Shown: positions 1 through 64,000 of the stretch, in pieces | Numbering within the stretch: the first letter of the stretch is position 1 | Layout of the letters: each line of letters starts with the position of its first letter | DNA from: Planctomycetaceae bacterium | Lineage (GTDB): Bacteria > Planctomycetota > Planctomycetia > Planctomycetales > Planctomycetaceae | Assembly: GCA_019636285.1 (NCBI GenBank) | Contig: JAHBXV010000019.1 | Location: 1-64,000 of the forward strand | Direction of reading: 5' to 3' | Length of the DNA: 64,000 nucleotides | Notes under the pieces: generated by a model | The model's database searches: none | Seen by the model: the letters and a program-made list of their open reading frames with translations, nothing else | Told to the model about the DNA's origin: nothing | Translations under genes and position numbers: made by a program

Positions 1-567
1 GAGCCGCACGCCCAGAAACGCCCGGGCAGTGGCGGCGGCGAGATTCTCGGCTTTCACGTCTTTCGCCAGGAAGAACGCGCTGGGGGAAGCCGTGCTGGGG
101 CCGCCGAAAACATTGCCACCCTGGGCCATTCGCAGATCGGCTGTCAGCAGTTCGCGCACCAGCTCATCATAGCGGGCTCCCGAGACCAGACGTTCGCGCA
201 GCCAGGCATCGAAGGCGGGCTGCAAGCCGCGCAACTGGAGATCGTTTTCCGTCTCGGGAATCAGCACATGCCGCCACACGCTGGTGAAGTGCATGATGTA
301 TCCCGGTCCCGAAAGGCCGCGCTCGATCAACTCCCGTCGTTTCTCGGGTCGGCTGTCGACGAGAAACGTCCGGGTCTCGCCAGCCGTCGGGATCACACCA
401 GCGAGGTGCAGATACGCACGGCGAACGAACTCAGCGTCGTCGCAGGTGGGAGCCGGAGTGACTCCTTCCGCCTGCAAGCGTTCGTTGACGCGTGCATCGA
501 CCCGCGCGGCGATGTCATCCACCGGGCTCGACGCCAGCAGCAGGGAGAGGATCCAGCAGGTTGCCAT
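1..567 (-). CDS. DUF1549 (PSCyt-type) protein, N-terminal part, cut by window edge
   Basis: The minus strand is open from an ATG at 567 to the left edge (189 codons, no stop). It begins with a short hydrophobic segment (WILSLLLASSP), a likely signal peptide, followed by a DUF1549 pattern: RRAYLHLAGVIPTAGETRTF, an R..LI..GLS spacing, then YIMHFTSVW and YDELVRELL. In planctomycetes DUF1549 is usually fused to DUF1553 and sometimes to cytochrome c-like domains in large exported proteins of unknown enzymatic function. Only the first part is present, so the C-terminal domains cannot be judged. Family call is fairly sure; role unknown. Confidence 0.8.
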   Translation of the reverse strand, partial: MATCWILSLLLASSPVDDIAARVDARVNERLQAEGVTPAPTCDDAEFVRRAYLHLAGVIPTAGETRTFLVDSRPEKRRELIERGLSGPGYIMHFTSVWRHVLIPETENDLQLRGLQPAFDAWLRERLVSGARYDELVRELLTADLRMAQGGNVFGGPSTASPSAFFLAKDVKAENLAAATARAFLGVRL

Positions 568-834
568 GGCAACGACCTCGGTATTGGTTTTATTCGTTCC
601 CAGGCACCGCCTGGGAATGCTGCTTCTTGAGGCTCTGCCTCGGCTTGTCAGAGTACGAAGCGTTAGGGTGGCACGCCCTGAAGGCTTTGCGAAAGGGCGT
701 GGTCTTCCTATTCCGCTAATATTGTATCACCAAATCCTCACGCCCTTCGAGGACTCAGGGCGTGCCACCCACCTGTCTCTTAAGTCTCTGCCTCATCTTA
801 TCAAGCACGAGGCGGAGCCTGGGAACAAGAGACT
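568..834. repeat. Intergenic gap with GTGGCACGCCCTGAAGG inverted repeat
   Basis: There is no gene here. A copy of the element GTGGCACGCCCTGAAGG...AAAGGGCGTGGTCTTC lies at about 667-708, and its inverted partner (CTCAGGGCGTGCCACCC) at about 755-772, so the segment could fold into a long stem. A second copy of the left half lies at about 3690-3731, upstream of the WD40 gene. A weaker inverted pair (GAGGCTCTGCCTCGGCTTG and GCACGAGGCGGAGCCTGG) flanks it. Both sides of the WD40 gene therefore carry the same dispersed repeat. Confidence 0.7.
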
Positions 835-3651
835 CTACGGTGCCGTGAATTGTTCGACCGACCACAGCCGTACGGTGCCATCGGCCGATGCGCTCAATAA
901 CTGGTGATGCGAGGGCATCGGATACAGCCACATCGACCATTTCGTGTGTCCCTGCAAGACGGCCAACCGCCGTCCCGATTCGCCGTCCCAGATTTGCAGG
1001 TTTCCCTTGAAGTCGATCGAGGCGATCGTGCGTTCGTTGCCCAGAAAGTCGGCGCAGAACGCCCCGCTGTCGTGCTGCAGCTTGGCGATTTCCTGAAGAT
1101 TCGGCATCGTGAAGACGCGGACCGTCTTGTCGTTGCAGGCGATGGCGACGCGTTCGCCGGACGGGCTGAATCGTGCTGATTTCACCTCGGCCGCGAAATC
1201 CTTGATCCGCGCTCGCTCTTCGCCCGTGGCCGCATCCCAGAGAATGGCTTCCCCCGGACGGCTGGGGGCACGATAGTCGCCCGTGACGCCGATCAGCCAT
1301 TTTCCGTCGGGCGACCAGGCCACGCCGCGACCGGGAAGTCGCTCCCGGCGGGACTGCCAGAGAACCTTGGGCCTTTGGGCATCCCAGCGGCGGAACCAGC
1401 CATCGTGTCCGCACGACGCCAGTTGGCGCCCATCGGGCGAGAACGCCACGCCACCGAGTTCGGCCCGATGTTCGCGTAGCGCAACGATCTGCTCCTTCGC
1501 GTCGAGATCCCACAGGCGAATGGTGCCGTCCCACGCACCGGTCGCCAGCAGCTTGCCATCGGGGGCGAGATCCCCGCAGGTGATGCCGCCACTATGCCCG
1601 GTGAGCGTCGCCTCAAGTGTCTGCTCGGGCCACTTCCAGAGTTTGATCGTCCGTTCGTGACCGGCTGTCACCAGCGTTTTTCCGTCGGGACGGAACCGGG
1701 CAAATCGAACGGCTTCATTGTCCGCGGCCAAAGTTGCCAGCGGTTCAATGGCCAGGCCGCGCGCGGGAAAGCGCCGCAGTTGACGATCCAGGCTGCCTGC
1801 GAGCAGGTCCGCCGTGTTGGGGATGAAGGCGAGTGCCGCTACTGCGTCGGTGGCTGCGGTGAGCATGGTCCCTTCGCCGGAACCATCGGCCGGCCACAGG
1901 CGAATTTCCCCATCGAACCCCCCGCTCGCCAGCCAGCCCGCTCGGGGCGCGAAGGCGACCGACCAGACCATGCCGTTATGTCCCGTGAACTCCCGCAGGA
2001 AGGTTCCACTCGAATCCCACACGCGGACCTGCGAGTCTTCTCCGGCCGAGGCGATGAGCGAGCCATCCGGCGAGACGGCGACCGCGCGAACGACGTCCTC
2101 GTGGCCGGACAGTGTCGCCAGCCGCTCACCCGTTTCGGGCTGCCAGATTCCCAGCGTGTGGTCGGCGCTGGCCGAAACGAGTCGGCCGTCCGGCAGCCAG
2201 GCGAGTCCGCGAATCGAACCACCATGCCCGGCGAGTTCGCCGGTCTTTTCCCCGCGCTCGACGTCCCACAAGGCAATAACCCGGTCGAAGCCCCCCGAGG
2301 CGAGTTGCCCTTGGTTCGAGAACGCCAGCGAATAGGTGCCCGAAGCATGCCCCGACAACTGGCCTGCCGGCCGCGCCGTGGTCACGTCCCACAGGCCAAT
2401 CGCTCCCGAAAGTCCCGCCGCGGCGAGAATCCGGTTGTTGGGATGAAAGGCGAGCGCGAGAACTTCATCGTCTTGCGTCGACAAGAGCGCTCGCACGCGG
2501 CCATTTTGCGGATCGCGAAGATGGATTTCGCCATCGACTCCGGCCGTCGCCATCCAGTTCCCATCGGCCGAGCAGGCAATCGCGCGGATGGGTTGCGGCG
2601 AAGCCTCGCCACCTTGCAGCCCCGAGGCTCGCTCGTGGCTTTGGGCGCGGAAGAACTGAATGGATCCCGCCAAGCCCGTCGCCCCGAGCAGATCGCCGGT
2701 CGGGGCATACTGCACGCAAAACAGGTCGGTTGGTTCGAGGGCCAGCTCGCCGGTCTGACCGCCGGTCTCGGTGTCCCAGAAGTGAATGCGTCCGCCGAGG
2801 TCGGTTGTTGCGAGTTCCGTCCCATCTGGTGACCAGGCGACCTCGGTCACGCTTTCCTGCGGCGAGGCGAGCGTGCGGATGGCCCGTGCCGTCTTCGTTT
2901 CAAAAACCCAGACTGTGTTGTCCATGGCTCCGGTCGCGACGAATTCCCCATCCGGCGAAAACGCGACGGCTGACACCATGCGGTCGTGACCCGAGAATTC
3001 ATGGACGAGCTCACCGCTGGCAACGCTCCAGAGACCGACGCGCCCGGTCAGGTCGTTCCCTAGAAACCCGCCCCCCGCCGCGATGAATTGACCATCCGGC
3101 GAAAGAGCCACGGCCCGAAGCGGAGCGAGGGCGGCGCACTCGCGAATCACCTTGCCGGTTTGCGTGTCCCAGATCTTCAATTCGCCGTTGCCGCCAGCCG
3201 TGACGAGAATCGAGCCATCCGGCGACATCGCAAGCCGGCTGGTGTGCTCGCCCGTTGGGAGCTCGGTGATCTGAGAATGGGACGTCCCGTCAAACCGCCG
3301 CAGCCAGACACGGTGGCTCCAACTCGCGGCGGCGATGAGTTGTCCGTCAGCCGAGATGGCGACCGAGGCAATTCCCCGTTCGTCCGGCCACAAACCGGCC
3401 TCGCGCCGTTCCGCCAGATTCCACAGCCGCACCCGGCCGGGCGTGGTGATCGTCCCGTGGCCGACAATCAGCCAGTTGCCATCGGCCGAATACCGCAAGC
3501 ACTGCACCAGCGGTTCTGCCGCCGGAAGAATCTGCGGCTCGGCCTGCCAGATGGAGCCCGTCGATTCCTGACCCGCTGCCGTTGTCGTGATGAAGAGCGT
3601 GGCCAGCCACCACCCGGCGACGAAAGTTCGCGATCGCAGGGAGATGGACAT
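835..3651 (-). CDS. Exported WD40 repeat protein
   Basis: A 938-residue protein with an N-terminal signal peptide (hydrophobic stretch after SLRSRTFVAGWW, cleavage expected near TTAAGQ). The rest is a series of WD40 units marked by FSPDG..A..G and IRLWD/VRVWD/LWDV motifs, at least a dozen and enough for two propellers. No kinase or protease domain is visible, although WD40 arrays in planctomycetes are often fused to them. The likely role is a protein-interaction scaffold in the periplasm or at the cell surface. It is monocistronic, with repeats on both sides. Family certain; function unknown. Confidence 0.9.
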   Translation of the reverse strand: MSISLRSRTFVAGWWLATLFITTTAAGQESTGSIWQAEPQILPAAEPLVQCLRYSADGNWLIVGHGTITTPGRVRLWNLAERREAGLWPDERGIASVAISADGQLIAAASWSHRVWLRRFDGTSHSQITELPTGEHTSRLAMSPDGSILVTAGGNGELKIWDTQTGKVIRECAALAPLRAVALSPDGQFIAAGGGFLGNDLTGRVGLWSVASGELVHEFSGHDRMVSAVAFSPDGEFVATGAMDNTVWVFETKTARAIRTLASPQESVTEVAWSPDGTELATTDLGGRIHFWDTETGGQTGELALEPTDLFCVQYAPTGDLLGATGLAGSIQFFRAQSHERASGLQGGEASPQPIRAIACSADGNWMATAGVDGEIHLRDPQNGRVRALLSTQDDEVLALAFHPNNRILAAAGLSGAIGLWDVTTARPAGQLSGHASGTYSLAFSNQGQLASGGFDRVIALWDVERGEKTGELAGHGGSIRGLAWLPDGRLVSASADHTLGIWQPETGERLATLSGHEDVVRAVAVSPDGSLIASAGEDSQVRVWDSSGTFLREFTGHNGMVWSVAFAPRAGWLASGGFDGEIRLWPADGSGEGTMLTAATDAVAALAFIPNTADLLAGSLDRQLRRFPARGLAIEPLATLAADNEAVRFARFRPDGKTLVTAGHERTIKLWKWPEQTLEATLTGHSGGITCGDLAPDGKLLATGAWDGTIRLWDLDAKEQIVALREHRAELGGVAFSPDGRQLASCGHDGWFRRWDAQRPKVLWQSRRERLPGRGVAWSPDGKWLIGVTGDYRAPSRPGEAILWDAATGEERARIKDFAAEVKSARFSPSGERVAIACNDKTVRVFTMPNLQEIAKLQHDSGAFCADFLGNERTIASIDFKGNLQIWDGESGRRLAVLQGHTKWSMWLYPMPSHHQLLSASADGTVRLWSVEQFTAP

Positions 3652-3877
3652 GACGGTGTTTTCCAGAAGCGACTCGCGGACCTAATCCGGTGGCACGCCC
3701 TGAAGGCTTTGCGAAAGGGCGTGGTCTTCATTCTTCGTGTGCCACTGGCTCTGCCAGTGCATCTGATGATCGTCGGAAAACCAAAGGCACACTGGCAGAG
3801 CCAGTGGCACACGTCCGTCTTTCATTCCACCAGCGAAGAGAGCCCTCCGCTCGCGTGAATTGTCTTTCTGGAACGCT
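3652..3877. repeat. Dispersed inverted repeats (GTGCCACTGGC dyad)
   Basis: A gap between two minus-strand genes. It holds a second copy of the GTGGCACGCCCTGAAGG element (about 3690-3731), then a dyad at 3737-3812. The left arm reads GTGTGCCACTGGCTCTGCCA and the right arm is its inverse, ending in AGCCAGTGGCACAC, separated by about 25 bases. The same dyad or single arms recur near 41804, 53963, 54164, 58843 and 59776. Confidence 0.75.
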
Positions 3878-4840
3878 TCAGCCATCAATTTTGATGCTGG
3901 ACATCGCGACCAGTTCCTCGTGAGCGCGGAGTTCCAGGCAGCCTCGGCGGAGCTGCTTGCGCAGCGCGGCCCACTTCTCGGCGGCTTCCATGAATTCCCC
4001 GGCGGACTTCACGATGGAGCCGCCCCCTTTGACATCTTCCGCGACGATTCGCTGCAGCGACATCAACTGGGGTTCGAGGACGGTTTTCAGGAACTCGACG
4101 CAGTCGCGGGTCTGGTATTCGAGCTTGTCCGCGATCTGCCGGAGTTGCTGGCGGTCTTCGGCTCGCTCCTGCTCGTTCATGGTCTGGCCGTGCGCGGCGA
4201 TCGCCGGGCCCGACTGCGACTCCGTATTGACCAGTCGACCGAACGGATTCGCGGTCTCACGCTGCTCGGCCAGAGCCGCCTCCGACTGTTGCAGTCCTCG
4301 CAGCGCCTTTTCGAACCGCGGATTGATGTCGAGCGCTTTTTTGTAGTTCATGATCGCCAGGGTGTGGTTTCCCTGGTCGGCGTAGACGTTCCCCATATTC
4401 TGGTAGGCGGCTTCCATTTTGGGATCCAGCCGGACCGCTTCCCGGTAGGCCGTGATCGCGAGCGTCGCCTGACCGAGTTTGCGGTGTGCGTAACCCAGAT
4501 TGTAGTAGGCATCCGCAGAGCGCTTTTCGCGCTGGACAGCTTTTTTCAGAATCTCCAGCGCCTCCGCGTGCCGCTCCTGGCGATTGAGAACCGCTCCCAG
4601 GTTGATGAGATATTTCCCGTCGAGCGGACGCAGCGAGACGAGCTTTTCGAACGCCTCACGGGCCGTCTCCAGGTCGCCCGAGAGAAACGCCGACGACGCC
4701 AGACCTTCCCAGGCAACAGCATCGCCCGGTGCCTCGGCCAGATGGGACCGATAGATGGCTGCGGCCTCGTCAAATTTCCGAGCACGGTACAACTGCCTGG
4801 CTTCAGCCAGATTGTCCGGGAGCGCGTCCGGGTCAGCCAT
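3878..4840 (-). CDS. TPR repeat protein
   Basis: 320 residues. The N-terminal two thirds hold tetratricopeptide units (ARKFDEAAAIYRSHL, AYYNLGYAHRKLGQATLAI, AYQNMGNVYADQGNHTLAI) at roughly residues 10-185. The remaining part is charged and helical (MNEQERAEDRQQLRQIADKL), probably coiled coil, and ends in KIDG. No signal peptide is visible, so it is probably cytoplasmic and an adaptor for protein complexes. It is divergent from the epimerase gene across a 267-base gap. Fold certain, partner unknown. Confidence 0.85.
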   Translation of the reverse strand: MADPDALPDNLAEARQLYRARKFDEAAAIYRSHLAEAPGDAVAWEGLASSAFLSGDLETAREAFEKLVSLRPLDGKYLINLGAVLNRQERHAEALEILKKAVQREKRSADAYYNLGYAHRKLGQATLAITAYREAVRLDPKMEAAYQNMGNVYADQGNHTLAIMNYKKALDINPRFEKALRGLQQSEAALAEQRETANPFGRLVNTESQSGPAIAAHGQTMNEQERAEDRQQLRQIADKLEYQTRDCVEFLKTVLEPQLMSLQRIVAEDVKGGGSIVKSAGEFMEAAEKWAALRKQLRRGCLELRAHEELVAMSSIKIDG

Positions 4841-4980
4841 GCCTGGTCCTCGCCTGGAGGTCGAACGACATCGGGACGCGCGCGGATCGATTCCCGCGGC
4901 CCGACGAGTGTTGGCGATCTTTTACAATAGCCGGTCGCGAGGCGTTCGCCAAAGATTGTTTTGGGGAAATCGGTTGGAAG

Positions 4981-5006
4981 AGAGCGCTCCCCGGTGGGTC
5001 GCGGCC
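4981..5006. repeat. Copy of GAGCGCTCCCCGTTGGGTCGCGG element (inverted)
   Basis: AGAGCGCTCCCCGGTGGGTCGCGG lies between the divergent TPR and epimerase genes. It is one of eight copies of a roughly 25-base dispersed element in this window. Others are near 17613, 34112, 35493, 37820, 44402, 46353 and 47009. Confidence 0.8.
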
Positions 5007-5107
5007 ACGGGGTGTTCGAGGCCGCGCATCGCTTGCGGCGCGGATCGCCGCGCTGGAAGATGCGCGGCTTCCCTTCGCCATGACGCTGCCACTGCTGGAG
5101 ACGCACC

Positions 5108-6283
5108 ATGATCGTTTTCTCTCGTCGTTGGTCTGTCCCGGCGCTTGCCGGGCTGATGATGGCCGTTGCCGTCGCGAGCGGAGGACTCGTCGCGGCGCCC
5201 CCCAAACCCCAGGATTCCCCCACCGGAGCAGGCAGGATGTTGACGGTTCGTAGCGACGAATATGGCACGACGAAAGATGGTCAGGCCATCACGCATTTCA
5301 CGCTGACCAACCGGAACGGCATGGAGGTTGGCCTGATCAACTTTGGTGGTATCCTGACCAAAGTCTCCACGCCCGATCGCGATGGAACCTTCAAGAACAT
5401 CAATCTCGGCTTCAAAACTCTGGCCGAGTACGAAGCCAACAAGCCCTACTTCGGCGGTCTGTGCGGACGCTTCGCCAACCGGATTGCGAACGGCCGCTTC
5501 ACGCTCGATGGCAAAACGTATCAATTGGCGCAGAACAACGGGAACCACCACCTGCACGGCGGCGTGACGAGTTTCATCAAGCGAGTCTGGACAGCCGAGC
5601 CGATTCGCGAGCAGGAAGCCGTGGGCGTGCGGCTGACCTACGTCAGCCCCGACGGCGAAGAAAATTATCCGGGCACGTTGACGTCCGTGGTCGAGTATCG
5701 CCTGAACGATGCGAACGAACTGTCGATCACCTACGCCGCGACGACCGACAAGCCGACGATCCTCAACCTCACCAATCACGCCTATTGGAACCTGTCGGGC
5801 GAAGTCGGCGGGACGATCCTCGACCACGAACTGACGCTCGCCGCCGATACCTATCTGGAGATCGATGAAGGGGCCATTCCGTCGGGCCGCAAGGTTCCCG
5901 TCGCCGGCACCTGCATGGACTTCAAAACTCCGCACACGATTGGCGAACGGATCACCCAGACGACGAACGGCTACGGCGGTTACGACCACTGCTATGTCGT
6001 CAACGGCGAAATCGGCAAACTGCGACCGGCCGCCCGCGTCGTCCATCCCGCCACCGGGCGCGTGATGGAAGTCCTCACCACCGAGCCGGGCATCCAGCTC
6101 TACACGGGGAACTATCTCGAAGGAACCCCCGAGACCGGCAACGCCCCGAAACAGGGCGCCTTCTGCCTGGAAGCCCAGCATCTCCCCGATTCACCGAACC
6201 GCCCGGAGTTCCCCACAACACGACTGAACCCCGGCGAAACCTATCGCCAGACGACGGTGCATCGGTTCTCGGTGGCGAAGTGA
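5108..6283 (+). CDS. galM: Aldose 1-epimerase (mutarotase), exported
   Basis: 391 residues. It converts alpha and beta anomers of aldoses such as galactose or glucose. The N-terminus (MIVFSRRWSVPALAGLMMAV) is a signal peptide, so this is a periplasmic form. The galactose mutarotase family is shown by NRIANGRFTLDGKTYQL, NGNHHLHGG (about residue 145), NHAYWNLSG (about 222) and EPGIQLYTGN (about 325). These hold the two catalytic His and the catalytic Glu. The start follows GGAGACGCACC, a good ribosome site. It stands alone. Confidence 0.93.
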   Translation: MIVFSRRWSVPALAGLMMAVAVASGGLVAAPPKPQDSPTGAGRMLTVRSDEYGTTKDGQAITHFTLTNRNGMEVGLINFGGILTKVSTPDRDGTFKNINLGFKTLAEYEANKPYFGGLCGRFANRIANGRFTLDGKTYQLAQNNGNHHLHGGVTSFIKRVWTAEPIREQEAVGVRLTYVSPDGEENYPGTLTSVVEYRLNDANELSITYAATTDKPTILNLTNHAYWNLSGEVGGTILDHELTLAADTYLEIDEGAIPSGRKVPVAGTCMDFKTPHTIGERITQTTNGYGGYDHCYVVNGEIGKLRPAARVVHPATGRVMEVLTTEPGIQLYTGNYLEGTPETGNAPKQGAFCLEAQHLPDSPNRPEFPTTRLNPGETYRQTTVHRFSVAK

Positions 6284-6310
6284 CGATTCGCGATTGGGAT
6301 TGGGATTGGG

Positions 6311-8353
6311 TCATTGCGGGAGCGGTTTGGCTCCCGGTGCGTCGGCTTCCTCGATTGGCATCGGCGTGAACTTCTTAAGTTCCGCTACCGCCTTGGTCAG
6401 CAAATCCGGTGGCAGGCCGATGGTGATCGGATCGTCATTCGCCGTTGCCAGATCGAGCCAAGGCTGATCCGTAAATTGCGCACGGCCCAGGACGACAGAA
6501 ACCCCAGGTTCATTCGGGCGAGGCCAGTTCAATTGAACTGACTTGGGGCGTATTAAGATTGGGCGAGTCGCAAATTCTCCGACGACCGTGGTCTCGTCCG
6601 CGGTGCTCAGAAAAGTCTCGTTAATCCATTGCCGCTGATCGGAATCGGAGGCGTCATCAGCGGATTTGGCGAATGGCCTGACCGCCGCAAATTCCCAGCC
6701 GCTCCACTTCTCCGCGTTGGGAGATTTCCATTCCCAAGTGACGCTCGCGACGATCCCTTTGTCTTTCAGAGCTTCCGACAGCGGCACCACGAACTTCCGC
6801 CGGGAAACTGGCTCGGGAGCTGGCGGGCAAACGATCACTTCCTCATAGTCCTTCTGCGGATGCACCAGAAACTGACGGACCGTGCTCGCTTGACCTGCCA
6901 GCATGATCTGAAGTGTACATAAGCCAGCATCGAGGTAACCGAAGTCCGCCCAACCATTTTCGTCCAGGACTGGGCTTAAAGGTTTCGCTGTTCCCTTTGC
7001 TGAGAGTGAGAGATACACAGGAAGAACGGCGGGACCCTCCTTCGTTCCTTCCACGAATCGCAGTCGCACCCGGTTCTGCGTCGGCCCGCGCGCGGCTCGC
7101 TCTTTCGCCGCCAGCATGAGTGCCGTTTGCTCGGCGGCTTCGCGTGCTTGAACAACTCGTGCTGCCGCGAGTTCCGTGTTTTGTTGAATCTGGGCCAGCA
7201 CCTCGTTGGCCATCGCCTCGGGAATGTCGATCCGCCACGGGAACATCTGCTGGTCGAATGGCGGGCTCTCATCGTTACCAGCGACAAAGACATTTCCATC
7301 GGTCTTCGCCCAAGCCGGGAAATCAGGATGGCTATTGTCCCAGATAGCGGCCACGGGCGCGAAGTAGGGGTCACCCCCGCTTCGGCCCATCTGAAAGCGA
7401 TCTGGATTCGCAATGACTCCCAGCGCGATCAGCCGATACCGGGCACCACCCGGCAGAGTGAGCGGGGAGGAGGCGTCCTGTTGTTCTCGTAGCCGTGCTG
7501 TCTCACGAGACATCGAAACCAGGAACTGAAACCGCTTGTTCGGGTTGCCCAGTCGCGAGAGATCCTCTAGCGGCGCGAGCGTTCGCTCAATCGCGTCGCT
7601 AATAACGACTTGAATATTGCCAGTCGACATCGACCATTTCGTCTCGCCGGATGTGACTGGCAAACGCTCGAACTTTGCGAACGCAACCAAATCGGCGTTT
7701 TTCCAGTCTTGCGTCGGGATTGCTGCCGGCGGCTGAATCTCAAGCTCCAGCTTGACTGGTTCCTCGGGTTCTGGAGCCGTGAACTCTTCAACGCGGCTCT
7801 CCCCTTCAGCCACTTCAATCTGGCGAGTGGCAAAGCCGAACTGAGTCTGCAATCTCAGAAAATAGGCGCCGGGAGGAATTCGTCCGAAGTCGATACGTCC
7901 GGTTTCCAGGTCAAGGTATTTCTCGTCCTTCACATCGTTGTTGGAAAGGTGCGTCCCGGCAATTCGGAGCATGGCCGATTCGGGTAGCGGATCGTCCGGC
8001 GAACTTGTCTTCAACTGCACCGCAAGGCGTGTTTCCGGCGGAGTGGTGGGTTTCGTCTCTCGCGGTTCGGCCAACTTCGCGAGCGCCGCCAGGAAGGCTT
8101 CCTGTTGTGTCCGTTGCCCCTCCTGCATCTGCCACGCGACAAATACCAGCGCGGCGCAGGCGGCCAGCGTGCAGACCTGGACAACCAGGGAGAGGCGTTG
8201 CGACATGATGCGGCTCCTCATGGCTTGCCACCACAGGCGGCGGGCCACCAAACGCGGATCGCCAAACTTTTCGAGAGACGTAGCCCAGGCCGACTGTTCA
8301 TCACTCCCCCCAACCATCTCCCGCCGCACCGCACACGCCAGGTGGTCGGCCAA
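6311..8353 (-). CDS. Membrane-anchored HAAS/permease-prefix-like protein downstream of PadR
   Basis: 680 residues from a TTG. The first 50 residues resemble the helical HAAS/permease-prefix segment found beside PadR regulators (DELADHLACAVRREM, EKFGDPRLVARRLWWQAM). One transmembrane helix follows (SLVVQVCTLAACAALVFVAW, about 55-73), then a coiled stretch and a large extracytoplasmic region with beta-sandwich-like segments. The same frame stays open for 49 codons further upstream, up to the stop of the PadR gene at 8501. It encodes a plausible missing domain start (APREDEPESLRQDIVDEL), but that stretch has no ATG, GTG or TTG. The true start is therefore uncertain. It is probably co-transcribed with padR. 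Confidence 0.65.
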   Translation of the reverse strand: MADHLACAVRREMVGGSDEQSAWATSLEKFGDPRLVARRLWWQAMRSRIMSQRLSLVVQVCTLAACAALVFVAWQMQEGQRTQQEAFLAALAKLAEPRETKPTTPPETRLAVQLKTSSPDDPLPESAMLRIAGTHLSNNDVKDEKYLDLETGRIDFGRIPPGAYFLRLQTQFGFATRQIEVAEGESRVEEFTAPEPEEPVKLELEIQPPAAIPTQDWKNADLVAFAKFERLPVTSGETKWSMSTGNIQVVISDAIERTLAPLEDLSRLGNPNKRFQFLVSMSRETARLREQQDASSPLTLPGGARYRLIALGVIANPDRFQMGRSGGDPYFAPVAAIWDNSHPDFPAWAKTDGNVFVAGNDESPPFDQQMFPWRIDIPEAMANEVLAQIQQNTELAAARVVQAREAAEQTALMLAAKERAARGPTQNRVRLRFVEGTKEGPAVLPVYLSLSAKGTAKPLSPVLDENGWADFGYLDAGLCTLQIMLAGQASTVRQFLVHPQKDYEEVIVCPPAPEPVSRRKFVVPLSEALKDKGIVASVTWEWKSPNAEKWSGWEFAAVRPFAKSADDASDSDQRQWINETFLSTADETTVVGEFATRPILIRPKSVQLNWPRPNEPGVSVVLGRAQFTDQPWLDLATANDDPITIGLPPDLLTKAVAELKKFTPMPIEEADAPGAKPLPQ

Positions 8354-8410
8354 CTCATCGACAATGTCCTGACGGAGTGACTCCGGCTCGTCCTCGCGGG
8401 GAGCGGGGAG

Positions 8411-8525
8411 ATGGGTGGAGAGGTCGATGGTTGAAGGTTGAGGGTCGATGGGGAAACCCGAAAAACGAAACTCGAAATCCGAAACTCTAAAAACTAACCA
8501 CTAACTGCTAGCCACCAACCACTCT
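8411..8525. repeat. Degenerate word-mosaic between padR and its partner
   Basis: This stretch is built of near-repeats. GGTCGATGGTTGAAGGTTGA and GGGTCGATGG are followed by AAACCCGAAAAACGAAACTC and related words, then ACTAACCACTAACTGCTAGC and CACCAACCACTC. Similar words fill gaps near 48080, 50310, 53275, 55447, 56866 and 58190. Here it overlaps the last codons of padR and the possible N-terminus of the downstream gene. Confidence 0.65.
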
Positions 8526-8845
8526 CCGCTCCCCCCCAACACTCCCTCAATCGCTTTCGCGTACTCCCGCCACGCCTGTTTCCTCGTTTCCAGGTGTTTC
8601 TGACCCGTGGAGGTGAGGCGGTAGTACTTGCGGCGGCGGCCTTCGACCTGTTCCCAGGACGATGACAGGAATTTCTGCTGCTCCAGTTTGTGGAGCGCGG
8701 GGTACAGGCTTCCCTCCTTCAGCTCGAAATAGCCCTGGCTGCGGGAGAAAACCTGCTGGGTGATGTCGTACCCGTAGCTGGGACCGGCGGAGACGACCTC
8801 GAGTATCAGCATGTCGACCGCGCCCCAAAGCGCCTGTGGTTCCAT
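8501..8845 (-). CDS. PadR-family transcriptional regulator
   Basis: 114 residues with a winged helix of the PadR type: MLILEVVSAGPSYGYDIT, then FELKEGSLYPALHKLEQQ, then GRRRKYYRLTSTGQKHL. PadR proteins are usually repressors. The ATG at 8845 is chosen because GAGG precedes it and the family starts just before this motif. An upstream start at 8890 would run into the operator. The last residues (WLVASS) come from a word-mosaic repeat. It shares a frame with the downstream membrane protein, divided only by a TAG at 8501-8503. Autoregulation is likely. Confidence 0.9.
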   Translation of the reverse strand: MEPQALWGAVDMLILEVVSAGPSYGYDITQQVFSRSQGYFELKEGSLYPALHKLEQQKFLSSSWEQVEGRRRKYYRLTSTGQKHLETRKQAWREYAKAIEGVLGGSGEWLVASS

Positions 8846-8856
8846 GATCGTGCCCT

Positions 8857-8916
8857 CAATACATTGGCGGACTAGGTATTCTTGTAGCACGCAATACCTA
8901 GCCCGTCAATGTATTG
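8857..8916 (-). promoter_or_regulatory. padR promoter inside a 24-base inverted repeat operator
   Basis: The arms 8857-8880 and 8893-8916 are inverted copies (CAATACATTG.CGG.CTAGGTATT) with two mismatching positions and 12 bases between. On the minus strand, TTGACG (8909-8904) and TACAAG (8886-8881) are 17 bases apart, like a sigma-70 promoter. One arm covers the -35 box and the other lies just after the -10 box, an arrangement typical of an autorepressor. PadR is the obvious candidate. Confidence 0.75.
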
Positions 8917-9140
8917 TTTCGGATTCTGCGGAACTTCGATCCTGAACCGGTTTTGCCGAACGTAGCGAACGTGCCGACGATTTGAATTGGCGGCGCGAAC
9001 CTCCGGGATTTCCCGTAATTCTCTGTCGGCGAACCCGACACCACTACCGGGGACACTTGGGGAAAAACCGATTCCCTAACTAGGAAACCTTCTTTCACGT
9101 TCCTTCTCCCGCGTCTTCGGCGCGAGGCGGTTGCCGGGCC

Positions 9141-10820
9141 ATGACGGAAACTGCGGAATCGACTTTCGTTGACGTCGCCGGGCTGCGCGTCGGCAGCCGG
9201 CTGCACATGCCCATTCACGACGGCAGCGACTTGCTGCTGCTCGCCGAGGGCCTGACCGTCACCGAGTCGTTCCTGCAGAATCTGCGGGACCGCGGCATCC
9301 GCGAGGTGAAAATCCATCCGAGCGAATTGCCGCGCATTTATGCCGGCAAGCCGTCCGGCTCGGCCCGCGACGTCCCCGAGATTCATGCTCCTGTCGAATG
9401 TCCCGAGCGCAACGACTTTTCGGACGCCGTCGACGACTGGCTGATGGGGGACGACGGGCTCATCATGCCCCCCCAGGGGCCTGCGTTCGCCGATACGCTC
9501 GCGCGGCCGGAAAATATCACGTACTCCGCGGAGCTGCGCGACGAGATGATCGACCGGCAGCAACAGTCGGTCAGCCGCATGGAGGGGGTGTTCAAAAACC
9601 TGCTCAACGGCCAAGGCGTCGATCTGGATGGCATGTCGTCCATTGCCGACGAAGCCTTGTCCGACCTTCAAAGCGACGTCGACCTGTTCGCCTGCCTGGG
9701 CATCAACCCTTTTTCCGGAGACTACCCCGCCCGGCACAGCCTGCATGTTTCGATGCTGGCGATCACCATTGGCACACGGCTCAAACTCGATCGTCCGACG
9801 CTCAAAGAACTCGCGATGGGCTGCCTGATCCATGACGCCGGCATGTTGATGATCGATCCGGCCATTGCCCAGTTGCCGCGGCGATTGCGACCGACCGAGT
9901 TCCTCGAAATCACCAAGCATCCGGTGCGCGTGTTCGACAAAATGTTGAACCTGGACGACGTGCCGCGGCGCAGCGCCTACATTGCCTACCAGATCCACGA
10001 ACGGTCCGACGGCAGCGGCTACCCCCGGCGGCGCAAGCAGGTGCAAATTCACTTTCTGTCGCAAGTCGCCGCCGTCGCCGACACGTACGTGGCGCTGGTC
10101 GCGCCGCGCCCGCATCGCCCGGGAATTCTGCCGCATATGGCGTTGCAGACCGTGCTGCGGGCCAGCCAGTCGGGGCAGCTCTCGCGTCCCGCCGCGGCCG
10201 CGCTGCTACAGACGCTGTCCGCCTATCCGCTGGGATCGTACATTCAACTCAACGATGGCCGCGTGGGAACGGTGATTCGCGCGCACGCCACGGAATTTGA
10301 ACGACCGGTTGTCGAAGTCTGGCGACCCGGCAGGCTGCACCTCCCCGCGGAAGTGGTCGATCTGTCCGTCGAACGCAATCTGCGGATCGTCGGGGCGCTG
10401 GGCAGTCTGGATGCCACGTTCAGCCCGGCGCATCGCGATGCGGGCACGATCCATCGCCTCATCGACCAGTTGGATGCCTCGGCCGGTGAAGAGACGGTGG
10501 CGGCCGCCGGTCGCCGAGCCTCCGAGCGAACCCCGCTGCGCGGCAACGTCGTCGTCTACGTTCCGCCACCGGGCGGCGGTCCGACTTATTCCTATCAGCG
10601 ACTCCCTGCGATCAGCCGCAACATTTCGGCTTCGGGCATGGCGCTGGTCACCATGGACGCGATTTCGACCGAGGAGGTCATTCTCGGTCTGGAGCCACGG
10701 CCGGGGACGCGCTTCGGCCTGCGGGCCAGGATTGTCCGTTCGCGCGAACTCCCGGGGGCCTTCTGGGAATACGGCGTTCAATTCCTCGAACGCGTCAGCG
10801 AACCGACGGTGCCGGGCTGA
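9141..10820 (+). CDS. HD-GYP domain protein with C-terminal PilZ domain
   Basis: 559 residues. The middle holds an HD-GYP phosphodiesterase domain: LIHDAG near residue 229 and IHERSDGSGYP near 286-296. The C-terminal 100 residues look like PilZ, the c-di-GMP sensor, with RRASERTPLRG near 456 and NISASGMAL near 493, followed by FWEYGVQFLE. The usual HHE of HD-GYP reads IHE here, so one conserved His is replaced while HD and GYP remain. It probably degrades and senses c-di-GMP in the cytoplasm. No signal peptide. It runs convergent to the FKBP gene. Whether it is catalytically active is not certain. Confidence 0.9.
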   Translation: MTETAESTFVDVAGLRVGSRLHMPIHDGSDLLLLAEGLTVTESFLQNLRDRGIREVKIHPSELPRIYAGKPSGSARDVPEIHAPVECPERNDFSDAVDDWLMGDDGLIMPPQGPAFADTLARPENITYSAELRDEMIDRQQQSVSRMEGVFKNLLNGQGVDLDGMSSIADEALSDLQSDVDLFACLGINPFSGDYPARHSLHVSMLAITIGTRLKLDRPTLKELAMGCLIHDAGMLMIDPAIAQLPRRLRPTEFLEITKHPVRVFDKMLNLDDVPRRSAYIAYQIHERSDGSGYPRRRKQVQIHFLSQVAAVADTYVALVAPRPHRPGILPHMALQTVLRASQSGQLSRPAAAALLQTLSAYPLGSYIQLNDGRVGTVIRAHATEFERPVVEVWRPGRLHLPAEVVDLSVERNLRIVGALGSLDATFSPAHRDAGTIHRLIDQLDASAGEETVAAAGRRASERTPLRGNVVVYVPPPGGGPTYSYQRLPAISRNISASGMALVTMDAISTEEVILGLEPRPGTRFGLRARIVRSRELPGAFWEYGVQFLERVSEPTVPG

Positions 10821-10859
10821 TCGCCCTGGCCTGTTCGTGACTCCTCGCCTAAGAAACCC

Positions 10860-10945
10860 TAACGCAACCGGTTGTGCCTGTCAGAAACCTGCGGAACACC
10901 GAGCAAACACTTCATTGCACAGAGGTTGTGTTAGAATCCTTAAAG
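10860..10945. repeat. Copy of AACGCAACCGGTTNTGCNTGTCAGAAA element
   Basis: An element of about 85 bases runs from AACGCAACCGGTTGTGCCTG to GAGGTTGTGTTAGAATCC. A close second copy is at about 54072-54162 inside the phage-like cluster, and a shorter one is at about 43087-43125. It is non-coding and lies in the gap between two convergent genes. Confidence 0.7.
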
Positions 10946-10948
10946 AAG

Positions 10949-10980
10949 ATGCACCGGTGGAACACGTTCCACCGGTGCAT
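10949..10980. terminator. Perfect 32-base palindrome between convergent genes
   Basis: ATGCACCGGTGGAAC and GTTCCACCGGTGCAT are perfect inverse arms around AC. It lies between the HD-GYP/PilZ stop (10820) and the FKBP stop (11008), so it can serve both directions. There is no long T run, so termination strength is uncertain. Confidence 0.65.
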
Positions 10981-11007
10981 TGCAATTCGCCGCGATTCAA
11001 CGAGTGT

Positions 11008-11487
11008 CTACTTCACCGCGATCAGTTCCACGAGGAAGTGCAGCGTGGCATCGGGCGGAATGACGCTGCCGGCGCCGCGCTTGCCGTAAGCGAGTTCCGA
11101 GGGGATCTCGAGTTCGATCATTCCCCCTTCGCCGACAAGCTGCATCCCTTCGGTCCAGCCCTTGATGACGCCGCCCAGCGGGAACGAGATCGATTCGCCG
11201 CGCTGGTAGCTGCTGTCGAACACTTTGCCGCCGGGCAGCCAGCCGTGGTAGTTCACTTCCACCATGTTGCTGGCGGCCGGTTTCTTGCCCGACCCCTTGC
11301 GGAGGACGCGATACTTCAGTCCCGAAGCCGTCTTGGTCATCGTCTTGGGGGCATCGGCATCAATCGCGCCGGCACCCTTGGGCAACTTGGGGAAAGCAAC
11401 GTCATCGGCCGCATCGGCGTTCATCACCAGCACTCCCAGGCAGAGAACGGCCAGCAGCCATCCTCGGTTCCATTGAACACTCAACAT
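11008..11487 (-). CDS. FKBP-type peptidyl-prolyl cis-trans isomerase, exported
   Basis: 159 residues from ATG at 11487, which follows GGGTGGAA. The signal peptide is MLSVQWNRGWLLAVLCLGVL with cleavage near ADAADD. The FKBP core runs to the end: VEVNYHGWLPGGKVFDSS, FPLGGVIKGWTEGMQLVGEG and IPSELAYGKRG, ending in FLVELIAVK. It assists folding of exported proteins in the periplasm. This is a single-domain form without the long dimerisation helix region of FkpA. Confidence 0.92.
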   Translation of the reverse strand: MLSVQWNRGWLLAVLCLGVLVMNADAADDVAFPKLPKGAGAIDADAPKTMTKTASGLKYRVLRKGSGKKPAASNMVEVNYHGWLPGGKVFDSSYQRGESISFPLGGVIKGWTEGMQLVGEGGMIELEIPSELAYGKRGAGSVIPPDATLHFLVELIAVK

Positions 11488-11520
11488 TTCCACCCTTTTC
11501 CAAACAGGATGTTCCCGCAA

Positions 11521-11742
11521 GCCGCGACAAGTCGTCGCAGTCGCGGGCAGACTTTCATCAAACGTCCGCCGTCCGCATGTTCACATGCGGCAACTCCTCG
11601 GCGACGCTCGATCCAGACCACCGATACACTGGCAGTCTTACTCCCAACACCATGACGAAAGTGCAAGTGAAACGCGAGCGTTACTCGCCCTCTCTGTCTC
11701 ACCCGATCTCCCCGTCGCCGTGTCTCCCCCTCGCAACGAACC
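11521..11742. other. Intergenic gap, no gene seen
   Basis: No supported gene. About 11690-11735 consists of CTCTCTGTCTCACCC and ATCTCCCCGTCGCC-like words, a pyrimidine-rich degenerate repeat also seen near 40676-40735 and 43155-43235. Confidence 0.5.
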
Positions 11743-12861
11743 TCAGCCCATCCGATGTTCTTCAACGACATCCCAGTCAACATCAATCCCCAGTCCCGGC
11801 AGGCTGTGCACCGTGACCAGCGGGCCTTCGATCTTCAGCGGATTCGTGGCGATCGAGAACTCGTGGTACGCGGGGCCCAGGCAGTCGCCGGGATAGCGTT
11901 CGACGTTGAGGTTTGGCGTGGCCACGATGCAGTGCATCATCGCGGCGGCTCCGACGTCCCACTCCAGGTTCGAGCCGATGCTGCACGGGATGCCGTGCGC
12001 CTGGGCCAGTTCGGCGATGACGCGCGTCTTGCGGATGCCCCCGTTCTTGCCGGGGTACAGGCTGATGGCATCGCACGCGTGGTGGGCTAACAGTTCGCGG
12101 GCTTCCAGTTCATCGAAGCAGCTTTCGTCGGCCAGAATCTTCGCTCCCGTTTCCGCGCGAACGCGGGCCAGGCCGGTGTAGTTGCCGCGGGGTAGCGGTT
12201 GCTCGACAATATCGATGTGGCAGTCGGCGAGGGCCTGAATGCAGCGGATGGCGTCGGGTTCATTCCAGCCGCCGTTGGCATCGATGGTGAGCGTGATGTC
12301 CGGCCCAACTACTTCGCGCACCGCTCGCACGCGCTCGATGTCTTTCTCCGGGTTGGTTCCCACCTTGATCTTGATGGTCGTGAAGCCCATGTCGATCAGT
12401 TCCTGGGCACGTCGCCGGGCATGGTCGACCTCGTACGCCCCCATCGAAAACCGGCAGCGCATCGTCAGCGGACGGCAGTTGCCTCCCAGCAGTTCATAGA
12501 CCGGCTTGCCAGCCGCGCGGCCCTGAATGTCCCAGCAGGCCATTTCGATAGCCGACTTGGCGAACCAGTTGTTGTGAGCGACCAGGTCCATCCGGCGATC
12601 GATCTCTTCCACGGCCGTCGGATCGCAGCCGATGACGACCTTGGACAGGACATGATCGATCATCGCCTTCGCCCCCCACGCGGTCTCGCCGGACCAGCGG
12701 GGCGTCACCGTTGCTTCGCCAACCCCTTCAACGCCTTCATCGGTGAAGACCCGCACGAGCAGAAACTCGGAAACCCAGTGCTTGCCGAGCGCCGAAATCA
12801 TGCGGTGCTCGGTGCGGACGGGGATGCGAACGGGAATCGTCTCAATGCGATCAATCAGCAT
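11743..12861 (-). CDS. Enolase-superfamily enzyme, muconate-lactonizing/mandelate-racemase type
   Basis: 372 residues from ATG at 12861 (MLIDRIETIPVRIP). An N-terminal capping domain is followed by a TIM barrel. Catalytic positions fit the MLE subgroup: KIKVG near residue 160, TIDANGGW near 192, VEQPL near 218, DESC near 245 and PGKNGG near 270. These give the KxK, the Asp/Glu/Asp magnesium ligands and the second Lys. The family abstracts a proton alpha to a carboxylate (cycloisomerases, dipeptide epimerases, sugar acid dehydratases). The substrate cannot be told from the sequence or neighbours. Confidence 0.9.
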   Translation of the reverse strand: MLIDRIETIPVRIPVRTEHRMISALGKHWVSEFLLVRVFTDEGVEGVGEATVTPRWSGETAWGAKAMIDHVLSKVVIGCDPTAVEEIDRRMDLVAHNNWFAKSAIEMACWDIQGRAAGKPVYELLGGNCRPLTMRCRFSMGAYEVDHARRRAQELIDMGFTTIKIKVGTNPEKDIERVRAVREVVGPDITLTIDANGGWNEPDAIRCIQALADCHIDIVEQPLPRGNYTGLARVRAETGAKILADESCFDELEARELLAHHACDAISLYPGKNGGIRKTRVIAELAQAHGIPCSIGSNLEWDVGAAAMMHCIVATPNLNVERYPGDCLGPAYHEFSIATNPLKIEGPLVTVHSLPGLGIDVDWDVVEEHRMG

Positions 12862-13143
12862 GGCGGGGCTCGGCAGTGTGAAGGAACCAACAGGGAGGGC
12901 CAGGACGGAGCGAGGCGAGTCGCGAATCATGGTAATCCCGCACCCCCCGGTCGGCGACGTTCCGAGGACGGGAAACTTTTCCGCAGGTTTGCGGATCTAA
13001 CCGCTCCGTCGATCCGCTTGCTGGCGAGTTTCCCATCATTCACAATGCAGCCGCGCTTCCTGCGGGCGGATTCTTTTCCTGGCGTTACCCGCCGTGCGGC
13101 CGAAATGGACCGCCCGGCGCGACCTCTTCAAAGGAGTTGGCTG

Positions 13144-14154
13144 ATGTCCTCCGTCAAAGCGTGGGTGGCCTCCGGCGTGAAGTCGAAGTTGGTTGAACAG
13201 ACAGTCGATCTCGGTCCGCTCGGTGACGAAGACGTCGAAATTCAGGTCGAACATTGCGGCTTGTGCCACTCCGATCTGTCGATGCTCCTCAACGACTGGC
13301 ACATGACGAAGTACCCCGCCGTCTTCGGTCATGAAGTGATCGGCACTGTCGTGGCGGTGGGGCCCGCGGCGCGAGGCCGGCGGGTGGGCGAGCGCGTGGG
13401 GCTGGGCTGGTCGTCGGAAAGCTGCATGAGTTGCCGGCAATGCCTGTCCGGCTCGCAGCACCTCTGCTCATCCGTGGAAGGGACCATCGTCGGCCGTTAC
13501 GGCGGTTTCGCCGAGCGCGTTCGCGCTCACTGGGCCTGGACCATTCCGCTTCCCGATGCCCTCAACGCGGCCGAGGCGGGCCCTCTCCTGTGCGGCGGTA
13601 TCACGGTCTTCAATCCGCTCGCCATGTATGCGAAGCCGACCGACAGCGTGGGCATCGTCGGCATCGGCGGGCTCGGCCATATGGGAGTCAAGTTCGCCGC
13701 CGCGTATGGCTGCGACGTAACAGCCTTCACGTCGAGCCCCGCAAAATTCGACGAAGCCCGCGGCTTCGGCGCGCAGCATGTCGTCTCCAGCCGCGACGCG
13801 GCAGCCATGTCCGCCCTGGCCGGCAAGCTCGATCTTTTGATCGTCACCACCAACGTCCAGCTCGACTGGAACGCGCTGATTCGCACGCTCGCCCCGAACG
13901 GCCGCCTGCACATGCTCGGAGCTGTCCTGGAACCGATGCCCATCGCGGCTCTCCCCTTGATCTTCGGCCAGAAAAGCATCTCCGGCTCCCCCACCGGTTC
14001 CCCGGTCGCCATCGCCACAATGCTCGACTTCGCCGCCCGCCACGCCATCACCCCCCAAACCGAGCACATGCCAATCTCAAAAATCAACGAAGCCTTCGAA
14101 CGCCTCGAAGTCGGAAAGGCGAGGTATCGCATCGTCCTCGACATGGCCGGGTAG
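13144..14154 (+). CDS. Zinc-dependent alcohol dehydrogenase (CAD/YahK-like)
   Basis: 336 residues. It oxidises alcohols or reduces aldehydes with NAD(P). The catalytic zinc site starts CGLCHSDLS, and GHEVIG follows. The structural zinc loop has CMSCRQC plus a fourth Cys (SGSQHLC). The nucleotide site is GIGGLGHMGVKFA near residue 173. Start at 13144 is preceded by AAGGAGTTGGCTG. The arrangement fits cinnamyl/YahK-type NADP aldehyde reductases. The open frame extends far upstream, but only this start has a ribosome site and begins at the family's normal N-terminus. Confidence 0.93.
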   Translation: MSSVKAWVASGVKSKLVEQTVDLGPLGDEDVEIQVEHCGLCHSDLSMLLNDWHMTKYPAVFGHEVIGTVVAVGPAARGRRVGERVGLGWSSESCMSCRQCLSGSQHLCSSVEGTIVGRYGGFAERVRAHWAWTIPLPDALNAAEAGPLLCGGITVFNPLAMYAKPTDSVGIVGIGGLGHMGVKFAAAYGCDVTAFTSSPAKFDEARGFGAQHVVSSRDAAAMSALAGKLDLLIVTTNVQLDWNALIRTLAPNGRLHMLGAVLEPMPIAALPLIFGQKSISGSPTGSPVAIATMLDFAARHAITPQTEHMPISKINEAFERLEVGKARYRIVLDMAG

Positions 14155-14178
14155 GGTCTGCTTTGCGGACCGGTCTTC
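14154..14178. repeat. GGTCYGCTNTGCGGACCGGTC hairpin, copy 1
   Basis: GGTCTGCTTTGCGGACCGGTC lies directly after the dehydrogenase stop. A second copy is at 14692-14716 and an inverse partial copy (CAGCGGACCCTAC) at about 16046-16058. They sit around the three small genes of 14.2-16.0 kb and can form hairpins. Confidence 0.65.
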
Positions 14179-14253
14179 ATATGGGATGCGGGCAGTGTGA
14201 TCGAATCAACGGTCTTCGTAGTGTAGCCATAGTAGCTAGCGCTCCTATGATTT

Positions 14254-14640
14254 CTAAAACTCAACGCACAATTCGGAAAACCATTTCTGCACATCCTGCA
14301 TGGCAGTCGCCGCCGTGTCGTTTGTGCCGGCCTGCTCCTGAATATGATCAGTACTGACTTGGCCGCCACTGGAATCAAAACAGCTACGTTCACACTGAAA
14401 ATGGAATTGATCTTCTTTGAAGTGAGCTTCAAAGCTATGGCTCACATAGCCGCCGTCGTCCAATTCGATATCTACAAACGCGTCAATTGTGACTAATTCC
14501 GCAGTCGCTCGGAAATCGAATGACACGGCTACAGATGCCGGGTTTCGAAACTTGCGGGCGTTTGCCGCAAATCGACCCATCGCTTTCTGAGTCATGGCGA
14601 TCGCCTTGAGAAGCTCGAACACGGTTCGCGGGGGCTGCAT
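14254..14640 (-). CDS. Small hypothetical protein
   Basis: 128 residues, not recognised. It begins MQPPRTVFELLKAIAM and has a beta-rich middle (VAVSFDFRATAELVTIDAFV, then YVSHSFEAHF). No signal peptide or membrane segment. It is single-copy between two GGTCCGC palindromes, and its base use is lower in GC than the flanking genes. It could belong with the next two small genes as an acquired set. Confidence 0.6.
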   Translation of the reverse strand: MQPPRTVFELLKAIAMTQKAMGRFAANARKFRNPASVAVSFDFRATAELVTIDAFVDIELDDGGYVSHSFEAHFKEDQFHFQCERSCFDSSGGQVSTDHIQEQAGTNDTAATAMQDVQKWFSELCVEF

Positions 14641-14691
14641 ATTTCCACCAGCAAGTGGGCCCGTTCTTAAGACTTATTCGATTCTGTGTTC

Positions 14692-14791
14692 TAGGGTCCG
14701 CTGTGCGGACCGGTCTCTATCCAGCAACGTAGGTCAGGCTGTGCCTGACGGAGATTCGGACGTGTTCGTCAGGCAAAGCCTGACCTACGCC
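14692..14791. repeat. GGTCCGC hairpin copy 2 and TAGGTCAGGCTGTGCCTGAC dyad
   Basis: GGTCCGCTGTGCGGACCGGTC lies at 14694-14714. It is followed by a dyad with left arm GTAGGTCAGGCTGTGCCTGA (about 14729) and inverse arm TCAGGCAAAGCCTGACCTAC (about 14769-14788). No gene lies in the gap. These match the general class of intergenic dyads elsewhere in the window but not their sequence. Confidence 0.65.
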
Positions 14792-14793
14792 CA

Positions 14794-15651
14794 CTAAGGC
14801 TGCTCGTAGGGTGATAGCCATGCACGTTCAAACGGAGTAAGACTCCCAGAAGAACAGGCGCGGAAATAGGGTAGAAACATCTTTGCAACCTCTTGCGGCG
14901 AGTCGCAAACGGCATCAACCGGGTCACCGTCTTTCCAACGCCACCAGCCGAAACGACCCTGACGATTCATCAGGAGCGGTTCCGAGGTGCTGCAAGAGTA
15001 CACCGCGAAACTCGGATCCCACTCCTTTTCGAGGATGTACCCGCCAAAATGGGAACTGACAAACTCTCCACTGATGATGAGTGGTTCACCGCCGTAGTCA
15101 CGTCCCAGTGTTAAGACGTCCCTCCATTGGCCCCCGAGCCCGGGAAGTGCCTCGCAGAAGCCATTCATCAACTGGAACAGGACGACGAGCTCCGTGGTCA
15201 GGTTGATGCCGAGAGGAGCAAGGGCGTGCGAGATCTGCTCTTCGTTGGGCTTACAAAGCGAGAGGACAAGACCAGGACAAAAGCTGCCGTTTACACAATT
15301 CACGGTTGACGCAGTCTGGTCACCGGGAATCAGATTGATCCACAGTTGATTGTCAGTCGAGAGGATGTGAGACGGCTTCATCTCGTCGAGGAGCATTCCC
15401 AACTCTTCAAGAGCTTCGCCATCTTGTTGCTTGATTCGCCTCGGACTTGTGGCCGCATTCGGATTGGGTGATTGCCGTAACACGCCACCATTCATCCGCA
15501 GCGTCTCGAATCGGCGTGCCCACGTCTGGCTGTCGCTCAGTTGTTGGCATGATGTGGCAACCAGTTCTGATCCGGAAGGGCTGGTGAACGGTCTGCCGCA
15601 GCAGGCCGTGATGACATGACCGCTTGACGTACAAGTCGTTTCGTCATCCAT
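14794..15651 (-). CDS. Hypothetical protein, possible SMI1/KNR4 (SUKH) fold
   Basis: 285 residues from ATG at 15651, which follows AGGACGCACCA. An upstream TTG start at 15687 is possible. The C-terminal half looks like a SUKH/SMI1-KNR4 domain: ISHALAPLGINLTTELVVLF, QLMNGFCEALPG, then aromatic strands (FGWWRWKDGDPVDAV) and an end helix. SUKH proteins are often immunity proteins against secreted toxins. The N-terminal half has several Cys (ITACCGRPF) but no known motif. The assignment is tentative. Confidence 0.55.
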   Translation of the reverse strand: MDDETTCTSSGHVITACCGRPFTSPSGSELVATSCQQLSDSQTWARRFETLRMNGGVLRQSPNPNAATSPRRIKQQDGEALEELGMLLDEMKPSHILSTDNQLWINLIPGDQTASTVNCVNGSFCPGLVLSLCKPNEEQISHALAPLGINLTTELVVLFQLMNGFCEALPGLGGQWRDVLTLGRDYGGEPLIISGEFVSSHFGGYILEKEWDPSFAVYSCSTSEPLLMNRQGRFGWWRWKDGDPVDAVCDSPQEVAKMFLPYFRACSSGSLTPFERAWLSPYEQP

Positions 15652-15717
15652 TGGTGCGTCCTGCATGAAGAACGAGCAATTTGCCAATTGCCAAGCGTTG
15701 GGTCTGCCGTGCGGCCT

Positions 15718-16032
15718 TTACGTCATTTCCATGGCTTCGTGAAGGGAACCCGATGTCAGAATCTGTTCGATCGCAGCGCGAACGGATTTCAGCGACAGCG
15801 AGTGAATAAGAATCATTGTCGGATCGTCCCAATAGATTTTACCACGTGACCCCTTTCCGCCTTGCGGGTCCATGAAAAACACTCCCAGGTAGCGTTCTCC
15901 TGTCGGCGCTCGCACTTCAACTTCGCGGTAATGATCCATGGGAGCGCCCACGGCCGTGACGGGATCAATACGAACCGCGAAAGAATGACCGGAGACGGTG
16001 ATTGATTCCTCGAACGGTGCCTCGTTCTCCAT
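15718..16032 (-). CDS. Small hypothetical protein
   Basis: 104 residues from ATG at 16032, which follows GAGGAATCAC. It has a beta-rich first half (ESITVSGHSFAVRIDPV, YREVEVRAPTGERYLGVFF) and a C-terminal helix (LKSVRAAIEQILTSG). No family recognised. It lies 66 bases upstream of the possible SUKH gene on the same strand and may be co-transcribed with it. Such small soluble genes in a row are common in immunity clusters, but no toxin is present nearby. Confidence 0.6.
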   Translation of the reverse strand: MENEAPFEESITVSGHSFAVRIDPVTAVGAPMDHYREVEVRAPTGERYLGVFFMDPQGGKGSRGKIYWDDPTMILIHSLSLKSVRAAIEQILTSGSLHEAMEMT

Positions 16033-16198
16033 GTGATTCCTCATCAGCGGACCCTACGGTCGCGGTTTGAAACTCGCGAAGGTGCTTTCCGTCTCCCCAC
16101 CCATTCTGTCTTCCCCGCCCCCCCAGTGGTATCATGAACCCTGCCAGCGCCGGGGCGATTGTCCGTTCGAGTTTGCCTGACAGCGGAAGGCGGGAAGC

Positions 16199-17569
16199 AT
16201 GTTTCAGGCGGGGGTGGCCACCACCGATTTGACGCCCTACTGGGGCGTTGAGCTCACCGGGTGGGGGTATTACATCGAGCGGAGGTGGCGCGAGATTCAC
16301 GATCGCCTGCGGGCGACGGCTCTCTACTGCCACGATGGCTGCCGCGAGGTTCTTGTCATCGCTCTCGATCTCATGGTGATCGACGAGGCCTTTACACGGC
16401 GAACGCGCGAGCAGATCGCCAGCGTGACCGGCTTGATGCCGGAGTCGATTCTGCTGACGTGCAGCCATTCCCACAACACGCCCGCCGCCGGCGGTCTGCG
16501 CGGGGTGGGTGAGTGCGACCCGTTTTATGAAGAGTGGGCAGCCAAGCAGGCAGCAACGGCGGGAATTCTCGCCTGGCGTGGACGGGTTGCAGCGACAGCC
16601 GCTTGTGCGCATGCCGAGATCGCCGACCTCACATTCAATCGCACTCGTCCGAACGGCCAGATCGATACGCGGCTGTCAACGTTGCGGATCGATCGCATGG
16701 ACGGCTCGCCCCTGGCGATGGTCGTCGGCTTTCAGGCTCATCCGTGCATCTATACCGAACTGATGCCCTGGACCGTCACCCGCGATGTCCCCGGCGAAGT
16801 GTGCGACAAGCTGGAGCGTGCGTATCCCGGCATGACGGCCCTCTATCTGCAAGGGGCCTGTGGCGACGTCAATTTTCTGCGCGAACTGGCCACGCCCGAA
16901 CGCTGCCACGAACCAGCCGATCGCCTGGCGAAAACGGCGTTGGCCCTGCAACCCGATGCCCGGCGAATGGGAGAAACCGTCGTCGCGGCTGCCAGCGAGC
17001 GGGTGAAGCTGCCGACGCGCCGCTGGACGCGCGAGGAAATCGCCGCCGACCGCGCGGAAGCCGAGCGCCGTTTGCGTGACGAAGACTGGTCCGGCTGGCG
17101 GGAGACCATCGGCCGTTCGATGACCAACCGTCCGGATGATATGGTCAAGCGGCATGGCGGCGACGAAGCGAAAGCCGTGCGGGCGATGTGCCAGTTTCAC
17201 ATGGAATGGACAACCGAGATCCTCAAAGATCTCGACACGCGACCGGAGTGGCTGGAAACCGAAGTCCAGGCGGTGCGCGTGGGGGATGTCTTCATCGCGG
17301 CGAATTCCTCGGAGTTCTTCACGCCGTTCGCCCTCGATGTCCGCCAGCGGGCCAACGTCCGCGATCTGATGTTCGCCTGTTACGCCAACGGGCGCATCGG
17401 CTACCTCCCCGACGCCTACGACATTGGCGTCAAAAGCTATGCCGGCTACCAGTCGCCCAAATACTGCAACCAGTTCCCGTTCGTCGCCGGTTCCGGACAC
17501 GTCATGTGCGACGCCATGGTGCGTGTGATTTCGGAATGTGAGCGGGAAACGATGTGCATGGCGAATTGA
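16199..17569 (+). CDS. Neutral/alkaline ceramidase-like protein
   Basis: 456 residues without a clear signal peptide. The ceramidase N-terminal domain family is shown by GVATTDLTP at the start, LTCSHSHNTPAAGG (zinc-binding His), FQAHPCIY and LYLQGACGDVNF. Planctomycetes hold many such proteins, often shorter than true ceramidases (over 650 residues) and lacking the C-terminal immunoglobulin-like domain, as here. The substrate is therefore uncertain; amide hydrolysis is inferred from the family. It stands alone. Confidence 0.85.
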   Translation: MFQAGVATTDLTPYWGVELTGWGYYIERRWREIHDRLRATALYCHDGCREVLVIALDLMVIDEAFTRRTREQIASVTGLMPESILLTCSHSHNTPAAGGLRGVGECDPFYEEWAAKQAATAGILAWRGRVAATAACAHAEIADLTFNRTRPNGQIDTRLSTLRIDRMDGSPLAMVVGFQAHPCIYTELMPWTVTRDVPGEVCDKLERAYPGMTALYLQGACGDVNFLRELATPERCHEPADRLAKTALALQPDARRMGETVVAAASERVKLPTRRWTREEIAADRAEAERRLRDEDWSGWRETIGRSMTNRPDDMVKRHGGDEAKAVRAMCQFHMEWTTEILKDLDTRPEWLETEVQAVRVGDVFIAANSSEFFTPFALDVRQRANVRDLMFACYANGRIGYLPDAYDIGVKSYAGYQSPKYCNQFPFVAGSGHVMCDAMVRVISECERETMCMAN

Positions 17570-17612
17570 GAATTTGCGGAAAATGGGTGGGCGGGGTTGT
17601 GGCGTGGGAAGA

Positions 17613-17640
17613 AGAGCGCTCCCCGGTGGGTCGCGGCTAG
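17613..17640. repeat. Copy of GAGCGCTCCCCGGTGGGTCGCGG element
   Basis: GAGCGCTCCCCGGTGGGTCG, followed by CGGCTAGGGG, lies just after the ceramidase-like gene. It is in inverted orientation relative to the copies at 34-47 kb. Confidence 0.8.
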
Positions 17641-17715
17641 GGGCGGTCTAGCCGTGAACGGCAAATTCTGATATCGGTTCGCGCAACGGGACGATTCGGC
17701 AAGGAGGCCGGTTCG

Positions 17716-18069
17716 ATGGCGGGCAAAGTGTGGACACACTGCGGGTTGGCGATTTCGCTGATCGCAAGCGGCTGCGCCGTCGGTGGGAAGCACTTCAGCT
17801 ACGACAGCCAGTCGCGCATGCCCTGGTTCGGCTTGCAGCTCACCGAACCGAAGTCCAAGGAACCCGCCATCTATCGGTCGATCTCCCGCGAGGCTCCCGC
17901 CAACGAACCTCCGGCTGTGAATCTGGCTCTCCAGAAAGTGGAGGAGCCGACTCGCAAATGGCCCAAATGGCTGGGCGGCGAATCGAAATCGGCAATTGTA
18001 CTGCCGGTCTCGAAGCGGGACGACGCATCACGGACGGCCGATCTGTCGGCGTCGGTCTCATTCGAGTAG
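17716..18069 (+). CDS. Small lipoprotein, hypothetical
   Basis: 117 residues. The N-terminus (MAGKVWTHCGLAISLIASGC) has a lipobox ending at Cys20, so it should be lipid-anchored. The rest is polar and Pro-rich without a known domain. GGAGG lies a few bases upstream of the ATG. It is followed after 138 bases by the alpha-2-macroglobulin gene on the same strand, but no functional link is evident. Confidence 0.65.
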   Translation: MAGKVWTHCGLAISLIASGCAVGGKHFSYDSQSRMPWFGLQLTEPKSKEPAIYRSISREAPANEPPAVNLALQKVEEPTRKWPKWLGGESKSAIVLPVSKRDDASRTADLSASVSFE

Positions 18070-18207
18070 TCCCGGTAAAAGCGGGAACTCTTCCCGGGCG
18101 AGGAACGTCCCAATCCCGGTCCCGGGACGACCGCGGCACGGTAGAATACGGGCCGCCCCATCTGAGGCGCGCAGCCTCTGTTTCACATCTCGATGGAAAG
18201 TCGAATC

Positions 18208-21200
18208 ATGTTTCGTTGGACCCTGGTCGCCGGAAGCGTGCTGATGGCCGGTCATTTTGTCTGGATGCTGACCGCCGCCGAACCCCAGCCGCCCGGTCCG
18301 CAAACGCGTGCCACCGCGAGGAAGCAGTTCGAAGACGGCAACTTCGCCGAAGCCTATCAGGGCCTGCGATCACTTCTGCTCCAGGAAAAGGACGATCCGG
18401 AGTTGCCGAAAGATCTCGACCTGGCCGTGCAGTCGCTGCAGCGGCTGGGCCGGGTGGATGAATTCGATGAGTTCATCGAAGCGGCCATCGCCGCCCATCC
18501 CAATCAATGGCGACTCCTGGTCCGCGCCGGGCGTCACTATCAGACCATCGAAAAGTACGGCCAGAAGGTCGCCGGCAAGTTCCATCGCGGCGGCCGCAAC
18601 GGGGGAGGCGAATGGGCGTCTGCTGTCGATCGCGACCGCGTCCGCGCGCTGCAACTGTTCGATGCGGCCCGCAAGCTCGTCGTCGATGAACAGCCATCCG
18701 ACGATCTTGGGAGCTTCTATTCGACCTTCGCCGCTGCGGTTCAGAGTGTCGAAGCTTTCCGTCTGCAGGCGCTCACCGATCTGTCAGTTCTGCCCGATTA
18801 TTCAGACCAAACACCCTGGGGCTTTCGCGGCGGCTCGCAGCCGCAAGGCGCGCCGGTCGATGCCGAGGGGAACCCCGTCTATCACCAGCTTCCAGAGTCC
18901 TGGGACGCAGCGAAATCGGATGGCGAACGCTGGCGATGGCTGCTCGCACAATCCGCGAAGGTCAGCGACGAATATCGCGACCGAGCCGAGTTGCAGTTCG
19001 CCGATTTTCTGCTGAGCCAGTTCGGCACGCAGACGATGGTCGGTCGCATCACACCCTATCAGTCCATGGAAGAGGGCGAGGGTGACGGAAAGGCATTGGA
19101 GCCCGAGACCGGCCCCTATGCGCTGCACACGTTGAGCGATGACGAAACCATCGCGCGCCTCGCAACCGGACTCAGGCGGTTCACGCTGCCAGACGAGTTC
19201 AATCCGCTCAAAATTTATCGCGCGATTGGCGAACGATCGAAGCGGCCGGAAGCGGGACGTGCCGCCGATCAGGTCGCGTCTATCTATGAGAACCGCCGCC
19301 AGTTCGTGAAGGCGGCCGCCGCGTGGAAGGCGAATCTCGAAAAGTTCGGCGATCAGGATCATCGACAGGCGCGGCTGAATCAGATCATCGGCAACTGGTG
19401 CCAGTTCCAGCCGAATCGCGTGCGCCCGGCTGGCGTTGGCGCGGAAGTCAGTCTGAAGTTCCGCAATGCCAAGCAAGTCACGTTCATCGCCCGCGCGGTC
19501 AACGTGGGACAGCTACTGGCCGACTCCAAGGCGTACTTCCAGAATCCCCCCCGGGAACTCGACTGGAACCGCACCAACCTGAGTGACATCGGTTATCGCC
19601 TGGTCGCGCAGAACGAGACGAAGTACCTCGGCCCGGAAGTCGCCCGCTGGACCCTCGAACTCGATCCCCTCGCCGATCACTACGATCGCGTGATCGATGT
19701 CACCACGCCGCTGCAGAAAGCGGGCGTCTATCTGTTGTCCGCCCAGCTCAAAGACGGCAACACCAGCCGCATTCTCGTCTGGCAGGCCGATACGACGATT
19801 GTCCGCAAGCCGCTCGATGGAAAAGCCTGGTACTACGTCGCCGATGCCGTCACCGGCGAGCCGCTGCCCAGGATGAATGTCGAGTTCTTCGGCTGGCGAC
19901 AGGTCTACCAGAACAACCGTCAGCGGCCGCGTATCGAGACGATGAACTTCGCCGAGTTCACCGATGCCCAGGGCCAGATTCAGCTCGACGGCAAGCGATT
20001 GAACCCTGAATACCAGTGGCTGACGATCGCCCGCGGTCCCAACGGACGGCTGGCCTTCGAGGGCTTCGAAGGGGCCTGGATCGGCCAGCGGTATGACCAG
20101 GATTACAACGAAACGAAAGTCTTCACGATCACCGATCGCCCGGTCTATCGTCCGGAACAGACCGTCGAATTCAAGTTCTGGATCCAGCAGGCCAAGTACG
20201 ATCAACCCGAAGCCTCCCCGTATGCCGGTAAGACGTTCACGGTCGAACTGACCAATCCGCAGGGAGAAAAAGTTCTCGAGACTCAGCTCACCGCTGACAA
20301 ATACGGCGGGCTGACCGGCAAGTACGCGCTCCCCAAGACCACGATGCTCGGCGTTTATTCGCTCACCGTGAAGGACATGGGCGGTGGGAACTTCCGCGTC
20401 GAGGAATACAAGAAGCCCGAGTTCGAGGTGACGGTCGAGGCCCCCGACAAACCGATCGCGCTGGGCGAAACGTTCGAAGCCACGATTCGCGCCAAGTATT
20501 ACTTCGGCGCGCCGGTGGTGAATGGCAAGGTCAAATATAAGGTGCTGCGGTCGACGCACTCGGCGACCTGGTATCCTCCCCGTCCGTGGGACTGGTTCTA
20601 TGGCTCGGGCTATGGCTGGCTCGCGTACGACTATGCCTGGTATCCCGGCTGGTCGCGGTGGGGTTGTGGACGTCCGCTTCCCTGGTACTGGCACCGTGGC
20701 GGCCCACCGCCGGAAGTTGTCGCCGAGCAGGAAGTCGAAATCGGCCCCGACGGCACGGTGAAGGTCACGATCGATACGCTGTCGGCGAAGGAACTGCACG
20801 GCGATCAGGATCATTCCTACTCGATCACCGCCGAGGTGACCGACGAATCGCGCCGCACCATTGTCGGCAATGGCAAGGTTCTGGCAGGCCGCAATCCGTT
20901 CAAGGTCTTCGTCTGGGTCAATCGCGGTTATTACCACACGGGCGACACCATTGATGCCAGCTTCGCCGCGCGAACGCTCGACCAGAAGCCGGTCGCCGGC
21001 AAAGGCGTGCTCAAGCTCTTCCGCATTCGCTACGACGCAGCGGGCACTCCCAGCGAAACCGAAGTCCAGTCGTGGGATGTGACAGTCGACGCACAGGGTT
21101 CAGCCCAGCAGCAGATTGCCGCGACGGAAGCGGGGCAGTACCGGTTGTCGCTGACGGTCACCGACGCGGAAGGCCGCTCGCAGGAAGGGGGCTACATCTT

Positions 21201-24200
21201 CGTGATTCGCGGCGAAGGCTTCGATGGCCGCGAATTCCGCTTCAACGATCTGGAGTTGATGACTGACAAAGCTGAATACGCACCGGGTGAAACGGTCCGA
21301 CTGATGATCAACAGCAACCGGGCTAACGGGACCGTCGTGCTGTTCGTTCGTCCGACCAATGGCACCTACCTGCCGCCGAAACTCATCAAGCTGACCGGCA
21401 AGAGCCAGATCGAAGAGATCGCCGTCGTCCAGCAGGATATGCCCAACTTCTTCGTGGAAGCCTTCACGATCGCCGACGGCCGCTATCACGAAGAGGCCCG
21501 CGAAATCTATGTCCCGCCGGAGAAGCGCGTGCTCGATGTGACCGTGGAACCGTCGAAGCCCGACTATCGCCCCGGCGAAGAAGCCGAGGTCCGCGTCCGG
21601 CTGCAAGACCTCGACGGCAAGCCATTCATCGGCTCGACTGTCCTCAGCATCTACGATCAGGCGGTCGAATACATTTCGGGCGGCTCGAACGTCCCCGAAA
21701 TCCGCGAGTTCTTCTGGAAGTGGCGGCGGAATCACTCCCCCGTGCATGGCTGCACGCTCGATCGAACTTTTCATCAGCTTTTGAAACCGAACGAAGTCGC
21801 CATGGCCGTGATCGGCATGTTCGGCGATGTGCTTCAGAATGAGTTTGCCTTTGGCCGAGGTGGATTTGGCGGCGGAGCTGGTGGCATGTTCGGCAGTGGC
21901 GCGGTCGCAAAGTCGCGCGCCTTGATGCTCGACGGCGCGATGCCAGCCCCGGCTGCCGCAGCACCTGCAATGATGGAGGCTGAGTCCGCCGCGACGAACT
22001 TCTTTGCCAACGGCGCTGTGGATAGAGTAGCGGACCCAACTGGTCCAGAAGTGGTCCAGCCGACGGTCCGCACGAACTTCGCCGACACCGCCTTCTGGGC
22101 GGCTTCCATCACCACCGACGCCGATGGCTATGCCTCGGTCAAGTTCCCCATGCCCGACAGCCTGACGGCGTGGAAAATCCGCGCCTGGGGCATGGGCCTT
22201 GGTGCCAGGGTCGGCGAAGGGGAATCGAAGGTCGTCACGTCCAAAAATCTGCTCGTCCGCTTGCAGGCCCCGCGGTTCTTCGTGGAGACCGACGAAGTCG
22301 TCCTCTCGGCCAATGTCCATAACTACCTGAAGACCGCGAAGTCGGTGCAGGTGGTTCTGGAACTCGAAGGGGACACGCTGACAGCGACGACGCCCGTTTC
22401 CACGACGATCGAGATTCCCGCCGAGGGAGAACACCGCGTCGACTGGCGCGTGAAGGTGACCGGCGAAGGCTCGGCGATCGTTCGTATGAAGGCTCTGACC
22501 GACGAAGAGTCGGACGCCATGCAGATGACGTTTCCGGTCTATGTCCACGGGATGCTCAAGACCGAATCGTTCGCCGGGGCGCTCCGTCCGGAGGAACAGC
22601 AGGGACAGGTTAAGTTCACCGTACCGGAAGCCCGGCGGATCAACGAATCGCGGCTCGAAGTCCGCTATTCGCCGACCCTTGCCGGGGCCATGGTCGACGC
22701 GCTGCCATACCTCGTCGATTACCCTTACGGCTGTACCGAGCAGACCCTGAACCGATTCCTGCCGACGGTCATCACGCAGCGGATCCTGCAGGACATGCAG
22801 ATCGATCTGAAGGCGGTTCGTGACAAGCGCACGAACCTGAACGCCCAGGAAATTGGCGACGCGGCCCAGCGAGCCGAAGGCTGGAAACGGTTTGAACGCA
22901 ACCCGGTCTTCGACGAAGCCGAAGTGACCGCCATGGTGAAGGACGGTATCGACCGGCTGACCGGTATGCAGTGCAGCGACGGCGGCTGGGGCTGGTTCAG
23001 CGGTTATGGCGAACACTCGTGGCCGCACACCACGGCTGTCGTCGTGCATGGCCTCCAAGTCGCGAAGCAGAACGATGTCGCGATTGTCCCGGGCGTCCTC
23101 GAACGGGGCATCGAATGGCTGAAGAACCGTCAGGCCGAGGAAGTTCGCAAGCTGAAGAACGCGGCGACCGAAACCAATCCCTGGAAGAAGAAGGCCGACG
23201 CGCTCGATGCCCTCATCTATGGCATTCTGATCGATGCGGACATTGCCGACGCCGACATGGAAGAGTTCCTGTATCGCGATCGCGTGGACCTTCCCGTCTA
23301 CGCAAAAGCCGTCTACGGCCTCGCCCTGCATAAGCAGCAGCGAGCCGACAAGCTGACGATGATTCTGCAGAACATCGAGCAGTTCCTGGTGCAGGACAAC
23401 GAAAACCAGACCGCTTACCTCAAGCTGCCGGAAAACAACTGGTGGTGGTCATGGTACGGCGGCGAGATCGAAGCGAATGCCTGGTACCTGAAGCTGCTGA
23501 CGCGGGTCAATCCACAGGACGTGCGGGCCTCGCGGCTGGTGAAGTACTTGCTCAATAATCGCAAGCACGCCACCTACTGGAACAGTACCCGCGACACGGC
23601 CTACTGCATCGAAGCGCTGGCCGAGTTTCTGAAGGCAAGCGGTGAAAACCGGCCCGACCTGACCGTGGAAGTCTGGCTCGACGGCCAGATGCACAAGGAA
23701 GTGGCCATCACACCCGAGTCGCTGTTCACGTTCGACGGGACGTTCGTTCTCGAGGGAGATGCGATCACCACCGGCGAGCACACGCTGGAACTGCGAAAGA
23801 CCGGCTCAAGCCCGCTCTATTACAACGTCTATATGACGAACTTCACGAAGGAAGACTTCATCACGGCTGCGGGGCTGGAAGTGAAGGTCAACCGCAAGTT
23901 CTACAAGCTGACCCCTGTTGACGCCCAAGCCGATGTCGCCGGTTCGCGCGGGCAGGTTGTCTCACAGAAGGTCGAGAAGTTCGAACGGAGCGAGTTGCCG
24001 AACCTCTCGACCGTCCAGAGCGGCGACCTGATCGAAGTCGAACTCGAGATCGATTCGAAGAACGACTACGAGTACCTGGTCTTCGAGGACATGAAGGCAG
24101 CCGGGAACGAACCGGTCGAAGTCCGCAGCGGTTACCTCGGCGGCGCGTTGGGAGCCTACACCGAGTTTCGCGACGAACGGGTCTGCTTCTTCGTCCGGGC

Positions 24201-24348
24201 CCTGCCACGCGGCAAGCACTCGGTCAGCTACCGCGTCCGAGCCGAAATCCCCGGCCACTTCAGCGCCCTGCCAACCAAGGCCTCAGCCATGTACGCCCCG
24301 GAACTGCGCGGCAACAGCGACGAAATGAAACTGATCATCGAAGACTGA
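18208..24348 (+). CDS. Bacterial alpha-2-macroglobulin (thioester protease inhibitor)
   Basis: About 2046 residues. It probably acts in the periplasm as a trap for foreign proteases: cleavage of a bait loop triggers covalent capture by a Cys-Gln thioester. Start is at 18208 after GGAAAGTC; an ATG at 18193 is also possible. A signal-anchor is followed by N-terminal TPR-like helices, MG domains, and the family signature TDRPVYRPEQTVEFKFWIQ (about 650). An unusual Trp/Tyr/Gly insertion spans about 784-831. A Gly/Ala/Met-rich loop lies at about 1211-1281, in the bait position. Then come FADTAFWAASITTDADGYA and the thioester GCTEQ (Cys1509, Gln1512), with an alpha-toroid after it. The usual partner PbpC is not adjacent. 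A hairpin terminator follows. Confidence 0.93.
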   Translation: MFRWTLVAGSVLMAGHFVWMLTAAEPQPPGPQTRATARKQFEDGNFAEAYQGLRSLLLQEKDDPELPKDLDLAVQSLQRLGRVDEFDEFIEAAIAAHPNQWRLLVRAGRHYQTIEKYGQKVAGKFHRGGRNGGGEWASAVDRDRVRALQLFDAARKLVVDEQPSDDLGSFYSTFAAAVQSVEAFRLQALTDLSVLPDYSDQTPWGFRGGSQPQGAPVDAEGNPVYHQLPESWDAAKSDGERWRWLLAQSAKVSDEYRDRAELQFADFLLSQFGTQTMVGRITPYQSMEEGEGDGKALEPETGPYALHTLSDDETIARLATGLRRFTLPDEFNPLKIYRAIGERSKRPEAGRAADQVASIYENRRQFVKAAAAWKANLEKFGDQDHRQARLNQIIGNWCQFQPNRVRPAGVGAEVSLKFRNAKQVTFIARAVNVGQLLADSKAYFQNPPRELDWNRTNLSDIGYRLVAQNETKYLGPEVARWTLELDPLADHYDRVIDVTTPLQKAGVYLLSAQLKDGNTSRILVWQADTTIVRKPLDGKAWYYVADAVTGEPLPRMNVEFFGWRQVYQNNRQRPRIETMNFAEFTDAQGQIQLDGKRLNPEYQWLTIARGPNGRLAFEGFEGAWIGQRYDQDYNETKVFTITDRPVYRPEQTVEFKFWIQQAKYDQPEASPYAGKTFTVELTNPQGEKVLETQLTADKYGGLTGKYALPKTTMLGVYSLTVKDMGGGNFRVEEYKKPEFEVTVEAPDKPIALGETFEATIRAKYYFGAPVVNGKVKYKVLRSTHSATWYPPRPWDWFYGSGYGWLAYDYAWYPGWSRWGCGRPLPWYWHRGGPPPEVVAEQEVEIGPDGTVKVTIDTLSAKELHGDQDHSYSITAEVTDESRRTIVGNGKVLAGRNPFKVFVWVNRGYYHTGDTIDASFAARTLDQKPVAGKGVLKLFRIRYDAAGTPSETEVQSWDVTVDAQGSAQQQIAATEAGQYRLSLTVTDAEGRSQEGGYIFVIRGEGFDGREFRFNDLELMTDKAEYAPGETVRLMINSNRANGTVVLFVRPTNGTYLPPKLIKLTGKSQIEEIAVVQQDMPNFFVEAFTIADGRYHEEAREIYVPPEKRVLDVTVEPSKPDYRPGEEAEVRVRLQDLDGKPFIGSTVLSIYDQAVEYISGGSNVPEIREFFWKWRRNHSPVHGCTLDRTFHQLLKPNEVAMAVIGMFGDVLQNEFAFGRGGFGGGAGGMFGSGAVAKSRALMLDGAMPAPAAAAPAMMEAESAATNFFANGAVDRVADPTGPEVVQPTVRTNFADTAFWAASITTDADGYASVKFPMPDSLTAWKIRAWGMGLGARVGEGESKVVTSKNLLVRLQAPRFFVETDEVVLSANVHNYLKTAKSVQVVLELEGDTLTATTPVSTTIEIPAEGEHRVDWRVKVTGEGSAIVRMKALTDEESDAMQMTFPVYVHGMLKTESFAGALRPEEQQGQVKFTVPEARRINESRLEVRYSPTLAGAMVDALPYLVDYPYGCTEQTLNRFLPTVITQRILQDMQIDLKAVRDKRTNLNAQEIGDAAQRAEGWKRFERNPVFDEAEVTAMVKDGIDRLTGMQCSDGGWGWFSGYGEHSWPHTTAVVVHGLQVAKQNDVAIVPGVLERGIEWLKNRQAEEVRKLKNAATETNPWKKKADALDALIYGILIDADIADADMEEFLYRDRVDLPVYAKAVYGLALHKQQRADKLTMILQNIEQFLVQDNENQTAYLKLPENNWWWSWYGGEIEANAWYLKLLTRVNPQDVRASRLVKYLLNNRKHATYWNSTRDTAYCIEALAEFLKASGENRPDLTVEVWLDGQMHKEVAITPESLFTFDGTFVLEGDAITTGEHTLELRKTGSSPLYYNVYMTNFTKEDFITAAGLEVKVNRKFYKLTPVDAQADVAGSRGQVVSQKVEKFERSELPNLSTVQSGDLIEVELEIDSKNDYEYLVFEDMKAAGNEPVEVRSGYLGGALGAYTEFRDERVCFFVRALPRGKHSVSYRVRAEIPGHFSALPTKASAMYAPELRGNSDEMKLIIED

Positions 24349-24372
24349 CATCGAAACCCTCCCCATGAAAAG

Positions 24373-24399
24373 CCGCCGACGCCGTCGGCGGTCTTTCTT
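24373..24399. terminator. Hairpin terminator, copy 1
   Basis: CCGCCGACG, C, CGTCGGCGG, then TCTTTCTT on the plus strand, 25 bases after the alpha-2-macroglobulin stop. AAAAG on the left side gives a U-rich tail on the minus strand as well. A 30-base identical copy lies at about 24691-24720. Confidence 0.8.
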
Positions 24400-24418
24400 C
24401 GGGGGCGCGGGGCCGGCA

Positions 24419-24634
24419 ATGGAAGAACGAAAGCAAAACAATCCTCAACGGATCGTCCTGACCATCGCCACGTTCTTCCTGGCCTGGGCAATGCTCGCCG
24501 TGGCAGCCAGGTTGATTTGTTACTATTTCGGCGTCGATATCCAGAGTGACCAGCGAATCTCCAGCTTCCTAGGTGTGGCGGTCATCCTCTCGGCAGCCGT
24601 GCTAACGATGTGGGATTGGCGACGGAATCGGTGA
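24419..24634 (+). CDS. Small two-helix membrane protein
   Basis: 71 residues from ATG at 24419 (MEERKQNNPQRIVL). There are two hydrophobic helices (VLTIATFFLAWAMLAVAARL and FLGVAVILSAAVLTMW) with a short polar loop and a basic end (DWRRNR). No family recognised. It is boxed in by two identical hairpins, which suggests an independently transcribed unit. Start by an upstream ATG at 24365 would translate the hairpin and is unlikely. Confidence 0.55.
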   Translation: MEERKQNNPQRIVLTIATFFLAWAMLAVAARLICYYFGVDIQSDQRISSFLGVAVILSAAVLTMWDWRRNR

Positions 24635-24690
24635 TTTCGCGGGTCATGGCCAATTGTCACCCTGCGGTTCCCGGCGGAATCGCTGGCATT

Positions 24691-24720
24691 ATGAAAAGCC
24701 GCCGACGCCGTCGGCGGTCT
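24691..24720. terminator. Hairpin terminator, copy 2
   Basis: The same CCGCCGACG/CGTCGGCGG hairpin as at 24373. It ends both the small membrane gene (plus) and the Tat protein gene (minus). On the minus strand it is followed by CTTTTCAT. Confidence 0.75.
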
Positions 24721-24724
24721 TCCT

Positions 24725-26257
24725 TCACGCCAGCGCCTCCCGAGTCCTCGACACCAAATTGCTATCCCGATCCCCCGTCCCGCGCAAATGAAACACCGAC
24801 AGCGCCAGAAACAGGTCGCGCCAGTTCGGGCTCACGTGGTCGACGTCTTCCAGCACCGCCGAACTGAATTTGTAGTCGTGTGAGTCGCGGCCCTTCAGGA
24901 AGATCAACCGCCGGGCGGCGGTCATCATTTCGTCCGGCTGTCCGCCTGCTGCCAGATACGCGCGCACCTGGCGGGCGGCCTGCATGGGATTGCCCGAGAC
25001 CGATTCAAAAATGGCATCGACTGTCGGCGCCGGTTCCTTGACCGGTTCCGTGTTCGCCAGCGAATCGATCGTCTCGGCCTTAAGCGCCCCGCGCCCGGCC
25101 GCCGCATCGCGAAACATCGTGTTGAACGAACAGGCCTGCATCAGCAATCGCTTCCGCAGCGTCTCGTCCGGGTTCATCTGCCACAAATAGTGGAGGGCAT
25201 TCGCCGTCGTCAGGCCATGCAGCCCCACGATCCCCGGCTGTCGCATCAGCAGTTCCCCTGACCCGACAAAGACCGCGTCCCACACCGACTGCGGCGAAAC
25301 GCCTTTCTGAACCACTTCGTAGGCCGATCGAGCCGCCGCATGCGGATCGGACGAGCGGAACTGCGCGATCAGGTCGCGTGTCGCACCCGCGTCGACCGTC
25401 CCCCCCAGCCAGTCGGCCTGCCATTCCCCCGCCAGCAGTTCCGCCTGTTGCCGCCACGGTCGATCGGCGGGCAGATCGAGCTGGGCCGGGTTCTGGTTGG
25501 CCTCCGCGTTCAGAAGCGCGAACGCCAGCGACCGCATGACCGGCTCAGCATACTGCCAGCCAATCACCTGGAGAGTCCGCCAGCCATTCGCGAGGTAAAT
25601 CGCCTTATGGCCGATCGACCGAAAATCGCGGGCCGCGTATTGCGAGAAGAGCTGAAAGACCTCCATCGCCCCGGCTGTCCGCACCAGCCCGGCGACCGCC
25701 GCATCCGCTTGTTCGACATCCCAGCGATCCATCGCATCGATGAACAGCGATCGCGCCTGCGAAGCAGTCGGCACGCGCGACTCGTTAACCGGCGACATCT
25801 TCCAGCCCGATTGCCGCGCTTCATCGGCCTGGGCCGACTTGAAATAATCGAGCGCCCAGAAAATCGGCAGCCAGCGATCGTCGTCCGGCCCCGCCTGGCT
25901 CGCCAGATGACAACTGTTGATGCACAGCACGCAATGGAACTTGAAGCCCACGGCCGGTCGCGGCTGAACATTGCGAATGCCCGCCAGAAACAGTGCCGCC
26001 AGCACTTCTTGATACGGCGTCCCCGCCTGCACGCGCGCGGCGACTTTCTCCAGCACTTCTTCGCGCGGCGTCGCTTCGATCAGTTGCACCAGCCCTTCGA
26101 TGTCCGGGGCAAACTGCACCTGCCCGGCCGCAATGGCCGTTTCCGCCGCCGACAACCGCGGCAGTCGCTGCAAAAAGTCGAACGAACCATTCATCGCCAA
26201 GAGGCCACCCGTCGTGGACGCGGCCAGAAAATTCCTGCGATTGGTGGGAGTCGTCAT
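24725..26257 (-). CDS. Tat-exported protein of unknown function
   Basis: 510 residues from ATG at 26257, preceded by AGAAGGACAACAC. A Tat signal is seen as NRRNFLAASTTGGLLAM. The mature part is helical and HEAT-like, with no recognised catalytic domain. A conserved-looking cluster, FHCVLCINSCHLAS (about 110-123 from this start), has three Cys and two His and could bind metal or a cofactor. This would explain export in folded form through Tat. Members of unknown function like this are frequent in planctomycetes. It is divergent from the P450 gene. Confidence 0.8.
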   Translation of the reverse strand: MTTPTNRRNFLAASTTGGLLAMNGSFDFLQRLPRLSAAETAIAAGQVQFAPDIEGLVQLIEATPREEVLEKVAARVQAGTPYQEVLAALFLAGIRNVQPRPAVGFKFHCVLCINSCHLASQAGPDDDRWLPIFWALDYFKSAQADEARQSGWKMSPVNESRVPTASQARSLFIDAMDRWDVEQADAAVAGLVRTAGAMEVFQLFSQYAARDFRSIGHKAIYLANGWRTLQVIGWQYAEPVMRSLAFALLNAEANQNPAQLDLPADRPWRQQAELLAGEWQADWLGGTVDAGATRDLIAQFRSSDPHAAARSAYEVVQKGVSPQSVWDAVFVGSGELLMRQPGIVGLHGLTTANALHYLWQMNPDETLRKRLLMQACSFNTMFRDAAAGRGALKAETIDSLANTEPVKEPAPTVDAIFESVSGNPMQAARQVRAYLAAGGQPDEMMTAARRLIFLKGRDSHDYKFSSAVLEDVDHVSPNWRDLFLALSVFHLRGTGDRDSNLVSRTREALA

Positions 26258-26390
26258 GTGTTGTCCTTCTCGTCCGGAGTCTCGCGGATTCACGGCCCAC
26301 CCATCAGGCTAACGCAATCAGCGCGTCCCGACGACAAAAACCGGAGAATGCAGCCCGTTTTGCGAATGTCTCGCGAACCGCATCCTCTCG

Positions 26391-26533
26391 CGTAACGTGT
26401 GCCACGGCTCTGCGAGCCGTGCTTCTTGTCGAATCACTTCCATCAAGGTCACAGTGTTGACGGTTTCGATCGGCAACGTACTCTCAGAGTGCCGCTGAAC
26501 CAGACACGGCTCGCAGAGCCGTGGCACACCTTT
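26391..26533. repeat. Inverted pair TGTGCCACGGCTCTGCGAGCCGTG
   Basis: CGTGTGCCACGGCTCTGCGA begins near 26396. Its inverse, CACGGCTCGCAGAGCCGTGG, ends near 26527 just before the P450 gene, with about 75 bases between. Each arm is itself a short palindrome. The repeats lie between divergent genes, so promoters for both must be close to or inside them. Confidence 0.7.
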
Positions 26534-26555
26534 CGAACTCTCTCAAGACGTCATC

Positions 26556-28055
26556 TTGCCACTCAACCTTGGCACGCGACTCGGTCGTCTGTACGGGCAA
26601 CTCTGCCAGACCTCGCCATTTGGCGGAACTCGCCGGCCCGCGCGACTGCCGATCGGTGATATGGCCCGGCTGACGCTCGCCAATTTTCGCACGCCTCTCA
26701 AAATCCTCGACGCCGTCTTTCGCGATGGCGAAGACCTCAAGTTTCTCGATGTCCCCGGATTTCCGCCGATTCTGTTCCTGCGCGACCCCGAGCTGATCCG
26801 CGAAATCACCGTTGAAACCTCCAACAACGGCGACTTCGAGCGCGACACGCTCCCCACGCAGGGCATCGGACGTGTTGTCGGATCCCAAAACCTCTTGTAT
26901 CTGCAGGGAGCCGACTGGAAAGAACATAAGGCGGCAGCCGTCCGCCCCCTCGGCACCCGCGCCGTGCAGACGGTCGAAGTCTTTCACGATCTTGAACAGA
27001 CCATCTACCGCGTGACCGACGCCCGGCTCGAACAAATCGCGGACCTGGTTCGTGCCTCTCCCACGGGAGCCATCGAGCGATCTCTGGAACCCGACATTCA
27101 GGAGCTGATGCTCAACCTCCTGGTGCATGTCCTGTTCGGAGCCGACGTCCCCGATGACGAACTGCGCGACCGCTATCTCCCCGCGATTCGCGGCGTCATC
27201 CGCTACATCCTCCTCGATACGCTGCTCAACCAGTTTCATCTCCCCGTCCTGCGCCTCCCCGCGCTGACACCAGGACACGCCCGAATCCAGCGCGACTGGG
27301 CCACTTTCGAGGAGCTCGTCGATCGAGTCATCGCCGCCCGCGACGACGGTCACGGCTTCTGGCCTTATCTCACCATCAATGCCTCCCCCGAGGCGATCCG
27401 CAGCAACGTCCGCGTCTTCCTGGCCGGGGCGCTGGAAGCAACCTCTTCGTACCTGAGCTGGATTCTCGTCAATCTTGCCCGCAATCCCACCGCTCGCCAG
27501 CGGGCTTACGAAGACGTCAGCCAACTCACGTGCCTGAGCCCCCAATCGCGTCAGCAGGCGACCTACCTGCATCAGGTCATGTCCGAAAGCCTGCGGCTCA
27601 ACAACTCGCTCTACTTCCTGCCGCGCATTGCCCTCCGCGAAGCCACCGTCGCCACATCGCGCGGATCACTCACCATTCCGGCTGGGACGCACCTCGTTCT
27701 CGCGACGTGGCACATGAACCGCTGTGAAGATCACTGGGGAACTTCGGCCACCGGCTACCCCGCCAGCGAGTTTATCCCCGAACGCTGGAACCCCGAGAAC
27801 CTCGCGCGGCACGGACGATCGTCAAAGGACAACCTGCACTTCGGCTTCGGCCACGGCCCGCGCGTCTGCATCGGCAAACACTTCAGCGAAGCCGAAGCCT
27901 TCGTCTGCCTGGCCATGTTCCTCCGGCGATTTGATTTCGAAGCGACCGGCGACGTCGCGGCCGATTCCGGAATCAGCACGCGCCCAGCGGATCAGGTAAG
28001 ACTCACCTTGCGCCTGCGGCCCGATCCCGCCTTCACGCCACGACCCGCAACCTGA
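26556..28055 (+). CDS. Cytochrome P450
   Basis: 499 residues. A heme-thiolate monooxygenase: I-helix LAGALEATSSYLSW (about 288-301), ExxR as SESLRL (about 340), and the heme loop FGFGHGPRVCIGKHF with the Cys ligand near 438. No membrane anchor is visible, so it is soluble and of bacterial class. The start TTG at 26556 gives a normal N-terminus; an ATG at 26661 would cut family sequence. No ferredoxin or reductase gene is nearby, so electrons must come from elsewhere. Substrate unknown; fatty acid or lipid hydroxylation is only a guess. Confidence 0.92.
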   Translation: MPLNLGTRLGRLYGQLCQTSPFGGTRRPARLPIGDMARLTLANFRTPLKILDAVFRDGEDLKFLDVPGFPPILFLRDPELIREITVETSNNGDFERDTLPTQGIGRVVGSQNLLYLQGADWKEHKAAAVRPLGTRAVQTVEVFHDLEQTIYRVTDARLEQIADLVRASPTGAIERSLEPDIQELMLNLLVHVLFGADVPDDELRDRYLPAIRGVIRYILLDTLLNQFHLPVLRLPALTPGHARIQRDWATFEELVDRVIAARDDGHGFWPYLTINASPEAIRSNVRVFLAGALEATSSYLSWILVNLARNPTARQRAYEDVSQLTCLSPQSRQQATYLHQVMSESLRLNNSLYFLPRIALREATVATSRGSLTIPAGTHLVLATWHMNRCEDHWGTSATGYPASEFIPERWNPENLARHGRSSKDNLHFGFGHGPRVCIGKHFSEAEAFVCLAMFLRRFDFEATGDVAADSGISTRPADQVRLTLRLRPDPAFTPRPAT

Positions 28056-28103
28056 CAATCCCCGACCTTCCCTCTTGAGCGAACAGGCCATCATCACCGA
28101 CGG

Positions 28104-29675
<1,572 letters not shown>

Positions 29676-29771
29676 GCGGAGTCTCCACCAATCGGAAGTA
29701 CGTCACGAAGTGATGGAGATTGTTTCAGAATTGGTAGAGATTCGCGAACGCGCGATCTGCGTGGCGAGCAC

Positions 29772-30374
29772 TCACGAGTCGCTTCCCGGCTCGGGAATCA
29801 CCTTCAGCGGAAAGACGGCAATCGTAATCGGCTCATACTCGGTTTTGTCGTTGATCCGCCGCCCGCAACGGAGTTGAACTTCCAGCAGATAATCGCCGGG
29901 AACTTCGGGAATCCCCAGTTTGCCAGACCACCGCAGGATGTTGTCGCGACCGACCCGCGCGCCGGCACCGCTGCTATGAACGCACCGGCTCCCGTCGCCG
30001 TGCGAAGACTTTCGCAAGACATTCAAGAACACCGATACTCCCCGATATTTGGTATCGGGCAATTTCGCCAGGCCGGAAGGGGGAAGCACGATGGGCCCTG
30101 ATTTGATGCGAAAGGTTCCGCGTGGAGTCGGCGCGGTGAGTTCGACCGGAACAAACTGCGACCACTGAAACTCCAACGGCTCTGTTAACGCATCGAAGCC
30201 GCCGATCTTCAGCGTTTTGAGTGTCGCCAGCGACGTGTCGATCGCGGGAGCGACATCGGGGGGGACGGCGGGTCCATAGGCGGCCCAATCGGCCGTCACG
30301 GCCGCCCAGATTCCGTAGCCGCTTCCTCCGACGATCAGGAGTACGGCGAGAATGCGGACGATGCGGTTCACCAT
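29772..30374 (-). CDS. Hypothetical membrane-anchored protein coupled to the pseudopilin gene
   Basis: 200 residues. One N-terminal transmembrane helix (IVRILAVLLIVGGSGYGIWA) is followed by a soluble beta-rich domain (PGDYLLEVQLRCGRRI). No known family. Its ATG at 30374 overlaps the stop of the DUF1559 gene by seven bases, which indicates translational coupling. Small carbohydrate-binding-like or carboxypeptidase-regulatory-like proteins commonly follow DUF1559 genes in planctomycetes, and this may be one of them. Confidence 0.7.
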   Translation of the reverse strand: MVNRIVRILAVLLIVGGSGYGIWAAVTADWAAYGPAVPPDVAPAIDTSLATLKTLKIGGFDALTEPLEFQWSQFVPVELTAPTPRGTFRIKSGPIVLPPSGLAKLPDTKYRGVSVFLNVLRKSSHGDGSRCVHSSGAGARVGRDNILRWSGKLGIPEVPGDYLLEVQLRCGRRINDKTEYEPITIAVFPLKVIPEPGSDS

Positions 30375-31315
30375 TGTTCATCCTGACTGGCGATGGTCCC
30401 CATTTTCCAGAACGCGCGGTAGTCGATGTCCTGGCTAACGAAGTCGACATGTCCATCGGCGAACAACACATGCACGCCGGAACCATGCAGGCTCGAAGGG
30501 GCGATCGGCCCGTCACCCCGCGCCAGCGCGCCAAAGGACCAATTCTGCGGCGGCACCAGATGGTGATAATGCGAGCCGGCAGTCATGTTGATGTTCCTCC
30601 AGGAGCGCGTTTCCGCCTGCTCGCGCACGACCGGATCCATGCAGTGGAGGTACATTGCGTGATGCTCATCAGGCGTGAACTGTCGATCGGTTGAGAAGAA
30701 CGAACGAAGCGGGTTTAGCCGCGCGACGTCCGGTGTCGGACTTGGTGCCGTCGCGTGATTGTTGGGAATAGGGACCAGCTTCTCGGAAAAAATCGCCGTG
30801 TTGGACAACCCATCCGTCACGAGCGACAGGCGAAACGGCTCATCCCCTCTTTGTCGAAAGCCCGCTTGCCAATCGAGGGGACTGCCGAAGTTGATCACAT
30901 AATTCGTGTCCCACTTCGATCGTTCCGCCAGAAAGTCACTCGGGCAGACATAGCTCGCGGGACTCGTCACGTGGGTGAGAGGGTACGATTGTCCTTGCAA
31001 GTCTGCGGCTTCACCCGCGTCAAATTCGGCTGCGATGGCCCCTTCCCCCATCCGAGGGAGAATGGCCTTCAGCGTCCGTTGGGTATCGAGGAAGCCGTGC
31101 TGTTCGTGAAACGAGTGGAGCGCCACGCCAATCTGTCGCAGATTGTTCCGGCACTGCGTCTTCCGCGCCGCTTCGCGGGAAGACAGCACCGCCGGCAAGA
31201 GCAAGGCCAACAGCAGGCCAATCACGCCAAACGAGACGAGAATCTCGATGAGTGTCACGCCGGACCGCGCGGATTGGTCTCTGGAATCACGCCATCGCCT
31301 TGACGGAGAACTCAT
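30368..31315 (-). CDS. DUF1559 prepilin-type protein
   Basis: 315 residues from ATG at 31315 (ribosome site GGTGGGCGAG). The type IV pilin-like N-terminus is SGVTLIEILVSFGVIGLLLA, and the conserved C-terminal H-x9-DG box is VHVLFADGHVDF. In planctomycetes these pseudopilin-like proteins exist in many copies and are thought to be processed by a prepilin peptidase; their role is not settled. It forms an overlapping pair with the next gene and is divergent from the ABC transporter. Confidence 0.9.
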   Translation of the reverse strand: MSSPSRRWRDSRDQSARSGVTLIEILVSFGVIGLLLALLLPAVLSSREAARKTQCRNNLRQIGVALHSFHEQHGFLDTQRTLKAILPRMGEGAIAAEFDAGEAADLQGQSYPLTHVTSPASYVCPSDFLAERSKWDTNYVINFGSPLDWQAGFRQRGDEPFRLSLVTDGLSNTAIFSEKLVPIPNNHATAPSPTPDVARLNPLRSFFSTDRQFTPDEHHAMYLHCMDPVVREQAETRSWRNINMTAGSHYHHLVPPQNWSFGALARGDGPIAPSSLHGSGVHVLFADGHVDFVSQDIDYRAFWKMGTIASQDEQW

Positions 31316-31515
31316 TCTCTCGCCCACCTTCCTTGGCCAAAATTCGCGGCAATCCGATGCGGAATCACTATGTCGCGTCTCGTTCGTGCCGACAATGTCA
31401 ATTTGGTCCAGTACCGTCGACGACGATGTCTGCCTCCCACCCTGTCGAATCAGCCCCCCGCATGGCAGAATCAATCCCCGAATCTCTTCGTGACCGGCCA
31501 CCCAGGAATCCTTCC

Positions 31516-32283
31516 ATGACGGCGATCGTGACCGCGGGGCTGACGCGGTGTTTCGGCGAACAGCGCGCGGTCGACCGGATCGATCTGCGGGTCGAACGCG
31601 GCATGTTCTTCGGGTTTCTCGGCCCGAACGGAGCCGGGAAATCGACCACTATCAAGATGCTCACCGGCCTTTTGGCCCCCACGGAAGGGACCATTCATGT
31701 CCTCGGGCACGATATGAGCAATTCTCAAGAGGCCCTGGCCGCGAAACGAAAGATCGGCGTCGTTCCGGAAGGTCTGGCTCTCTTTGAAAACCTCAATGCC
31801 TGGGAATACCTCACTTTCATCGGGCGAATGCACGGGCTCGACCTGCCCACCATTCGCACCCGCAGCGAAGACCTGCTCCAGCGGCTTCAATTGAACGGCG
31901 ACGCCGAGAAACTCTCGCTCGAGTATTCGCACGGCATGAAAAAGAAGCTCGCCCTGGCGGCGGCCCTGCTGCCGAACCCCGACTTGTTATTTCTCGACGA
32001 ACCATTCGAGGGAGTCGACGCCGTCACCTCGCGCGTCATCAAAGACATGCTGCACCGGTTCGTGCAGCGCGGTTCCACCGTCTTTCTGACGTCGCACGTG
32101 CTGGACATCGTCGAGCGGCTCTGCACCCACGTCGGCATCATTTCGAAAGGCCGGCTCGTCGAGCAGGCCTCGCTCGATGACCTGCGGCAGGGGCGGACGC
32201 TGGAGCAGCGCTTTCTCGATGTCGTCGGCGCGGGCGAAGCCGAGGCGCAGCCGCTGGCCTGGCTGGAAGGAGCCGCCTCGTGA
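31516..32283 (+). CDS. ABC transporter ATP-binding protein
   Basis: 255 residues. Walker A is GPNGAGKSTT (about 36), the signature loop is degenerate (SLEYSHGMKKKLAL, about 135), Walker B is LLFLDEPFEGVD (about 157), and the switch His is in LTSHVLD. CcmA/ABC-2 exporter type. The ATG at 31516 is chosen for family start; longer in-frame starts exist upstream. Its stop overlaps the start of the permease gene (GTGA), so the two form a transporter. Confidence 0.93.
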   Translation: MTAIVTAGLTRCFGEQRAVDRIDLRVERGMFFGFLGPNGAGKSTTIKMLTGLLAPTEGTIHVLGHDMSNSQEALAAKRKIGVVPEGLALFENLNAWEYLTFIGRMHGLDLPTIRTRSEDLLQRLQLNGDAEKLSLEYSHGMKKKLALAAALLPNPDLLFLDEPFEGVDAVTSRVIKDMLHRFVQRGSTVFLTSHVLDIVERLCTHVGIISKGRLVEQASLDDLRQGRTLEQRFLDVVGAGEAEAQPLAWLEGAAS

Positions 32284-34097
32284 ATTGGCAGCAGTTCGCG
32301 GTTCTTTCCTGGGCCCGCTGGAGGGTCGGCTACCACCAGTTGCGGCGGCAAGGGGTCTTCAGCCTGATCGTCACGCTGGTGATCCTCGGCATCATGCTCG
32401 CGGGTGGATTCATCGGCTTTTTCGTCGCCCTGACAGCGGGAGCGCTGGGACTCTCGAAAGCCTCGCCCAACATGGTGATGGCCATCGTCGATGGCTGGCT
32501 GGTTGTCTACCTGATGTTCTCGATGTTCAGCCTGCTGACGGAAATGCAGCAGGAAAATCTCCTCTCCGTCGACAAACTGCTGCACCTGCCGACCTCGCTG
32601 TTCGAGGTCTTCCTGTTCAATTTCCTCGCGACCTTATTGTCGTTCACCAACCTCACGCTCGGTCCCCCCATCCTGGGTTTTTTCCTCGCGCTCGTCCTGG
32701 TCCACGGCCCGTCGCTTCTCGTCGGTCCGCTGCTCCTTGCCGCCTGGATACTGCTGGCAGCGGCCATCATCACGCTCATTCGCGGCTGGCTCGCGACGCT
32801 GATGGCGACTCCCCGCGGCCGCCGGACCACCACGGTGGTCATCTCGCTCATCGTGATGGTCGTTTTCATGCTGCCGCAATCGGCGATCTTTTACTTCAGC
32901 CGAAACCAGCAGCAACAGCACAATCACCGGACGACCGAACTTCAAGATCTCCTCAAGCAGCATGAACGTCAGGAAATCACCAACGAGGAATTCAACGCCC
33001 GCTTCGAGGCGATCCGTGCCCGCGATGCCGCGCCAAGCAATCACTGGGCAACCGTCACGGCGATTGTCGAGCGCGTGAATCTCTGGTTTCCCCCAGGCTG
33101 GCTGGCCTTGGGAACCCGCGAGGCCATCGAAGGTAATGTCTGGCCGGCCCTGGGGGCGTCGGTGCTGTTCGGCCTGGTTTCCATCGGCTGTCTACGAATT
33201 TCGCATCGCCGCATGCATCGCTTGGTGACCCAGGGCGTGTCCGATCGTCCCCGGCCAAACGGTCGCAAGACCGTGCGTGGAGAAACCTCGCCCCGGCGAA
33301 ACGCGCTTGAGCGTCAACTCCCCTGGGGGTCTCCCGCCGTCAGCGCCGTCTTCTGGGCCTCGTTCCAGTCGATGCTCCGCGCCCCCGAAGTCAAGATGCT
33401 CATGGTCATCCCGATCATCATGCTGCTGATGTTTGCTGGAGGGATCAGCCGCGGCGGCGACAAGATTCCGCCGGCCGCCGTCTCGGCCATGGTGGTCGGC
33501 GTTCTCGCTTTTTCCGTCCTGTCGATCGGCCAGTTCGCACAGAACTTGTTCGGCATCGATCGGGCCGGTTTTCGCGCGTACGTCCTCAGCGGAGTCCCGC
33601 GCGAACAGATCCTCATCGGACGGAATCTGTCGCTGGGCCCTATTCTTGCCGTGGTTGTTGTCCCGGTGCTGGTCGCGATCCGACTGCTCGCTCCGCTCCC
33701 CTGGTCGCATCTGGCCATGGGGTTTGTCGGCATCCCGCTGTTGCTGCTGGTCGTCAGCATGATCGGGAATCTGCTCTCGGTCCTTGTTCCGTTCGGCTTC
33801 AAACCCGGAACCCTCCAACCCGCATCGCCGTTTGGGCTGGTCTTCCTGGTCCAGATGATCTTTCTATGGGTGGTGATGCTGCTGGTCGGCCTGCTCATTG
33901 GCGGACCGCTCGCGCTCGACATGATCGCCCGCGAAACCGGCTGGCTTCCGCCGGCCATTCCGCTGGGGCTGATTCTCACCTCGCTCGAACTGGCACTGGT
34001 GATCGTCCTCTACGCGGTCTTCATCCGCCGGCAAGGCGAAATGCTCCAACACCGCGAAACAAAAATCCTAGCCACCATCGCCGAACGCGGCGATTAG
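32280..34097 (+). CDS. ABC-2 type transporter permease
   Basis: 605 residues from GTG at 32280, overlapping the ATPase stop by four bases. There are about twelve transmembrane helices in two halves (first VFSLIVTLVILGIMLAGGF, last ALVIVLYAVFI), separated by a polar region near residues 215-345 with a Gln/His-rich stretch (RNQQQQHNHRT). It exports an unknown substrate with the preceding ATPase. The long fused form suggests both permease halves are in one chain. Confidence 0.88.
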   Translation: MNWQQFAVLSWARWRVGYHQLRRQGVFSLIVTLVILGIMLAGGFIGFFVALTAGALGLSKASPNMVMAIVDGWLVVYLMFSMFSLLTEMQQENLLSVDKLLHLPTSLFEVFLFNFLATLLSFTNLTLGPPILGFFLALVLVHGPSLLVGPLLLAAWILLAAAIITLIRGWLATLMATPRGRRTTTVVISLIVMVVFMLPQSAIFYFSRNQQQQHNHRTTELQDLLKQHERQEITNEEFNARFEAIRARDAAPSNHWATVTAIVERVNLWFPPGWLALGTREAIEGNVWPALGASVLFGLVSIGCLRISHRRMHRLVTQGVSDRPRPNGRKTVRGETSPRRNALERQLPWGSPAVSAVFWASFQSMLRAPEVKMLMVIPIIMLLMFAGGISRGGDKIPPAAVSAMVVGVLAFSVLSIGQFAQNLFGIDRAGFRAYVLSGVPREQILIGRNLSLGPILAVVVVPVLVAIRLLAPLPWSHLAMGFVGIPLLLLVVSMIGNLLSVLVPFGFKPGTLQPASPFGLVFLVQMIFLWVVMLLVGLLIGGPLALDMIARETGWLPPAIPLGLILTSLELALVIVLYAVFIRRQGEMLQHRETKILATIAERGD

Positions 34098-34111
34098 CGC
34101 TCTTCTCGCCT

Positions 34112-34146
34112 CCCCTTAGCCGCGACCCAACGGGGAGCGCTCTCTT
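34112..34146. repeat. Copy of CCTTAGCCGCGACCCAACGG element
   Basis: CCCCTTAGCCGCGACCCAAC followed by GGGGAGCGCTC lies between the convergent permease and tatC genes, within 60 bases of both stops. Confidence 0.8.
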
Positions 34147-34155
34147 CGCTCTTCT

Positions 34156-35226
34156 CTAAACCGGCTGAATCTCCGTCGATTCCGTCTCAGGCTTGAAGCT
34201 GCACAACCACACGCCCAGTTCGTACAGCGCGAGCAATGGCAGCATCATCAGCAACATGCTGAACGGGTCGGACGGCGTCAGTAGCATGCTCACGATGGCG
34301 ATCACCAGAATCGCCATTCGTCGCTGCTCGCGATACGCCTCGAGCGGGAAGATGCCGATCCGCTGCAGGAACAGCATGACCAGCGGCAACTGAAAGCTGA
34401 TGCCGAACATCAGCGGCATCGTCACCGCGAAGCTGATCCACTCCGAAATCCGGATCTGCGCGGTCAAGCCGATTCGCACGTTGTAGTCGAGCAGAAAATC
34501 GAGCACCGTCGGAAAGACCGCGAAGTAGCAGAAGAAAATGCCCACCAGGAACAGGATAATGCTCATCGGCAGGTAACGATAAACGTACTTCCGCTCGTGC
34601 GGGTAGAGCCCGGCCGCGACGAACAGCCACAACTGATAAATCACCCACGGACTCGCCAGCACCAGCCCCGAAATGAGCGACACCTTGAAATACGTGAAGA
34701 ACGCCTCCTGCACATTCAGCGTCACCGGGTCGTCCAGCCGCTTCACCGATTTGCGAATCGCCAGCATCTCTTCCGACTGGCTCGTCAGCGTCAGCATTTT
34801 GCCGGTCAGGTCTTCTTTCGGCAGCGAGAACGCCGAGGGCGCCAGTTCGTGCAACTGCGCGACAAGCTGGTCGGCTGGAATCGACAGCGTCACCGTTCGC
34901 AAGAATCGTTCCTGCTCTTCCGGCGTCCGTTCCGTCAGTTCGGGATCTTCCGGAGTATCAATCGGCAACCACTGTCGGTACATCCCCTCCCAGAACCCTG
35001 GCGGCTTTTCGCGGCCTTCGTTCTGTTTGACACGCGCCTGGGCTCGTTGCAGCGCCGCGCTGATCGGCTCGCGGATGAACCGGACAATCCCCTCGCCGTA
35101 ATACAGCGTGACGCAACAGGCGATCACGAGGCCCATGATGGCCCGGATCAGATGCGTTCGCAGAACCTCCAGGTGTTCCCCAAAGGTCATCACCGAATCG
35201 TCGAACAAATCCTTGGACGGGGCCAT
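34156..35226 (-). CDS. tatC: Sec-independent protein translocase TatC with large insertion
   Basis: 356 residues from ATG at 35226, preceded by AAAGGAA. TatC is the core receptor of the twin-arginine export system in the inner membrane. The N-terminal signature is TFGEHLEVLRTHLI, and six helices follow, the last ones MAILVIAIVSMLLTP and MLLMMLPLLALYEL. E. coli TatC has about 258 residues. The extra roughly 100 lie between helices 1 and 2 (about residues 45-165), in the periplasmic loop. No tatA or tatB is adjacent. At least two other proteins here carry Tat signals. Confidence 0.93.
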   Translation of the reverse strand: MAPSKDLFDDSVMTFGEHLEVLRTHLIRAIMGLVIACCVTLYYGEGIVRFIREPISAALQRAQARVKQNEGREKPPGFWEGMYRQWLPIDTPEDPELTERTPEEQERFLRTVTLSIPADQLVAQLHELAPSAFSLPKEDLTGKMLTLTSQSEEMLAIRKSVKRLDDPVTLNVQEAFFTYFKVSLISGLVLASPWVIYQLWLFVAAGLYPHERKYVYRYLPMSIILFLVGIFFCYFAVFPTVLDFLLDYNVRIGLTAQIRISEWISFAVTMPLMFGISFQLPLVMLFLQRIGIFPLEAYREQRRMAILVIAIVSMLLTPSDPFSMLLMMLPLLALYELGVWLCSFKPETESTEIQPV

Positions 35227-35403
35227 TGCCAGTGTTCCTTTGCAGCGCGCCAACCGGCAACTTTCTCGCGGGAATGCCGAGGCGACCAAAGATCGTGCCG
35301 TCGACCCCGTCGGACCGCAAGGCCGACGATCCACGCACGCACGGGCAACCAGCCGGTCAATAGCGCGGCTCACCGTGCCACCGGCATGATCGTTTCCACT
35401 CAA

Positions 35404-35604
35404 CCGACGGCAAAATCAGGCGAGCCGACCCGGGAGCGGACTACTTCAGTATTCGTCCGACTCCCACCGCTGTCAACGCCGACAATCGCCCTGGAGCCGC
35501 GACCCAACGGGGAGCGCTCTTTTCTTCATTCGCGTTGCCCCCCGGCCCCGCGTATCATCCTCATTTCAACAACCCCTGATCCGAAAAACCTCCGGAGAGT
35601 TGGC
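35404..35604. repeat. Divergent gap with CCGCGACCCAACGGGGAGCG copy
   Basis: The gap between tatC (minus) and the hydrolase gene (plus) holds GGAGCCGCGACCCAACGGGG, followed by AGCGCTC, at 35493-35521. No other structure is evident. Promoters for both genes are expected here but none stands out. Confidence 0.65.
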
Positions 35605-37818
35605 ATGTCGTCGATCGATCGTCGCTCGGTATTGAAGATGGGTGCCCTCGCGGCGGCGGCCTGGCCCGCGCTCCAGGCCCAGCGCCTGCAAGCCGCCGCC
35701 CCCACGGCCTACGCAAGCGGCGCGCTCCCCAACGATCGACGATTGAGCCCCCGGAAAGACTACAACGGCTACTTCCCCTGGACCCCGCCCGAAAGCTGGG
35801 AAGAATGGCAGGTTCGTGCCGAATATGTCCGTCGTCAGATGCAGGTCGCCTGCGGCCTGTGGCCCATGCCCGAACGAACGCCGCTCAACGCCACCATCCA
35901 CGGTAAGGTCGAGCGCGACGACTTCACGGTCGAACGCGTTTACTTCGAAAGCCATCCCGGCCTTCTCGTCACGGGAAGCCTGTACCGGCCGAAAGGGGAC
36001 GGCACCAAGCGCCCCATCGTTCTCTGCCCGCACGGTCACTGGATGAACGCACGGTTCTACTCGCACGATGCCGCGAAAATTAAGCAGGAAATCGAACTCG
36101 GCGCCGAGATCTTCGAACAAGGGGGGCGGACCCACATCCAGGCTCGTTGCGTTCATCTCGCGCGCATGGGCTGCGCGGTCTTTCTGTATGACATGCTTGG
36201 CTACTCCGACAACACGCCGCTGTCGTACCAACTGATCCACGGATTTGCGAAACAGCGCCCCGAGATGAGCCAGCCCGATCACTGGGGCCTCTTCAGCCCC
36301 CAGTCGGAAATGTGGCTCCTCAACGCCCTCGGCCTGCAAACCTGGAACTCCATGCGCGCCCTCGACTGGATGGTCACGCTGCCCGATGTCGACACGACGC
36401 GCATCGGCGTGACTGGTGCCAGCGGCGGCGGCACGCAGACCTTCATGCTGGCCTGTCTCGATGACCGCGTCACCGCCGCCTTCCCGGCCGTCATGGTCTC
36501 GACCTCCATGCAGGGCGGTTGCACCTGCGAAAACACCAGTTACCTGCGGGTCAATACCGGGAACATCGAGTTCGCCGCATTGGTCGCGCCGCGACCGATT
36601 GCCATGACGGCCGCCAAAGACTGGACCGTCGAACTCGAAACCAAGGGGCTGCCCGAACTCAAGACCCACTTCGCCCGCATGGGCGTCCCCGACAACGTCG
36701 ACGGCAAGTTCTTCCCGTTCGAGCACAACTACAATCATCCCAGCCGCATGATGATGTACGACTGGTTCAACATGCACTTGAAGCTGGGCGCCGCCGAGCC
36801 GATCCAGGAGAAGGATTATGCCCCTCTCTCGCAGGAAGAGTTGACCGTCTGGGGCGACGGACACCCCGCTCCCGCCACGGGCGACGAAGCCGAACTCAAA
36901 ATCCTGCGCTCGTTCGCCGACGAGTTCCAGCAGCAATTTAACGGTCTCATCCCGCGCGATGCCGACAGCCTTGCCGAGTATCGCCGCGTGATCGGCGGCG
37001 GTTGGGACATCCTCATCGGCCGCAAGCTCCCGCGAAATGGTGCTCTCACCACCGAACGCGTCGGCGAATCGGATGCTGGCGATCATCAGCGCATCGTCGC
37101 TCTCGTCCGAACGACCGAGTATGGCGAAGAAATTCCCACACTGCTGCTGCTCCCTCGCAACTGGAACGGCAGCGTGGCCTTCTGGTTCTCCGATGGCGGC
37201 AAGGCCGACCTACTGGGAAGCGACGACAAGCCCGTTCCCGGCGTCGCCAAGCTGCTGTCGGCTGGTTCGGTCGTGGTCGGGGCCGATCTCTTCCGACAGG
37301 GCGAATTCCTCAAAAACGGCGACACCGCCAGTGAATGGACCAAGGTCGCCAATCCTCGCGAGTTCGTCGGCTACACGTTCGGTTTCAACCATCCTCTCTT
37401 CTCGCAGCGCACGCACGACATCCTGACACTTCTGTCGGGCGCGAAGTATTACCCCACGGGCATCGCGACGATTTACGTCGTTGGCCAAGGCCATGCCAGC
37501 CTCTACGCCGCCGCCGCGATCGCTCAAGCCCCCGGCGTCGTCACCAAGGCCGCCCTCTCAACCGACGGCTATCGCTTCGCCCGCATCACCGAATGGCGTG
37601 ACCCCATGCTCCTGCCGGGCGCCCTCCGCTACGGCGACGTCCCAGGTCTCCTCGCCCTGGCGGCCCCCACGCCGCTGTGGCTCGCCGGAGAAGAAGGAAC
37701 CCAACTCGACGCCACGACAGCCGCCTACAAAGCCGCCAGCGCCGCAGGCAAACTCGTCCGTGCGAGCGCCACCGGCAACACCATCGGCACCGCCGCCGCC
37801 GACTGGCTATTGGGATAA
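35605..37818 (+). CDS. Tat-exported alpha/beta hydrolase (acetyl xylan esterase-like)
   Basis: 737 residues from ATG at 35605, after GGAGAGTTGGC. Tat signal DRRSVLKMGALAAAAWP. An alpha/beta-hydrolase fold follows: PHGHWMNARF, nucleophile GASGGGTQTF (Ser near 272), HLARMGCAVFLYDMLGYSD, and FEHNYNHPS with the probable catalytic His. A second, partly similar C-terminal half (about 440-737) lacks an obvious Gly-x-Ser-x-Gly. These proteins are common in planctomycetes and are annotated as acetyl xylan esterases. The true substrate is unknown. Confidence 0.88.
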   Translation: MSSIDRRSVLKMGALAAAAWPALQAQRLQAAAPTAYASGALPNDRRLSPRKDYNGYFPWTPPESWEEWQVRAEYVRRQMQVACGLWPMPERTPLNATIHGKVERDDFTVERVYFESHPGLLVTGSLYRPKGDGTKRPIVLCPHGHWMNARFYSHDAAKIKQEIELGAEIFEQGGRTHIQARCVHLARMGCAVFLYDMLGYSDNTPLSYQLIHGFAKQRPEMSQPDHWGLFSPQSEMWLLNALGLQTWNSMRALDWMVTLPDVDTTRIGVTGASGGGTQTFMLACLDDRVTAAFPAVMVSTSMQGGCTCENTSYLRVNTGNIEFAALVAPRPIAMTAAKDWTVELETKGLPELKTHFARMGVPDNVDGKFFPFEHNYNHPSRMMMYDWFNMHLKLGAAEPIQEKDYAPLSQEELTVWGDGHPAPATGDEAELKILRSFADEFQQQFNGLIPRDADSLAEYRRVIGGGWDILIGRKLPRNGALTTERVGESDAGDHQRIVALVRTTEYGEEIPTLLLLPRNWNGSVAFWFSDGGKADLLGSDDKPVPGVAKLLSAGSVVVGADLFRQGEFLKNGDTASEWTKVANPREFVGYTFGFNHPLFSQRTHDILTLLSGAKYYPTGIATIYVVGQGHASLYAAAAIAQAPGVVTKAALSTDGYRFARITEWRDPMLLPGALRYGDVPGLLALAAPTPLWLAGEEGTQLDATTAAYKAASAAGKLVRASATGNTIGTAAADWLLG

Positions 37819-37819
37819 C

Positions 37820-37850
37820 CCCTTAGCCGCGACCCAACGGGGAGCGCTCC
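37820..37850. repeat. CCGCGACCCAACGGGGAGCG copy forming a gene end
   Basis: CCCCTTAGCCGCGACCCAAC, then GGGGAGCGCTCC, is placed so that the glycosyltransferase frame ends inside it. It separates two convergent genes. Confidence 0.8.
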
Positions 37851-39031
37851 GCCACCCTTAACAACACCCCCTCCAACCGCCGCACCAACCCAGTCGCCTC
37901 GTGCCGCGCGCGAAACACCTCGCGCGCGGCAGTCGCGCGGGCGCGCCACGCCTCCGGGTCGGCAACAAACTCCCGAATCCCCGCCGCAATCGCCTCGGCA
38001 TCCCCCACCGGCACCAGTCGCCCCCAGCGTCCCTCTTCCAGCAATTCGCGAGGACCACTCGGACAATCGGTCGAGAGGACCGGCAACCCGCAAGCCGCCG
38101 CCTCCACCAGCACATTGGGCGACCCTTCCGTGAACGACGGCAAAATCAACAAATCCGCCGCGCGATACCACGCATACGGATTGGGCTGAAACCCCTCAAT
38201 GCGTACGGCCCCGCCTAAACCCAGCCGCGCGACACGCTCACGGAGTGCCGCCTCGTCTTCCCCTTGCCCAATCACATGCCACTGAATGCGCGACCTTAAG
38301 TCCTCATCCAGATGATTCGCGATTGCTTCCAAAACGACCTGCTGCCCCTTGTTCGCATCAATGCGTCCGACCGTGACGAGGTGCAGACGATTCGGATCAA
38401 GCTCAGGTCCACTCTCCACCATCCGCGCGTCGAGAACAGCCGCGTCGATCAAATTCGGCAGCACCTCGATCCGTTCTGGCGGCAAGTCGAAATAACGGCT
38501 GACGCGCTCCTTGAGTCCTTGCGAATTCGCGACAACCATCGCGGCGGCGTGATACGCTCTCCGACCTCGTAACCGCCGAATTCCCTCCAGCAACGGTCCG
38601 CGATTGCCACATTCCACCTCGGGATCGGCCACGACCGCAGCCACTCGCGGCGTCGGTCGTAGCCGAGTCGCCGCCGCCACATCCAACGTCATGTTGAACG
38701 TCCGTTCGTAGATGACGTCGACGCGCTCCGTCCGTAGCACCTCGGCCAGATGCCGACTGCGATCCAGCGCCCCCAGACGCAGCCGCGCCAGCCACGTCTT
38801 CCGCCAGTTCTTCTCGTTCGCATCCTGGTAGGCGAACACGGGAACGTCGTCAGGAACGTCGCTCAATAACTCCCCCGCTCGGAGCGACAGGTAAATGAGT
38901 GGTTCAAACCGCGTCCGGTCGATCCGCTTCACGATCTCCAGCAATTGCCGCTCGGCTCCTCCCCCTCCCAGATGACCAATGGCGAACAACACCCGCACGC
39001 GCGGTTCGGCGGGCCGGGACGATTCGCTCAT
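37823..39031 (-). CDS. GT4-type glycosyltransferase
   Basis: 402 residues from ATG at 39031. GT-B fold: GHLGGGGAERQLLEI at the start, VTVGRIDANKGQQVVLEAI in the middle, and FTEGSPNVLVEAAACGLPVL with the two conserved Glu of the sugar nucleotide site. It adds a sugar from an activated donor in the cytoplasm, likely for a surface polysaccharide. The last residues (ERSPLGRG) and the stop are read from a copy of the CCGCGACCCAACGG repeat. Confidence 0.92.
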   Translation of the reverse strand: MSESSRPAEPRVRVLFAIGHLGGGGAERQLLEIVKRIDRTRFEPLIYLSLRAGELLSDVPDDVPVFAYQDANEKNWRKTWLARLRLGALDRSRHLAEVLRTERVDVIYERTFNMTLDVAAATRLRPTPRVAAVVADPEVECGNRGPLLEGIRRLRGRRAYHAAAMVVANSQGLKERVSRYFDLPPERIEVLPNLIDAAVLDARMVESGPELDPNRLHLVTVGRIDANKGQQVVLEAIANHLDEDLRSRIQWHVIGQGEDEAALRERVARLGLGGAVRIEGFQPNPYAWYRAADLLILPSFTEGSPNVLVEAAACGLPVLSTDCPSGPRELLEEGRWGRLVPVGDAEAIAAGIREFVADPEAWRARATAAREVFRARHEATGLVRRLEGVLLRVAERSPLGRG

Positions 39032-39212
39032 GGAAGTGGAAACTCGGGTAGTGTGGAAAGGGAAACCGCGAACATTCACAGCTTAGCCGATTGCCACCGG
39101 CGAGGAAAAACACCCACTTGTCACAGCGTTTCAGGGGCGGGTCCGGCTACACTGGTGCGTTCCCGTATTTCCCTTGCTAAATGGTTCTTCCATCGACTGC
39201 CCGGTGGTTTCG

Positions 39213-40673
39213 ATGGTCGACAGGACAATCGCTTTGGCCGTTCTCGGCAACGCACTCGAAACTCTGCGTCAACAGGCCCAGCGGCTGGCGCTCGGGCGGG
39301 CTGCCGCCTATGCCATCGCCGCACGCGCCTGGCAGTTTCTGGCGGGGCCGGTCACCATCCTGCTCATTGCCAGCCGCTTTTCACCCGAGCTCCAGGGCTG
39401 GTACTACACGTTTGGCAGCCTGCTGACCGTCCAGCAGTTGTGCGAACTCGGCCTGCCCGGAACGCTTCTCCACGTCGCCAGTCATTCCTGGGCGCGACTC
39501 AAACGCGAGCCCAATGGCTTTCTCTCGGGCGATCCGGCTGCTCTCTCGGAACTCGCGGGCATCGTTCACGGCGGCCGCCGCTGGTTCGCCGCCATCGTCG
39601 CCGTCTTTGCCGCCATCACTCTCGGCCCCGGATACTTCTTCCTCTCGTCTCAGCCCACCGACATCGCCTGGCACGGCCCCTGGTGCGCTGCCGTGGCCAT
39701 GGCCTCCGGTTCACTCGTTCTCACGGTCGATTTCGCCGTTCTCGAAGGCTGCGGGCGCGTGATTGCCATTCACCGCATGCGATTGGTGCAAGCCGTTGTC
39801 AGCAATGTCGTGGTCTGGATCGGCCTCATCGCCGGATTGCAGCTCTGGGTGATCCCGCTCTACGCGGGCGTCCGTCTGCTCATGGAATTCGTCTTCTCGC
39901 GAATTCTTCATCGCCAGTTCTGGGCCTCACTACCTCATTCCGACGGCGGCACGGCTCTATGGCGTGAAGTCGTCTGGCCCCTCCAGTGGCGAGCCGCCAT
40001 TCACGGTGCGATGACCTACCTCGCCTACCAGCTCTTCGTGCCCATCATCTTCCGCACCGATGGCCCCGTCGCCGCCGGTCGGCTCGGCATGACCTGGTCG
40101 ATCCTCACGACGCTCCAGTCGGCAGCCGCCATCTGGATGCACACCCGCGCCAGCGATTTTGGTGTCCTGATCCGCCAGCGGCAGTTTGCCCAACTCGACA
40201 GCGACTATGGCCGCGTCGCGCGCTCCTCGCTGGCGTTGCTCGGCATTGCCCTGTCGCTCGTCGTGGGTGGCACGCTCGCCCTCACTCTTCTCGCCCAGGG
40301 TCTCGGAGAACCCGCCGAAGGCATCCGCGACTTCACCTGGCTGGTTGCTCGCCTCCGCGATCGTCTGCTCGACCCGGCCAACACGCTCCTGTTCAGCCTC
40401 GGCGTCCTCGCCATGCATCTCCCGCAATGCCAGACGATCTATCTCCGCTCCCACCTCCGCGACCCGTTGCTTCGTCCGGCATTCGTGTTGAACCTGCTGA
40501 TGTTCGCCCTGGCCATCATCAGCGCCATGCTGGCGGGACCGACCGGATTAGCCGTCGCCTACGCCCTGGTCTCCGTCGCCGGCTATCTTCCCCTCTGGTA
40601 CTACCTGTGGTCACACTACCGAACAGAGTGGCATCAGCAGGCCGCCCGCATCGATCCCGCTCCAACCCCCTGA
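39213..40673 (+). CDS. Polysaccharide flippase-like membrane protein
   Basis: 486 residues from ATG at 39213 (a TTG at 39174 is also in frame). It has twelve or more hydrophobic helices (AIVAVFAAITLGPGYFFL, LALLGIALSLVVGGTLALTL, LMFALAIISAMLAGPTGLAV), typical of the MATE/Wzx-like exporters that flip lipid-linked sugar units. It lies between two glycosyltransferase genes on the other strand, which supports a role in surface polysaccharide export. Specificity unknown. Confidence 0.82.
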   Translation: MVDRTIALAVLGNALETLRQQAQRLALGRAAAYAIAARAWQFLAGPVTILLIASRFSPELQGWYYTFGSLLTVQQLCELGLPGTLLHVASHSWARLKREPNGFLSGDPAALSELAGIVHGGRRWFAAIVAVFAAITLGPGYFFLSSQPTDIAWHGPWCAAVAMASGSLVLTVDFAVLEGCGRVIAIHRMRLVQAVVSNVVVWIGLIAGLQLWVIPLYAGVRLLMEFVFSRILHRQFWASLPHSDGGTALWREVVWPLQWRAAIHGAMTYLAYQLFVPIIFRTDGPVAAGRLGMTWSILTTLQSAAAIWMHTRASDFGVLIRQRQFAQLDSDYGRVARSSLALLGIALSLVVGGTLALTLLAQGLGEPAEGIRDFTWLVARLRDRLLDPANTLLFSLGVLAMHLPQCQTIYLRSHLRDPLLRPAFVLNLLMFALAIISAMLAGPTGLAVAYALVSVAGYLPLWYYLWSHYRTEWHQQAARIDPAPTP

Positions 40674-40682
40674 CTCCAACTC

Positions 40683-41762
40683 TCACCCCCTCCCTCCTCT
40701 CCGCGTCCCCCCCTCTCTCTTCTCTGCCTCCCGCAGCGCCGCCGCCAGCCTCGGCACCGTAGCCCGCACCGAATACTGCGCTTCCACTTTCTGTCGACCG
40801 GCAACTCCCATCCGCCGTCGCAGCTCAGCATCGGCGAGCATCATTCGCAGCGATTGGTCCCACTCTTCCGCATCGCGAGCCAACAACCCGTTCACACCCG
40901 GCTCGATGATCTCGGCATTCACCCCCACCGGCGAAGCAATCGCCGGGATTTCCGCTGCCAGGTATTGCAGCAGCTTCAGGCCGCACTTGTGTCGGCACCA
41001 CGGATCATCCGGGAGCGGCATCAACCCCACATCCATATCCGCGAGCCCCGTCAGTTCCGTCACTTCATTCCACGGAATAATCGTCGTCGGCACGCCCAGA
41101 TCAAGTTCCCGCGCTTCCCGGCTGTCGTTGACAATCACCTGCATCGTGAACGGTCGATCGGCCGCCACGCGCCGGAACACGTCGGACAGTTCCTGCAGAT
41201 AGACCAGGTTCGACGACGTCCCCGTCCAGCCCACAACCGGAACATCGCTGGTGGGCTTCGTCTGCTTGATCGCCCGGTAGCGATCCGTATCCACGACCGT
41301 CGGCAGCAACACGACATTCGAGTTGTAAGCACGCGCGGCTTCTTCGAGCAGCGAATTTCCGGCCAGAACGGTCGTCACTCCCTTGGCCACCGCCGCGAAC
41401 TTCTCGGGATATCGGAGATGGATCGCGTCATCGACATCCAGCGCGCTCGCCCGCGCCCCTTCAATCAGTCGCAACTCCAGGTCATACGTCGCATCGTCGA
41501 ACAACTCGCGTTCGATGAAGACCACGTCATAACGGCGTAACCGCACGGCTATCACGTCCAGCCATCGCAGCCAACGCCGCAGCGATTGACTAAGCCGCCA
41601 CCCCAACCACCGGTACGACTCATACTTCGCGGGACGTGCCGGGGAAACGACGCATCGAATGCCCAGCTGCTCCAGTGCCGGAACGTACTGCAACACGCGA
41701 AACCGGCTGGCCGGCGTCCGCAGCCCCGAGATCAGGAACAATACCCGCATCGGTTTCGTCAT
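40683..41762 (-). CDS. GT4-type glycosyltransferase
   Basis: 359 residues from ATG at 41762. GT-B fold without strong N-terminal homology: RVLFLISGLRTPASRFRV, SALDVDDAIH, VVGWTGTSSNLVYLQEL, and the C-terminal donor site CGLKLLQYLAAEIPAIASPV. The C-terminus ends in a low-complexity RRGGRG from a pyrimidine-rich word repeat. It runs convergent to the flippase gene with a nine-base gap. Probably part of the same polysaccharide pathway. Confidence 0.88.
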   Translation of the reverse strand: MTKPMRVLFLISGLRTPASRFRVLQYVPALEQLGIRCVVSPARPAKYESYRWLGWRLSQSLRRWLRWLDVIAVRLRRYDVVFIERELFDDATYDLELRLIEGARASALDVDDAIHLRYPEKFAAVAKGVTTVLAGNSLLEEAARAYNSNVVLLPTVVDTDRYRAIKQTKPTSDVPVVGWTGTSSNLVYLQELSDVFRRVAADRPFTMQVIVNDSREARELDLGVPTTIIPWNEVTELTGLADMDVGLMPLPDDPWCRHKCGLKLLQYLAAEIPAIASPVGVNAEIIEPGVNGLLARDAEEWDQSLRMMLADAELRRRMGVAGRQKVEAQYSVRATVPRLAAALREAEKREGGTRRGGRG

Positions 41763-42083
41763 GGGGAGCAAGTCTCAAGAGCGTCCATCACGTCTTTCTC
41801 GCTGTGTGCCACTGGCTTCGCCAGTGCGCTTTGTCAGCCCCAATCAGCTTAAGGCAAGCCGACAAAGTTGGTGGCGTCCTGATACTAACTGGAACACGTT
41901 TCAAAACCCGGTTGGCGGCGGTAAAACGTCTCGAATACTGAAGACGGGCCCGGCGTCCAGAGGGTTTTGAAACCACCTGTAGTCAGTAACCCGAAGCGTC
42001 AGCGAGGGAAGTTCGGTTCTCTCCCTCGCTGACGCTTCGGGTTACTGAATGACCCTTGCTAAGTACCTCTGGAAAGTCGGCAA
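41763..42083. repeat. Gap packed with three dispersed repeat types
   Basis: No gene. In order: a GTGTGCCACTGGCTTCGCCA copy (about 41804-41829); a CAAAACCCGGTTGGCG...CCAGAGGGTTTTG element (about 41903-41972) whose only other copy is upstream of the portal gene at 61656-61733; and a dyad AGTAACCCGAAGCGTCAGCG / CGCTGACGCTTCGGGTTACT (about 41987-42047). That dyad recurs at 54004 and 56070 in the phage-like cluster. Confidence 0.75.
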
Positions 42084-43091
42084 TTATATCCTTCTCGCCA
42101 CCACGGTGATTCGTCCGGATTGTCGTATCGCCGCCAACCCCTTCGCCATTGCCAGCAGTCCCATTCCCACCAGGAACGGCGGATCGCGCCAGAACCAGTC
42201 CAGCAGCCGATCGCCAGCGGCACGAAATCCGGTCGTCGACTGCATCGCCGCCGCCACGCTCCCCAGCACGTTCAGCCCATTCGACTGGTGCAGAACCCGC
42301 TCCGTTTCAAAGCCCTCGTCTCCTAACATCCGTCGCAGTCGCGGCACGGTGAAGTGCTGCAAATGCCGGGGCAACTCATACGCAATCCAGTAACGACCAA
42401 AGAACCACGGCTCCCAGCAGCCAAAATTGGGAACACTGAAAACAAACATCCCCCCCGGCTTCAGGATCCGACGAACCTCCCGCAGCGTCTCCACCGGATC
42501 GGGCACATGCTCGAGCACCATCCACGTGAAGACGACATCGAACGATTCGTCGGGAAAACACGCCTCTTCGAGCGTCCCCTCATGGACGTCCAGTCCTAGC
42601 GAGCGGGCGCTCGCAACAGCCGCAGACGACGGCTCGACGCCCTGAACGATCCAACCGTCTTCGCGTAACCGACTCAAAAACTTCCCGCTCGCGCAGCCCA
42701 GATCGAGTGCCCGTGCCTGGTCGTGCGGGCGCGGCGGCGTCCAGTTCGCGTTCGTCTCGCTCAACCAGCGATAGACTCGCTGGAGTCCCGGAACCAGTCG
42801 CGCCACTCGCAACCACGCGGGTTGGGTGGAAGCGTTTTCCTTCCCCGTCTCTACAGGTTGGTCCGCTCCCCCTCCTGGCCGATGCGGCGCATACCCGTCG
42901 GGATAGGTCTGCGGAATCGACGCCGCGTCCGGCCGGGGGTTCATGTACGCATGATGGCAGGCCATGCACTGCACCACGCGAAACTCGCCCGGTATCCCGC
43001 ACAGCCGGTCCGGAGCCCGCACAATCTCCGCGCCATCGCGGTCACCACAGAGCGGGCACGGAACATCAATCAGGTTCAGAGAAGCAAACAC
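42084..43091 (-). CDS. Class I SAM-dependent methyltransferase with N-terminal zinc finger
   Basis: 335 residues. The N-terminus has two Cys pairs (CPLCGDRDG and CMACHHAYMNPRP), typical of sugar C-methyltransferase-like proteins. The methyltransferase motif I is ALDLGCASGKFLSRL (about 135), with VFTWMVLEHVPDP and RILKPGGMFVFSVP following. It methylates a small molecule or sugar. The position beside glycosyltransferases fits modification of a polysaccharide. Confidence 0.9.
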   Translation of the reverse strand: MFASLNLIDVPCPLCGDRDGAEIVRAPDRLCGIPGEFRVVQCMACHHAYMNPRPDAASIPQTYPDGYAPHRPGGGADQPVETGKENASTQPAWLRVARLVPGLQRVYRWLSETNANWTPPRPHDQARALDLGCASGKFLSRLREDGWIVQGVEPSSAAVASARSLGLDVHEGTLEEACFPDESFDVVFTWMVLEHVPDPVETLREVRRILKPGGMFVFSVPNFGCWEPWFFGRYWIAYELPRHLQHFTVPRLRRMLGDEGFETERVLHQSNGLNVLGSVAAAMQSTTGFRAAGDRLLDWFWRDPPFLVGMGLLAMAKGLAAIRQSGRITVVARRI

Positions 43092-43238
43092 AACCGGTCG
43101 TGCCTATCAAAAACCTGATGAAGAAGCAGGGAGCGGAAACCATAGGTCTTCCCTCCATCTCCACGTCACCGATTCCCCGTGTCGCCTTCCTCTCCCCATC
43201 TCCGCGTCGCCCTCTCCCCCCATCGTCTTCCCAGCCCG
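43092..43238. repeat. Gap with short ACCGGT element copy and pyrimidine-rich words
   Basis: ACACAACCGGTCGTGCCTAT followed by CAAAAACCTGATGAAG at 43087-43125 is a shortened copy of the element at 10860 and 54072. Then come CTCCCCATCTCCGCGTCGCC-like degenerate words (about 43155-43235). No gene. Confidence 0.6.
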
Positions 43239-44372
43239 TCAGCACACGCACGCCTGCGGGCCGCCCTGCCGTACCAGATGTCGCAAAATCTCCACGCCCC
43301 GCTCCAAAGTTTTTTGCGGAGCCGCGAACGACAGCCGAAAATGCGTGTCGCTCTCGCTGAAGACCGATCCCGGAATAATCAACAGCTCCTTGCGGATCGC
43401 TTCCGTCACGAACTCGGTCGCCGTTCCCCAGGGCGACTTCAGGAACAGGTAGAACGCTCCTTCGCCTCCGCGAATCTCGAACAGGTCGCCGAGTTCCTTC
43501 TTCATGAAATCGCGCTTCCGGCGATATTCCGCCGCATGAGCCGTCATGTCGCAGTCGAGCGCCGCCAGTCCCGCCCACTGCGCGGGCGTCGGCGCGCAGA
43601 CGAACGTAAACTGCTGCAACTTGGCCATCTGGTCGATGATCGCCTTCGGCCCATGGCACCACCCCAGCCGCAGGCCCGTCATCGCGTGCGACTTGCTGAA
43701 GCCATCCACCACGATTGTCTGTGGATTGAACTCCGCCGCGCTCACGAACGACTCGTCATAGCAGAAGAGCCGATAGATCTCGTCGCTGATGAGCGCGATA
43801 TTCCGCTCCGCTGCCAGGTCCGCCAGCGCCCGCACTTCCTCCCGCGTCGCCGTCGCTCCCGTCGGGTTATTCGGGCTGTTAAGAATGATGACCTTCGTCC
43901 GTGGCGTAATCGCCGCGCGAACCTTCTCGACGTCGGGTCGAAAGTCCGGATAGGTATCGATCCGGCGGACGGTCCCGCCGCACAGCGTCACCAGGTGCTT
44001 GTACATGACGAACCACGGATCGAAGCAGATCACTTCGTCTCCGGGATTCACCAGAACTTCGAGCGCCAGCATCAGTCCGCCGCTGGTCCCGCTGGTGATG
44101 AACGTCTGCCGATCCGCATGGCCATACTTGGCGACGAACTCCGCCTGGATCCGGTCGATCAGCGGACGAATCCCCTGCGTCTGGCTGTATCCCGTCTTGT
44201 TGGCGTCGATGGCTTCGGCGAACGCGCGGCGGACCGGTTCCGGCATTGGAAAATCCGGTTGGCCAATGCTCAGATTCACCGGATCCTTCATCGTCGCCGC
44301 CAGGTCGAAGACCTTGCGGATCCCCGAGGCGTCAATGCGGTGCATCCGTTCCGCGATCCACGCATCACTCAT
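43239..44372 (-). CDS. Class I/II pyridoxal-phosphate aminotransferase
   Basis: 377 residues from ATG at 44372, directly after GGAGGCCGGC, which decides the start. Fold type I: NLSIGQPDFPMP, FITSGTSGGLMLALE, ILNSPNNPTGA, ISDEIYRLFCY, and the cofactor Lys in VDGFSKSHAMTGLRLGW (about 234). The arginine near the end (HFRLSFA) binds the substrate carboxylate. It resembles aspartate/aromatic aminotransferases. The exact amino acid cannot be told. Monocistronic. Confidence 0.92.
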   Translation of the reverse strand: MSDAWIAERMHRIDASGIRKVFDLAATMKDPVNLSIGQPDFPMPEPVRRAFAEAIDANKTGYSQTQGIRPLIDRIQAEFVAKYGHADRQTFITSGTSGGLMLALEVLVNPGDEVICFDPWFVMYKHLVTLCGGTVRRIDTYPDFRPDVEKVRAAITPRTKVIILNSPNNPTGATATREEVRALADLAAERNIALISDEIYRLFCYDESFVSAAEFNPQTIVVDGFSKSHAMTGLRLGWCHGPKAIIDQMAKLQQFTFVCAPTPAQWAGLAALDCDMTAHAAEYRRKRDFMKKELGDLFEIRGGEGAFYLFLKSPWGTATEFVTEAIRKELLIIPGSVFSESDTHFRLSFAAPQKTLERGVEILRHLVRQGGPQACVC

Positions 44373-44401
44373 GCCGGCCTCCGTTTCGAACGACGCTTTC
44401 A

Positions 44402-44480
44402 GAGCCGCGACCCAACGGGGAGCGCTCTTCCCCGCCGCGCACAAAAAGAACCCCACGGCCGGCAGGCCGCAGGGTCCATC
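44402..44480. repeat. CCGCGACCCAACGGGGAGCG copy and GCCGGCAGGCCG hairpin
   Basis: The repeat at 44402-44429 is followed by ACGGCCGGCAGGCCGCAGGG, which could form a small hairpin after the stop of the lipoprotein gene (44505, minus strand). Confidence 0.6.
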
Positions 44481-44504
44481 CGCATCATAGACCGACGCGA
44501 GTCA

Positions 44505-44777
44505 CTATTCCGGCTGCTTCGCGGCGGGATCCGCTTCGGCCGGGGCCGCTTCAGCAGGAGCCGCCTCGGCGGGGGCAGCTTCCGCCGGGGTTTCCGCGGC
44601 CGGCACTTCGGCGCCGCCACCCGTCGTCGAGCTGCCCGAGTTCATCATCTCGTTCATCGCCGCGGGATCGGTCGTCGTCGGAGGTGGTGTCGAATTATCC
44701 GCCGGCTTGGCACAGCCGCTCACAAAGCCCACGCCACAGGCCGCCATCACCGCCATCACCCACGTCAGCTTACGCAT
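44505..44777 (-). CDS. Small lipoprotein with EAAPA repeats
   Basis: 90 residues. Signal peptide with lipobox (MAACGVGFVSGC, Cys22). The mature part is Pro/Thr/Ser-rich, then has four to five repeats of AEAAP (PAEAAPAEAAPAEAAPAEAD). No enzymatic domain. Likely a lipid-anchored, flexible cell-envelope protein. The repeat could vary in copy number between strains. Confidence 0.75.
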   Translation of the reverse strand: MRKLTWVMAVMAACGVGFVSGCAKPADNSTPPPTTTDPAAMNEMMNSGSSTTGGGAEVPAAETPAEAAPAEAAPAEAAPAEADPAAKQPE

Positions 44778-44949
44778 GAAGTTATTCCTCTGCTCGAAAG
44801 AGTTCCCAAGGAGGCCCGGCAGCCCGGAAGGGCATTTGATCCCCCAACAAGATCGATCTCGTCGCCGGCAACCCCAAGAACTTTGCCAGGCGATGGACCA
44901 CTCTCTCGATTACAGTCCCACTTTCCCCCCATTGCAACCGCTCGCTCGT

Positions 44950-45570
44950 TCAGGCCCCGTTCTCTTCCCATTCCTCAACCGATTGCAGGGACGAGGGAAC
45001 CGTTGACGGTTTCGGCGAATCGGCAACCTGAACCGTTTCGTACAGCGCGTTGACGATTGTCGACAGCGAATCCGCCAGGTGCGTCGCCATCAGCAACTCG
45101 GCTCGTTTCAAGACCTCGCGCCGGCGGCTGATACGTTCGGCTTCCCGGCGAACCCCGGCTTCAGTCAATTCCCCGCCGGTCCCGCGCGCACTCGCCAGTT
45201 GCAGCCAATCCGTTTCGCTCCAGCCCAGAAACCACTCCGGATGATCCTCCCGCGCCAGACGCACCGCCGGATTCGTCCGCAATTCCTCATCAATTCGCTT
45301 CGCCAACAGCGAATTTCCGACTTCCAACGCATCGCGTGGCTCGCCCCACAGCGCGTTCGGCTCGACCCCCAACGCGGCCGCCAGTCGATCCATCGTCGCC
45401 GCATGCGGACGCTCGATCTGTCCTTTTTCCAACTGGTACAGCGCCGTCCGCGACACGCTCGCCCGTCGACCAAGTTCACCCACGTTGAGACCGCGCGCCT
45501 GCCTCAGTCGACGAATCCGTCCTCCGATCCGGTCAGGCGATCTCTCGTTCTCGAGGTTCTCACGCGACAT
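44950..45570 (-). CDS. XRE-family helix-turn-helix regulator
   Basis: 206 residues. HTH_3 domain at about 14-70: IRRLRQARGLNVGELGRRA, SVSRTALYQLEKGQIERPH, and LAAALGVEPNALW. The C-terminal two thirds is helical, with a Trp-rich segment (HPEWFLGWSETDWLQLAS) that could be a ligand or oligomer domain. It is transcribed away from the small gene at 45705. Two GAACAAATCT-based sites in the gap fit its operator. Confidence 0.9.
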   Translation of the reverse strand: MSRENLENERSPDRIGGRIRRLRQARGLNVGELGRRASVSRTALYQLEKGQIERPHAATMDRLAAALGVEPNALWGEPRDALEVGNSLLAKRIDEELRTNPAVRLAREDHPEWFLGWSETDWLQLASARGTGGELTEAGVRREAERISRRREVLKRAELLMATHLADSLSTIVNALYETVQVADSPKPSTVPSSLQSVEEWEENGA

Positions 45571-45584
45571 TTCAAAACCTTTAT

Positions 45585-45674
45585 GAACAAATCTGTTCGC
45601 CTCGGCACCCTGAAACTGAACAATACTGTTGACATCGTCACAGGAATACTGTACAAAAGAACAAATCTCGGTTC
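45585..45674 (+). promoter_or_regulatory. Promoter flanked by two GAACAAATCT operator-like sites
   Basis: TTGACA (45629-45634) and TACAAA (45652-45657) are 17 bases apart on the plus strand. GAACAAATCTGTTC (45585-45598) is a palindrome. GAACAAATCTCGGTTC (45659-45674) repeats the left half with a related right half. AATACTGT occurs twice between them (45622 and 45645). The layout suggests control of the divergent pair by the XRE protein. Confidence 0.7.
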
Positions 45675-45704
45675 AACACTTCTCTTTCCAAGGGGGGATT
45701 CACA

Positions 45705-45929
45705 ATGTCCAACATGAGCGCCACGCAGTTTCGTTCGCCTTGGGCCACCCGCTCTCGCTCAGCCACGACGCCCCCGCGCAAACAGGTCTCCCTGTTTCTC
45801 CCCACCAGCGACTGGCTGAATCTCCGCCGCGAAGCCGCGCGCCGAAACCTCCCCATCACCGAACTCTGTCGCGAGTGGCTCCATCCGCACCTCGCGGCTC
45901 TCGCAACGACATCCCACGACGCCGCCTGA
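45705..45929 (+). CDS. Small ribbon-helix-helix-like protein
   Basis: 74 residues. The region KQVSLFLPTSDWLNLRREAA to RRNLPITELCREWL reads as a strand followed by two helices, like a ribbon-helix-helix DNA-binding domain. The N-terminal 25 residues are Ser/Arg/Thr-rich. It is preceded by AAGGGGGGATTCACA and by the promoter at 45629. It is divergent from the XRE gene, so it may be an accessory regulator. Family not certain. Confidence 0.65.
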   Translation: MSNMSATQFRSPWATRSRSATTPPRKQVSLFLPTSDWLNLRREAARRNLPITELCREWLHPHLAALATTSHDAA

Positions 45930-45999
45930 AGCATCGCCACTCTTCAATCAACAACGTGTCTTCTTCGTCCGTCTCTCCTCCACACAACGGAACCATCCC

Positions 46000-46356
46000 A
46001 TGTCCGATCAACCAGCTCAGCGACCGATCCGACGACGTCATCGTTATCCCTCCGATCTCTCCGACCGCCAATGGGACGTCGTCTCTCCCTTCTGCGCGCA
46101 GCCGACGGCTACTCCGGGGCGGCCGCGGTCCACGTCCCTCCGCGAAGTCGTGGATGCGATCAATTACCGCTGGAACACCGGCTGCAGTTGGCGCATGCTT
46201 CCCCACGACTTCCCCCCCTGGCAGACGGTCTACTGGTACTTCCGCGCCTGGCAGCGCGCGGGAACCCTCCGTCCCGTCCGCGAAACCCTCCAACGCAATC
46301 GCGCTGCTTGGCCCACCGACCCCGACAACCCGCTAAAATCCCCGGACACCCCCTAG
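46000..46356 (+). CDS. DUF4096 domain protein, remnant of an IS5-type transposase
   Basis: 118 residues. The DUF4096 domain is the N-terminal DNA-binding part of IS5-family transposases: YPSDLSDRQWDVVSPF, GRPRSTSLREVVDAINY, NTGCSWRMLPHDFPPW, VYWYFRAWQRAG. The DDE nuclease domain that normally follows is absent, and the frame ends in PDNPLKSPDTP next to a CCGCGACCCA repeat. No terminal inverted repeats were found. It is either a decayed element or a retained DNA-binding protein. Confidence 0.8.
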   Translation: MSDQPAQRPIRRRHRYPSDLSDRQWDVVSPFCAQPTATPGRPRSTSLREVVDAINYRWNTGCSWRMLPHDFPPWQTVYWYFRAWQRAGTLRPVRETLQRNRAAWPTDPDNPLKSPDTP

Positions 46357-46381
46357 CCGCGACCCACCGGGGAGCGCTCTC
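46353..46381. repeat. CCGCGACCCACCGGGGAGCG copy
   Basis: CCTAGCCGCGACCCACCGGG, then GAGCGCTC, fills the 25-base gap between the DUF4096 and M50-like genes and provides the stop of the former. Confidence 0.8.
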
Positions 46382-47014
46382 TTGCGACGACCGTGGACCG
46401 ACGCCCTCTACCTCGCCTGGCAGTTAACCGCCAGTTGGATCCTCATGCTCTTCTGGCATGAAATCGGCCACGGCTTCGCCGCCATCGTCACCGGGGGAAC
46501 GGTCATCTCGACCAACCTCTACCCCGGTCAGTTGGGTCACACGTTTGCGGACCCGAATCCTTGGCCGGGCTGGGTTCTCTGGGGCGGGTTTCTCTCCGGT
46601 TGCCTCATCCCGGCGGCGTTCGCCCTGGCTGTCCCTCGTTCCGCGACGCGACTTCGTCTCGAAGCCATGTGGGTTGCCAGCTTCTGCTGGCTAACCAACG
46701 GCGTCTATCTCGCCGCCGGCGGCAGCGAGCGCCTGACGGACACCGGTCAACTCCTGCAACTTGGCTGGCCGATCATCGCCATGATCGCGATCGGCGCACC
46801 CCTCGCGATCATCGGCTACCTGGGCTGCCGCGCGACCGCGATCGCGCTGTGGAACGAACTCACCCTTCATCCACTCCGCCGCACCAATCTCGTCTTCCGC
46901 TGGCTACTCCTCATCGGGTGGATCATCGCCCAAACATTTTTCGCGCGAACGATCGATCACGCGATCGCCGCGCCCCCACCCCCAACCCCGCCACATTCAA
47001 CCATCACCCCTTAG
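46382..47014 (+). CDS. M50B-like membrane metalloprotease
   Basis: 210 residues from TTG at 46382. Zinc motif MLFWHEIGHGFAAIVTGG (HEIGH at about 26-30) is placed inside the first membrane segment, as in site-2-type peptidases of the M50B group. There are about five further hydrophobic helices (FLSGCLIPAAFALAVP, IIAMIAIGAPLAIIGYLG). The third zinc ligand is not obvious. It might cleave a membrane substrate. The last 18 bases overlap the end of the convergent glycosyltransferase gene. Confidence 0.75.
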   Translation: MRRPWTDALYLAWQLTASWILMLFWHEIGHGFAAIVTGGTVISTNLYPGQLGHTFADPNPWPGWVLWGGFLSGCLIPAAFALAVPRSATRLRLEAMWVASFCWLTNGVYLAAGGSERLTDTGQLLQLGWPIIAMIAIGAPLAIIGYLGCRATAIALWNELTLHPLRRTNLVFRWLLLIGWIIAQTFFARTIDHAIAAPPPPTPPHSTITP

Positions 47015-48049
47015 CCGCGACCCAACGGGGAGCGCTTTCCCCCGCGACCCATCACGATCACAAATTCGATCACGCCGTCGCCGCCCCTCCCCCGCCAGCG
47101 CGAATTGCCGCAACAATTCCCCCCCGAAGCGCTCCAAACCAAACCGCTCATTCGCCCGCTGCATGGCCGTATCCGACATCACCCGCCAGTCGTCACGGCT
47201 CTGCAATCGCCCCAACGCTTCTGCGAATTCCCCGTCCGTCCGGCACAAAACCCCGGTCTCCGGCTCCACCTGCTCCCGGAACCCGCCCCGATCATCGACG
47301 ATCGGAACACAACCCGCCCGCATCGCCTCAGCGACCGTCCTCCCAAACGTCTCCGTGATAGCGGGGTTGTGATACACAAGCGCATGCCATCGCCAAAAAT
47401 GCCGACGGGCCTCCCACGCGGCCTCCCAAAACGCCACCCGCCCCTGAGTCGCTTCGTTCCACGCCGTTCGCTGACCGTTCGGACAACCCACGAGTTCCCA
47501 TCGCACCCCTGGAAACTGCCGCGCCAGGCCAGCCGTCAGCTCCAGCGCTTCACGGGGCCACTTCGCCACCGTCGGCGTACACAATCGCCCGACAACGAAA
47601 TCACCGCTGTCGCGCGCGCCCACGTCGTGCTCTTCCCGTGGCGGCTGCGGCACCCCTTGATAGAGCACTCCCTCGACGCGGCCGCGAAGCTGATCTCCCA
47701 GCCACCGCGAACAAGCCAAGGTTCGATCCCCGGCCGCGAACCGACACCGGGAATGCACATAGCTGAGAGCCGGAACCGGCAACTCCTCGGTGACACGTGC
47801 GACGGACGTATTGTGCAGGAGCACCACATCAGCCCGCGCCTCGCGCACCTTCTCCGCCGTTAGCACGTCAATCTGCGTCAGCTCACCCCCTTCAAACCAT
47901 CGACGACTTTCCGCCGTCCACGGCCCAAAGCACGCAACGACATGATCCCAACCGGGCAAGCTCCGCGTCACCGACCAAGCACACGCCCCCGTTCCGCCAA
48001 CAATCGTCCCAACATTGCAAACCTGAAGCAGCCGCGGCGAACCCCTCAT
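46997..48049 (-). CDS. GT4-type glycosyltransferase, last gene of the phage-side run
   Basis: 350 residues from ATG at 48049. Features: LLQVCNVGTIVGGTGACAW, VVLLHNTSVARV, VVGRLCTPTVAKWPREALEL, and the donor site ETFGRTVAEAMRAGCVPIVD. The C-terminus (GKALPVGSRLRGDG) is translated from a CCGCGACCCAACGG repeat copy. It lies in the same orientation as the GT2, the Maf-like gene and the whole phage-like cluster. It may glycosylate a surface polymer or phage-particle protein. Confidence 0.87.
   Translation of the reverse strand: MRGSPRLLQVCNVGTIVGGTGACAWSVTRSLPGWDHVVACFGPWTAESRRWFEGGELTQIDVLTAEKVREARADVVLLHNTSVARVTEELPVPALSYVHSRCRFAAGDRTLACSRWLGDQLRGRVEGVLYQGVPQPPREEHDVGARDSGDFVVGRLCTPTVAKWPREALELTAGLARQFPGVRWELVGCPNGQRTAWNEATQGRVAFWEAAWEARRHFWRWHALVYHNPAITETFGRTVAEAMRAGCVPIVDDRGGFREQVEPETGVLCRTDGEFAEALGRLQSRDDWRVMSDTAMQRANERFGLERFGGELLRQFALAGEGRRRRDRICDRDGSRGKALPVGSRLRGDG
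47009..47038. repeat. CCGCGACCCAACGGGGAGCG copy at overlapping gene ends
   Basis: CCCTTAGCCGCGACCCAACG, then GGGAGCGCTTT. The stop of the M50-like gene lies at its left edge, and the C-terminal residues of the glycosyltransferase come from it. Confidence 0.8.
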
Positions 48050-48119
48050 CTCGACTTCTCCCGACTGGCTGCTCGATTCTTCACCAACCACTACCCACTA
48101 ACCACCAACCACTCCTCCA

Positions 48120-48758
48120 TCACACCCACTTCTTCCGAAAGACAGCCCGATCCTCCAGCCACCGCGCCCGTCGATCGGGTCGCTGCTTCACGGTGCGATG
48201 TCCCAGATGCCTGAGCGGCACATCCGCTTGTGCGAGTCCCGCTTGCCGAATCGCCCTTAACTGAAAATCGACATCCGACCAATACACCGTCATCGTCTCA
48301 TCAAACCCGCCCAGTTCCTCCCACAGCGATCGTCGAAATGCCAGGCACCACCCTTCCAGCACCCGCCCCTCAAGACGAGACGCCTCACCTTTGATTCGCA
48401 GCAATTCCGGCTCATCCCGCCACGCCGCCCCGGCAACCGCCGCATCTCCGGTCGTTAATAGACGGGTCAATCTCCCGCACACCGACCCCCGGCAGCGAAC
48501 ATCGTTATTGAGCAACACGACAAACTCGCCCTTCGCAGCAGCAATGCCCCGATTCCACGCCCGCGTCGGCCCCACCCCACTCTGGCGCTCGACCCGCAAT
48601 CCACGAGTTCTCTTGAGCCACCGCCGATACTCGCCACTCTCCGTTCCATCATCCACCACCACGATCTCGCAACCCGGCTCCCAATGCCGTAGCCCGGCTG
48701 TCAACTCCTCCGTCAGCTCCGTCCGCCCCCGCTGCGCGATCACGATGGATGTCTGCAT
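48120..48758 (-). CDS. GT2-family glycosyltransferase
   Basis: 212 residues from ATG at 48758. GT-A fold: MQTSIVIAQRGRTEL, IVVVDDGTESG, ARAWNRGIAAAKG-like donor segment (RAWNRGIAAAKGEFVVLLNN) with the metal-binding NND, then EGWCLAFRRSLWEELGGFDE and WSDVDFQLRAIR. It is a short form without a C-terminal extension. It transfers a sugar from a nucleotide donor. It is co-oriented with the Maf-like gene; longer frames upstream are repeat-derived and not counted. Confidence 0.9.
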   Translation of the reverse strand: MQTSIVIAQRGRTELTEELTAGLRHWEPGCEIVVVDDGTESGEYRRWLKRTRGLRVERQSGVGPTRAWNRGIAAAKGEFVVLLNNDVRCRGSVCGRLTRLLTTGDAAVAGAAWRDEPELLRIKGEASRLEGRVLEGWCLAFRRSLWEELGGFDETMTVYWSDVDFQLRAIRQAGLAQADVPLRHLGHRTVKQRPDRRARWLEDRAVFRKKWV

Positions 48759-49196
48759 CTGTGTATTTGTCTTATCTCGTTTCCTGGCTCCCGCGAAAAT
48801 AAGACTCCCATGACACGATATGTCTCTGGTCCTTCGCCCAAAAACTCGAGACACGTTTTCATTCACAACGGTGAAAGTCGGCCACGGTGCCTCCGTCTGG
48901 GAACGAGTGATTTCGATTCCTCCGATGCCGCAGGCATCGAAGATGGTAGCCGTGGGTCGCGCAGCGCACCCACGGAAAATGGACGTTTTTAGAGCTCCCG
49001 ACCCCCAGCGGGGGTCGCAGAAACACACGAATGTCTGCGACCCCCGCTGGGGGTCGTAAGAGAAATGCTAGCGGCGATTGCGGACCGTGGGTGCGCTGCG
49101 CGACCCACGGCTACCGTCTTTGACCGCTTCGCGGTCAGAAAATGGCTCTTTATCTCGTTCCGAGGCTTCGCGTTCTCCCCTGGAAGGGGCAAACGA
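48759..49196. repeat. 438-base gap with two nested dyads
   Basis: No gene is supported. The centre is a dyad with arms CGACCCCCAGCGGGGGTCGC and inverse (about 49000-49060). It lies inside a larger one: GGTAGCCGTGGGTCGCGCAG (about 48945) and inverse CTGCGCGACCCACGGCTACC (about 49094-49113). The nested symmetry covers about 170 bases and would form a long cruciform or RNA stem. Confidence 0.7.
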
Positions 49197-50237
49197 CTAA
49201 CGACCCACCCCACGCTCCCACCCGGCCTGCTCCACCAGAATCTCGACCGGCCGCGTTGCCGCATCGGGCGACGACAACCCCGCTCGCGGCGGACGCAAAT
49301 CCCGCATCGGTTGACGATCAAGCGGCTGCCGCGCGACATCCCCCCGATACAAGCCTCGCGTCGACTCGGTCCGGGGATCGCCTACGCGCCGCAACACACG
49401 CTCGGCCGCCATCGCGATCGGTTCGTAGTCGACATAGTCGTTCAGCCGGCTTCCCGGCGTCACCGAGACGAGCTGCAATCCCGCCCGCGCGAGACTCTGT
49501 CGACTCAAGCGCAGATACTGCGCGACGCGAAAATAATGACTATCCGTCCGCACCGCCGCCCAGAACTCTTTCTGCTCATCGAAGTGATACTGCTGCCCAC
49601 TTCCAGACCGCGCGAGAGTCTTGCGATCAACTCCACCCTTCTCACACAGCGCCACCAGCTCCGACAACGACTCGCGCCCGGTTGTCGCCAGCGATCTTTC
49701 CTTCGCGAGTTCGCGCAGTCTGTCGCTCGATTCAATCCGCATGTCGCAACCCGCCAAAAGCAACTGTCGGAACCCCAGCCGATACGCCAGCTCAATCGCC
49801 TGTAAAAAGGAGTCGGCCCAATCCCCGATCCTCGCCTTCCCTGCATCCAACCAGTCGCCATAGCTGCTGCAGCCATGGCGATCGAAGAAGACAAGATTCG
49901 GACACTCGCAAACCTTGATCGTCGTCTCCGGCACCACATCCATCGCCCGCCGACGATGAACAAACTTCTGAATGCTGGCGTCCAGGTAGATCGAGCGATG
50001 AAACCGTACGGACGGATCGTAAGACGTCCACAACGTCGGCCGCACGAGCCCCGCGCCACACAGATTCATCGCAAACTTCGGCGCCGGACTCGCCCGCAGG
50101 ATCGCCGCCACCTCTTCGTTCAGAGATGGTCCCCCACCCACGATCCAGCAAGCCGCCGTCCCCGGCCCAAGGTAGAAATCCCCGAGATCCACCACCCGCT
50201 GACAACCATCCGTATCCAATCGATAAAACAGCGACAT
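49197..50237 (-). CDS. DUF115/Maf-like (MptE-like) protein
   Basis: 346 residues from ATG at 50237. The segment AACWIVGGGPSLNEE (about 28-42) is the glycine-rich motif of DUF115, a family that includes Maf proteins, which glycosylate flagellin Ser/Thr, and MptE-like enzymes. Further parts fit a Rossmann-like fold (GFRQLLLAGCDMRI, about 185-198). It is 105 bases downstream of the Ser-rich phage tail gene in the same direction. A role in glycosylating that protein is a hypothesis. The C-terminal 90 residues are unassigned. Confidence 0.7.
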   Translation of the reverse strand: MSLFYRLDTDGCQRVVDLGDFYLGPGTAACWIVGGGPSLNEEVAAILRASPAPKFAMNLCGAGLVRPTLWTSYDPSVRFHRSIYLDASIQKFVHRRRAMDVVPETTIKVCECPNLVFFDRHGCSSYGDWLDAGKARIGDWADSFLQAIELAYRLGFRQLLLAGCDMRIESSDRLRELAKERSLATTGRESLSELVALCEKGGVDRKTLARSGSGQQYHFDEQKEFWAAVRTDSHYFRVAQYLRLSRQSLARAGLQLVSVTPGSRLNDYVDYEPIAMAAERVLRRVGDPRTESTRGLYRGDVARQPLDRQPMRDLRPPRAGLSSPDAATRPVEILVEQAGWERGVGR

Positions 50238-50309
50238 AGGAATCTCGGTGAGAGCCGCCAGCAACCAGCTTCCAGCGACCAGCAAAGAAAAGGCAATACC
50301 CGAATTGGC

Positions 50310-50360
50310 GGGGATTCTTAATCACTAGCCACCAACCACTACCTACCGACCACTGTCCCA
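50310..50360. repeat. ACCAACCACT word-mosaic
   Basis: TTAATCACTAGCCACCAACC, then ACTACCTACCGACCACTG. These are the same tetranucleotide-like words as at 8490-8525 and 48083-48118. They lie between the tail fibre gene and the Maf-like gene and provide the last codons of neither functional domain. Confidence 0.6.
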
Positions 50361-52058
50361 ACTCCCCCAACTCGACCAGCCATAGCTCCACGAGTCGAAC
50401 GAATCATCGGAGCCACTCGAATCGTCCGAATTGCTTGTTCCTCCGCTCAAATCATCGCTCGATCCGTCAATCGCCCCACCTCCATCACTCGATCCATCCG
50501 CATCGCTGCTGAGACCGGACCATGCCGAATCCGAGACACCGGTACTCGTTGCCGCATCGCTCCAGTCATCGTCGCTCGATATCCCCCTGTCGCTCGTGAC
50601 ATCCGACGAAGCATCGCCTTCGCTGGTGACTCCCCCCGATCCGTCAACCGAATCGTCGCTATCCCACCACGAAACGCCCGAACTGAGCCAGTCTGATGAG
50701 ACATCATCCGAGGAAGTCGCCAACGACGACGTTAGCTCGTCGCTCGTCAATCCGCTCGATAGATCGTCCGAGGTCACATCGCTCCCGCCGCCACCTCCAT
50801 CGCTGTCGTCTCCCCCGCCCCCTCCGTCGTCACCGTCATCGAACGAAGGGGGATCGACGCTATCGCCGCCCCAGTCAGAGGCATCCGCCGGCGCGATGGG
50901 CCATCGCTCATCGTGCGGCGGCTCGGGCCACAACTCGCGCGGATCATCAATCCCGATCAGCATCTGCAGTCGCGGCCGATGGTCGAACGCCACCCGCACG
51001 GTTTCGGGAACACCGGCAATCAGCACGTTCCCTTCGCGATCCAAGAGCCGCGCGCCGGCCAGCCACGGTCGCACCACTTCGCTCGCATCGCGAATCACCG
51101 CCTCGTAGCGACTCAGGGGTTGCCCATACCGCATCAGAAACGCCCGCGCGAACGCCTTGGCATCCACACCCGTCCGAATCCAGGGCGCCCACGCGCGAAT
51201 GCGACGCTCCCCATATCGGTCCCGCGACTCCGGTTGCACATAGTGGCCCCGCCAGCGATACACCTCGGGCCGCGCCCCGCTTTCCGCGGCCGCCTGATAA
51301 ACATACCCCCCGGTGAGTAGTAGCCGGTTATAAACCCGCTCCAGATCGCGGTGTTCCACCAGAGAAACCAGGTTCACCCCTTCCTGCCACGTCGGTCCGA
51401 TTTCCTCGCTGGGTCGCCTTAAGAAGAAGGTTCCCGTTTCATCGACTCCCCACGACAGTCCCCCCGCCCGCAGTGCCAGATCCTTCAAGATCGACCGCAC
51501 CGACTCTTCGCCGTTGAATTTCACCGACAACAGCTCCACCGCCTCGTCGGCCACCTCAAAGGCACTATCATCAAAGGCGATCGACGTGGCCGGGACGACA
51601 TAGTCCACGAGCAGCCGACGGATCACCTCTTCCGGCCGGTCCGCCGAGTCGGCTGTTTCCAGGTCATGATCCGGGTCGAGCGAGAACGGATCGGTCACGC
51701 CATAGCGGTGCGGCTTCTGTCCATCTCGCGTCGGACCGAACCCGCCCGGGTAGACCTCTCCCAACTGGACGGCCATCCCCTCCAGCCGAAACCTCGCCCC
51801 GGCCGGGCTCGTCACGCTGCGTGATTCAACACGCCCCAGATACCAGCGGTCCCCTGGTTCGTATTCGCACGCAATCCACGAACCCACTTCGATCGCCCGC
51901 CGGTTGACGAATCGATCCCGTAGCTTCAGTTCGCCTCGGCCGCACCCGCCCTGCCGCTGCAACTCAAACCAGCAACCGGTGATCGCCCGGTCCTCAACGG
52001 TGCCGACGAGATCGCTCGGGCTGGGGCCATACCGCACGATTCGCCGTCCAAATCCCAT
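50343..52058 (-). CDS. Phage tail hub/fibre protein with Ser/Asp-rich C-terminus
   Basis: 571 residues. The first 390 resemble tail hub or baseplate proteins: an N-terminal beta region (IACEYEPGDRWYLGRVES), then IRRLLVDYVVPATSI, VRSILKDLALRAGGLSW, and a barrel-like end (DHRPRLQMLIGI). From residue 392 the chain becomes 180 residues of Ser (about 51), Asp (about 42) and Gly with no Lys, as in SSDDVSSDWLSSGVSWWDSD, ending in WSYGWSSWGSWDSGR. It is the last structural gene of the cluster. The tail could be an extended, possibly glycosylated, surface arm. Confidence 0.75.
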   Translation of the reverse strand: MGFGRRIVRYGPSPSDLVGTVEDRAITGCWFELQRQGGCGRGELKLRDRFVNRRAIEVGSWIACEYEPGDRWYLGRVESRSVTSPAGARFRLEGMAVQLGEVYPGGFGPTRDGQKPHRYGVTDPFSLDPDHDLETADSADRPEEVIRRLLVDYVVPATSIAFDDSAFEVADEAVELLSVKFNGEESVRSILKDLALRAGGLSWGVDETGTFFLRRPSEEIGPTWQEGVNLVSLVEHRDLERVYNRLLLTGGYVYQAAAESGARPEVYRWRGHYVQPESRDRYGERRIRAWAPWIRTGVDAKAFARAFLMRYGQPLSRYEAVIRDASEVVRPWLAGARLLDREGNVLIAGVPETVRVAFDHRPRLQMLIGIDDPRELWPEPPHDERWPIAPADASDWGGDSVDPPSFDDGDDGGGGGDDSDGGGGGSDVTSDDLSSGLTSDELTSSLATSSDDVSSDWLSSGVSWWDSDDSVDGSGGVTSEGDASSDVTSDRGISSDDDWSDAATSTGVSDSAWSGLSSDADGSSDGGGAIDGSSDDLSGGTSNSDDSSGSDDSFDSWSYGWSSWGSWDSGR

Positions 52059-52090
52059 CGCCCCTCACCTCCGCCGGTACGTTGCTGGCA

Positions 52091-52540
52091 CTACTCCGGA
52101 CCGGTCGCGTGCAACACCGGATCCTGCGCATGAATGGTCGCCGCATAAGTAAACAGGTGGCCATCCGATAGATCCCACTCGAACTTCACGGTCGAACACT
52201 GCCGAAAGTGTCGATAGGTGCTCGTCGCCGCGTCGTAAAAGACGAACAGCCAGAAGAAGTCGTCGTCCGCCGAAACATGTAATGCGGTTCTCAACGCTTC
52301 GATCGCCGTCGCCATCGCCTCTTCGGTCAGCTTGAGCGCTCCGGCCTGGCTCCCCACCTGACCCTGCACGACGATGTCCACGCCGTTTCGCGACAAGCCC
52401 ACCAACCGGTCGCCATCGACCAGTGGGACCTTGAACTTTTCCGCGTCCCACGTCTCCTGAATCCGCAGCACCGGCACCGGTCGCGGCAGTTCATGCAGCA
52501 CGCCCCCCCGCCAGACCGCCGGCCGAAACACGAACGCCAT
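52091..52540 (-). CDS. Probable distal tail protein
   Basis: 149 residues, beta-rich: LRIQETWDAEKFKVPLVDGD, LVGLSRNGVDIVVQGQVG, FWLFVFYDAATSTYRHFRQC, LFTYAATIHAQDPVLH. No strong family call. The position between tape measure and hub protein, the length, and the sequence style fit a distal tail or tail tip adaptor. Confidence 0.65.
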   Translation of the reverse strand: MAFVFRPAVWRGGVLHELPRPVPVLRIQETWDAEKFKVPLVDGDRLVGLSRNGVDIVVQGQVGSQAGALKLTEEAMATAIEALRTALHVSADDDFFWLFVFYDAATSTYRHFRQCSTVKFEWDLSDGHLFTYAATIHAQDPVLHATGPE

Positions 52541-52572
52541 CCGTTACTCCCCCTGCCCTGGCAGGCCGCCAA

Positions 52573-53259
52573 TCATCCACGCCGGGCTCGCAACCGCGAT
52601 TCTTCCGACATCACCGTGTCCAGAACTTCATCCAGCCGCCCGACCTGTTCCACCTGAATCGTGATCCCGCCAAAGTGATTCGTGACCGTTCCACTCCCGG
52701 ACACGCTCTCACCTCGCGCGCCGCGTCCCGGCTTCCAGCCGCTCTGGTTGATTGCTTCCAGAAAGCCGATCCCCAACCGCTCCACCGCGCTCGCCTGGAG
52801 CACATACTCGCCAGCCGTGAGCAGAGCCGGAACGCGATCGATTCCGCCCGGTCCCGTGACCAACCCACCGGATGCGAAGCGCATCCCCATCGGCTCACCC
52901 CCGCCACCGCCGATCGGAGCCGCCGCAATGAACAGCGACGCCAACTGACTCGCGACCTGACCAATCGCCTGCGACAGCATGGCGAGCGCGTTAAGCGCCG
53001 GCGAAACATTCAGCGACACGCTCGTCCGGCTGAGTTGATCGAGCTTTCCCTGCACCTGGTCGATCGCCCGCGCCACGTTCTGCAAAGGCGCGACTGCCGC
53101 CCCCAGCGAACTCGCCGATCGCCCCGCGCGATCAAACCCACCCTGCACCGCCGAGAGCCGCCCCGCCAACTCCTCCACCCGCCCGGCAACACTCTCCAAC
53201 TCCCCCTGCAACTGCGAACTGTCGCCCAATAGGCGAACGGTGAGCGATTCGGTGAACAT
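52573..53259 (-). CDS. Short tape measure-like tail protein
   Basis: 228 residues from ATG at 53259 after AAGGACTATGCTCC. An N-terminal coiled coil (LQGELESVAGRVEELAGRLS) is followed by a hydrophobic Ala-rich helix (LAMLSQAIGQVASQLASLFI), then the hallmark FASGGLVTGPGGIDRVPALL and TAGEYVLQASAVERLG found at the C-terminus of phage tape measures. Tape measures usually exceed 600 residues. At about 1.5 Angstrom per residue this would give a tail of roughly 30-35 nm, so the particle would have a very short tail. Confidence 0.8.
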   Translation of the reverse strand: MFTESLTVRLLGDSSQLQGELESVAGRVEELAGRLSAVQGGFDRAGRSASSLGAAVAPLQNVARAIDQVQGKLDQLSRTSVSLNVSPALNALAMLSQAIGQVASQLASLFIAAAPIGGGGGEPMGMRFASGGLVTGPGGIDRVPALLTAGEYVLQASAVERLGIGFLEAINQSGWKPGRGARGESVSGSGTVTNHFGGITIQVEQVGRLDEVLDTVMSEESRLRARRG

Positions 53260-53274
53260 GGAGCATAGTCCTTG

Positions 53275-53399
53275 AAGGCAGCGGCCAGCCGCCAGCAACC
53301 TGCGGCCAGCAGGAAAAGGAATCAGGAATCAGCACTCAGCCATCAGCAAGATAGCTGTTTCTTTCTCTCGACCCTCGACACTGGACCCTCGACTCACTC
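53275..53399. repeat. Three-part word-mosaic in the phage cluster
   Basis: CAGCGGCCAGCCGCCAGCAA, then GGAATCAGGAATCAGCACTC, then TCTCGACCCTCGACACTGGA. Each part is a degenerate tandem of short words. Nearly the same series in the same order lies at 56866-56970 and 58190-58320. Confidence 0.7.
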
Positions 53400-53904
53400 A
53401 CGCTCTTGCCACCGTCGGCGACACCTCGAAGCAGCGGCCGCTGAAGGCGATCAGGTTCGCGTCGTCCCCTTCGCTCAGCGTCAGCGATTCGCGGTAGACC
53501 TTGCCGAACGCGATTCGTTCCGTCGCCAGGCCGGCCGGATCGAGGACCGTGAACTCGAACCGCAGCGTCTGTTGTTCGCCCGGCCCCGAAGTACTGACGG
53601 CTCCGGTTCCGTCCGCGAACGTCAAGAGTTCATAGAGTTGCAGAGGATCGCCCGCGTTCACCGATCGCCCCAGGAGCTGCGTCCACTTCGCCGAGAACGA
53701 GATCGCGATTGAATCCTCGTCCCCCTTTCGCAAGTGCCCCTGCGCGACGGATCCCCGGTCCTTGACCTCGATCGTTCGTTGCCGTTCCGTCCATGACAGG
53801 TCCCCCTCGTCGAGAAGCACCGTCAGCGACTTCGCCGGCGTCGAACCGTCCTTGATCACCAGTTCCCCGTCGCGCAGGTTGCGCGCCAGATTCGATACCG
53901 CCAT
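53398..53904 (-). CDS. Major tail protein (probable)
   Basis: 168 residues, almost all beta: LTVLLDEGDLSWTERQRTIE, AISFSAKWTQLLG, PLQLYELLTFADG, LRFEFTVLDPAGLATERIAF, LIAFSGRCFEVSPTVARA. Size, beta pattern and place just before the tape measure fit tail tube proteins of siphoviruses and gene transfer agents. No direct motif is available, so the call rests mainly on order. Confidence 0.7.
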   Translation of the reverse strand: MAVSNLARNLRDGELVIKDGSTPAKSLTVLLDEGDLSWTERQRTIEVKDRGSVAQGHLRKGDEDSIAISFSAKWTQLLGRSVNAGDPLQLYELLTFADGTGAVSTSGPGEQQTLRFEFTVLDPAGLATERIAFGKVYRESLTLSEGDDANLIAFSGRCFEVSPTVARA

Positions 53905-54219
53905 CTCGTCCCCCCCGCTCGATCAACTCGATTTCTGCTCTATCAAGATCAACGATTCAGGCGTGTGCCACTGGCTGTGCCAGTGCCTCTTTAGAATCCC
54001 TTAGTAACCCGAAGCGTCAGCGAGGGAATCTCTCCCCTCTCCCTCGCTGACGCTTCGGGTTATTGAAGACTCCGGGCTGACGCAACCGGTTTTGCTTGTC
54101 AGAAAACCTGCCGAATACCACGCAGACACCTGGTTGCACGGAAGTTGTGTTAGGGATTTCTAAGGCACACTGGCAGAGCCAGTGGCACACGATTCGGAAA
54201 CCGCGATAAAGCACTACTT
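53905..54219. repeat. Gap with four dispersed repeat copies
   Basis: No gene in 315 bases. In order: GTGTGCCACTGGCTGTGCCA (53963-53987); the dyad AGTAACCCGAAGCGTCAGCG with inverse (54003-54065); a full copy of the ACGCAACCGGTTTTGCTTGT element (54072-54162); and the inverse arm GGCACACTGGCAGAGCCAGT (54164-54190). The outer arms pair with each other across the whole segment. Confidence 0.75.
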
Positions 54220-54651
54220 TCAGACTTGCTGAATCACGCCCGCGCATGTCACCACTGCATGCCGCAGGTGCCCGCTTCCCCGCTCGCGGTCCCGCCGCGT
54301 CAGCTCCCGCACCGCTGGCTCCCGCAGCCGCAGGATCGCCTCCGTCGTATCCGTTCCTGGCAATGCCACCACCGTCTGCCGCAACCGCGCGCGAACGCCA
54401 TCGACCAGCACGTTGAGCCGCGCCGCGTCGGCTCCGGTTCTTGCGAAGACATGCACCGTCACCTGCACATCCAACAGGTCCGCTCCACTGCGAGCCGGCC
54501 GTTCGGCTCCCTCCCCAAGCCAGACCTCGGTCCACTCCGGCAGACTCTCGGCTTCCACGCGCATACCGGGAAAAATTGCCACCTCTTCCGACGAAAGCTG
54601 CTCCTGCCACCATCCATAAAAGCCGCGCGACACCGTCGACATCGTGATCAT
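54220..54651 (-). CDS. Tail terminator-like protein
   Basis: 143 residues. Start at 54651 overlaps the stop of the previous gene as ATGA, which fixes it. Features: LDVQVTVHVFARTGADAARL, NVLVDGVRARLRQTV, and a C-terminal strand HAVVTCAGVIQQV. The alternation of strands and helices and the place between the gp10-like and major tail genes fit a tail completion protein (gpU-like). Confidence 0.65.
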   Translation of the reverse strand: MITMSTVSRGFYGWWQEQLSSEEVAIFPGMRVEAESLPEWTEVWLGEGAERPARSGADLLDVQVTVHVFARTGADAARLNVLVDGVRARLRQTVVALPGTDTTEAILRLREPAVRELTRRDRERGSGHLRHAVVTCAGVIQQV

Positions 54652-55073
54652 TCTGCGTCCCCAGACAGCAATTCACTCAGGATTGCCAGCACCTCGGCCC
54701 GGCTGTCGCTCACTCCCCGGCGAACCATCCCCGCCGGGGCTTGCTGACGCGTCCCGTATTCCACGAACGGTCCATACGGCACACGGTTGCTCGCGATCAC
54801 TTCCGTCGTCCCCGCGTTACTCGTGACCACGGCATCCCCGTCTCCGCCAGTTCCACCATCAATCCCGATAGCAATGCTTGCAGCCGCGGCCTCCCACCCA
54901 TCGCGAAGTCTCCCCGTCTCCACGGGCGTCAGCGCGGCGACTCGACCAATCATCACCCGACTCGCAGCGAGCACCCGTTCTGTACGGCCGGCGGCAATCC
55001 GCGAACTCGCGTCCCGCAGCGCGCTCGCCAGCCCGTCGGCGTCAACATCCACCGTCATCTCGAAGGACATCAC
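54648..55073 (-). CDS. HK97 gp10-like neck/tail completion protein
   Basis: 141 residues. Recognised by the family pattern AALTPVETGRLRDGWEAAAA, VVTSNAGTTEVIAS and VPYGPFVEYGTRQQAPAGMV. It joins head and tail during phage assembly. Overlaps on both sides (ATGA at 55070 and 54648) show a tight operon. Confidence 0.82.
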   Translation of the reverse strand: MMSFEMTVDVDADGLASALRDASSRIAAGRTERVLAASRVMIGRVAALTPVETGRLRDGWEAAAASIAIGIDGGTGGDGDAVVTSNAGTTEVIASNRVPYGPFVEYGTRQQAPAGMVRRGVSDSRAEVLAILSELLSGDAE

Positions 55074-55438
55074 GCCCCTTCCCGCTCACCCGTCAACACA
55101 ATCGTCGCGCTCACTTCATCGGCCCGCGTTTCAACAATCCGATAACGCTCTTCCCCCACAACAATCCGCCGCGAAGTGTCACTAACGGCTTCCGGCCAGT
55201 CCTCACGCCGTACCCGCCAGGCCGCGCGCCGCCCCAATTCCATCCCCGCCGTTTCGACCGTCATTGGCGACTCATCACGCAGAGGAATCGCCTCAATCGC
55301 GGCGCTCTCAGTCGCTTCGCTCACCGACTCCGTCGCCCCGACATACGTCGATGTCACCAGCTCCAGCACAACCGGTTCGCCCCAGTCCGCAAACATCCGC
55401 TCCCGATCAGCCAGACGAAGAGATATTGATAGACTCAT
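55070..55438 (-). CDS. Head closure/connector-like protein
   Basis: 122 residues: FADWGEPVVLELVTSTYVGA, GRRAAWRVRREDWPEAVS, RRIVVGEERYRIVETRADEV, then ATIVLTGEREGA. The pattern of a small beta barrel with the phrase ERYRIVE is common in phage head-tail stopper proteins. Identification is by order and style, not by a clear motif. Confidence 0.65.
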   Translation of the reverse strand: MSLSISLRLADRERMFADWGEPVVLELVTSTYVGATESVSEATESAAIEAIPLRDESPMTVETAGMELGRRAAWRVRREDWPEAVSDTSRRIVVGEERYRIVETRADEVSATIVLTGEREGA

Positions 55439-55446
55439 TTCGATTC

Positions 55447-55500
55447 CTCACGTCTTCTCTGGCTCTCAGCTTTCAGCTTTCAGCTTTCCGCTCGATGCTG
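55447..55500. repeat. CTTTCAGCTTTCAGC word-mosaic
   Basis: CTCAGCTTTCAGCTTTCAGC followed by TTTCCGCTCGATGC. The words match those near 56920 and 58280. It fills the gap between the holin-like and connector genes. Confidence 0.65.
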
Positions 55501-55504
55501 CTCT

Positions 55505-55753
55505 TCACGCTCCGAACCGCCTGAGCCACGCCGTAAACAGCGACCCCAGCACGAACGTCGCCACCGCCACCAGCGGCGTCAGGCCGTGACGCCACTGTTC
55601 GAGCGTTCGCAGCCGCGTTTCATGATCGGCTGACACCCGCACCAGTCCGTCGACCGCTACCCGCACGGCCTCCAGGCCAATGTTCACTTCCTGCAGCGAT
55701 TGCAGAATCCGATCCAATCGCTGATCGGTCGTTCCCGGTTCTCCCTGGCTCAT
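55505..55753 (-). CDS. XhlA/holin-like protein
   Basis: 82 residues. A coiled-coil N-terminal half (DQRLDRILQSLQEVNIGLEA, RLRTLEQWRHG) is followed by one transmembrane helix, TPLVAVATFVLGSLFTAWL, and a basic end (RRFGA). This is the architecture of XhlA-type hemolysin/holin accessory proteins. Start overlaps the stop of the upstream gene (ATGA). No endolysin gene is visible nearby. Confidence 0.65.
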   Translation of the reverse strand: MSQGEPGTTDQRLDRILQSLQEVNIGLEAVRVAVDGLVRVSADHETRLRTLEQWRHGLTPLVAVATFVLGSLFTAWLRRFGA

Positions 55754-56031
55754 CGACCCGGCTCCTCACATTCGCAATCGGCCTGTGTCACCACCCACGC
55801 CGGAGCCCCTGCCAGCAACTGCTGATAATGCGTCCTCGCTTCCAGCAGCGCTCGCAGATTCGCCGCGCGATCGGTCTGAGGTCCGCCACCTCCCCCATAC
55901 TTGAGTGCCGACAGCTTCCCGTCTCGCAATAGGTTCAAAACATCCAGATCGATCTGCGCCAGTATCCCGCGAATCTGCGCCTCGCTCGGACTCGCCCCCG
56001 ACACGCCGCTCATGTCCGTCAAGTCACTCAT
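55750..56031 (-). CDS. Small phage-cluster protein, possible connector
   Basis: 93 residues. EAQIRGILAQIDLDVLNLLR is followed by a Gly-rich linker (KYGGGGGPQTD) and a helix LRALLEARTHYQQLLAG, ending in a Cys-containing tail (TQADCECEEPGR). It faintly recalls gpW-like head-tail joining proteins (helix with R..Y..L). Function not certain. It is coupled with the holin-like gene. Confidence 0.6.
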   Translation of the reverse strand: MSDLTDMSGVSGASPSEAQIRGILAQIDLDVLNLLRDGKLSALKYGGGGGPQTDRAANLRALLEARTHYQQLLAGAPAWVVTQADCECEEPGR

Positions 56032-56163
56032 CGGAGATAGTTCCTAATTTGGAACGAAGCGTGCGCAGGTAACCCGAAGCGTCAGCGAGAGCGAAAAAAC
56101 ATAAAACCCTCACTGACGCTTCGGGTTACTGAATACGTCTCGCAGGATATGACCCGATAACCG
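56032..56163. repeat. GTAACCCGAAGCGTCAGCGA dyad copy
   Basis: The left arm GGTAACCCGAAGCGTCAGCG (about 56070) and the inverse arm CACTGACGCTTCGGGTTACT (about 56108-56129) surround AGAGCGAAAAAACATAAAA. It is the third copy of the dyad at 41987 and 54004. No gene. Confidence 0.75.
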
Positions 56164-56358
56164 TCACCGTTCACCGACTCGCGCCGCCGCTTCTTCCTTC
56201 AGCCGCAACCGCTCATACCCCAGCCACCGCAGTTGATCGGCCCGCGTCGCCGCATCGAATTCGGCCTCGCGCAGCGCGAGCCGTTCGCAGACTCGCAGCA
56301 CCAGGTATCCCAGTGTCCGCGGTCCGGTCAGCTCGTCGCCCAGCCGTCCCCCTCCGGG
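56164..56358 (-). CDS. Candidate -1 frameshift extension of the chaperone-like gene
   Basis: The frame -1 to the upstream gene is open from the slippery site at 56364-56358 to a TGA at 56166-56164, giving 64 further residues: PGGGRLGDELTGPRTLGYLV..., DAATRADQLRWLGYERLRL, and a charged end KEEAAARVGER. There is no ATG in it. A GTG (residue L-V-L) could start a shorter protein. If the ribosome shifts at T_TTT_TTC, a fusion of about 231 residues is made, like the G/GT pair of tailed phages. Confidence 0.55.
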   Translation of the reverse strand, partial: PGGGRLGDELTGPRTLGYLVLRVCERLALREAEFDAATRADQLRWLGYERLRLKEEAAARVGER

Positions 56359-56858
56359 AAAAAAAGCCGTTCCGACTCCGCGAGCGTCTGTTCACCCAGA
56401 TGACTCAGCCGGCAGACCTCACCGCACAGCCACGCCAGGTCCCCGGCCGTCCACCCGGCTCGTTCCATCTCGGCGAACACGCCATCCGCATACGCACACC
56501 AGTCGGGGGGCGAACCGAGCACGGTCTCGAAGACCACATTCGGATCCCCCTTCAGCGCCTCGACAATCGCCAGCACCGACACCCGCTGGTGATACTCCTC
56601 CAGTGCCGCCCGAAAACCAGGCTCCTGCTCATCCGCGCTGACCACCGCGAGCCCATCCGCATGACGCAGCGGCTTCCCCTGCGCATCACGCGCTACCTTC
56701 AGCGGCGCGACAGGGGGCACCACCCCCAACCCGCGCAGCCGCCGCGAAAACCCCAGCGGCAAAGCCTGCAACGTCAACTCCGCCCCCCGACCATCCCGCC
56801 GAGGCAAGCGAACTCGAAGACGCTCCAGGCCAGCGTTCGTACAACCAGCGATCTTCAT
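56328..56858 (-). CDS. Tail-assembly-chaperone-like protein
   Basis: 176 residues from ATG at 56858, after GGAGCCTGCACCA. Segments: LERLRVRLPRRDGRGAELTL, YHQRVSVLAIVEALKGDPNV, YADGVFAEMERAGWTAGDLA, CRLSHLGEQTLAESERLFFP. Small acidic helical proteins like this serve as tail assembly chaperones. Codons 165-167 are CTT TTT TTC, and a -1 shift here leads into the extension at 56358-56164. The location after the capsid gene, instead of before the tape measure, is unusual. Confidence 0.65.
   Translation of the reverse strand: MKIAGCTNAGLERLRVRLPRRDGRGAELTLQALPLGFSRRLRGLGVVPPVAPLKVARDAQGKPLRHADGLAVVSADEQEPGFRAALEEYHQRVSVLAIVEALKGDPNVVFETVLGSPPDWCAYADGVFAEMERAGWTAGDLAWLCGEVCRLSHLGEQTLAESERLFFPEGDGWATS
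56358..56364 (-). promoter_or_regulatory. T_TTT_TTC slippery heptamer
   Basis: On the minus strand the sequence GGCTTTTTTTCCCGGAGGGG fits X_XXY_YYZ in the zero frame (codons TTT TTC at 56363-56358). GGAGGGGGACGG directly after it is SD-like and GC-rich and could help stall the ribosome. It joins two long open frames. A sequencing slip in the seven-T run is the main alternative. Confidence 0.55.
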
Positions 56859-56865
56859 TGGTGCA

Positions 56866-56970
56866 GGCTCCAGAAGCCGCCAGCTACCAGCAGCCAGCGA
56901 AGAAGGGATCAACGATCAGCTTCAGCTTTCTGCTTTTCTCTCGACCCTCGACACTCGTCTCTCGACCATC
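56866..56970. repeat. Three-part word-mosaic upstream of the chaperone-like gene
   Basis: GCCAGCTACCAGCAGCCAGC, then GAAGAAGGGATCAACGATCA, then TCTCTCGACCCTCGACACTC. It has the same order of word types as at 53275 and 58190. Confidence 0.7.
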
Positions 56971-58167
56971 TCACGCGCCATCCACCTTCGTCACGAACGC
57001 CGTATCCACCGCGCTCACGCCGCCGTAGTAGCGCACTTTGACTCGCAGCACGACGTCGCGGTCGAACGCGCTTTCGCTCTCGGCTTTCTGCAAGAAGGTC
57101 TGCACCGGCCAGATTTCCGACCAGACGAACTGCCGGCGAAAGTCCCCCACATACCAGTCGTTGGCAGCCTGACCACCCTGTTCATCGACAAACGGGCTCG
57201 ACAGCACTTCCAGGAGGCCCTGCACCGGGTTCGCGAACCGCGTTTCCTGGGCGTCGTTGGTCACCGTGATCTCGGTCGAATGGATCACGCTGCGGGCCAC
57301 CCCCCTCAATCGCTCCGGCACCAGCAGTTGCCGCGCCGGCGCGACGATCGGCCGCTGCGTTCCATCAACCCGGTCGTCCTTCACTTCCGTTGCCCGGTAG
57401 TGCAGGGCCGCGTCGATGTCGGTCCAGTCGACCAGTGGAATTGCCGTCGCGAAGCCCGGCGAAGTCGTGTTCCCCGCACCAATCCAGTTACGATGCGCGC
57501 CGCTTGTCGCGTACAGCGCCGTTCCGGCCCCGTTCGGCCGATAGACGAATTTGCCCGTCGTCGCGTCGGCGTCGGTCACCGCCCGCACGATCGTCCGTTC
57601 TCGCTCCTGCCGCAGATAGAACCCGAGCGCCATTGCCCGGCGGTTGATCTCTCCGGTCTGGTCGAAGCCGATCAGCTCTTCGTTAATCGACAGAATCCGA
57701 CCCTGCTTGGTCTCTTCCGTGCTCACCCACTTTTCGCCGAAGGTACTTTCCTCGTAAGGATGCCCTTCCGCCACGTCGGTCGGCCCCGACAGCGCCCGAT
57801 ACCCGGCGATCTTCGCCCCGCGCACGCGGCTCGACATCACGGTCACCAGCTTGTCGCCGATGAACCCCGCGTCGTCCTCGTACCCTTCGATCACCTTCCG
57901 GGCGATCAGTTCCCCCGTCACCACCTGGAACAGGTTCGTTCCCACGCCGGGGTTCGATTCCTGCAGCAGCGCCGGCACGGCTGTGCTCTCCGGCGTCCAA
58001 CTCCGCAGCCGCCGCAATTCGGGCAACACGCCGCACGCCTCCGCCAGCTCGTAATAGCTGACGTCATCCACCTTCAGCTCCCCCTCGTTCAAGAGCTGGC
58101 AAACCTTCCGATAAAATCCCTCCGCCCCAAGGGATTCAATCAATCCCGAAACGCCTACGGTCTGCAT
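56971..58167 (-). CDS. Major capsid protein
   Basis: 398 residues from ATG at 58167, after GGAGAACAACACAT. The N-terminal arm (FYRKVCQLLNEGELKVDDVS) is followed by an HK97-like body: VMSSRVRGAKIAGYRALSG, STEETKQGRILSINEELIG, FYLRQERERTIVRAVTDADA, RQLLVPERLRGVARSVI, and NDWYVGDFRRQFVWSEIWPV, ending VLRVKVRYYGGVSAVD. Size and place after the protease and decoration genes agree. Since the protease is a separate gene, the capsid may be cleaved at its N-terminus. Confidence 0.85.
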   Translation of the reverse strand: MQTVGVSGLIESLGAEGFYRKVCQLLNEGELKVDDVSYYELAEACGVLPELRRLRSWTPESTAVPALLQESNPGVGTNLFQVVTGELIARKVIEGYEDDAGFIGDKLVTVMSSRVRGAKIAGYRALSGPTDVAEGHPYEESTFGEKWVSTEETKQGRILSINEELIGFDQTGEINRRAMALGFYLRQERERTIVRAVTDADATTGKFVYRPNGAGTALYATSGAHRNWIGAGNTTSPGFATAIPLVDWTDIDAALHYRATEVKDDRVDGTQRPIVAPARQLLVPERLRGVARSVIHSTEITVTNDAQETRFANPVQGLLEVLSSPFVDEQGGQAANDWYVGDFRRQFVWSEIWPVQTFLQKAESESAFDRDVVLRVKVRYYGGVSAVDTAFVTKVDGA

Positions 58168-58189
58168 ATGTGTTGTTCTCCAATTTGAC

Positions 58190-58320
58190 TTGAGCAGCCA
58201 GCCGCGAGCCACCAGCGGCCAGCGAAGAAGGGATCAGAACTCAGGGATCAGCTATCAGGAATCAGCAGTCAGCTTTCAGTTTCTTGCTCGACTCTCGACT
58301 CTGGACACTCGACTTTTCCA
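58190..58320. repeat. Three-part word-mosaic upstream of the capsid gene
   Basis: GCAGCCAGCCGCGAGCCACC, then GGGATCAGCTATCAGGAATC and CAGCAGTCAGCTTTCAG, then CTCGACTCTCGACTCTGGAC. It is the longest of the mosaics in this window. Confidence 0.7.
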
Positions 58321-58324
58321 GCCC

Positions 58325-58804
58325 TCATCCCAACGCTGCATTCACGTTCGCCGATGCCACATGAAAGGCCGAGGCGAACTGCACGCGCAATGTGGCACTT
58401 GTCGTGGCCCGGTACTCTGCCGCCCGCGCGATGGCTGCCGCTGCCGTCCCAATTTTCATCAGTTGCTGGTCGACCAGTGCATCGCTCGCGTTGTCCGGCC
58501 CGAGCAGATTCCCCACCTCGAAGGTCGACGGATCGACATCGAACTCATAGACCGACAGCGGACTCAGATCGACGGAAATATCGGCCGTCTCTCCGACTCG
58601 CGACGACTGCTGCGCGACCCCCAGAAAGACCGCCGCGAACGCTCCCTGCGTTGTCGCCAGGTTCGTGTCCCATGCGAACGCCGAAGCCGGCTTCACGTCG
58701 TCGCCGTCCAGGTACACGAGGTCACCCGCTTCGATCTCGGTCGCGCTATCAACCCGCAACCGATGCAACTCCACCTGCCCGCTCCGAAACCGCATTCCCG
58801 CCAT
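58325..58804 (-). CDS. Head decoration-like protein
   Basis: 159 residues from ATG at 58804 after GGGGGACTCG. RVDSATEIEAGDLVYLDGDD and FLGVAQQSSRVGETADISVD resemble DUF2190-type and other small head decoration proteins. VGNLLGPDNASDALVDQQLM and an Ala-rich end follow. It lies directly before the capsid gene in transcription order. Confidence 0.75.
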   Translation of the reverse strand: MAGMRFRSGQVELHRLRVDSATEIEAGDLVYLDGDDVKPASAFAWDTNLATTQGAFAAVFLGVAQQSSRVGETADISVDLSPLSVYEFDVDPSTFEVGNLLGPDNASDALVDQQLMKIGTAAAAIARAAEYRATTSATLRVQFASAFHVASANVNAALG

Positions 58805-58842
58805 CGAGTCCCCCCATCGCAAGTTGATTTCTGACGTCATAC

Positions 58843-58866
58843 GTGTGCCACTGGCTATGCCAGTGC
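58843..58866. repeat. GTGTGCCACTGGC single arm
   Basis: GTGTGCCACTGGCTATGCCA, then GTGC, fills the 67-base gap between protease and decoration genes. Its inverse partner is not present here. Confidence 0.75.
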
Positions 58867-58871
58867 TATCT

Positions 58872-59723
58872 TCAATTCACCGCTCGCCCGCGTAACACCC
58901 GCGCGATCCAGCGGTCGTCCGTCGCCCCCTCCCGGCCGCGTCCCAAACTGGCCGGCACGCGCGCCGCCAACCGTCGTCCCAGTTCCGCGCGCTCCGCAAT
59001 CAACTCGCGCCGCTTTCCGTCATCGGCCGCTGCAAGCTGTCGCCGAAACCCTTCCGTCACCAACTCCGCGGGCAACCCGGCTGCCGTCAGTAGCCGTGTG
59101 ACCTCCACTTCGGCCTGTCGGTCACGCTCGTCCGCCTGCAACCTCGCACACTGCGCTTCCAGCACTTGCCGCTCGGCCCGCAGATCCGTGACCTCACGCC
59201 GCAATTCCTCGACGGTCGCGCTCTCGCCGTCGTCATCGAACTGCTCGCGAAACCCCCGCGTCGTCGCCGGAAAGACCACCGCGTCGACACTCACGACATC
59301 GTGGATCCGTTCAACTTGCCCACCCGCCGCGGCTCGTTCCGCGAGCACCACATGGCTCATCCCCACCGCCGGACTGTCGCTCTCCAGAATCGCCAGAAAC
59401 GTCCGACCCGCCTCGGTGTCGAGCACGCGAATGTCGCCCCGCAGCCGTCCGTCTTCGTAACGCGCCTCCTGCACTGTCCCGACCAGGTCCCGAGCGCTCC
59501 GCTCATAGGGTCGTGCTCCCCGCGCCGCGTGATCCAGAAAGACCGGCTTCCCCGCATACAGCACGGCCGCCGCTCGCAGTGTGTCTGCCCCATAGCGATG
59601 CCCGTTCTTCGACACATCGCCACTCAGCACGACATCCGTCACCATCCGTCCGGCGAGATCAACTCGCGTCGTTTCCGTCCGCCAGTCGACCACCTGTTCA
59701 ACGACGGGTTCCAGTTCCGCCAT
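58872..59723 (-). CDS. Prohead protease with C-terminal scaffold region
   Basis: 283 residues from ATG at 59723 after GAAAGGAAAGCAC. The first 155 residues match phage prohead core proteases: SKNGHRYGADTLRAAAVLYA, GKPVFLDHAARG (His), SDSPAVGMSHVVLAE (Ser). A long coiled coil follows (VEELRREVTDLRAERQVLEA), then a basic tail, as in proteins that join protease and scaffold. It acts inside the procapsid. Confidence 0.85.
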   Translation of the reverse strand: MAELEPVVEQVVDWRTETTRVDLAGRMVTDVVLSGDVSKNGHRYGADTLRAAAVLYAGKPVFLDHAARGARPYERSARDLVGTVQEARYEDGRLRGDIRVLDTEAGRTFLAILESDSPAVGMSHVVLAERAAAGGQVERIHDVVSVDAVVFPATTRGFREQFDDDGESATVEELRREVTDLRAERQVLEAQCARLQADERDRQAEVEVTRLLTAAGLPAELVTEGFRRQLAAADDGKRRELIAERAELGRRLAARVPASLGRGREGATDDRWIARVLRGRAVN

Positions 59724-59775
59724 GTGCTTTCCTTTCAAGTGACTTGTACGAGCGCTTCGTCGTCGTCGACTCTTC

Positions 59776-59852
59776 GTGTGCCACTGGCTCCGCCAGTGCG
59801 CCAGAATGTCTTTGGCGATCAGTAAGAGGCACTGGCAGAGCCAGTGGCACCC
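59776..59852. repeat. GTGCCACTGGC dyad copy
   Basis: The left arm GTGTGCCACTGGCTCCGCCA and the right arm GGCACTGGCAGAGCCAGTGG lie about 35 bases apart in the gap between protease gene and the 59880 gene. Confidence 0.75.
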
Positions 59853-59879
59853 GCCAATAACTATCGAATGGATACCGCA

Positions 59880-60254
59880 CTAGACGGAATCGCACTTAGC
59901 CTGCACGATTACCGTGCCGCCGTCCGCCAGCCAGCGCGCCAGTCGAACACGCGTCCGTTCAATCACCGCTTCCGTCGCCCCCATCAGTCGCGACAGCCAC
60001 CACACCAGCCGCCAGGGCACCGGCACATACAGCCCCGCCCCGTTTCGTAGCGGCACCGGTCGCCGTGCGAAGACGCTCTCCTTCCGCTGCCGCTCCACGC
60101 ATCGGGCCAGCGGCTGAACCAGCCGCGTTCGCTCATCGAGCGGTTTCTCCAGCCAGTCGAGCACCAGCGAAACTTCGCCTTCGGTCGCGGGATGTGTAAT
60201 CGCATCGGGATGGCCCGCCTGTTCATACACCAGCCACAGCAATCGCCCCTTCAT
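59880..60254 (-). CDS. Hypothetical phage-cluster protein
   Basis: 124 residues from ATG at 60254, overlapping the portal stop as ATGA. KGRLLWLVYEQAGHPDAITH, TRLVQPLARCVERQRKESVF, VPVPWRLVWWLSRLMGATEA, then a basic helix. No family recognised. Translational coupling to portal suggests a role in head assembly. Confidence 0.7.
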   Translation of the reverse strand: MKGRLLWLVYEQAGHPDAITHPATEGEVSLVLDWLEKPLDERTRLVQPLARCVERQRKESVFARRPVPLRNGAGLYVPVPWRLVWWLSRLMGATEAVIERTRVRLARWLADGGTVIVQAKCDSV

Positions 60255-61645
60255 GAAGGCCCTCCTTCCGCTCGCTGTGATTCGGATTCGCGGTTCCACT
60301 CCCGCCGCATGGCTTCCGGATCGGCTGAATCCCGCCGCGCCACCTCGGCTCGGCTCAGCACCCCCGCTTCGATCAGCCGGACATCCGCCAGCCGTTCACG
60401 CGGTCGATCGCGATTCACCAGTTGCGGGAACGACCATTGCGCGACGTGCTTCTCGAGGAAGTCTTCCGGCAGCAGTCCCTGTCGGATCGCTTCCCCCATC
60501 ACCCATCGCCACAGCCGTTCGAACTCGCCCGCGAAGAACTGCTGTTCGCTTTCGAACAGCTTCACCGCCGGTCCCTCCGCGACCATTGTCGACGCATAGT
60601 TCCCATTGCTCGCGTCGGCACTCAGCATGAATTCGGGAACGCCCGCCCCGGCGGCGATCGATAGCAGCACCATTCGTCCCAGCGGCACCGCGTCGCCAAA
60701 ATTCGTATCGGGCTGCAGGAATTGCAGATCGGTCCCTTGCGACGTCGTGATGATCGAGCCGGGTTGATAGCGTTCGCGGCCCGTTCCCTGCCGATCGCGA
60801 TGACTCGCCGCTCCATCCGCGATCCCGCTGACAGTCGTGGGTGATCCCTGCACACGCCGCCACAAAACAATCGAGGCCTGGAGCTTCCGGGCCTGAAGTT
60901 CCGTCTCCAGCCACCGCTCATAACAGGCCAGCGCGTCCAACACCGACGCGAAGATCGTCACGCCCCGCTTCTCGTTCGTGTCGGCTCCCAGTCGCGTGTG
61001 CAGCATCTCATTGGCGGGCACCGTCTCCAGCAGTTCGCCCGTCTCGCTTTTCAGCCGCACATAGCCACGCACGCTCTCGACATCGTCCGCGTCGGTCAAA
61101 ATCCCCTGCGTGTCCGGCTCGTCTCGGGTCGGTCCGATCGCTTCCGGATCGACGAACCGCACCGTCGGCGGCCACGACGCCGTGGGATACAGCCGCAGGA
61201 ACGACTCACCATCCCGCCAGGCCCGTCGGGCATATTCCCGAAAACTGAAGTGATCCCGGTTCGCCCGCAGAAACTCATCCCACAACCCGCGCGCGATCTC
61301 GGCTTCGCTCGACGATGTCGTCTCCATCCCCGCACGCGGCACCGGTGTCAATCGCAGACCCGGACCCGTCACGTAGACTTCGAATAGTCTTAGCAGGTTT
61401 CGGGCATACGGGTTCCCCTGCACCAGCCGCCGCGCCCGGTCGCGCAGCTCTTCTCGACGACTTCCATCGATGGCGTTCTTGCCTGCACCGGCGAGCATCC
61501 AGCCAGCCACGTCATCGGCAACCGGAGTAGGACCGCGCTGCTCCAGCATTTCGAGCACGCGCTGTTGCATCACGCGTTCCGACTTCGCCTTCAGCCGCGC
61601 CGTGGTCCATTTGTCCCAGAGGTAATCGAGCATCCGCGACCCCAT
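60251..61645 (-). CDS. Phage portal protein (lambda-like family)
   Basis: 464 residues from ATG at 61645 (another at 61633). LVQGNPYARNLLRLFEVYVT with GPGLRLTP is typical of portal proteins. Further: RAWRDGESFLRLYP, ANEMLHTRLGADTNEKRGVT, SIAAGAGVPEFMLSADASNG, and a charged C-terminus. It forms the DNA entry ring of the capsid. The promoter side holds a CAAAACCCGGTTGGCG element. Confidence 0.87.
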   Translation of the reverse strand: MGSRMLDYLWDKWTTARLKAKSERVMQQRVLEMLEQRGPTPVADDVAGWMLAGAGKNAIDGSRREELRDRARRLVQGNPYARNLLRLFEVYVTGPGLRLTPVPRAGMETTSSSEAEIARGLWDEFLRANRDHFSFREYARRAWRDGESFLRLYPTASWPPTVRFVDPEAIGPTRDEPDTQGILTDADDVESVRGYVRLKSETGELLETVPANEMLHTRLGADTNEKRGVTIFASVLDALACYERWLETELQARKLQASIVLWRRVQGSPTTVSGIADGAASHRDRQGTGRERYQPGSIITTSQGTDLQFLQPDTNFGDAVPLGRMVLLSIAAGAGVPEFMLSADASNGNYASTMVAEGPAVKLFESEQQFFAGEFERLWRWVMGEAIRQGLLPEDFLEKHVAQWSFPQLVNRDRPRERLADVRLIEAGVLSRAEVARRDSADPEAMRREWNRESESQRAEGGPS

Positions 61646-61655
61646 TGGAGATTGC

Positions 61656-61733
61656 GTCAAAACCCGGTTGGCGTGTTCCGTGCCTCCGGAGTCCCGGTAT
61701 CGGATCTGTCGTCCAGAGGGTTTTGACGCAGCA
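61656..61733. repeat. CAAAACCCGGTTGGCG...CCAGAGGGTTTTGACG element
   Basis: An element of about 78 bases bounded by TCAAAACCCGGTTGGCG and CCAGAGGGTTTTGACG, whose ends are partly inverse (CAAAACC / GGTTTTG). The other copy is at 41903-41972 between glycosyltransferase and methyltransferase genes. Boundaries agree but the interiors differ. Confidence 0.7.
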
Positions 61734-61790
61734 AGACGGCATTCACTGGTCTCTCACCCCAACGCGAGTCGGTGCGCGAAAATCTCCAGC

Positions 61791-63278
61791 TCACTGCAAA
61801 AGGCCTTCGGTCACGTCGATCCACTCCCCCTGAAATCCCGCCAGCACCCCTTCCAGGCAAGCCGCTCCCAGCGCGAAGGCCCGATCGTCATGGCTCCCTA
61901 CCTCGCGACGATGATCGATCCGCACGCGACCACTCGCCGCCTGACGCAGCACCAGGCTCGCCAGCTCCGTTTCGAGATCGTCCCGCGCTTCACATTCCGG
62001 CAATTGACCGCACCCGGCTGGCCAGCGAATCTTCCGCTCGACAATCAGGTTCCGCAGCGTCAATGCGAGCGCATGGTTTCCCGCCCCGGCCGCGAAGGCG
62101 AAACGCTTCAAGTCATGCCGCGCGCCCAACCGCTGGATCGTCCCCAGGAGTTGGTATTCATCCACCACGAACCGCACGTTCGCGAACGCTCTTGCCGTCT
62201 CGGCGATCCAGTCCTCGACCCATTGCACGGGCACCGGTCTGTCCGGCGTGGGAACCGCGACGTCCATCCGGTCGACAACCAAATGGTCTCCCTCGACATG
62301 CAGCACGACCCCCACCGTCCGGTCATGTTTCTCCGCATAGTCGATCGCCGCGAAGTAAAAACGATCGGGGCGACCACGGCTGATCTCGCACAGCCCGTCG
62401 TCCCGGCACGCCTCCGCTTCGGCCAGCGTCACGAACTCACCGTCCGAATGTTGCCAGCGGTTTTCCCACAGCCGTGCGAAGACCGCCGGCGGCAACAGTC
62501 GTCGTTGCTCGTCCAGGGCAGCGGCATCGATCCACGGCGCCTGCGAACCTGCCAGCGACGAGAAGTGCCAGCCGGGCGAAGCACGTGCCGCTTCACGCGC
62601 CTGCCACTGCCAGCCCTGGCCCACCCCGGCATTCGTCAGCACGGCCAGTACGCAGTCCGGTTTCTTCGCCGCGCTGGAAAGCAGCGAATACCACAAGTCC
62701 GGCCGCTCCCAATGGCACAGCTCGTCGCAGATTACAAAGTCCGGAAGCTGCCCGTACGAACTCGCGACATCCGACGACAGCACATCCAGACGGCTGCCCG
62801 TTTTCACATTCACCAGGCTGTCGCGCAGGCCCTTCAGATCGTCGCACAGCTCCGGGTTGCTGGCGATCAAATCATTCGCCGCTCGCAGAATCAGCGCTCC
62901 CTGTTCGCGATCGGCTGCCGCAGCCAGACCCTGCACGCGCGACCGCGCATGCTTCAAGACCCACGTCAGCTGCACCGCCATGTCGGTCGTCTTCGAGTGA
63001 CCACGCGGCCGCTCGATCCACGCCCGGCGGACTTTTGGCGCATCCGACATCGGCGATCGACCTGCCAGCCGCATCCACGCCGCATCCAGCGCTTCCAGAT
63101 CGCGAAGCTGCCACGCTTCCAGAAGGTCCCGCAATGGCCGATCGTCATGACGCGACAACCTTGCGACCGCGCGAAATCCCTCGGGGCTGCTGGCCGCGCG
63201 ACGACGACGCAGCTCATCCGTCAGCTGGTTCTTCCACGTCGACTCCCTCTGCCCGGCACGCCTCAGCCAGTTCCGCAT
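61791..63278 (-). CDS. Terminase large subunit
   Basis: 495 residues. The ATPase half has a Walker A-like RPRGHSKTTD (about 92-101) and Walker B LPDFVICDELCHWE (about 176-189). The nuclease half has FAAIDYAEKHDRTVGVV (about 310) and VRFVVDEYQL (about 365). It packages DNA into the head. The start overlaps the small terminase gene by about 65 bases. The length is normal for compact terminases. Confidence 0.9.
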   Translation of the reverse strand: MRNWLRRAGQRESTWKNQLTDELRRRRAASSPEGFRAVARLSRHDDRPLRDLLEAWQLRDLEALDAAWMRLAGRSPMSDAPKVRRAWIERPRGHSKTTDMAVQLTWVLKHARSRVQGLAAAADREQGALILRAANDLIASNPELCDDLKGLRDSLVNVKTGSRLDVLSSDVASSYGQLPDFVICDELCHWERPDLWYSLLSSAAKKPDCVLAVLTNAGVGQGWQWQAREAARASPGWHFSSLAGSQAPWIDAAALDEQRRLLPPAVFARLWENRWQHSDGEFVTLAEAEACRDDGLCEISRGRPDRFYFAAIDYAEKHDRTVGVVLHVEGDHLVVDRMDVAVPTPDRPVPVQWVEDWIAETARAFANVRFVVDEYQLLGTIQRLGARHDLKRFAFAAGAGNHALALTLRNLIVERKIRWPAGCGQLPECEARDDLETELASLVLRQAASGRVRIDHRREVGSHDDRAFALGAACLEGVLAGFQGEWIDVTEGLLQ

Positions 63279-63738
63279 CGCTCATCCCCGCCAGTCGCGC
63301 GGCGTCGTCCTCGGCCGGTGGCATCCACAACGGCGGCTTCCGCTGCCGCAGCCAGAACGTCTGTGCCGGCACGCTCCCCTTGATCGCCGCTCGATACAGG
63401 GCCGAGACCACGTTCAGACTGAGCGCGTCATAGGCGCGCTCGACCGCCGCCAGAAATCCGTCATCGCAATGGCAGGTCGTCCAGAAGCGGTCGACCTCCA
63501 CCCCCAGTTCGCCACAGATGACCGCCGGGCTGGCCCCTTTGACCAGAATGCCCAGAAACGCCTGCTGCTCGGCATCGCTGAAGGGTGTCTCCGCATCCGG
63601 CGCGCGATCACGTTCCGTCTGGTCCGCGCTGACTGTCGCCTCTTCGCCGATTGTCGAAGACGTAGTAGATCGGTCGCGCGTAGCGGCTTTTTTCGTGCGT
63701 TTCCCGGCTGACGAGGCGCTTCTGCCGCCCCGCTCCAT
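63214..63738 (-). CDS. Probable terminase small subunit
   Basis: 174 residues from ATG at 63738, though an upstream start at 63855 is open. A basic N-terminal tail is followed by ETPFSDAEQQAFLGILVKGA and SPAVICGELGVEVDRFWTTC, which read like a helix-turn-helix of small terminases, then VVSALYRAAIKGSVPAQTFWL. Place before the large subunit supports the call. It overlaps the preceding GNAT frame by 131 bases. Confidence 0.65.
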   Translation of the reverse strand: MERGGRSASSAGKRTKKAATRDRSTTSSTIGEEATVSADQTERDRAPDAETPFSDAEQQAFLGILVKGASPAVICGELGVEVDRFWTTCHCDDGFLAAVERAYDALSLNVVSALYRAAIKGSVPAQTFWLRQRKPPLWMPPAEDDAARLAGMSDAELAEACRAEGVDVEEPADG

Positions 63739-64000
63739 AGATCGCCGAGTGTTGCCGGCGACTTCCCCGGCCTCGTCGTGATTGTTCAGCGACTCGCACG
63801 AACCCTGCCCGTTCGAAGAACGGATTGGCATGCCCCATCTCCGCCAGCGATTCAATCCAGGGCGACGGACAACTGCGGCAACTGGCGCGCACGAAGGCCG
63901 CCGCCAGTCCCGCCCCGCGATACGTCGGATGCAGCACCACCCGCGACAGCATTACCAGTTGCGCGTTCAACGCCTGCAATCGCACCCGCGTCCGCGAGCC
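63608..64000 (-). CDS. GNAT-domain protein, C-terminal part, cut by window edge
   Basis: The frame is open to the right edge, so only the last 130 codons are seen. LSRVVLHPTYRGAGLAAAFV and GHANPFFERAGFVRV are the acetyl-CoA loop and last strand of a GNAT acetyltransferase fold. The end, RYARPIYYVFDNRRR, is typical of GNAT domains fused behind an ABC-like ATPase in phage-type clusters. The N-terminal part lies outside. It may start the operon. Confidence 0.65.
   Translation of the reverse strand, partial: GSRTRVRLQALNAQLVMLSRVVLHPTYRGAGLAAAFVRASCRSCPSPWIESLAEMGHANPFFERAGFVRVAEQSRRGRGSRRQHSAIYGAGRQKRLVSRETHEKSRYARPIYYVFDNRRRGDSQRGPDGT

Follow-up and report, generated by a model that had tools for sequence, protein, structure and literature searches.

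The window, i.e., the whole 64,000-nt stretch analysed from contig JAHBXV010000019.1 of a Planctomycetaceae bacterium, carries on its minus strand a gene for a PadR-like regulator followed by one for a putative membrane partner (Table 1). The PadR protein matches PF03551 (E 8.5e-26; 90.2 bits, cut-off 27), and its final residues, after GVLG, lie in or beside a degenerate heptamer array. The partner is encoded by a single-copy gene, its sole match in its own genome being itself. Its match to the HAAS model PF22564 falls below the curated cut-off of 27, with 18 bits over the full length and 22.5 bits over the N-terminal 126 residues, yet all 28 aligned members match this model at E ≤ 0.01 (best 1.1e-7); we therefore call the protein HAAS-like.

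Table 1. Coordinates of the PadR–HAAS-like locus and of heptamer arrays in the window.
Feature	Position	Strand	Remarks
PadR-like winged-helix regulator	8501..8845	-	Probable ATG 8845; open frame reaches GTG 8890
PadR stop TAG	8501..8503	-	One of four TAGs 7 nt apart
Degenerate heptamer array	8516..8425	-	TTAG-type, then TTTCGNN, then NTCRACC units
CAA, position -5 from Asp 8425	8438..8440	-	In array; ATG/GTG there in 18/30 homologous places
ACC, position -2	8429..8431	-	ATG there in 3/30 homologous places
ATC, position -1, best near-cognate start candidate	8426..8428	-	Opens last array unit ATCGACC
HAAS-like membrane-partner coding region	6311..8428	-	Conserved block through stop
Conserved N-terminal block IDLSTHLPAPREDEPESLRQDIVDE	8354..8428	-	Outside ORF counted from TTG 8353
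TTG, first in-frame standard start	8351..8353	-	Near-invariant Leu of DEL motif, mid helix 1
Further heptamer arrays in window	48057-48113, 53274-53398, 55462-55517, 56875-56976, 58182-58318		Other unit types

The PadR frame stops at TAG 8503-8501 and the downstream frame is identical, remaining open from 8500 to 6314 (729 codons). This bears out a preliminary description of the locus, made from the sequence alone, in which the two genes share one frame interrupted only by this TAG. Its 49 following codons free of ATG, GTG and TTG were likewise recovered, with TTG 8353 as the earliest such codon of the open frame and an ATC at 8428. Across all frames between 8515 and 8353, the only other start-type codons are GTG 8515, which lies within PadR, and GTG 8501, TTG 8364 and ATG 8358, which are out of frame. 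The 49 codons consist of two parts, i.e., 24 codons of heptamer array (8500-8429) and 25 codons of conserved HAAS-like sequence (8428-8354). Third-position GC content (GC3) is 0.42 in the first part and 0.76 in the second, compared to 0.65 in the gene after them and 0.81 in PadR. The earlier view that all 49 codons encode the missing start of the HAAS-like domain thus holds for codons 25-49, which form the conserved block, but not for codons 1-24.

The array showed a lag-7 identity of 0.635, compared to 0.265 (sd 0.048) in dinucleotide shuffles, none of which was as high (0/5000); the best value across lags 4-15 among 2000 shuffles of the region was 0.48. TAGs at 8510, 8503, 8496 and 8489, spaced 7 nt apart, together stop all three frames, and the PadR stop is supplied by the array's TTAG-type units. 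The earlier picture of one frame split by a single TAG is not supported as a meaningful arrangement. At its other end, the array reaches Ile-Asp (8428-8423) and takes up the handful of codons that hold ATG or GTG in relatives. The final unit recurs letter for letter 21 nt upstream, and all four NTCRACC units carry C at the base equal to the third of ATC 8428. Missed in the preliminary description, the array explains the TAG as well as the loss of the start. RNA folding of 8530-8390 gave nothing unusual at the junction (z -1.33).

Homologues were sought in 149 genomes, including the organism's own; the protein was found in 30, and locus L031 was added by a scan of genome contigs. We compared 30 homologous places, anchored on a conserved D-E-P motif. 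Left out of these were L028 (two), L029 and the second L012 match (start too far in), L030 (N-terminus uncovered), and L001 and L032, which are the window itself. No same-genus relative turned up among the genomes searched, and the ancestral junction had to be inferred from homologues that are only distantly related (27-50% identical, save one 34-residue match at 68%). All 30 places, where starts are sequence predictions and several have a second candidate, offer a standard start (22 ATG, 8 GTG) 2 to 18 codons before the equivalent of Asp 8425. The nearest start lies at -5 in 18 places, -4 in four, -2 in three, -6 in two, -9 in two and -18 in one. Codons -6 to -2, home to the nearest start in 27/30 places, fall in the window within the last array units and in register with them. 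In a second, overlapping set (34 rows, eight cut by locus ends), ATG, GTG or TTG was present at -4 to -9 in all 26 full-context rows. Orthologues starting at the equivalent of TTG 8353 would have refuted the preliminary description; this was not the case, as none of the 30 places requires a start there. ATC 8428, however, which had been put where homologues were expected to start, is off by one codon or more, given that the nearest start is at the equivalent codon (-1) in none of the 30.

The conserved block shows no sign of decay. Of the 14 columns that are invariant across 28 aligned sequences, five fall within the block; the alignment covers 27 of the 30 homologous places (three with a frame ending within 100 codons were omitted), and the mean identity of the block to the 27 relatives is 62%. 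By the ratio of the block's conservation to that of the 50 residues after it, the window ranked 20th of 28 from the low end. A structural model of the domain (mean pLDDT 91.9; pTM 0.58) predicts three consecutive helices at residues 16-39, 44-55 and 58-120. The third predicted helix opens with the GxP motif G56-D57-P58, in which G and P are invariant in the 28 sequences.

These data bear on whether TTG 8353 is the true start, with the first 25 conserved residues dispensable here. This codon is the earliest in-frame standard start and is preceded by an anti-Shine-Dalgarno duplex of -4.0 kcal/mol. We consider such a start improbable, however: every homologous place offers a standard start ahead of the block, which is as conserved in the window as in relatives, and the codon itself encodes a near-invariant Leu of the DELxDHL motif (model residue 26), ten residues into predicted helix 1. 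Automatic annotation that placed the start at TTG 8353 would strip much of the first helix of the signalling domain. Moreover, the duplex energy is unremarkable. While the starts of 19/30 relatives reach -4 kcal/mol, so do 38.6% of 1000 random window positions, making the Shine-Dalgarno sequence a weak discriminator.

Among non-standard codons, ATC 8428 is the best near-cognate candidate, since a start there leaves the conserved block complete; the Ile that it encodes is common to L006, L016, L021 and L031. It has no Shine-Dalgarno sequence (+0.4 kcal/mol), and both TTG 8353 and ATT 8365 (-6.1 kcal/mol) score better in this respect. Two of the relatives with ATG at -2 also have none (+0.4 and +0.6 kcal/mol), yet their ATG is present. 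We also considered whether the organism has a real start codon that was lost only in assembly, through a base error or a mis-assembled repeat. The genome is a draft of 113 contigs, repeats are error-prone, and ATC 8428 is one base from ATG and adjoins position -2. This is nevertheless a rather remote prospect, given that the C of ATC agrees with all four NTCRACC units and that positions -5 and -4, where most relatives start, would each need two or three changes. In addition, sequencing reads are usually longer than the array, which spans only ~92 bp.

A PadR gene was found upstream at 23 homologous places out of 30; the two genes share one frame in five of these and differ in frame in 18, and hence frame sharing is unremarkable. 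At two of the five (L021 and L026), the PadR stop is the sole barrier, as in the window, but an ATG is present. Read-through of the TAG into a PadR-HAAS fusion, raised in the preliminary description, would fit one shared frame with one stop between the genes, but we rejected it as highly improbable. Fusions are absent from all 23 places with PadR, and in L002, the nearest full-length relative, another in-frame stop separates the two genes. Furthermore, the inserted 24 residues would be array-encoded, with their low GC3 of 0.42, and the dyad is described with a standalone PadR-like protein (PMC11237479). In six of the 23 places, the PadR stop ends one base before the anchor, such that the -5 start overlaps the PadR end; L005 and L023 also overlap it, judged by the nearest start. 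Such comparisons suggest that an overlapping, translationally coupled PadR-HAAS junction may be the ancestral form.

Strong arrays were detected at two of the 30 homologous junctions, i.e., those of L002 and the second gene of L007. None of 300 shuffles was as high in either case, and both retain a start codon; in L007, the array abuts the ATG. Weaker arrays occur at the junctions of L015, L019, L020 and L031 (their values being reached by 4 to 8 of 300 shuffles), and the remaining junctions have less array signal or nothing. The homology to L002 is nearly full length (query 16-713), which together with the 729 open codons and the undecayed block argues against the HAAS-like gene being a long-silent pseudogene. 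We hold that explanation to be very improbable, despite the absence of a standard start before 8353 and of a Shine-Dalgarno sequence just upstream of ATC 8428. In two homologues, L013 (genome G084) and L018 (G058), the part of the HAAS-like gene that matched is interrupted once by an in-frame stop, suggesting that loss of this gene may recur. Separately, genus g38 has several HAAS-like copies close together on one contig (its loci are L011, L012, L096, L097, L099, L102, L104, L106, L107 and L109-L112), and its full-context rows carry a WPE[IL]-type start region at -5.

The organism's own genome has similar arrays at other sites, as do some relatives, which make up a fair share of the related genomes sampled. 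We scanned for lag identity (49-base scan; identity 0.60) in a non-random 752-kb sample of the own genome, which includes the studied window; its contigs C1, C21, C34 and C59 were chosen from earlier match lists, and the C21, C34 and C59 stretches end before the matches. Lag 7 gave 14 regions, whereas lags 4, 5, 6 and 8-16 gave 2, 0, 0, 1, 5, 1, 1, 2, 0, 6, 4 and 1, respectively; lag 14 is a multiple of 7. Among other genomes, lag 7 yielded seven regions in 100 kb of G001 and one in G047, where lags 6 and 9 gave three and two, and none in G037, in G099 or in 50 kb of E. coli. Exact triplets of two unit types were found in 40 and 22 of the 149 genomes, respectively. The reversed-pattern control for this census was not clean (for TTTCGNN, seven matches in the own genome compared to four in the control, with control matches in several other genomes in both searches), and for this reason we relied on the lag scan.

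The five further arrays in the window comprise unit kinds that include CTGATNN, GCTGGNN, GTCGAGN and TTGGTGG, and each has a plausible ATG free downstream. Four of them sit within or close to gaps in a block that contains phage-like genes, and those near 53, 56 and 58 kb each occupy a space between genes of the minus strand. Their presence inside this block suggests that heptamer arrays enter acquired DNA or travel with it. Array L046 is located inside a 992-codon ORF; a crude ORF test of array positions was ambiguous, with several arrays overlapped by ORFs of doubtful reality. By eye, three arrays of the own genome (L042 4049-4185, L051 900-972 and L081 14798-14885) have a block order similar to that of the junction array, in which CAACC- or CACCAAC-type units come after those of the TTTCG type. 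The phage-like structural genes themselves (52573-58212, minus strand) encode a capsid protein (PF25209, E 3.2e-18), a neck/tail completion protein (phrog_169, E 2.5e-14) and a tape-measure-like protein (phrog_973, E 2.7e-7); six proteins were scanned, three of them without any named match.

We read the array, the conserved block, the starts available in relatives and the lack of a standard start here as follows. A mosaic heptamer array would have spread or been copied into the PadR-HAAS junction, and would have overwritten the ancestral ATG or GTG of the HAAS-like gene. We give a probability of roughly 65% to a recent overrun of this kind, leaving either weak production of the protein from a near-cognate codon or a newly silenced gene. 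That the HAAS-like gene is otherwise intact indicates that the loss of its start was recent or tolerated. Tentatively, we favour low-level production from a near-cognate codon beside the array, a reading that would account for the undecayed block. Recent silencing, to which we give less weight, would do so too. Against an overrun, the starts of relatives are predicted and strong junction arrays are found in only two of the 30 places.

A bolder and quite unlikely extension is that the arrays serve as mobile gene punctuation in this bacterial group. TAG units would end the upstream gene whatever its frame, and the U-rich, Shine-Dalgarno-free units that follow would load ribosomes, allowing initiation at whichever codon comes first past the array, even ATC. 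Were this so, the array would have replaced the stop and start of a regulator operon without killing the operon. More generally, the locus suggests how a junction repeat process can erase a start codon while leaving the coding sequence intact. Continued production of the protein would make the locus a natural test of near-cognate initiation beside a repeat leader.

A comparison with reinitiation (PMC4648390) was set aside, since that system is eukaryotic. No heptamer arrays in planctomycetes were named in the titles and abstract openings found in the open-licence literature. Mrazek et al. (2007), as cited in PMC4679880, treat heptanucleotide long simple sequence repeats as runs exceeding chance expectation in a genome; unlike these, the junction units are degenerate, with two to three variable positions, and arranged in blocks. 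The nearest parallels are the TAACTGA heptamer repeats of Beggiatoaceae and cyanobacteria. According to PMC4679880, these often lie directly upstream of start codons that have no ribosome-binding site and put stops in all three frames; in 13 sets the repeats run over the stop of the preceding gene, and in Microcystis they are often mixed with other heptamers. The junction array is similarly a tandem repeat of 7-nt period in a gene gap with stops in three frames. Arrays elsewhere in the own genome share the period and only in part the position between genes. The junction array differs in its units (TTAG-, TTTCGNN- and NTCRACC-type), in being a mosaic of several degenerate types, and in covering the start position itself.

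The gene pair, in turn, resembles the HAAS-PadR dyad, described in PMC11237479 as a standalone PadR winged-helix gene with a protein bearing an N-terminal three-helix GxP domain; binding or regulation of PadR by HAAS is a proposal of that paper, and "planctomycet" does not occur in its main text. The window differs from this dyad in that the domain scores 22.5 bits against the Pfam cut-off of 27 and the partner has no standard start. It agrees with it in having a PadR winged-helix gene (PF03551, 90.2 bits) beside the partner, three predicted helices, a GxP motif (F-G-D-P) and, by inspection, a hydrophobic, probably membrane-spanning segment after the domain.

Follow-up and report, generated by a model that had tools for sequence, protein, structure and literature searches.

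Evidence for a frameshifted tail assembly chaperone within a dispersed, phage-derived gene set of the Planctomycetaceae

Gene content of the locus

The window, meaning the whole stretch of 64,000 nucleotides of a Planctomycetaceae contig that was analysed here, contains a set of phage-type packaging, head and tail genes, all encoded on the minus strand. They follow one another in the order TerS, TerL, portal, p139, protease, decoration, capsid, tail assembly chaperone (TAC), g93, g82, g122, g141, g143, tube, tape measure, g149, g571, g362, and two glycosyltransferase-type genes, an order kept partly or wholly across genera. At the packaging end are a probable small terminase (TerS, 63214-63855; phrog_309, E 4.6e-4) and the large terminase (TerL, 61791-63278; phrog_9, E 1e-23, and PF03354), which has intact ATPase and nuclease residues. 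The candidate Walker and nuclease acidic residues of TerL were invariant in 26 homologues, one of which does not cover the last motif. Next come the portal protein (60251-61660; PF05136, E 1e-35), whose only match in the PDB was 8gtd (E 5e-4), and p139 (59880-60299), a small protein conserved in several genera and without assigned function. The head genes encode a probable maturation protease (58872-59738) and a probable decoration protein (58325-58840), both called from position and from weak matches (phrog_2229, E 0.0025, and phrog_122, E 0.04, respectively), and the HK97-like major capsid protein (56971-58167; PF25209, E 3e-18).

The TAC gene (56328-56858) stands directly after the capsid gene and is followed by several small genes. 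These include g93 (55750-56031), a conserved small protein with 53-70% identity across genera and a probable head-tail connector by position only, and g82 (55505-55753), a small protein with a C-terminal membrane segment that matches a PHROG of unknown function (phrog_5225, E 4e-7). Below-cutoff matches suggest a head-tail attachment-like protein for g122 (55070-55438; PF05354, E 0.004) and a tail terminator-like protein for g143 (54220-54651; PF11367, E 0.006), and between these two genes lies g141 (54648-55073), an HK97-gp10-like tail completion protein (phrog_169, E 3e-14; PF04883). The probable tail tube protein (53398-53904; 168 aa) shows 62-74% identity across genera, its role resting on position only. 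The tape measure protein (52573-53298) matches several tape measure PHROGs (best named, 3e-7) and is very short, with 241 aa here and 223-287 aa in nearly all relatives for which a start was found. Synteny supports the remaining genes, namely the probable distal tail protein g149 (52091-52540), the probable tail tip protein g571 (50343-52058), of inferred role and with a low-complexity Ser/Gly/Asp tail, the conserved accessory gene g362 (49197-50285), which has a weak, below-cutoff MptE-like fragment match (PF01973), the glycosyltransferase GT302 (48120-49028; PF00535, E 9e-12), and the probable glycosyltransferase GT364 (46997-48091), annotated by sequence appearance only, without a family scan. 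The stretch formed by g362 and the glycosyltransferase-type genes (46997-50285) is conserved together with the tail genes in many genera, and its products may be involved in modifying the surface of the host or the particle itself.

Two frames and a slippery site in the chaperone gene

The zero-frame TAC gene (56858-56328) encodes a product of 176 residues, in which codons 165-167 read CTT TTT TTC. The slippery heptamer T_TTT_TTC is located at 56364-56358, overlapping a run of seven T (56365-56359), and has the zero-frame register that slipping back by one base after codon 167 requires. Past the slip site, the -1 frame remains open for 64 codons without any ATG and ends at a stop codon at 56166-56164; this T-like domain (56164-56358) would give a fusion product of about 231 aa. 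An earlier note on this DNA had described the heptamer, its register and the ATG-less open frame of 64 codons, all of which proved accurate. The same note had drawn attention to a G-rich stretch 3' of the slip site. In the window copy this stretch does fold better than shuffled sequences (z -3.6), but no conserved downstream RNA structure that could act as a stimulator was found across 32 homologues (mean z -0.5), the strong fold being limited to the window copy. An upstream Shine-Dalgarno (SD)-like stimulator was seen in some homologues, inconsistently across the set.

Neither frame has a significant match in Pfam or PHROGs; weak matches to the Chlorophyll A-B binding family and to other sequence families were treated as chance. 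The AlphaFold2 model of the zero-frame protein is confident (pLDDT 90), and structural comparison using VIA-align placed the HK97 TAC first (2ob9; Z 6.9, 4.1 A over 102 of 107 residues) and YqbN second (3klu; Z 6.0), the next row being an unrelated protein at 3.5. Both cover most of the zero-frame domain, whereas identity is only 15-16% and undetectable by sequence. Foldseek alone gave no significant match for this model in the PDB, and Z values of 6-7 without a clear Foldseek match are moderate and could arise by chance, so that the fold call rests more on both top VIA-align rows being TACs than on the Z values. The -1 domain was modelled as a compact three-helix fold (core pLDDT about 97), without a convincing structural match in the PDB.

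Gene loss points in the same direction as the fold. Four members of the family with a contiguous cluster from capsid to g571 lack the TAC gene; in all four the tape measure is absent as well, with no room for it in the DNA, and in three of them the tube gene is absent too. This joint loss ties the TAC to tail length and tube assembly and, together with the fold, supports the reading of the gene as a tail assembly chaperone that had been suggested from the window alone. Its unusual position, behind the capsid gene instead of ahead of the tape measure, holds up: six genes separate the two, here and in relatives, and in genomes with separated head and tail genes the TAC is the first tail-module gene detected. 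The zero frame and the -1 frame constitute a new sequence family of frameshifted (gpG/gpGT-like) TACs. That the gene is a TAC expressed by -1 programmed frameshifting can be regarded as very probable, with the shift of ribosomes in vivo inferred and no product seen.

In phage lambda, gpG and gpGT both attach to the tape measure, and it is through the T domain that the tube protein is recruited (PMC5009743). Like these lambda-type TACs, the planctomycete gene has a zero-frame chaperone, a slippery heptamer near the 3' end, a -1 C-terminal domain, and tape measure and tube genes in the same module. Unlike them, both of its frames lack Pfam or PHROGs matches (not a defining trait), it stands after the capsid gene and away from the tape measure (adjacency being usual but not obligatory), its sites are U-rich or of the A_AAT_TTY type, and its setting is chromosomal and vertically inherited. 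By analogy, most ribosomes would terminate nine codons past the slip site and release a G-like protein, while a minority would shift their pairing from TTT TTC to TTT TTT and go on to add the helical T-like domain of 64 residues. The tape measure, which is very short here, might then be coated by the G part, with the T domain bringing in the tube protein, these partners being inferred, as is the supposition that the ratio of the two chaperone forms would matter for tail building.

Conservation of the slip site and of both frames

Searches across the family identified the chaperone gene in 32 of 170 genomes and 19 of 58 genera, always as a single copy, as in the source genome. Samples of the class and of the phylum added no homologue outside the Planctomycetaceae. 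Querying genome contigs with the single protein returned two close relatives in planctomycete MAGs, one of them labelled Planctomycetaceae, and a match in Erwinia that was rejected as spurious. A metagenome contig from IMG/VR (L054) is 98% identical, and its slip site is the same as that of the window. With this contig, the 32 genomic sequences make up a set of 33 homologues, many of the genomes being drafts.

The comparison of homologues that the earlier note had proposed was in favour of recoding. All 33 homologues share the two-frame layout, and the outcomes that would have refuted it, a single uninterrupted frame or an unconserved -1 frame, occurred in none. An NNT_TTY slip pair is found at the same aligned position in 32 of the 33, and the heptamer itself varies: A_AAT_TTT (12 homologues), A_AAT_TTC (5), T_TTT_TTC (4), T_TTT_TTT (3), C_TCT_TTC (3, all from one genus), and G_GTT_TTT, G_TTT_TTT, G_GAT_TTT, G_GGT_TTT and G_TCT_TTT (one each). 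Some of these sites are imperfect (C_TCT_TTC, G_TCT_TTT and G_TTT_TTT); shifting at G_GAU_UUU is known from pea enation mosaic virus (PMC5009743). Past the slip site, the zero frame continues for 1 to 18 codons. The sole homologue without a TTY slip pair (L173, G096:C71) lies on a draft contig of 3.2 kb and has an intact -1 domain and capsid.

The occurrence of slip sites was compared with chance using one homologue per genus (n = 19) and strict X_XXY_YYZ heptamers within the frame overlap. A strict heptamer is present in 13 of the 19 genera, as compared with 2.6 expected (maximum 7 in 2000 shuffles) when synonymous codons were shuffled within the gene and 0.7 (maximum 4) when codon order was shuffled. 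The slip site and the second frame are thus far beyond chance. In the alignment of the -1 domain, E25 and Q42 are invariant and R14, R22, R26, R52 and E55 nearly so. Within genera, dN of the -1 frame is well below dS in most pairs, the weakest being G167/G168 (8 changes in 53 codons; dN 0.07, dS 0.14), and in some pairs the extension changes more rapidly than the zero frame. The -1 domain is under purifying selection.

Other ways of obtaining or mimicking the -1 product were weighed against these data. An internal start for the -1 domain was rejected: a start codon precedes the domain in only 8 of the 33 homologues, none of them with an SD-like site, which makes frameshifting the simplest route to the -1 product. 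A run of seven T can slip in transcription. RNA polymerase slippage on the run of the window copy could therefore join the frames in place of ribosomal frameshifting, but about half of the homologues have A_AAT_TTC or A_AAT_TTT, where the T run is only three to five long, and G_GAT_TTT or C_TCT_TTC is found in others; conservation concerns the way in which the tRNAs re-pair and the codon register, and transcriptional slippage is very improbable as the shared mechanism. A sequencing error or a recent frameshift mutation that split one gene might also be invoked, homopolymers being common error sites. This explanation is already contradicted by 33 independent sequences that share the two-frame layout over different DNA at the site, with no fused frame, and by the identical slip site of the independent metagenome contig, which argues against a local error in the window; it can practically be set aside. 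The -1 domain would be reached by frameshift only. Since the evidence is computational throughout, the shift in vivo, the ratio of products, the binding partners, the production of particles and a cargo of host DNA all remain inferences.

Inheritance and dispersal of the gene set

The genes of the cluster have dN well below dS, and genomes mostly have one copy each of the TerL, portal, capsid and tail genes. The capsid gene was detected in 59 of 170 genomes of the family and 120 of 397 genomes of the class, nearly always once, and the portal in 29 of 29 genomes tested, with only a distant match in G002 and G023. Where the sequence reaches them, the flanks are shared within genera (23 genes between G167 and G168), and almost no flank synteny was found between genera. 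Eight cluster proteins from each of 24 genomes were concatenated, and the resulting tree has 15 of 21 splits in common with the host rpoB tree, as compared with at most 3 after label shuffling, and no cluster split with support of at least 95 conflicts with a host split of equal support. Mapped onto the rpoB tree, presence is clustered too, with 10 changes versus 18.7 in shuffles. TerL taken alone agrees poorly with rpoB (5 of 20 splits in common), and 9 of its 15 splits with support of at least 80 are in conflict, versus 0 of 6 at support of at least 95. This weak agreement leaves room for some exchange of the TerL gene.

The set is not confined to one locus. In complete genomes, TerL, portal, capsid and tail genes occupy up to four places megabases apart, and dispersed genes were found in six genomes, each on a single contig (G004, G018, G043, G109, G111 and G167). 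In G004, TerL lies at 3.512 Mb, the portal at 3.694 Mb, the tail module with the TAC at 3.717 Mb and the capsid at 0.109 Mb. In G018, TerL and portal are 0.46 Mb away from capsid and TAC; TerL is 40-130 kb away in the other four genomes, and so is the portal in G043 and G167. With such dispersal, a phage could not package the set as one genome. No tyrosine integrase occurred within 150 kb in complete genomes among the matches listed, which reach down to E values of about 2e-9 and do not include weaker ones. The dispersal, the lack of a listed integrase and a capsid-tail block that is mostly congruent with rpoB make a domesticated, vertically inherited, phage-derived particle of the Planctomycetaceae the likely nature of the set, as opposed to an ordinary prophage.

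Individual copies depart from this organization. In genus g5 (L226, at G004:C1:99000-118900, L227, L229 and L230), the protease, decoration and capsid genes stand alone, far from the tail module. The copy of G023 (L017, G023:C58:65000-84000) is decayed: its capsid gene is cut, a deletion fuses the -1 domain of the TAC in frame to g571, and TerL was not found in a genome-wide search.

A possible gene transfer agent

According to reviews, gene transfer agents (GTAs) are inherited vertically, and the loci that encode them are often separated by hundreds of kilobases (PMC11841831); the planctomycete set fits this description in both respects. It combines phage-derived head, tail and packaging genes with the lack of a listed integrase nearby (replication genes were outside the scan), vertical inheritance as seen in the capsid-tail block and the within-genus flanks though not in TerL alone, and genes dispersed over distant loci, a trait that is common but not obligatory. 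RcGTA of Rhodobacter capsulatus and VSH-1 of Brachyspira similarly have only phage structural and packaging genes, inherited vertically and split over distant loci (PMC7947584, PMC11841831). They differ in belonging to other phyla and in that particle production and DNA transfer are only inferred for the planctomycete set. The capsid, portal and TerL of the window had no sequence match to RcGTA structures in the PDB, and capsid and TerL matched no PDB sequence at all, remote homology to RcGTA not being excluded. A predicted prophage of Zavarzinella formosa, with a TerL near RcGTA-like TerLs (PMC7947584), also combines a planctomycete host with a phage-type terminase. No description of the present element or of a planctomycete GTA was found in the open-licence literature. 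On balance, the gene set is best read, with moderate confidence, as an undescribed GTA, its packaging and transfer functions being inferred. The wider proposal, that the Planctomycetaceae and perhaps much of the Planctomycetia have an undescribed, independently evolved GTA with a frameshifted-chaperone tail, of which some lineages lack chaperone and tape measure, is only slightly favoured.

An ordinary, perhaps defective, prophage would account for the content in phage structural genes, for the many genomes of the family without copies, for the decayed copy of G023, and for the distant capsid relatives (27-40% identity) found in viral contigs; searched against 50,697 phage records, the capsid itself gave no match. 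The gene would then be a prophage tail chaperone, still -1 frameshifted. Such a prophage is improbable given a set that mostly occurs once per genome in flanks shared within genera, with a host-congruent capsid-tail tree, purifying selection throughout, components at up to four places megabases apart, and no integrase among the matches listed within 150 kb. Harder to dismiss, if still unlikely, is the possibility that the domesticated particle serves a purpose other than gene transfer, for instance as DNA-free capsids, as a killing particle, or as a shell for signalling or storage. Some lineages have kept the capsid without tape measure, chaperone and, mostly, tube, and in one relative from another family the genes downstream of the capsid suggest a head without a tail. 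Against such a use, the invariant ATPase and nuclease residues of TerL and the portal present in every genome tested both fit DNA packaging.

The chief interest of the gene set is the presence of a frameshifted chaperone within a vertically inherited, dispersed and phage-derived element. The shift does nothing but append a domain that, by analogy, is without use outside tail building; a selected recoding site in a host-congruent chromosomal element is therefore good evidence that the particle is still being built and benefits its host. Experimentally shown GTAs have been reviewed in Alphaproteobacteria, Brachyspira, Desulfovibrio and Methanococcus (PMC11841831), and a family- or class-wide GTA of Planctomycetes, if true, would widen this list. 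The lineages without chaperone and tape measure offer a natural experiment on tail reduction.

Further observations

A relative from another family of the class (L245, in G308) has portal, protease, decoration and capsid genes, after which a LamG-like gene and small connector-like genes lead over to host genes. No tape measure was seen in this cluster, which may be a form of the element with a head only. In four genera (G000, G001, G013 and G077), the opposite strand carries a gene of about 500 aa upstream of the terminase end (contig position about 65461, L013:5461); it is a possible accessory gene. Within the window, short repeated stretches occur between genes of the element (48800-49340, 53900-54180, 56060-56150 and 58843-58895). 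They are possible intergenic repeats, which read CHWLCQC or AVGRAAHPR in some frames or form the inverted repeat CCCGAAGCG...CGCTTCGGG.
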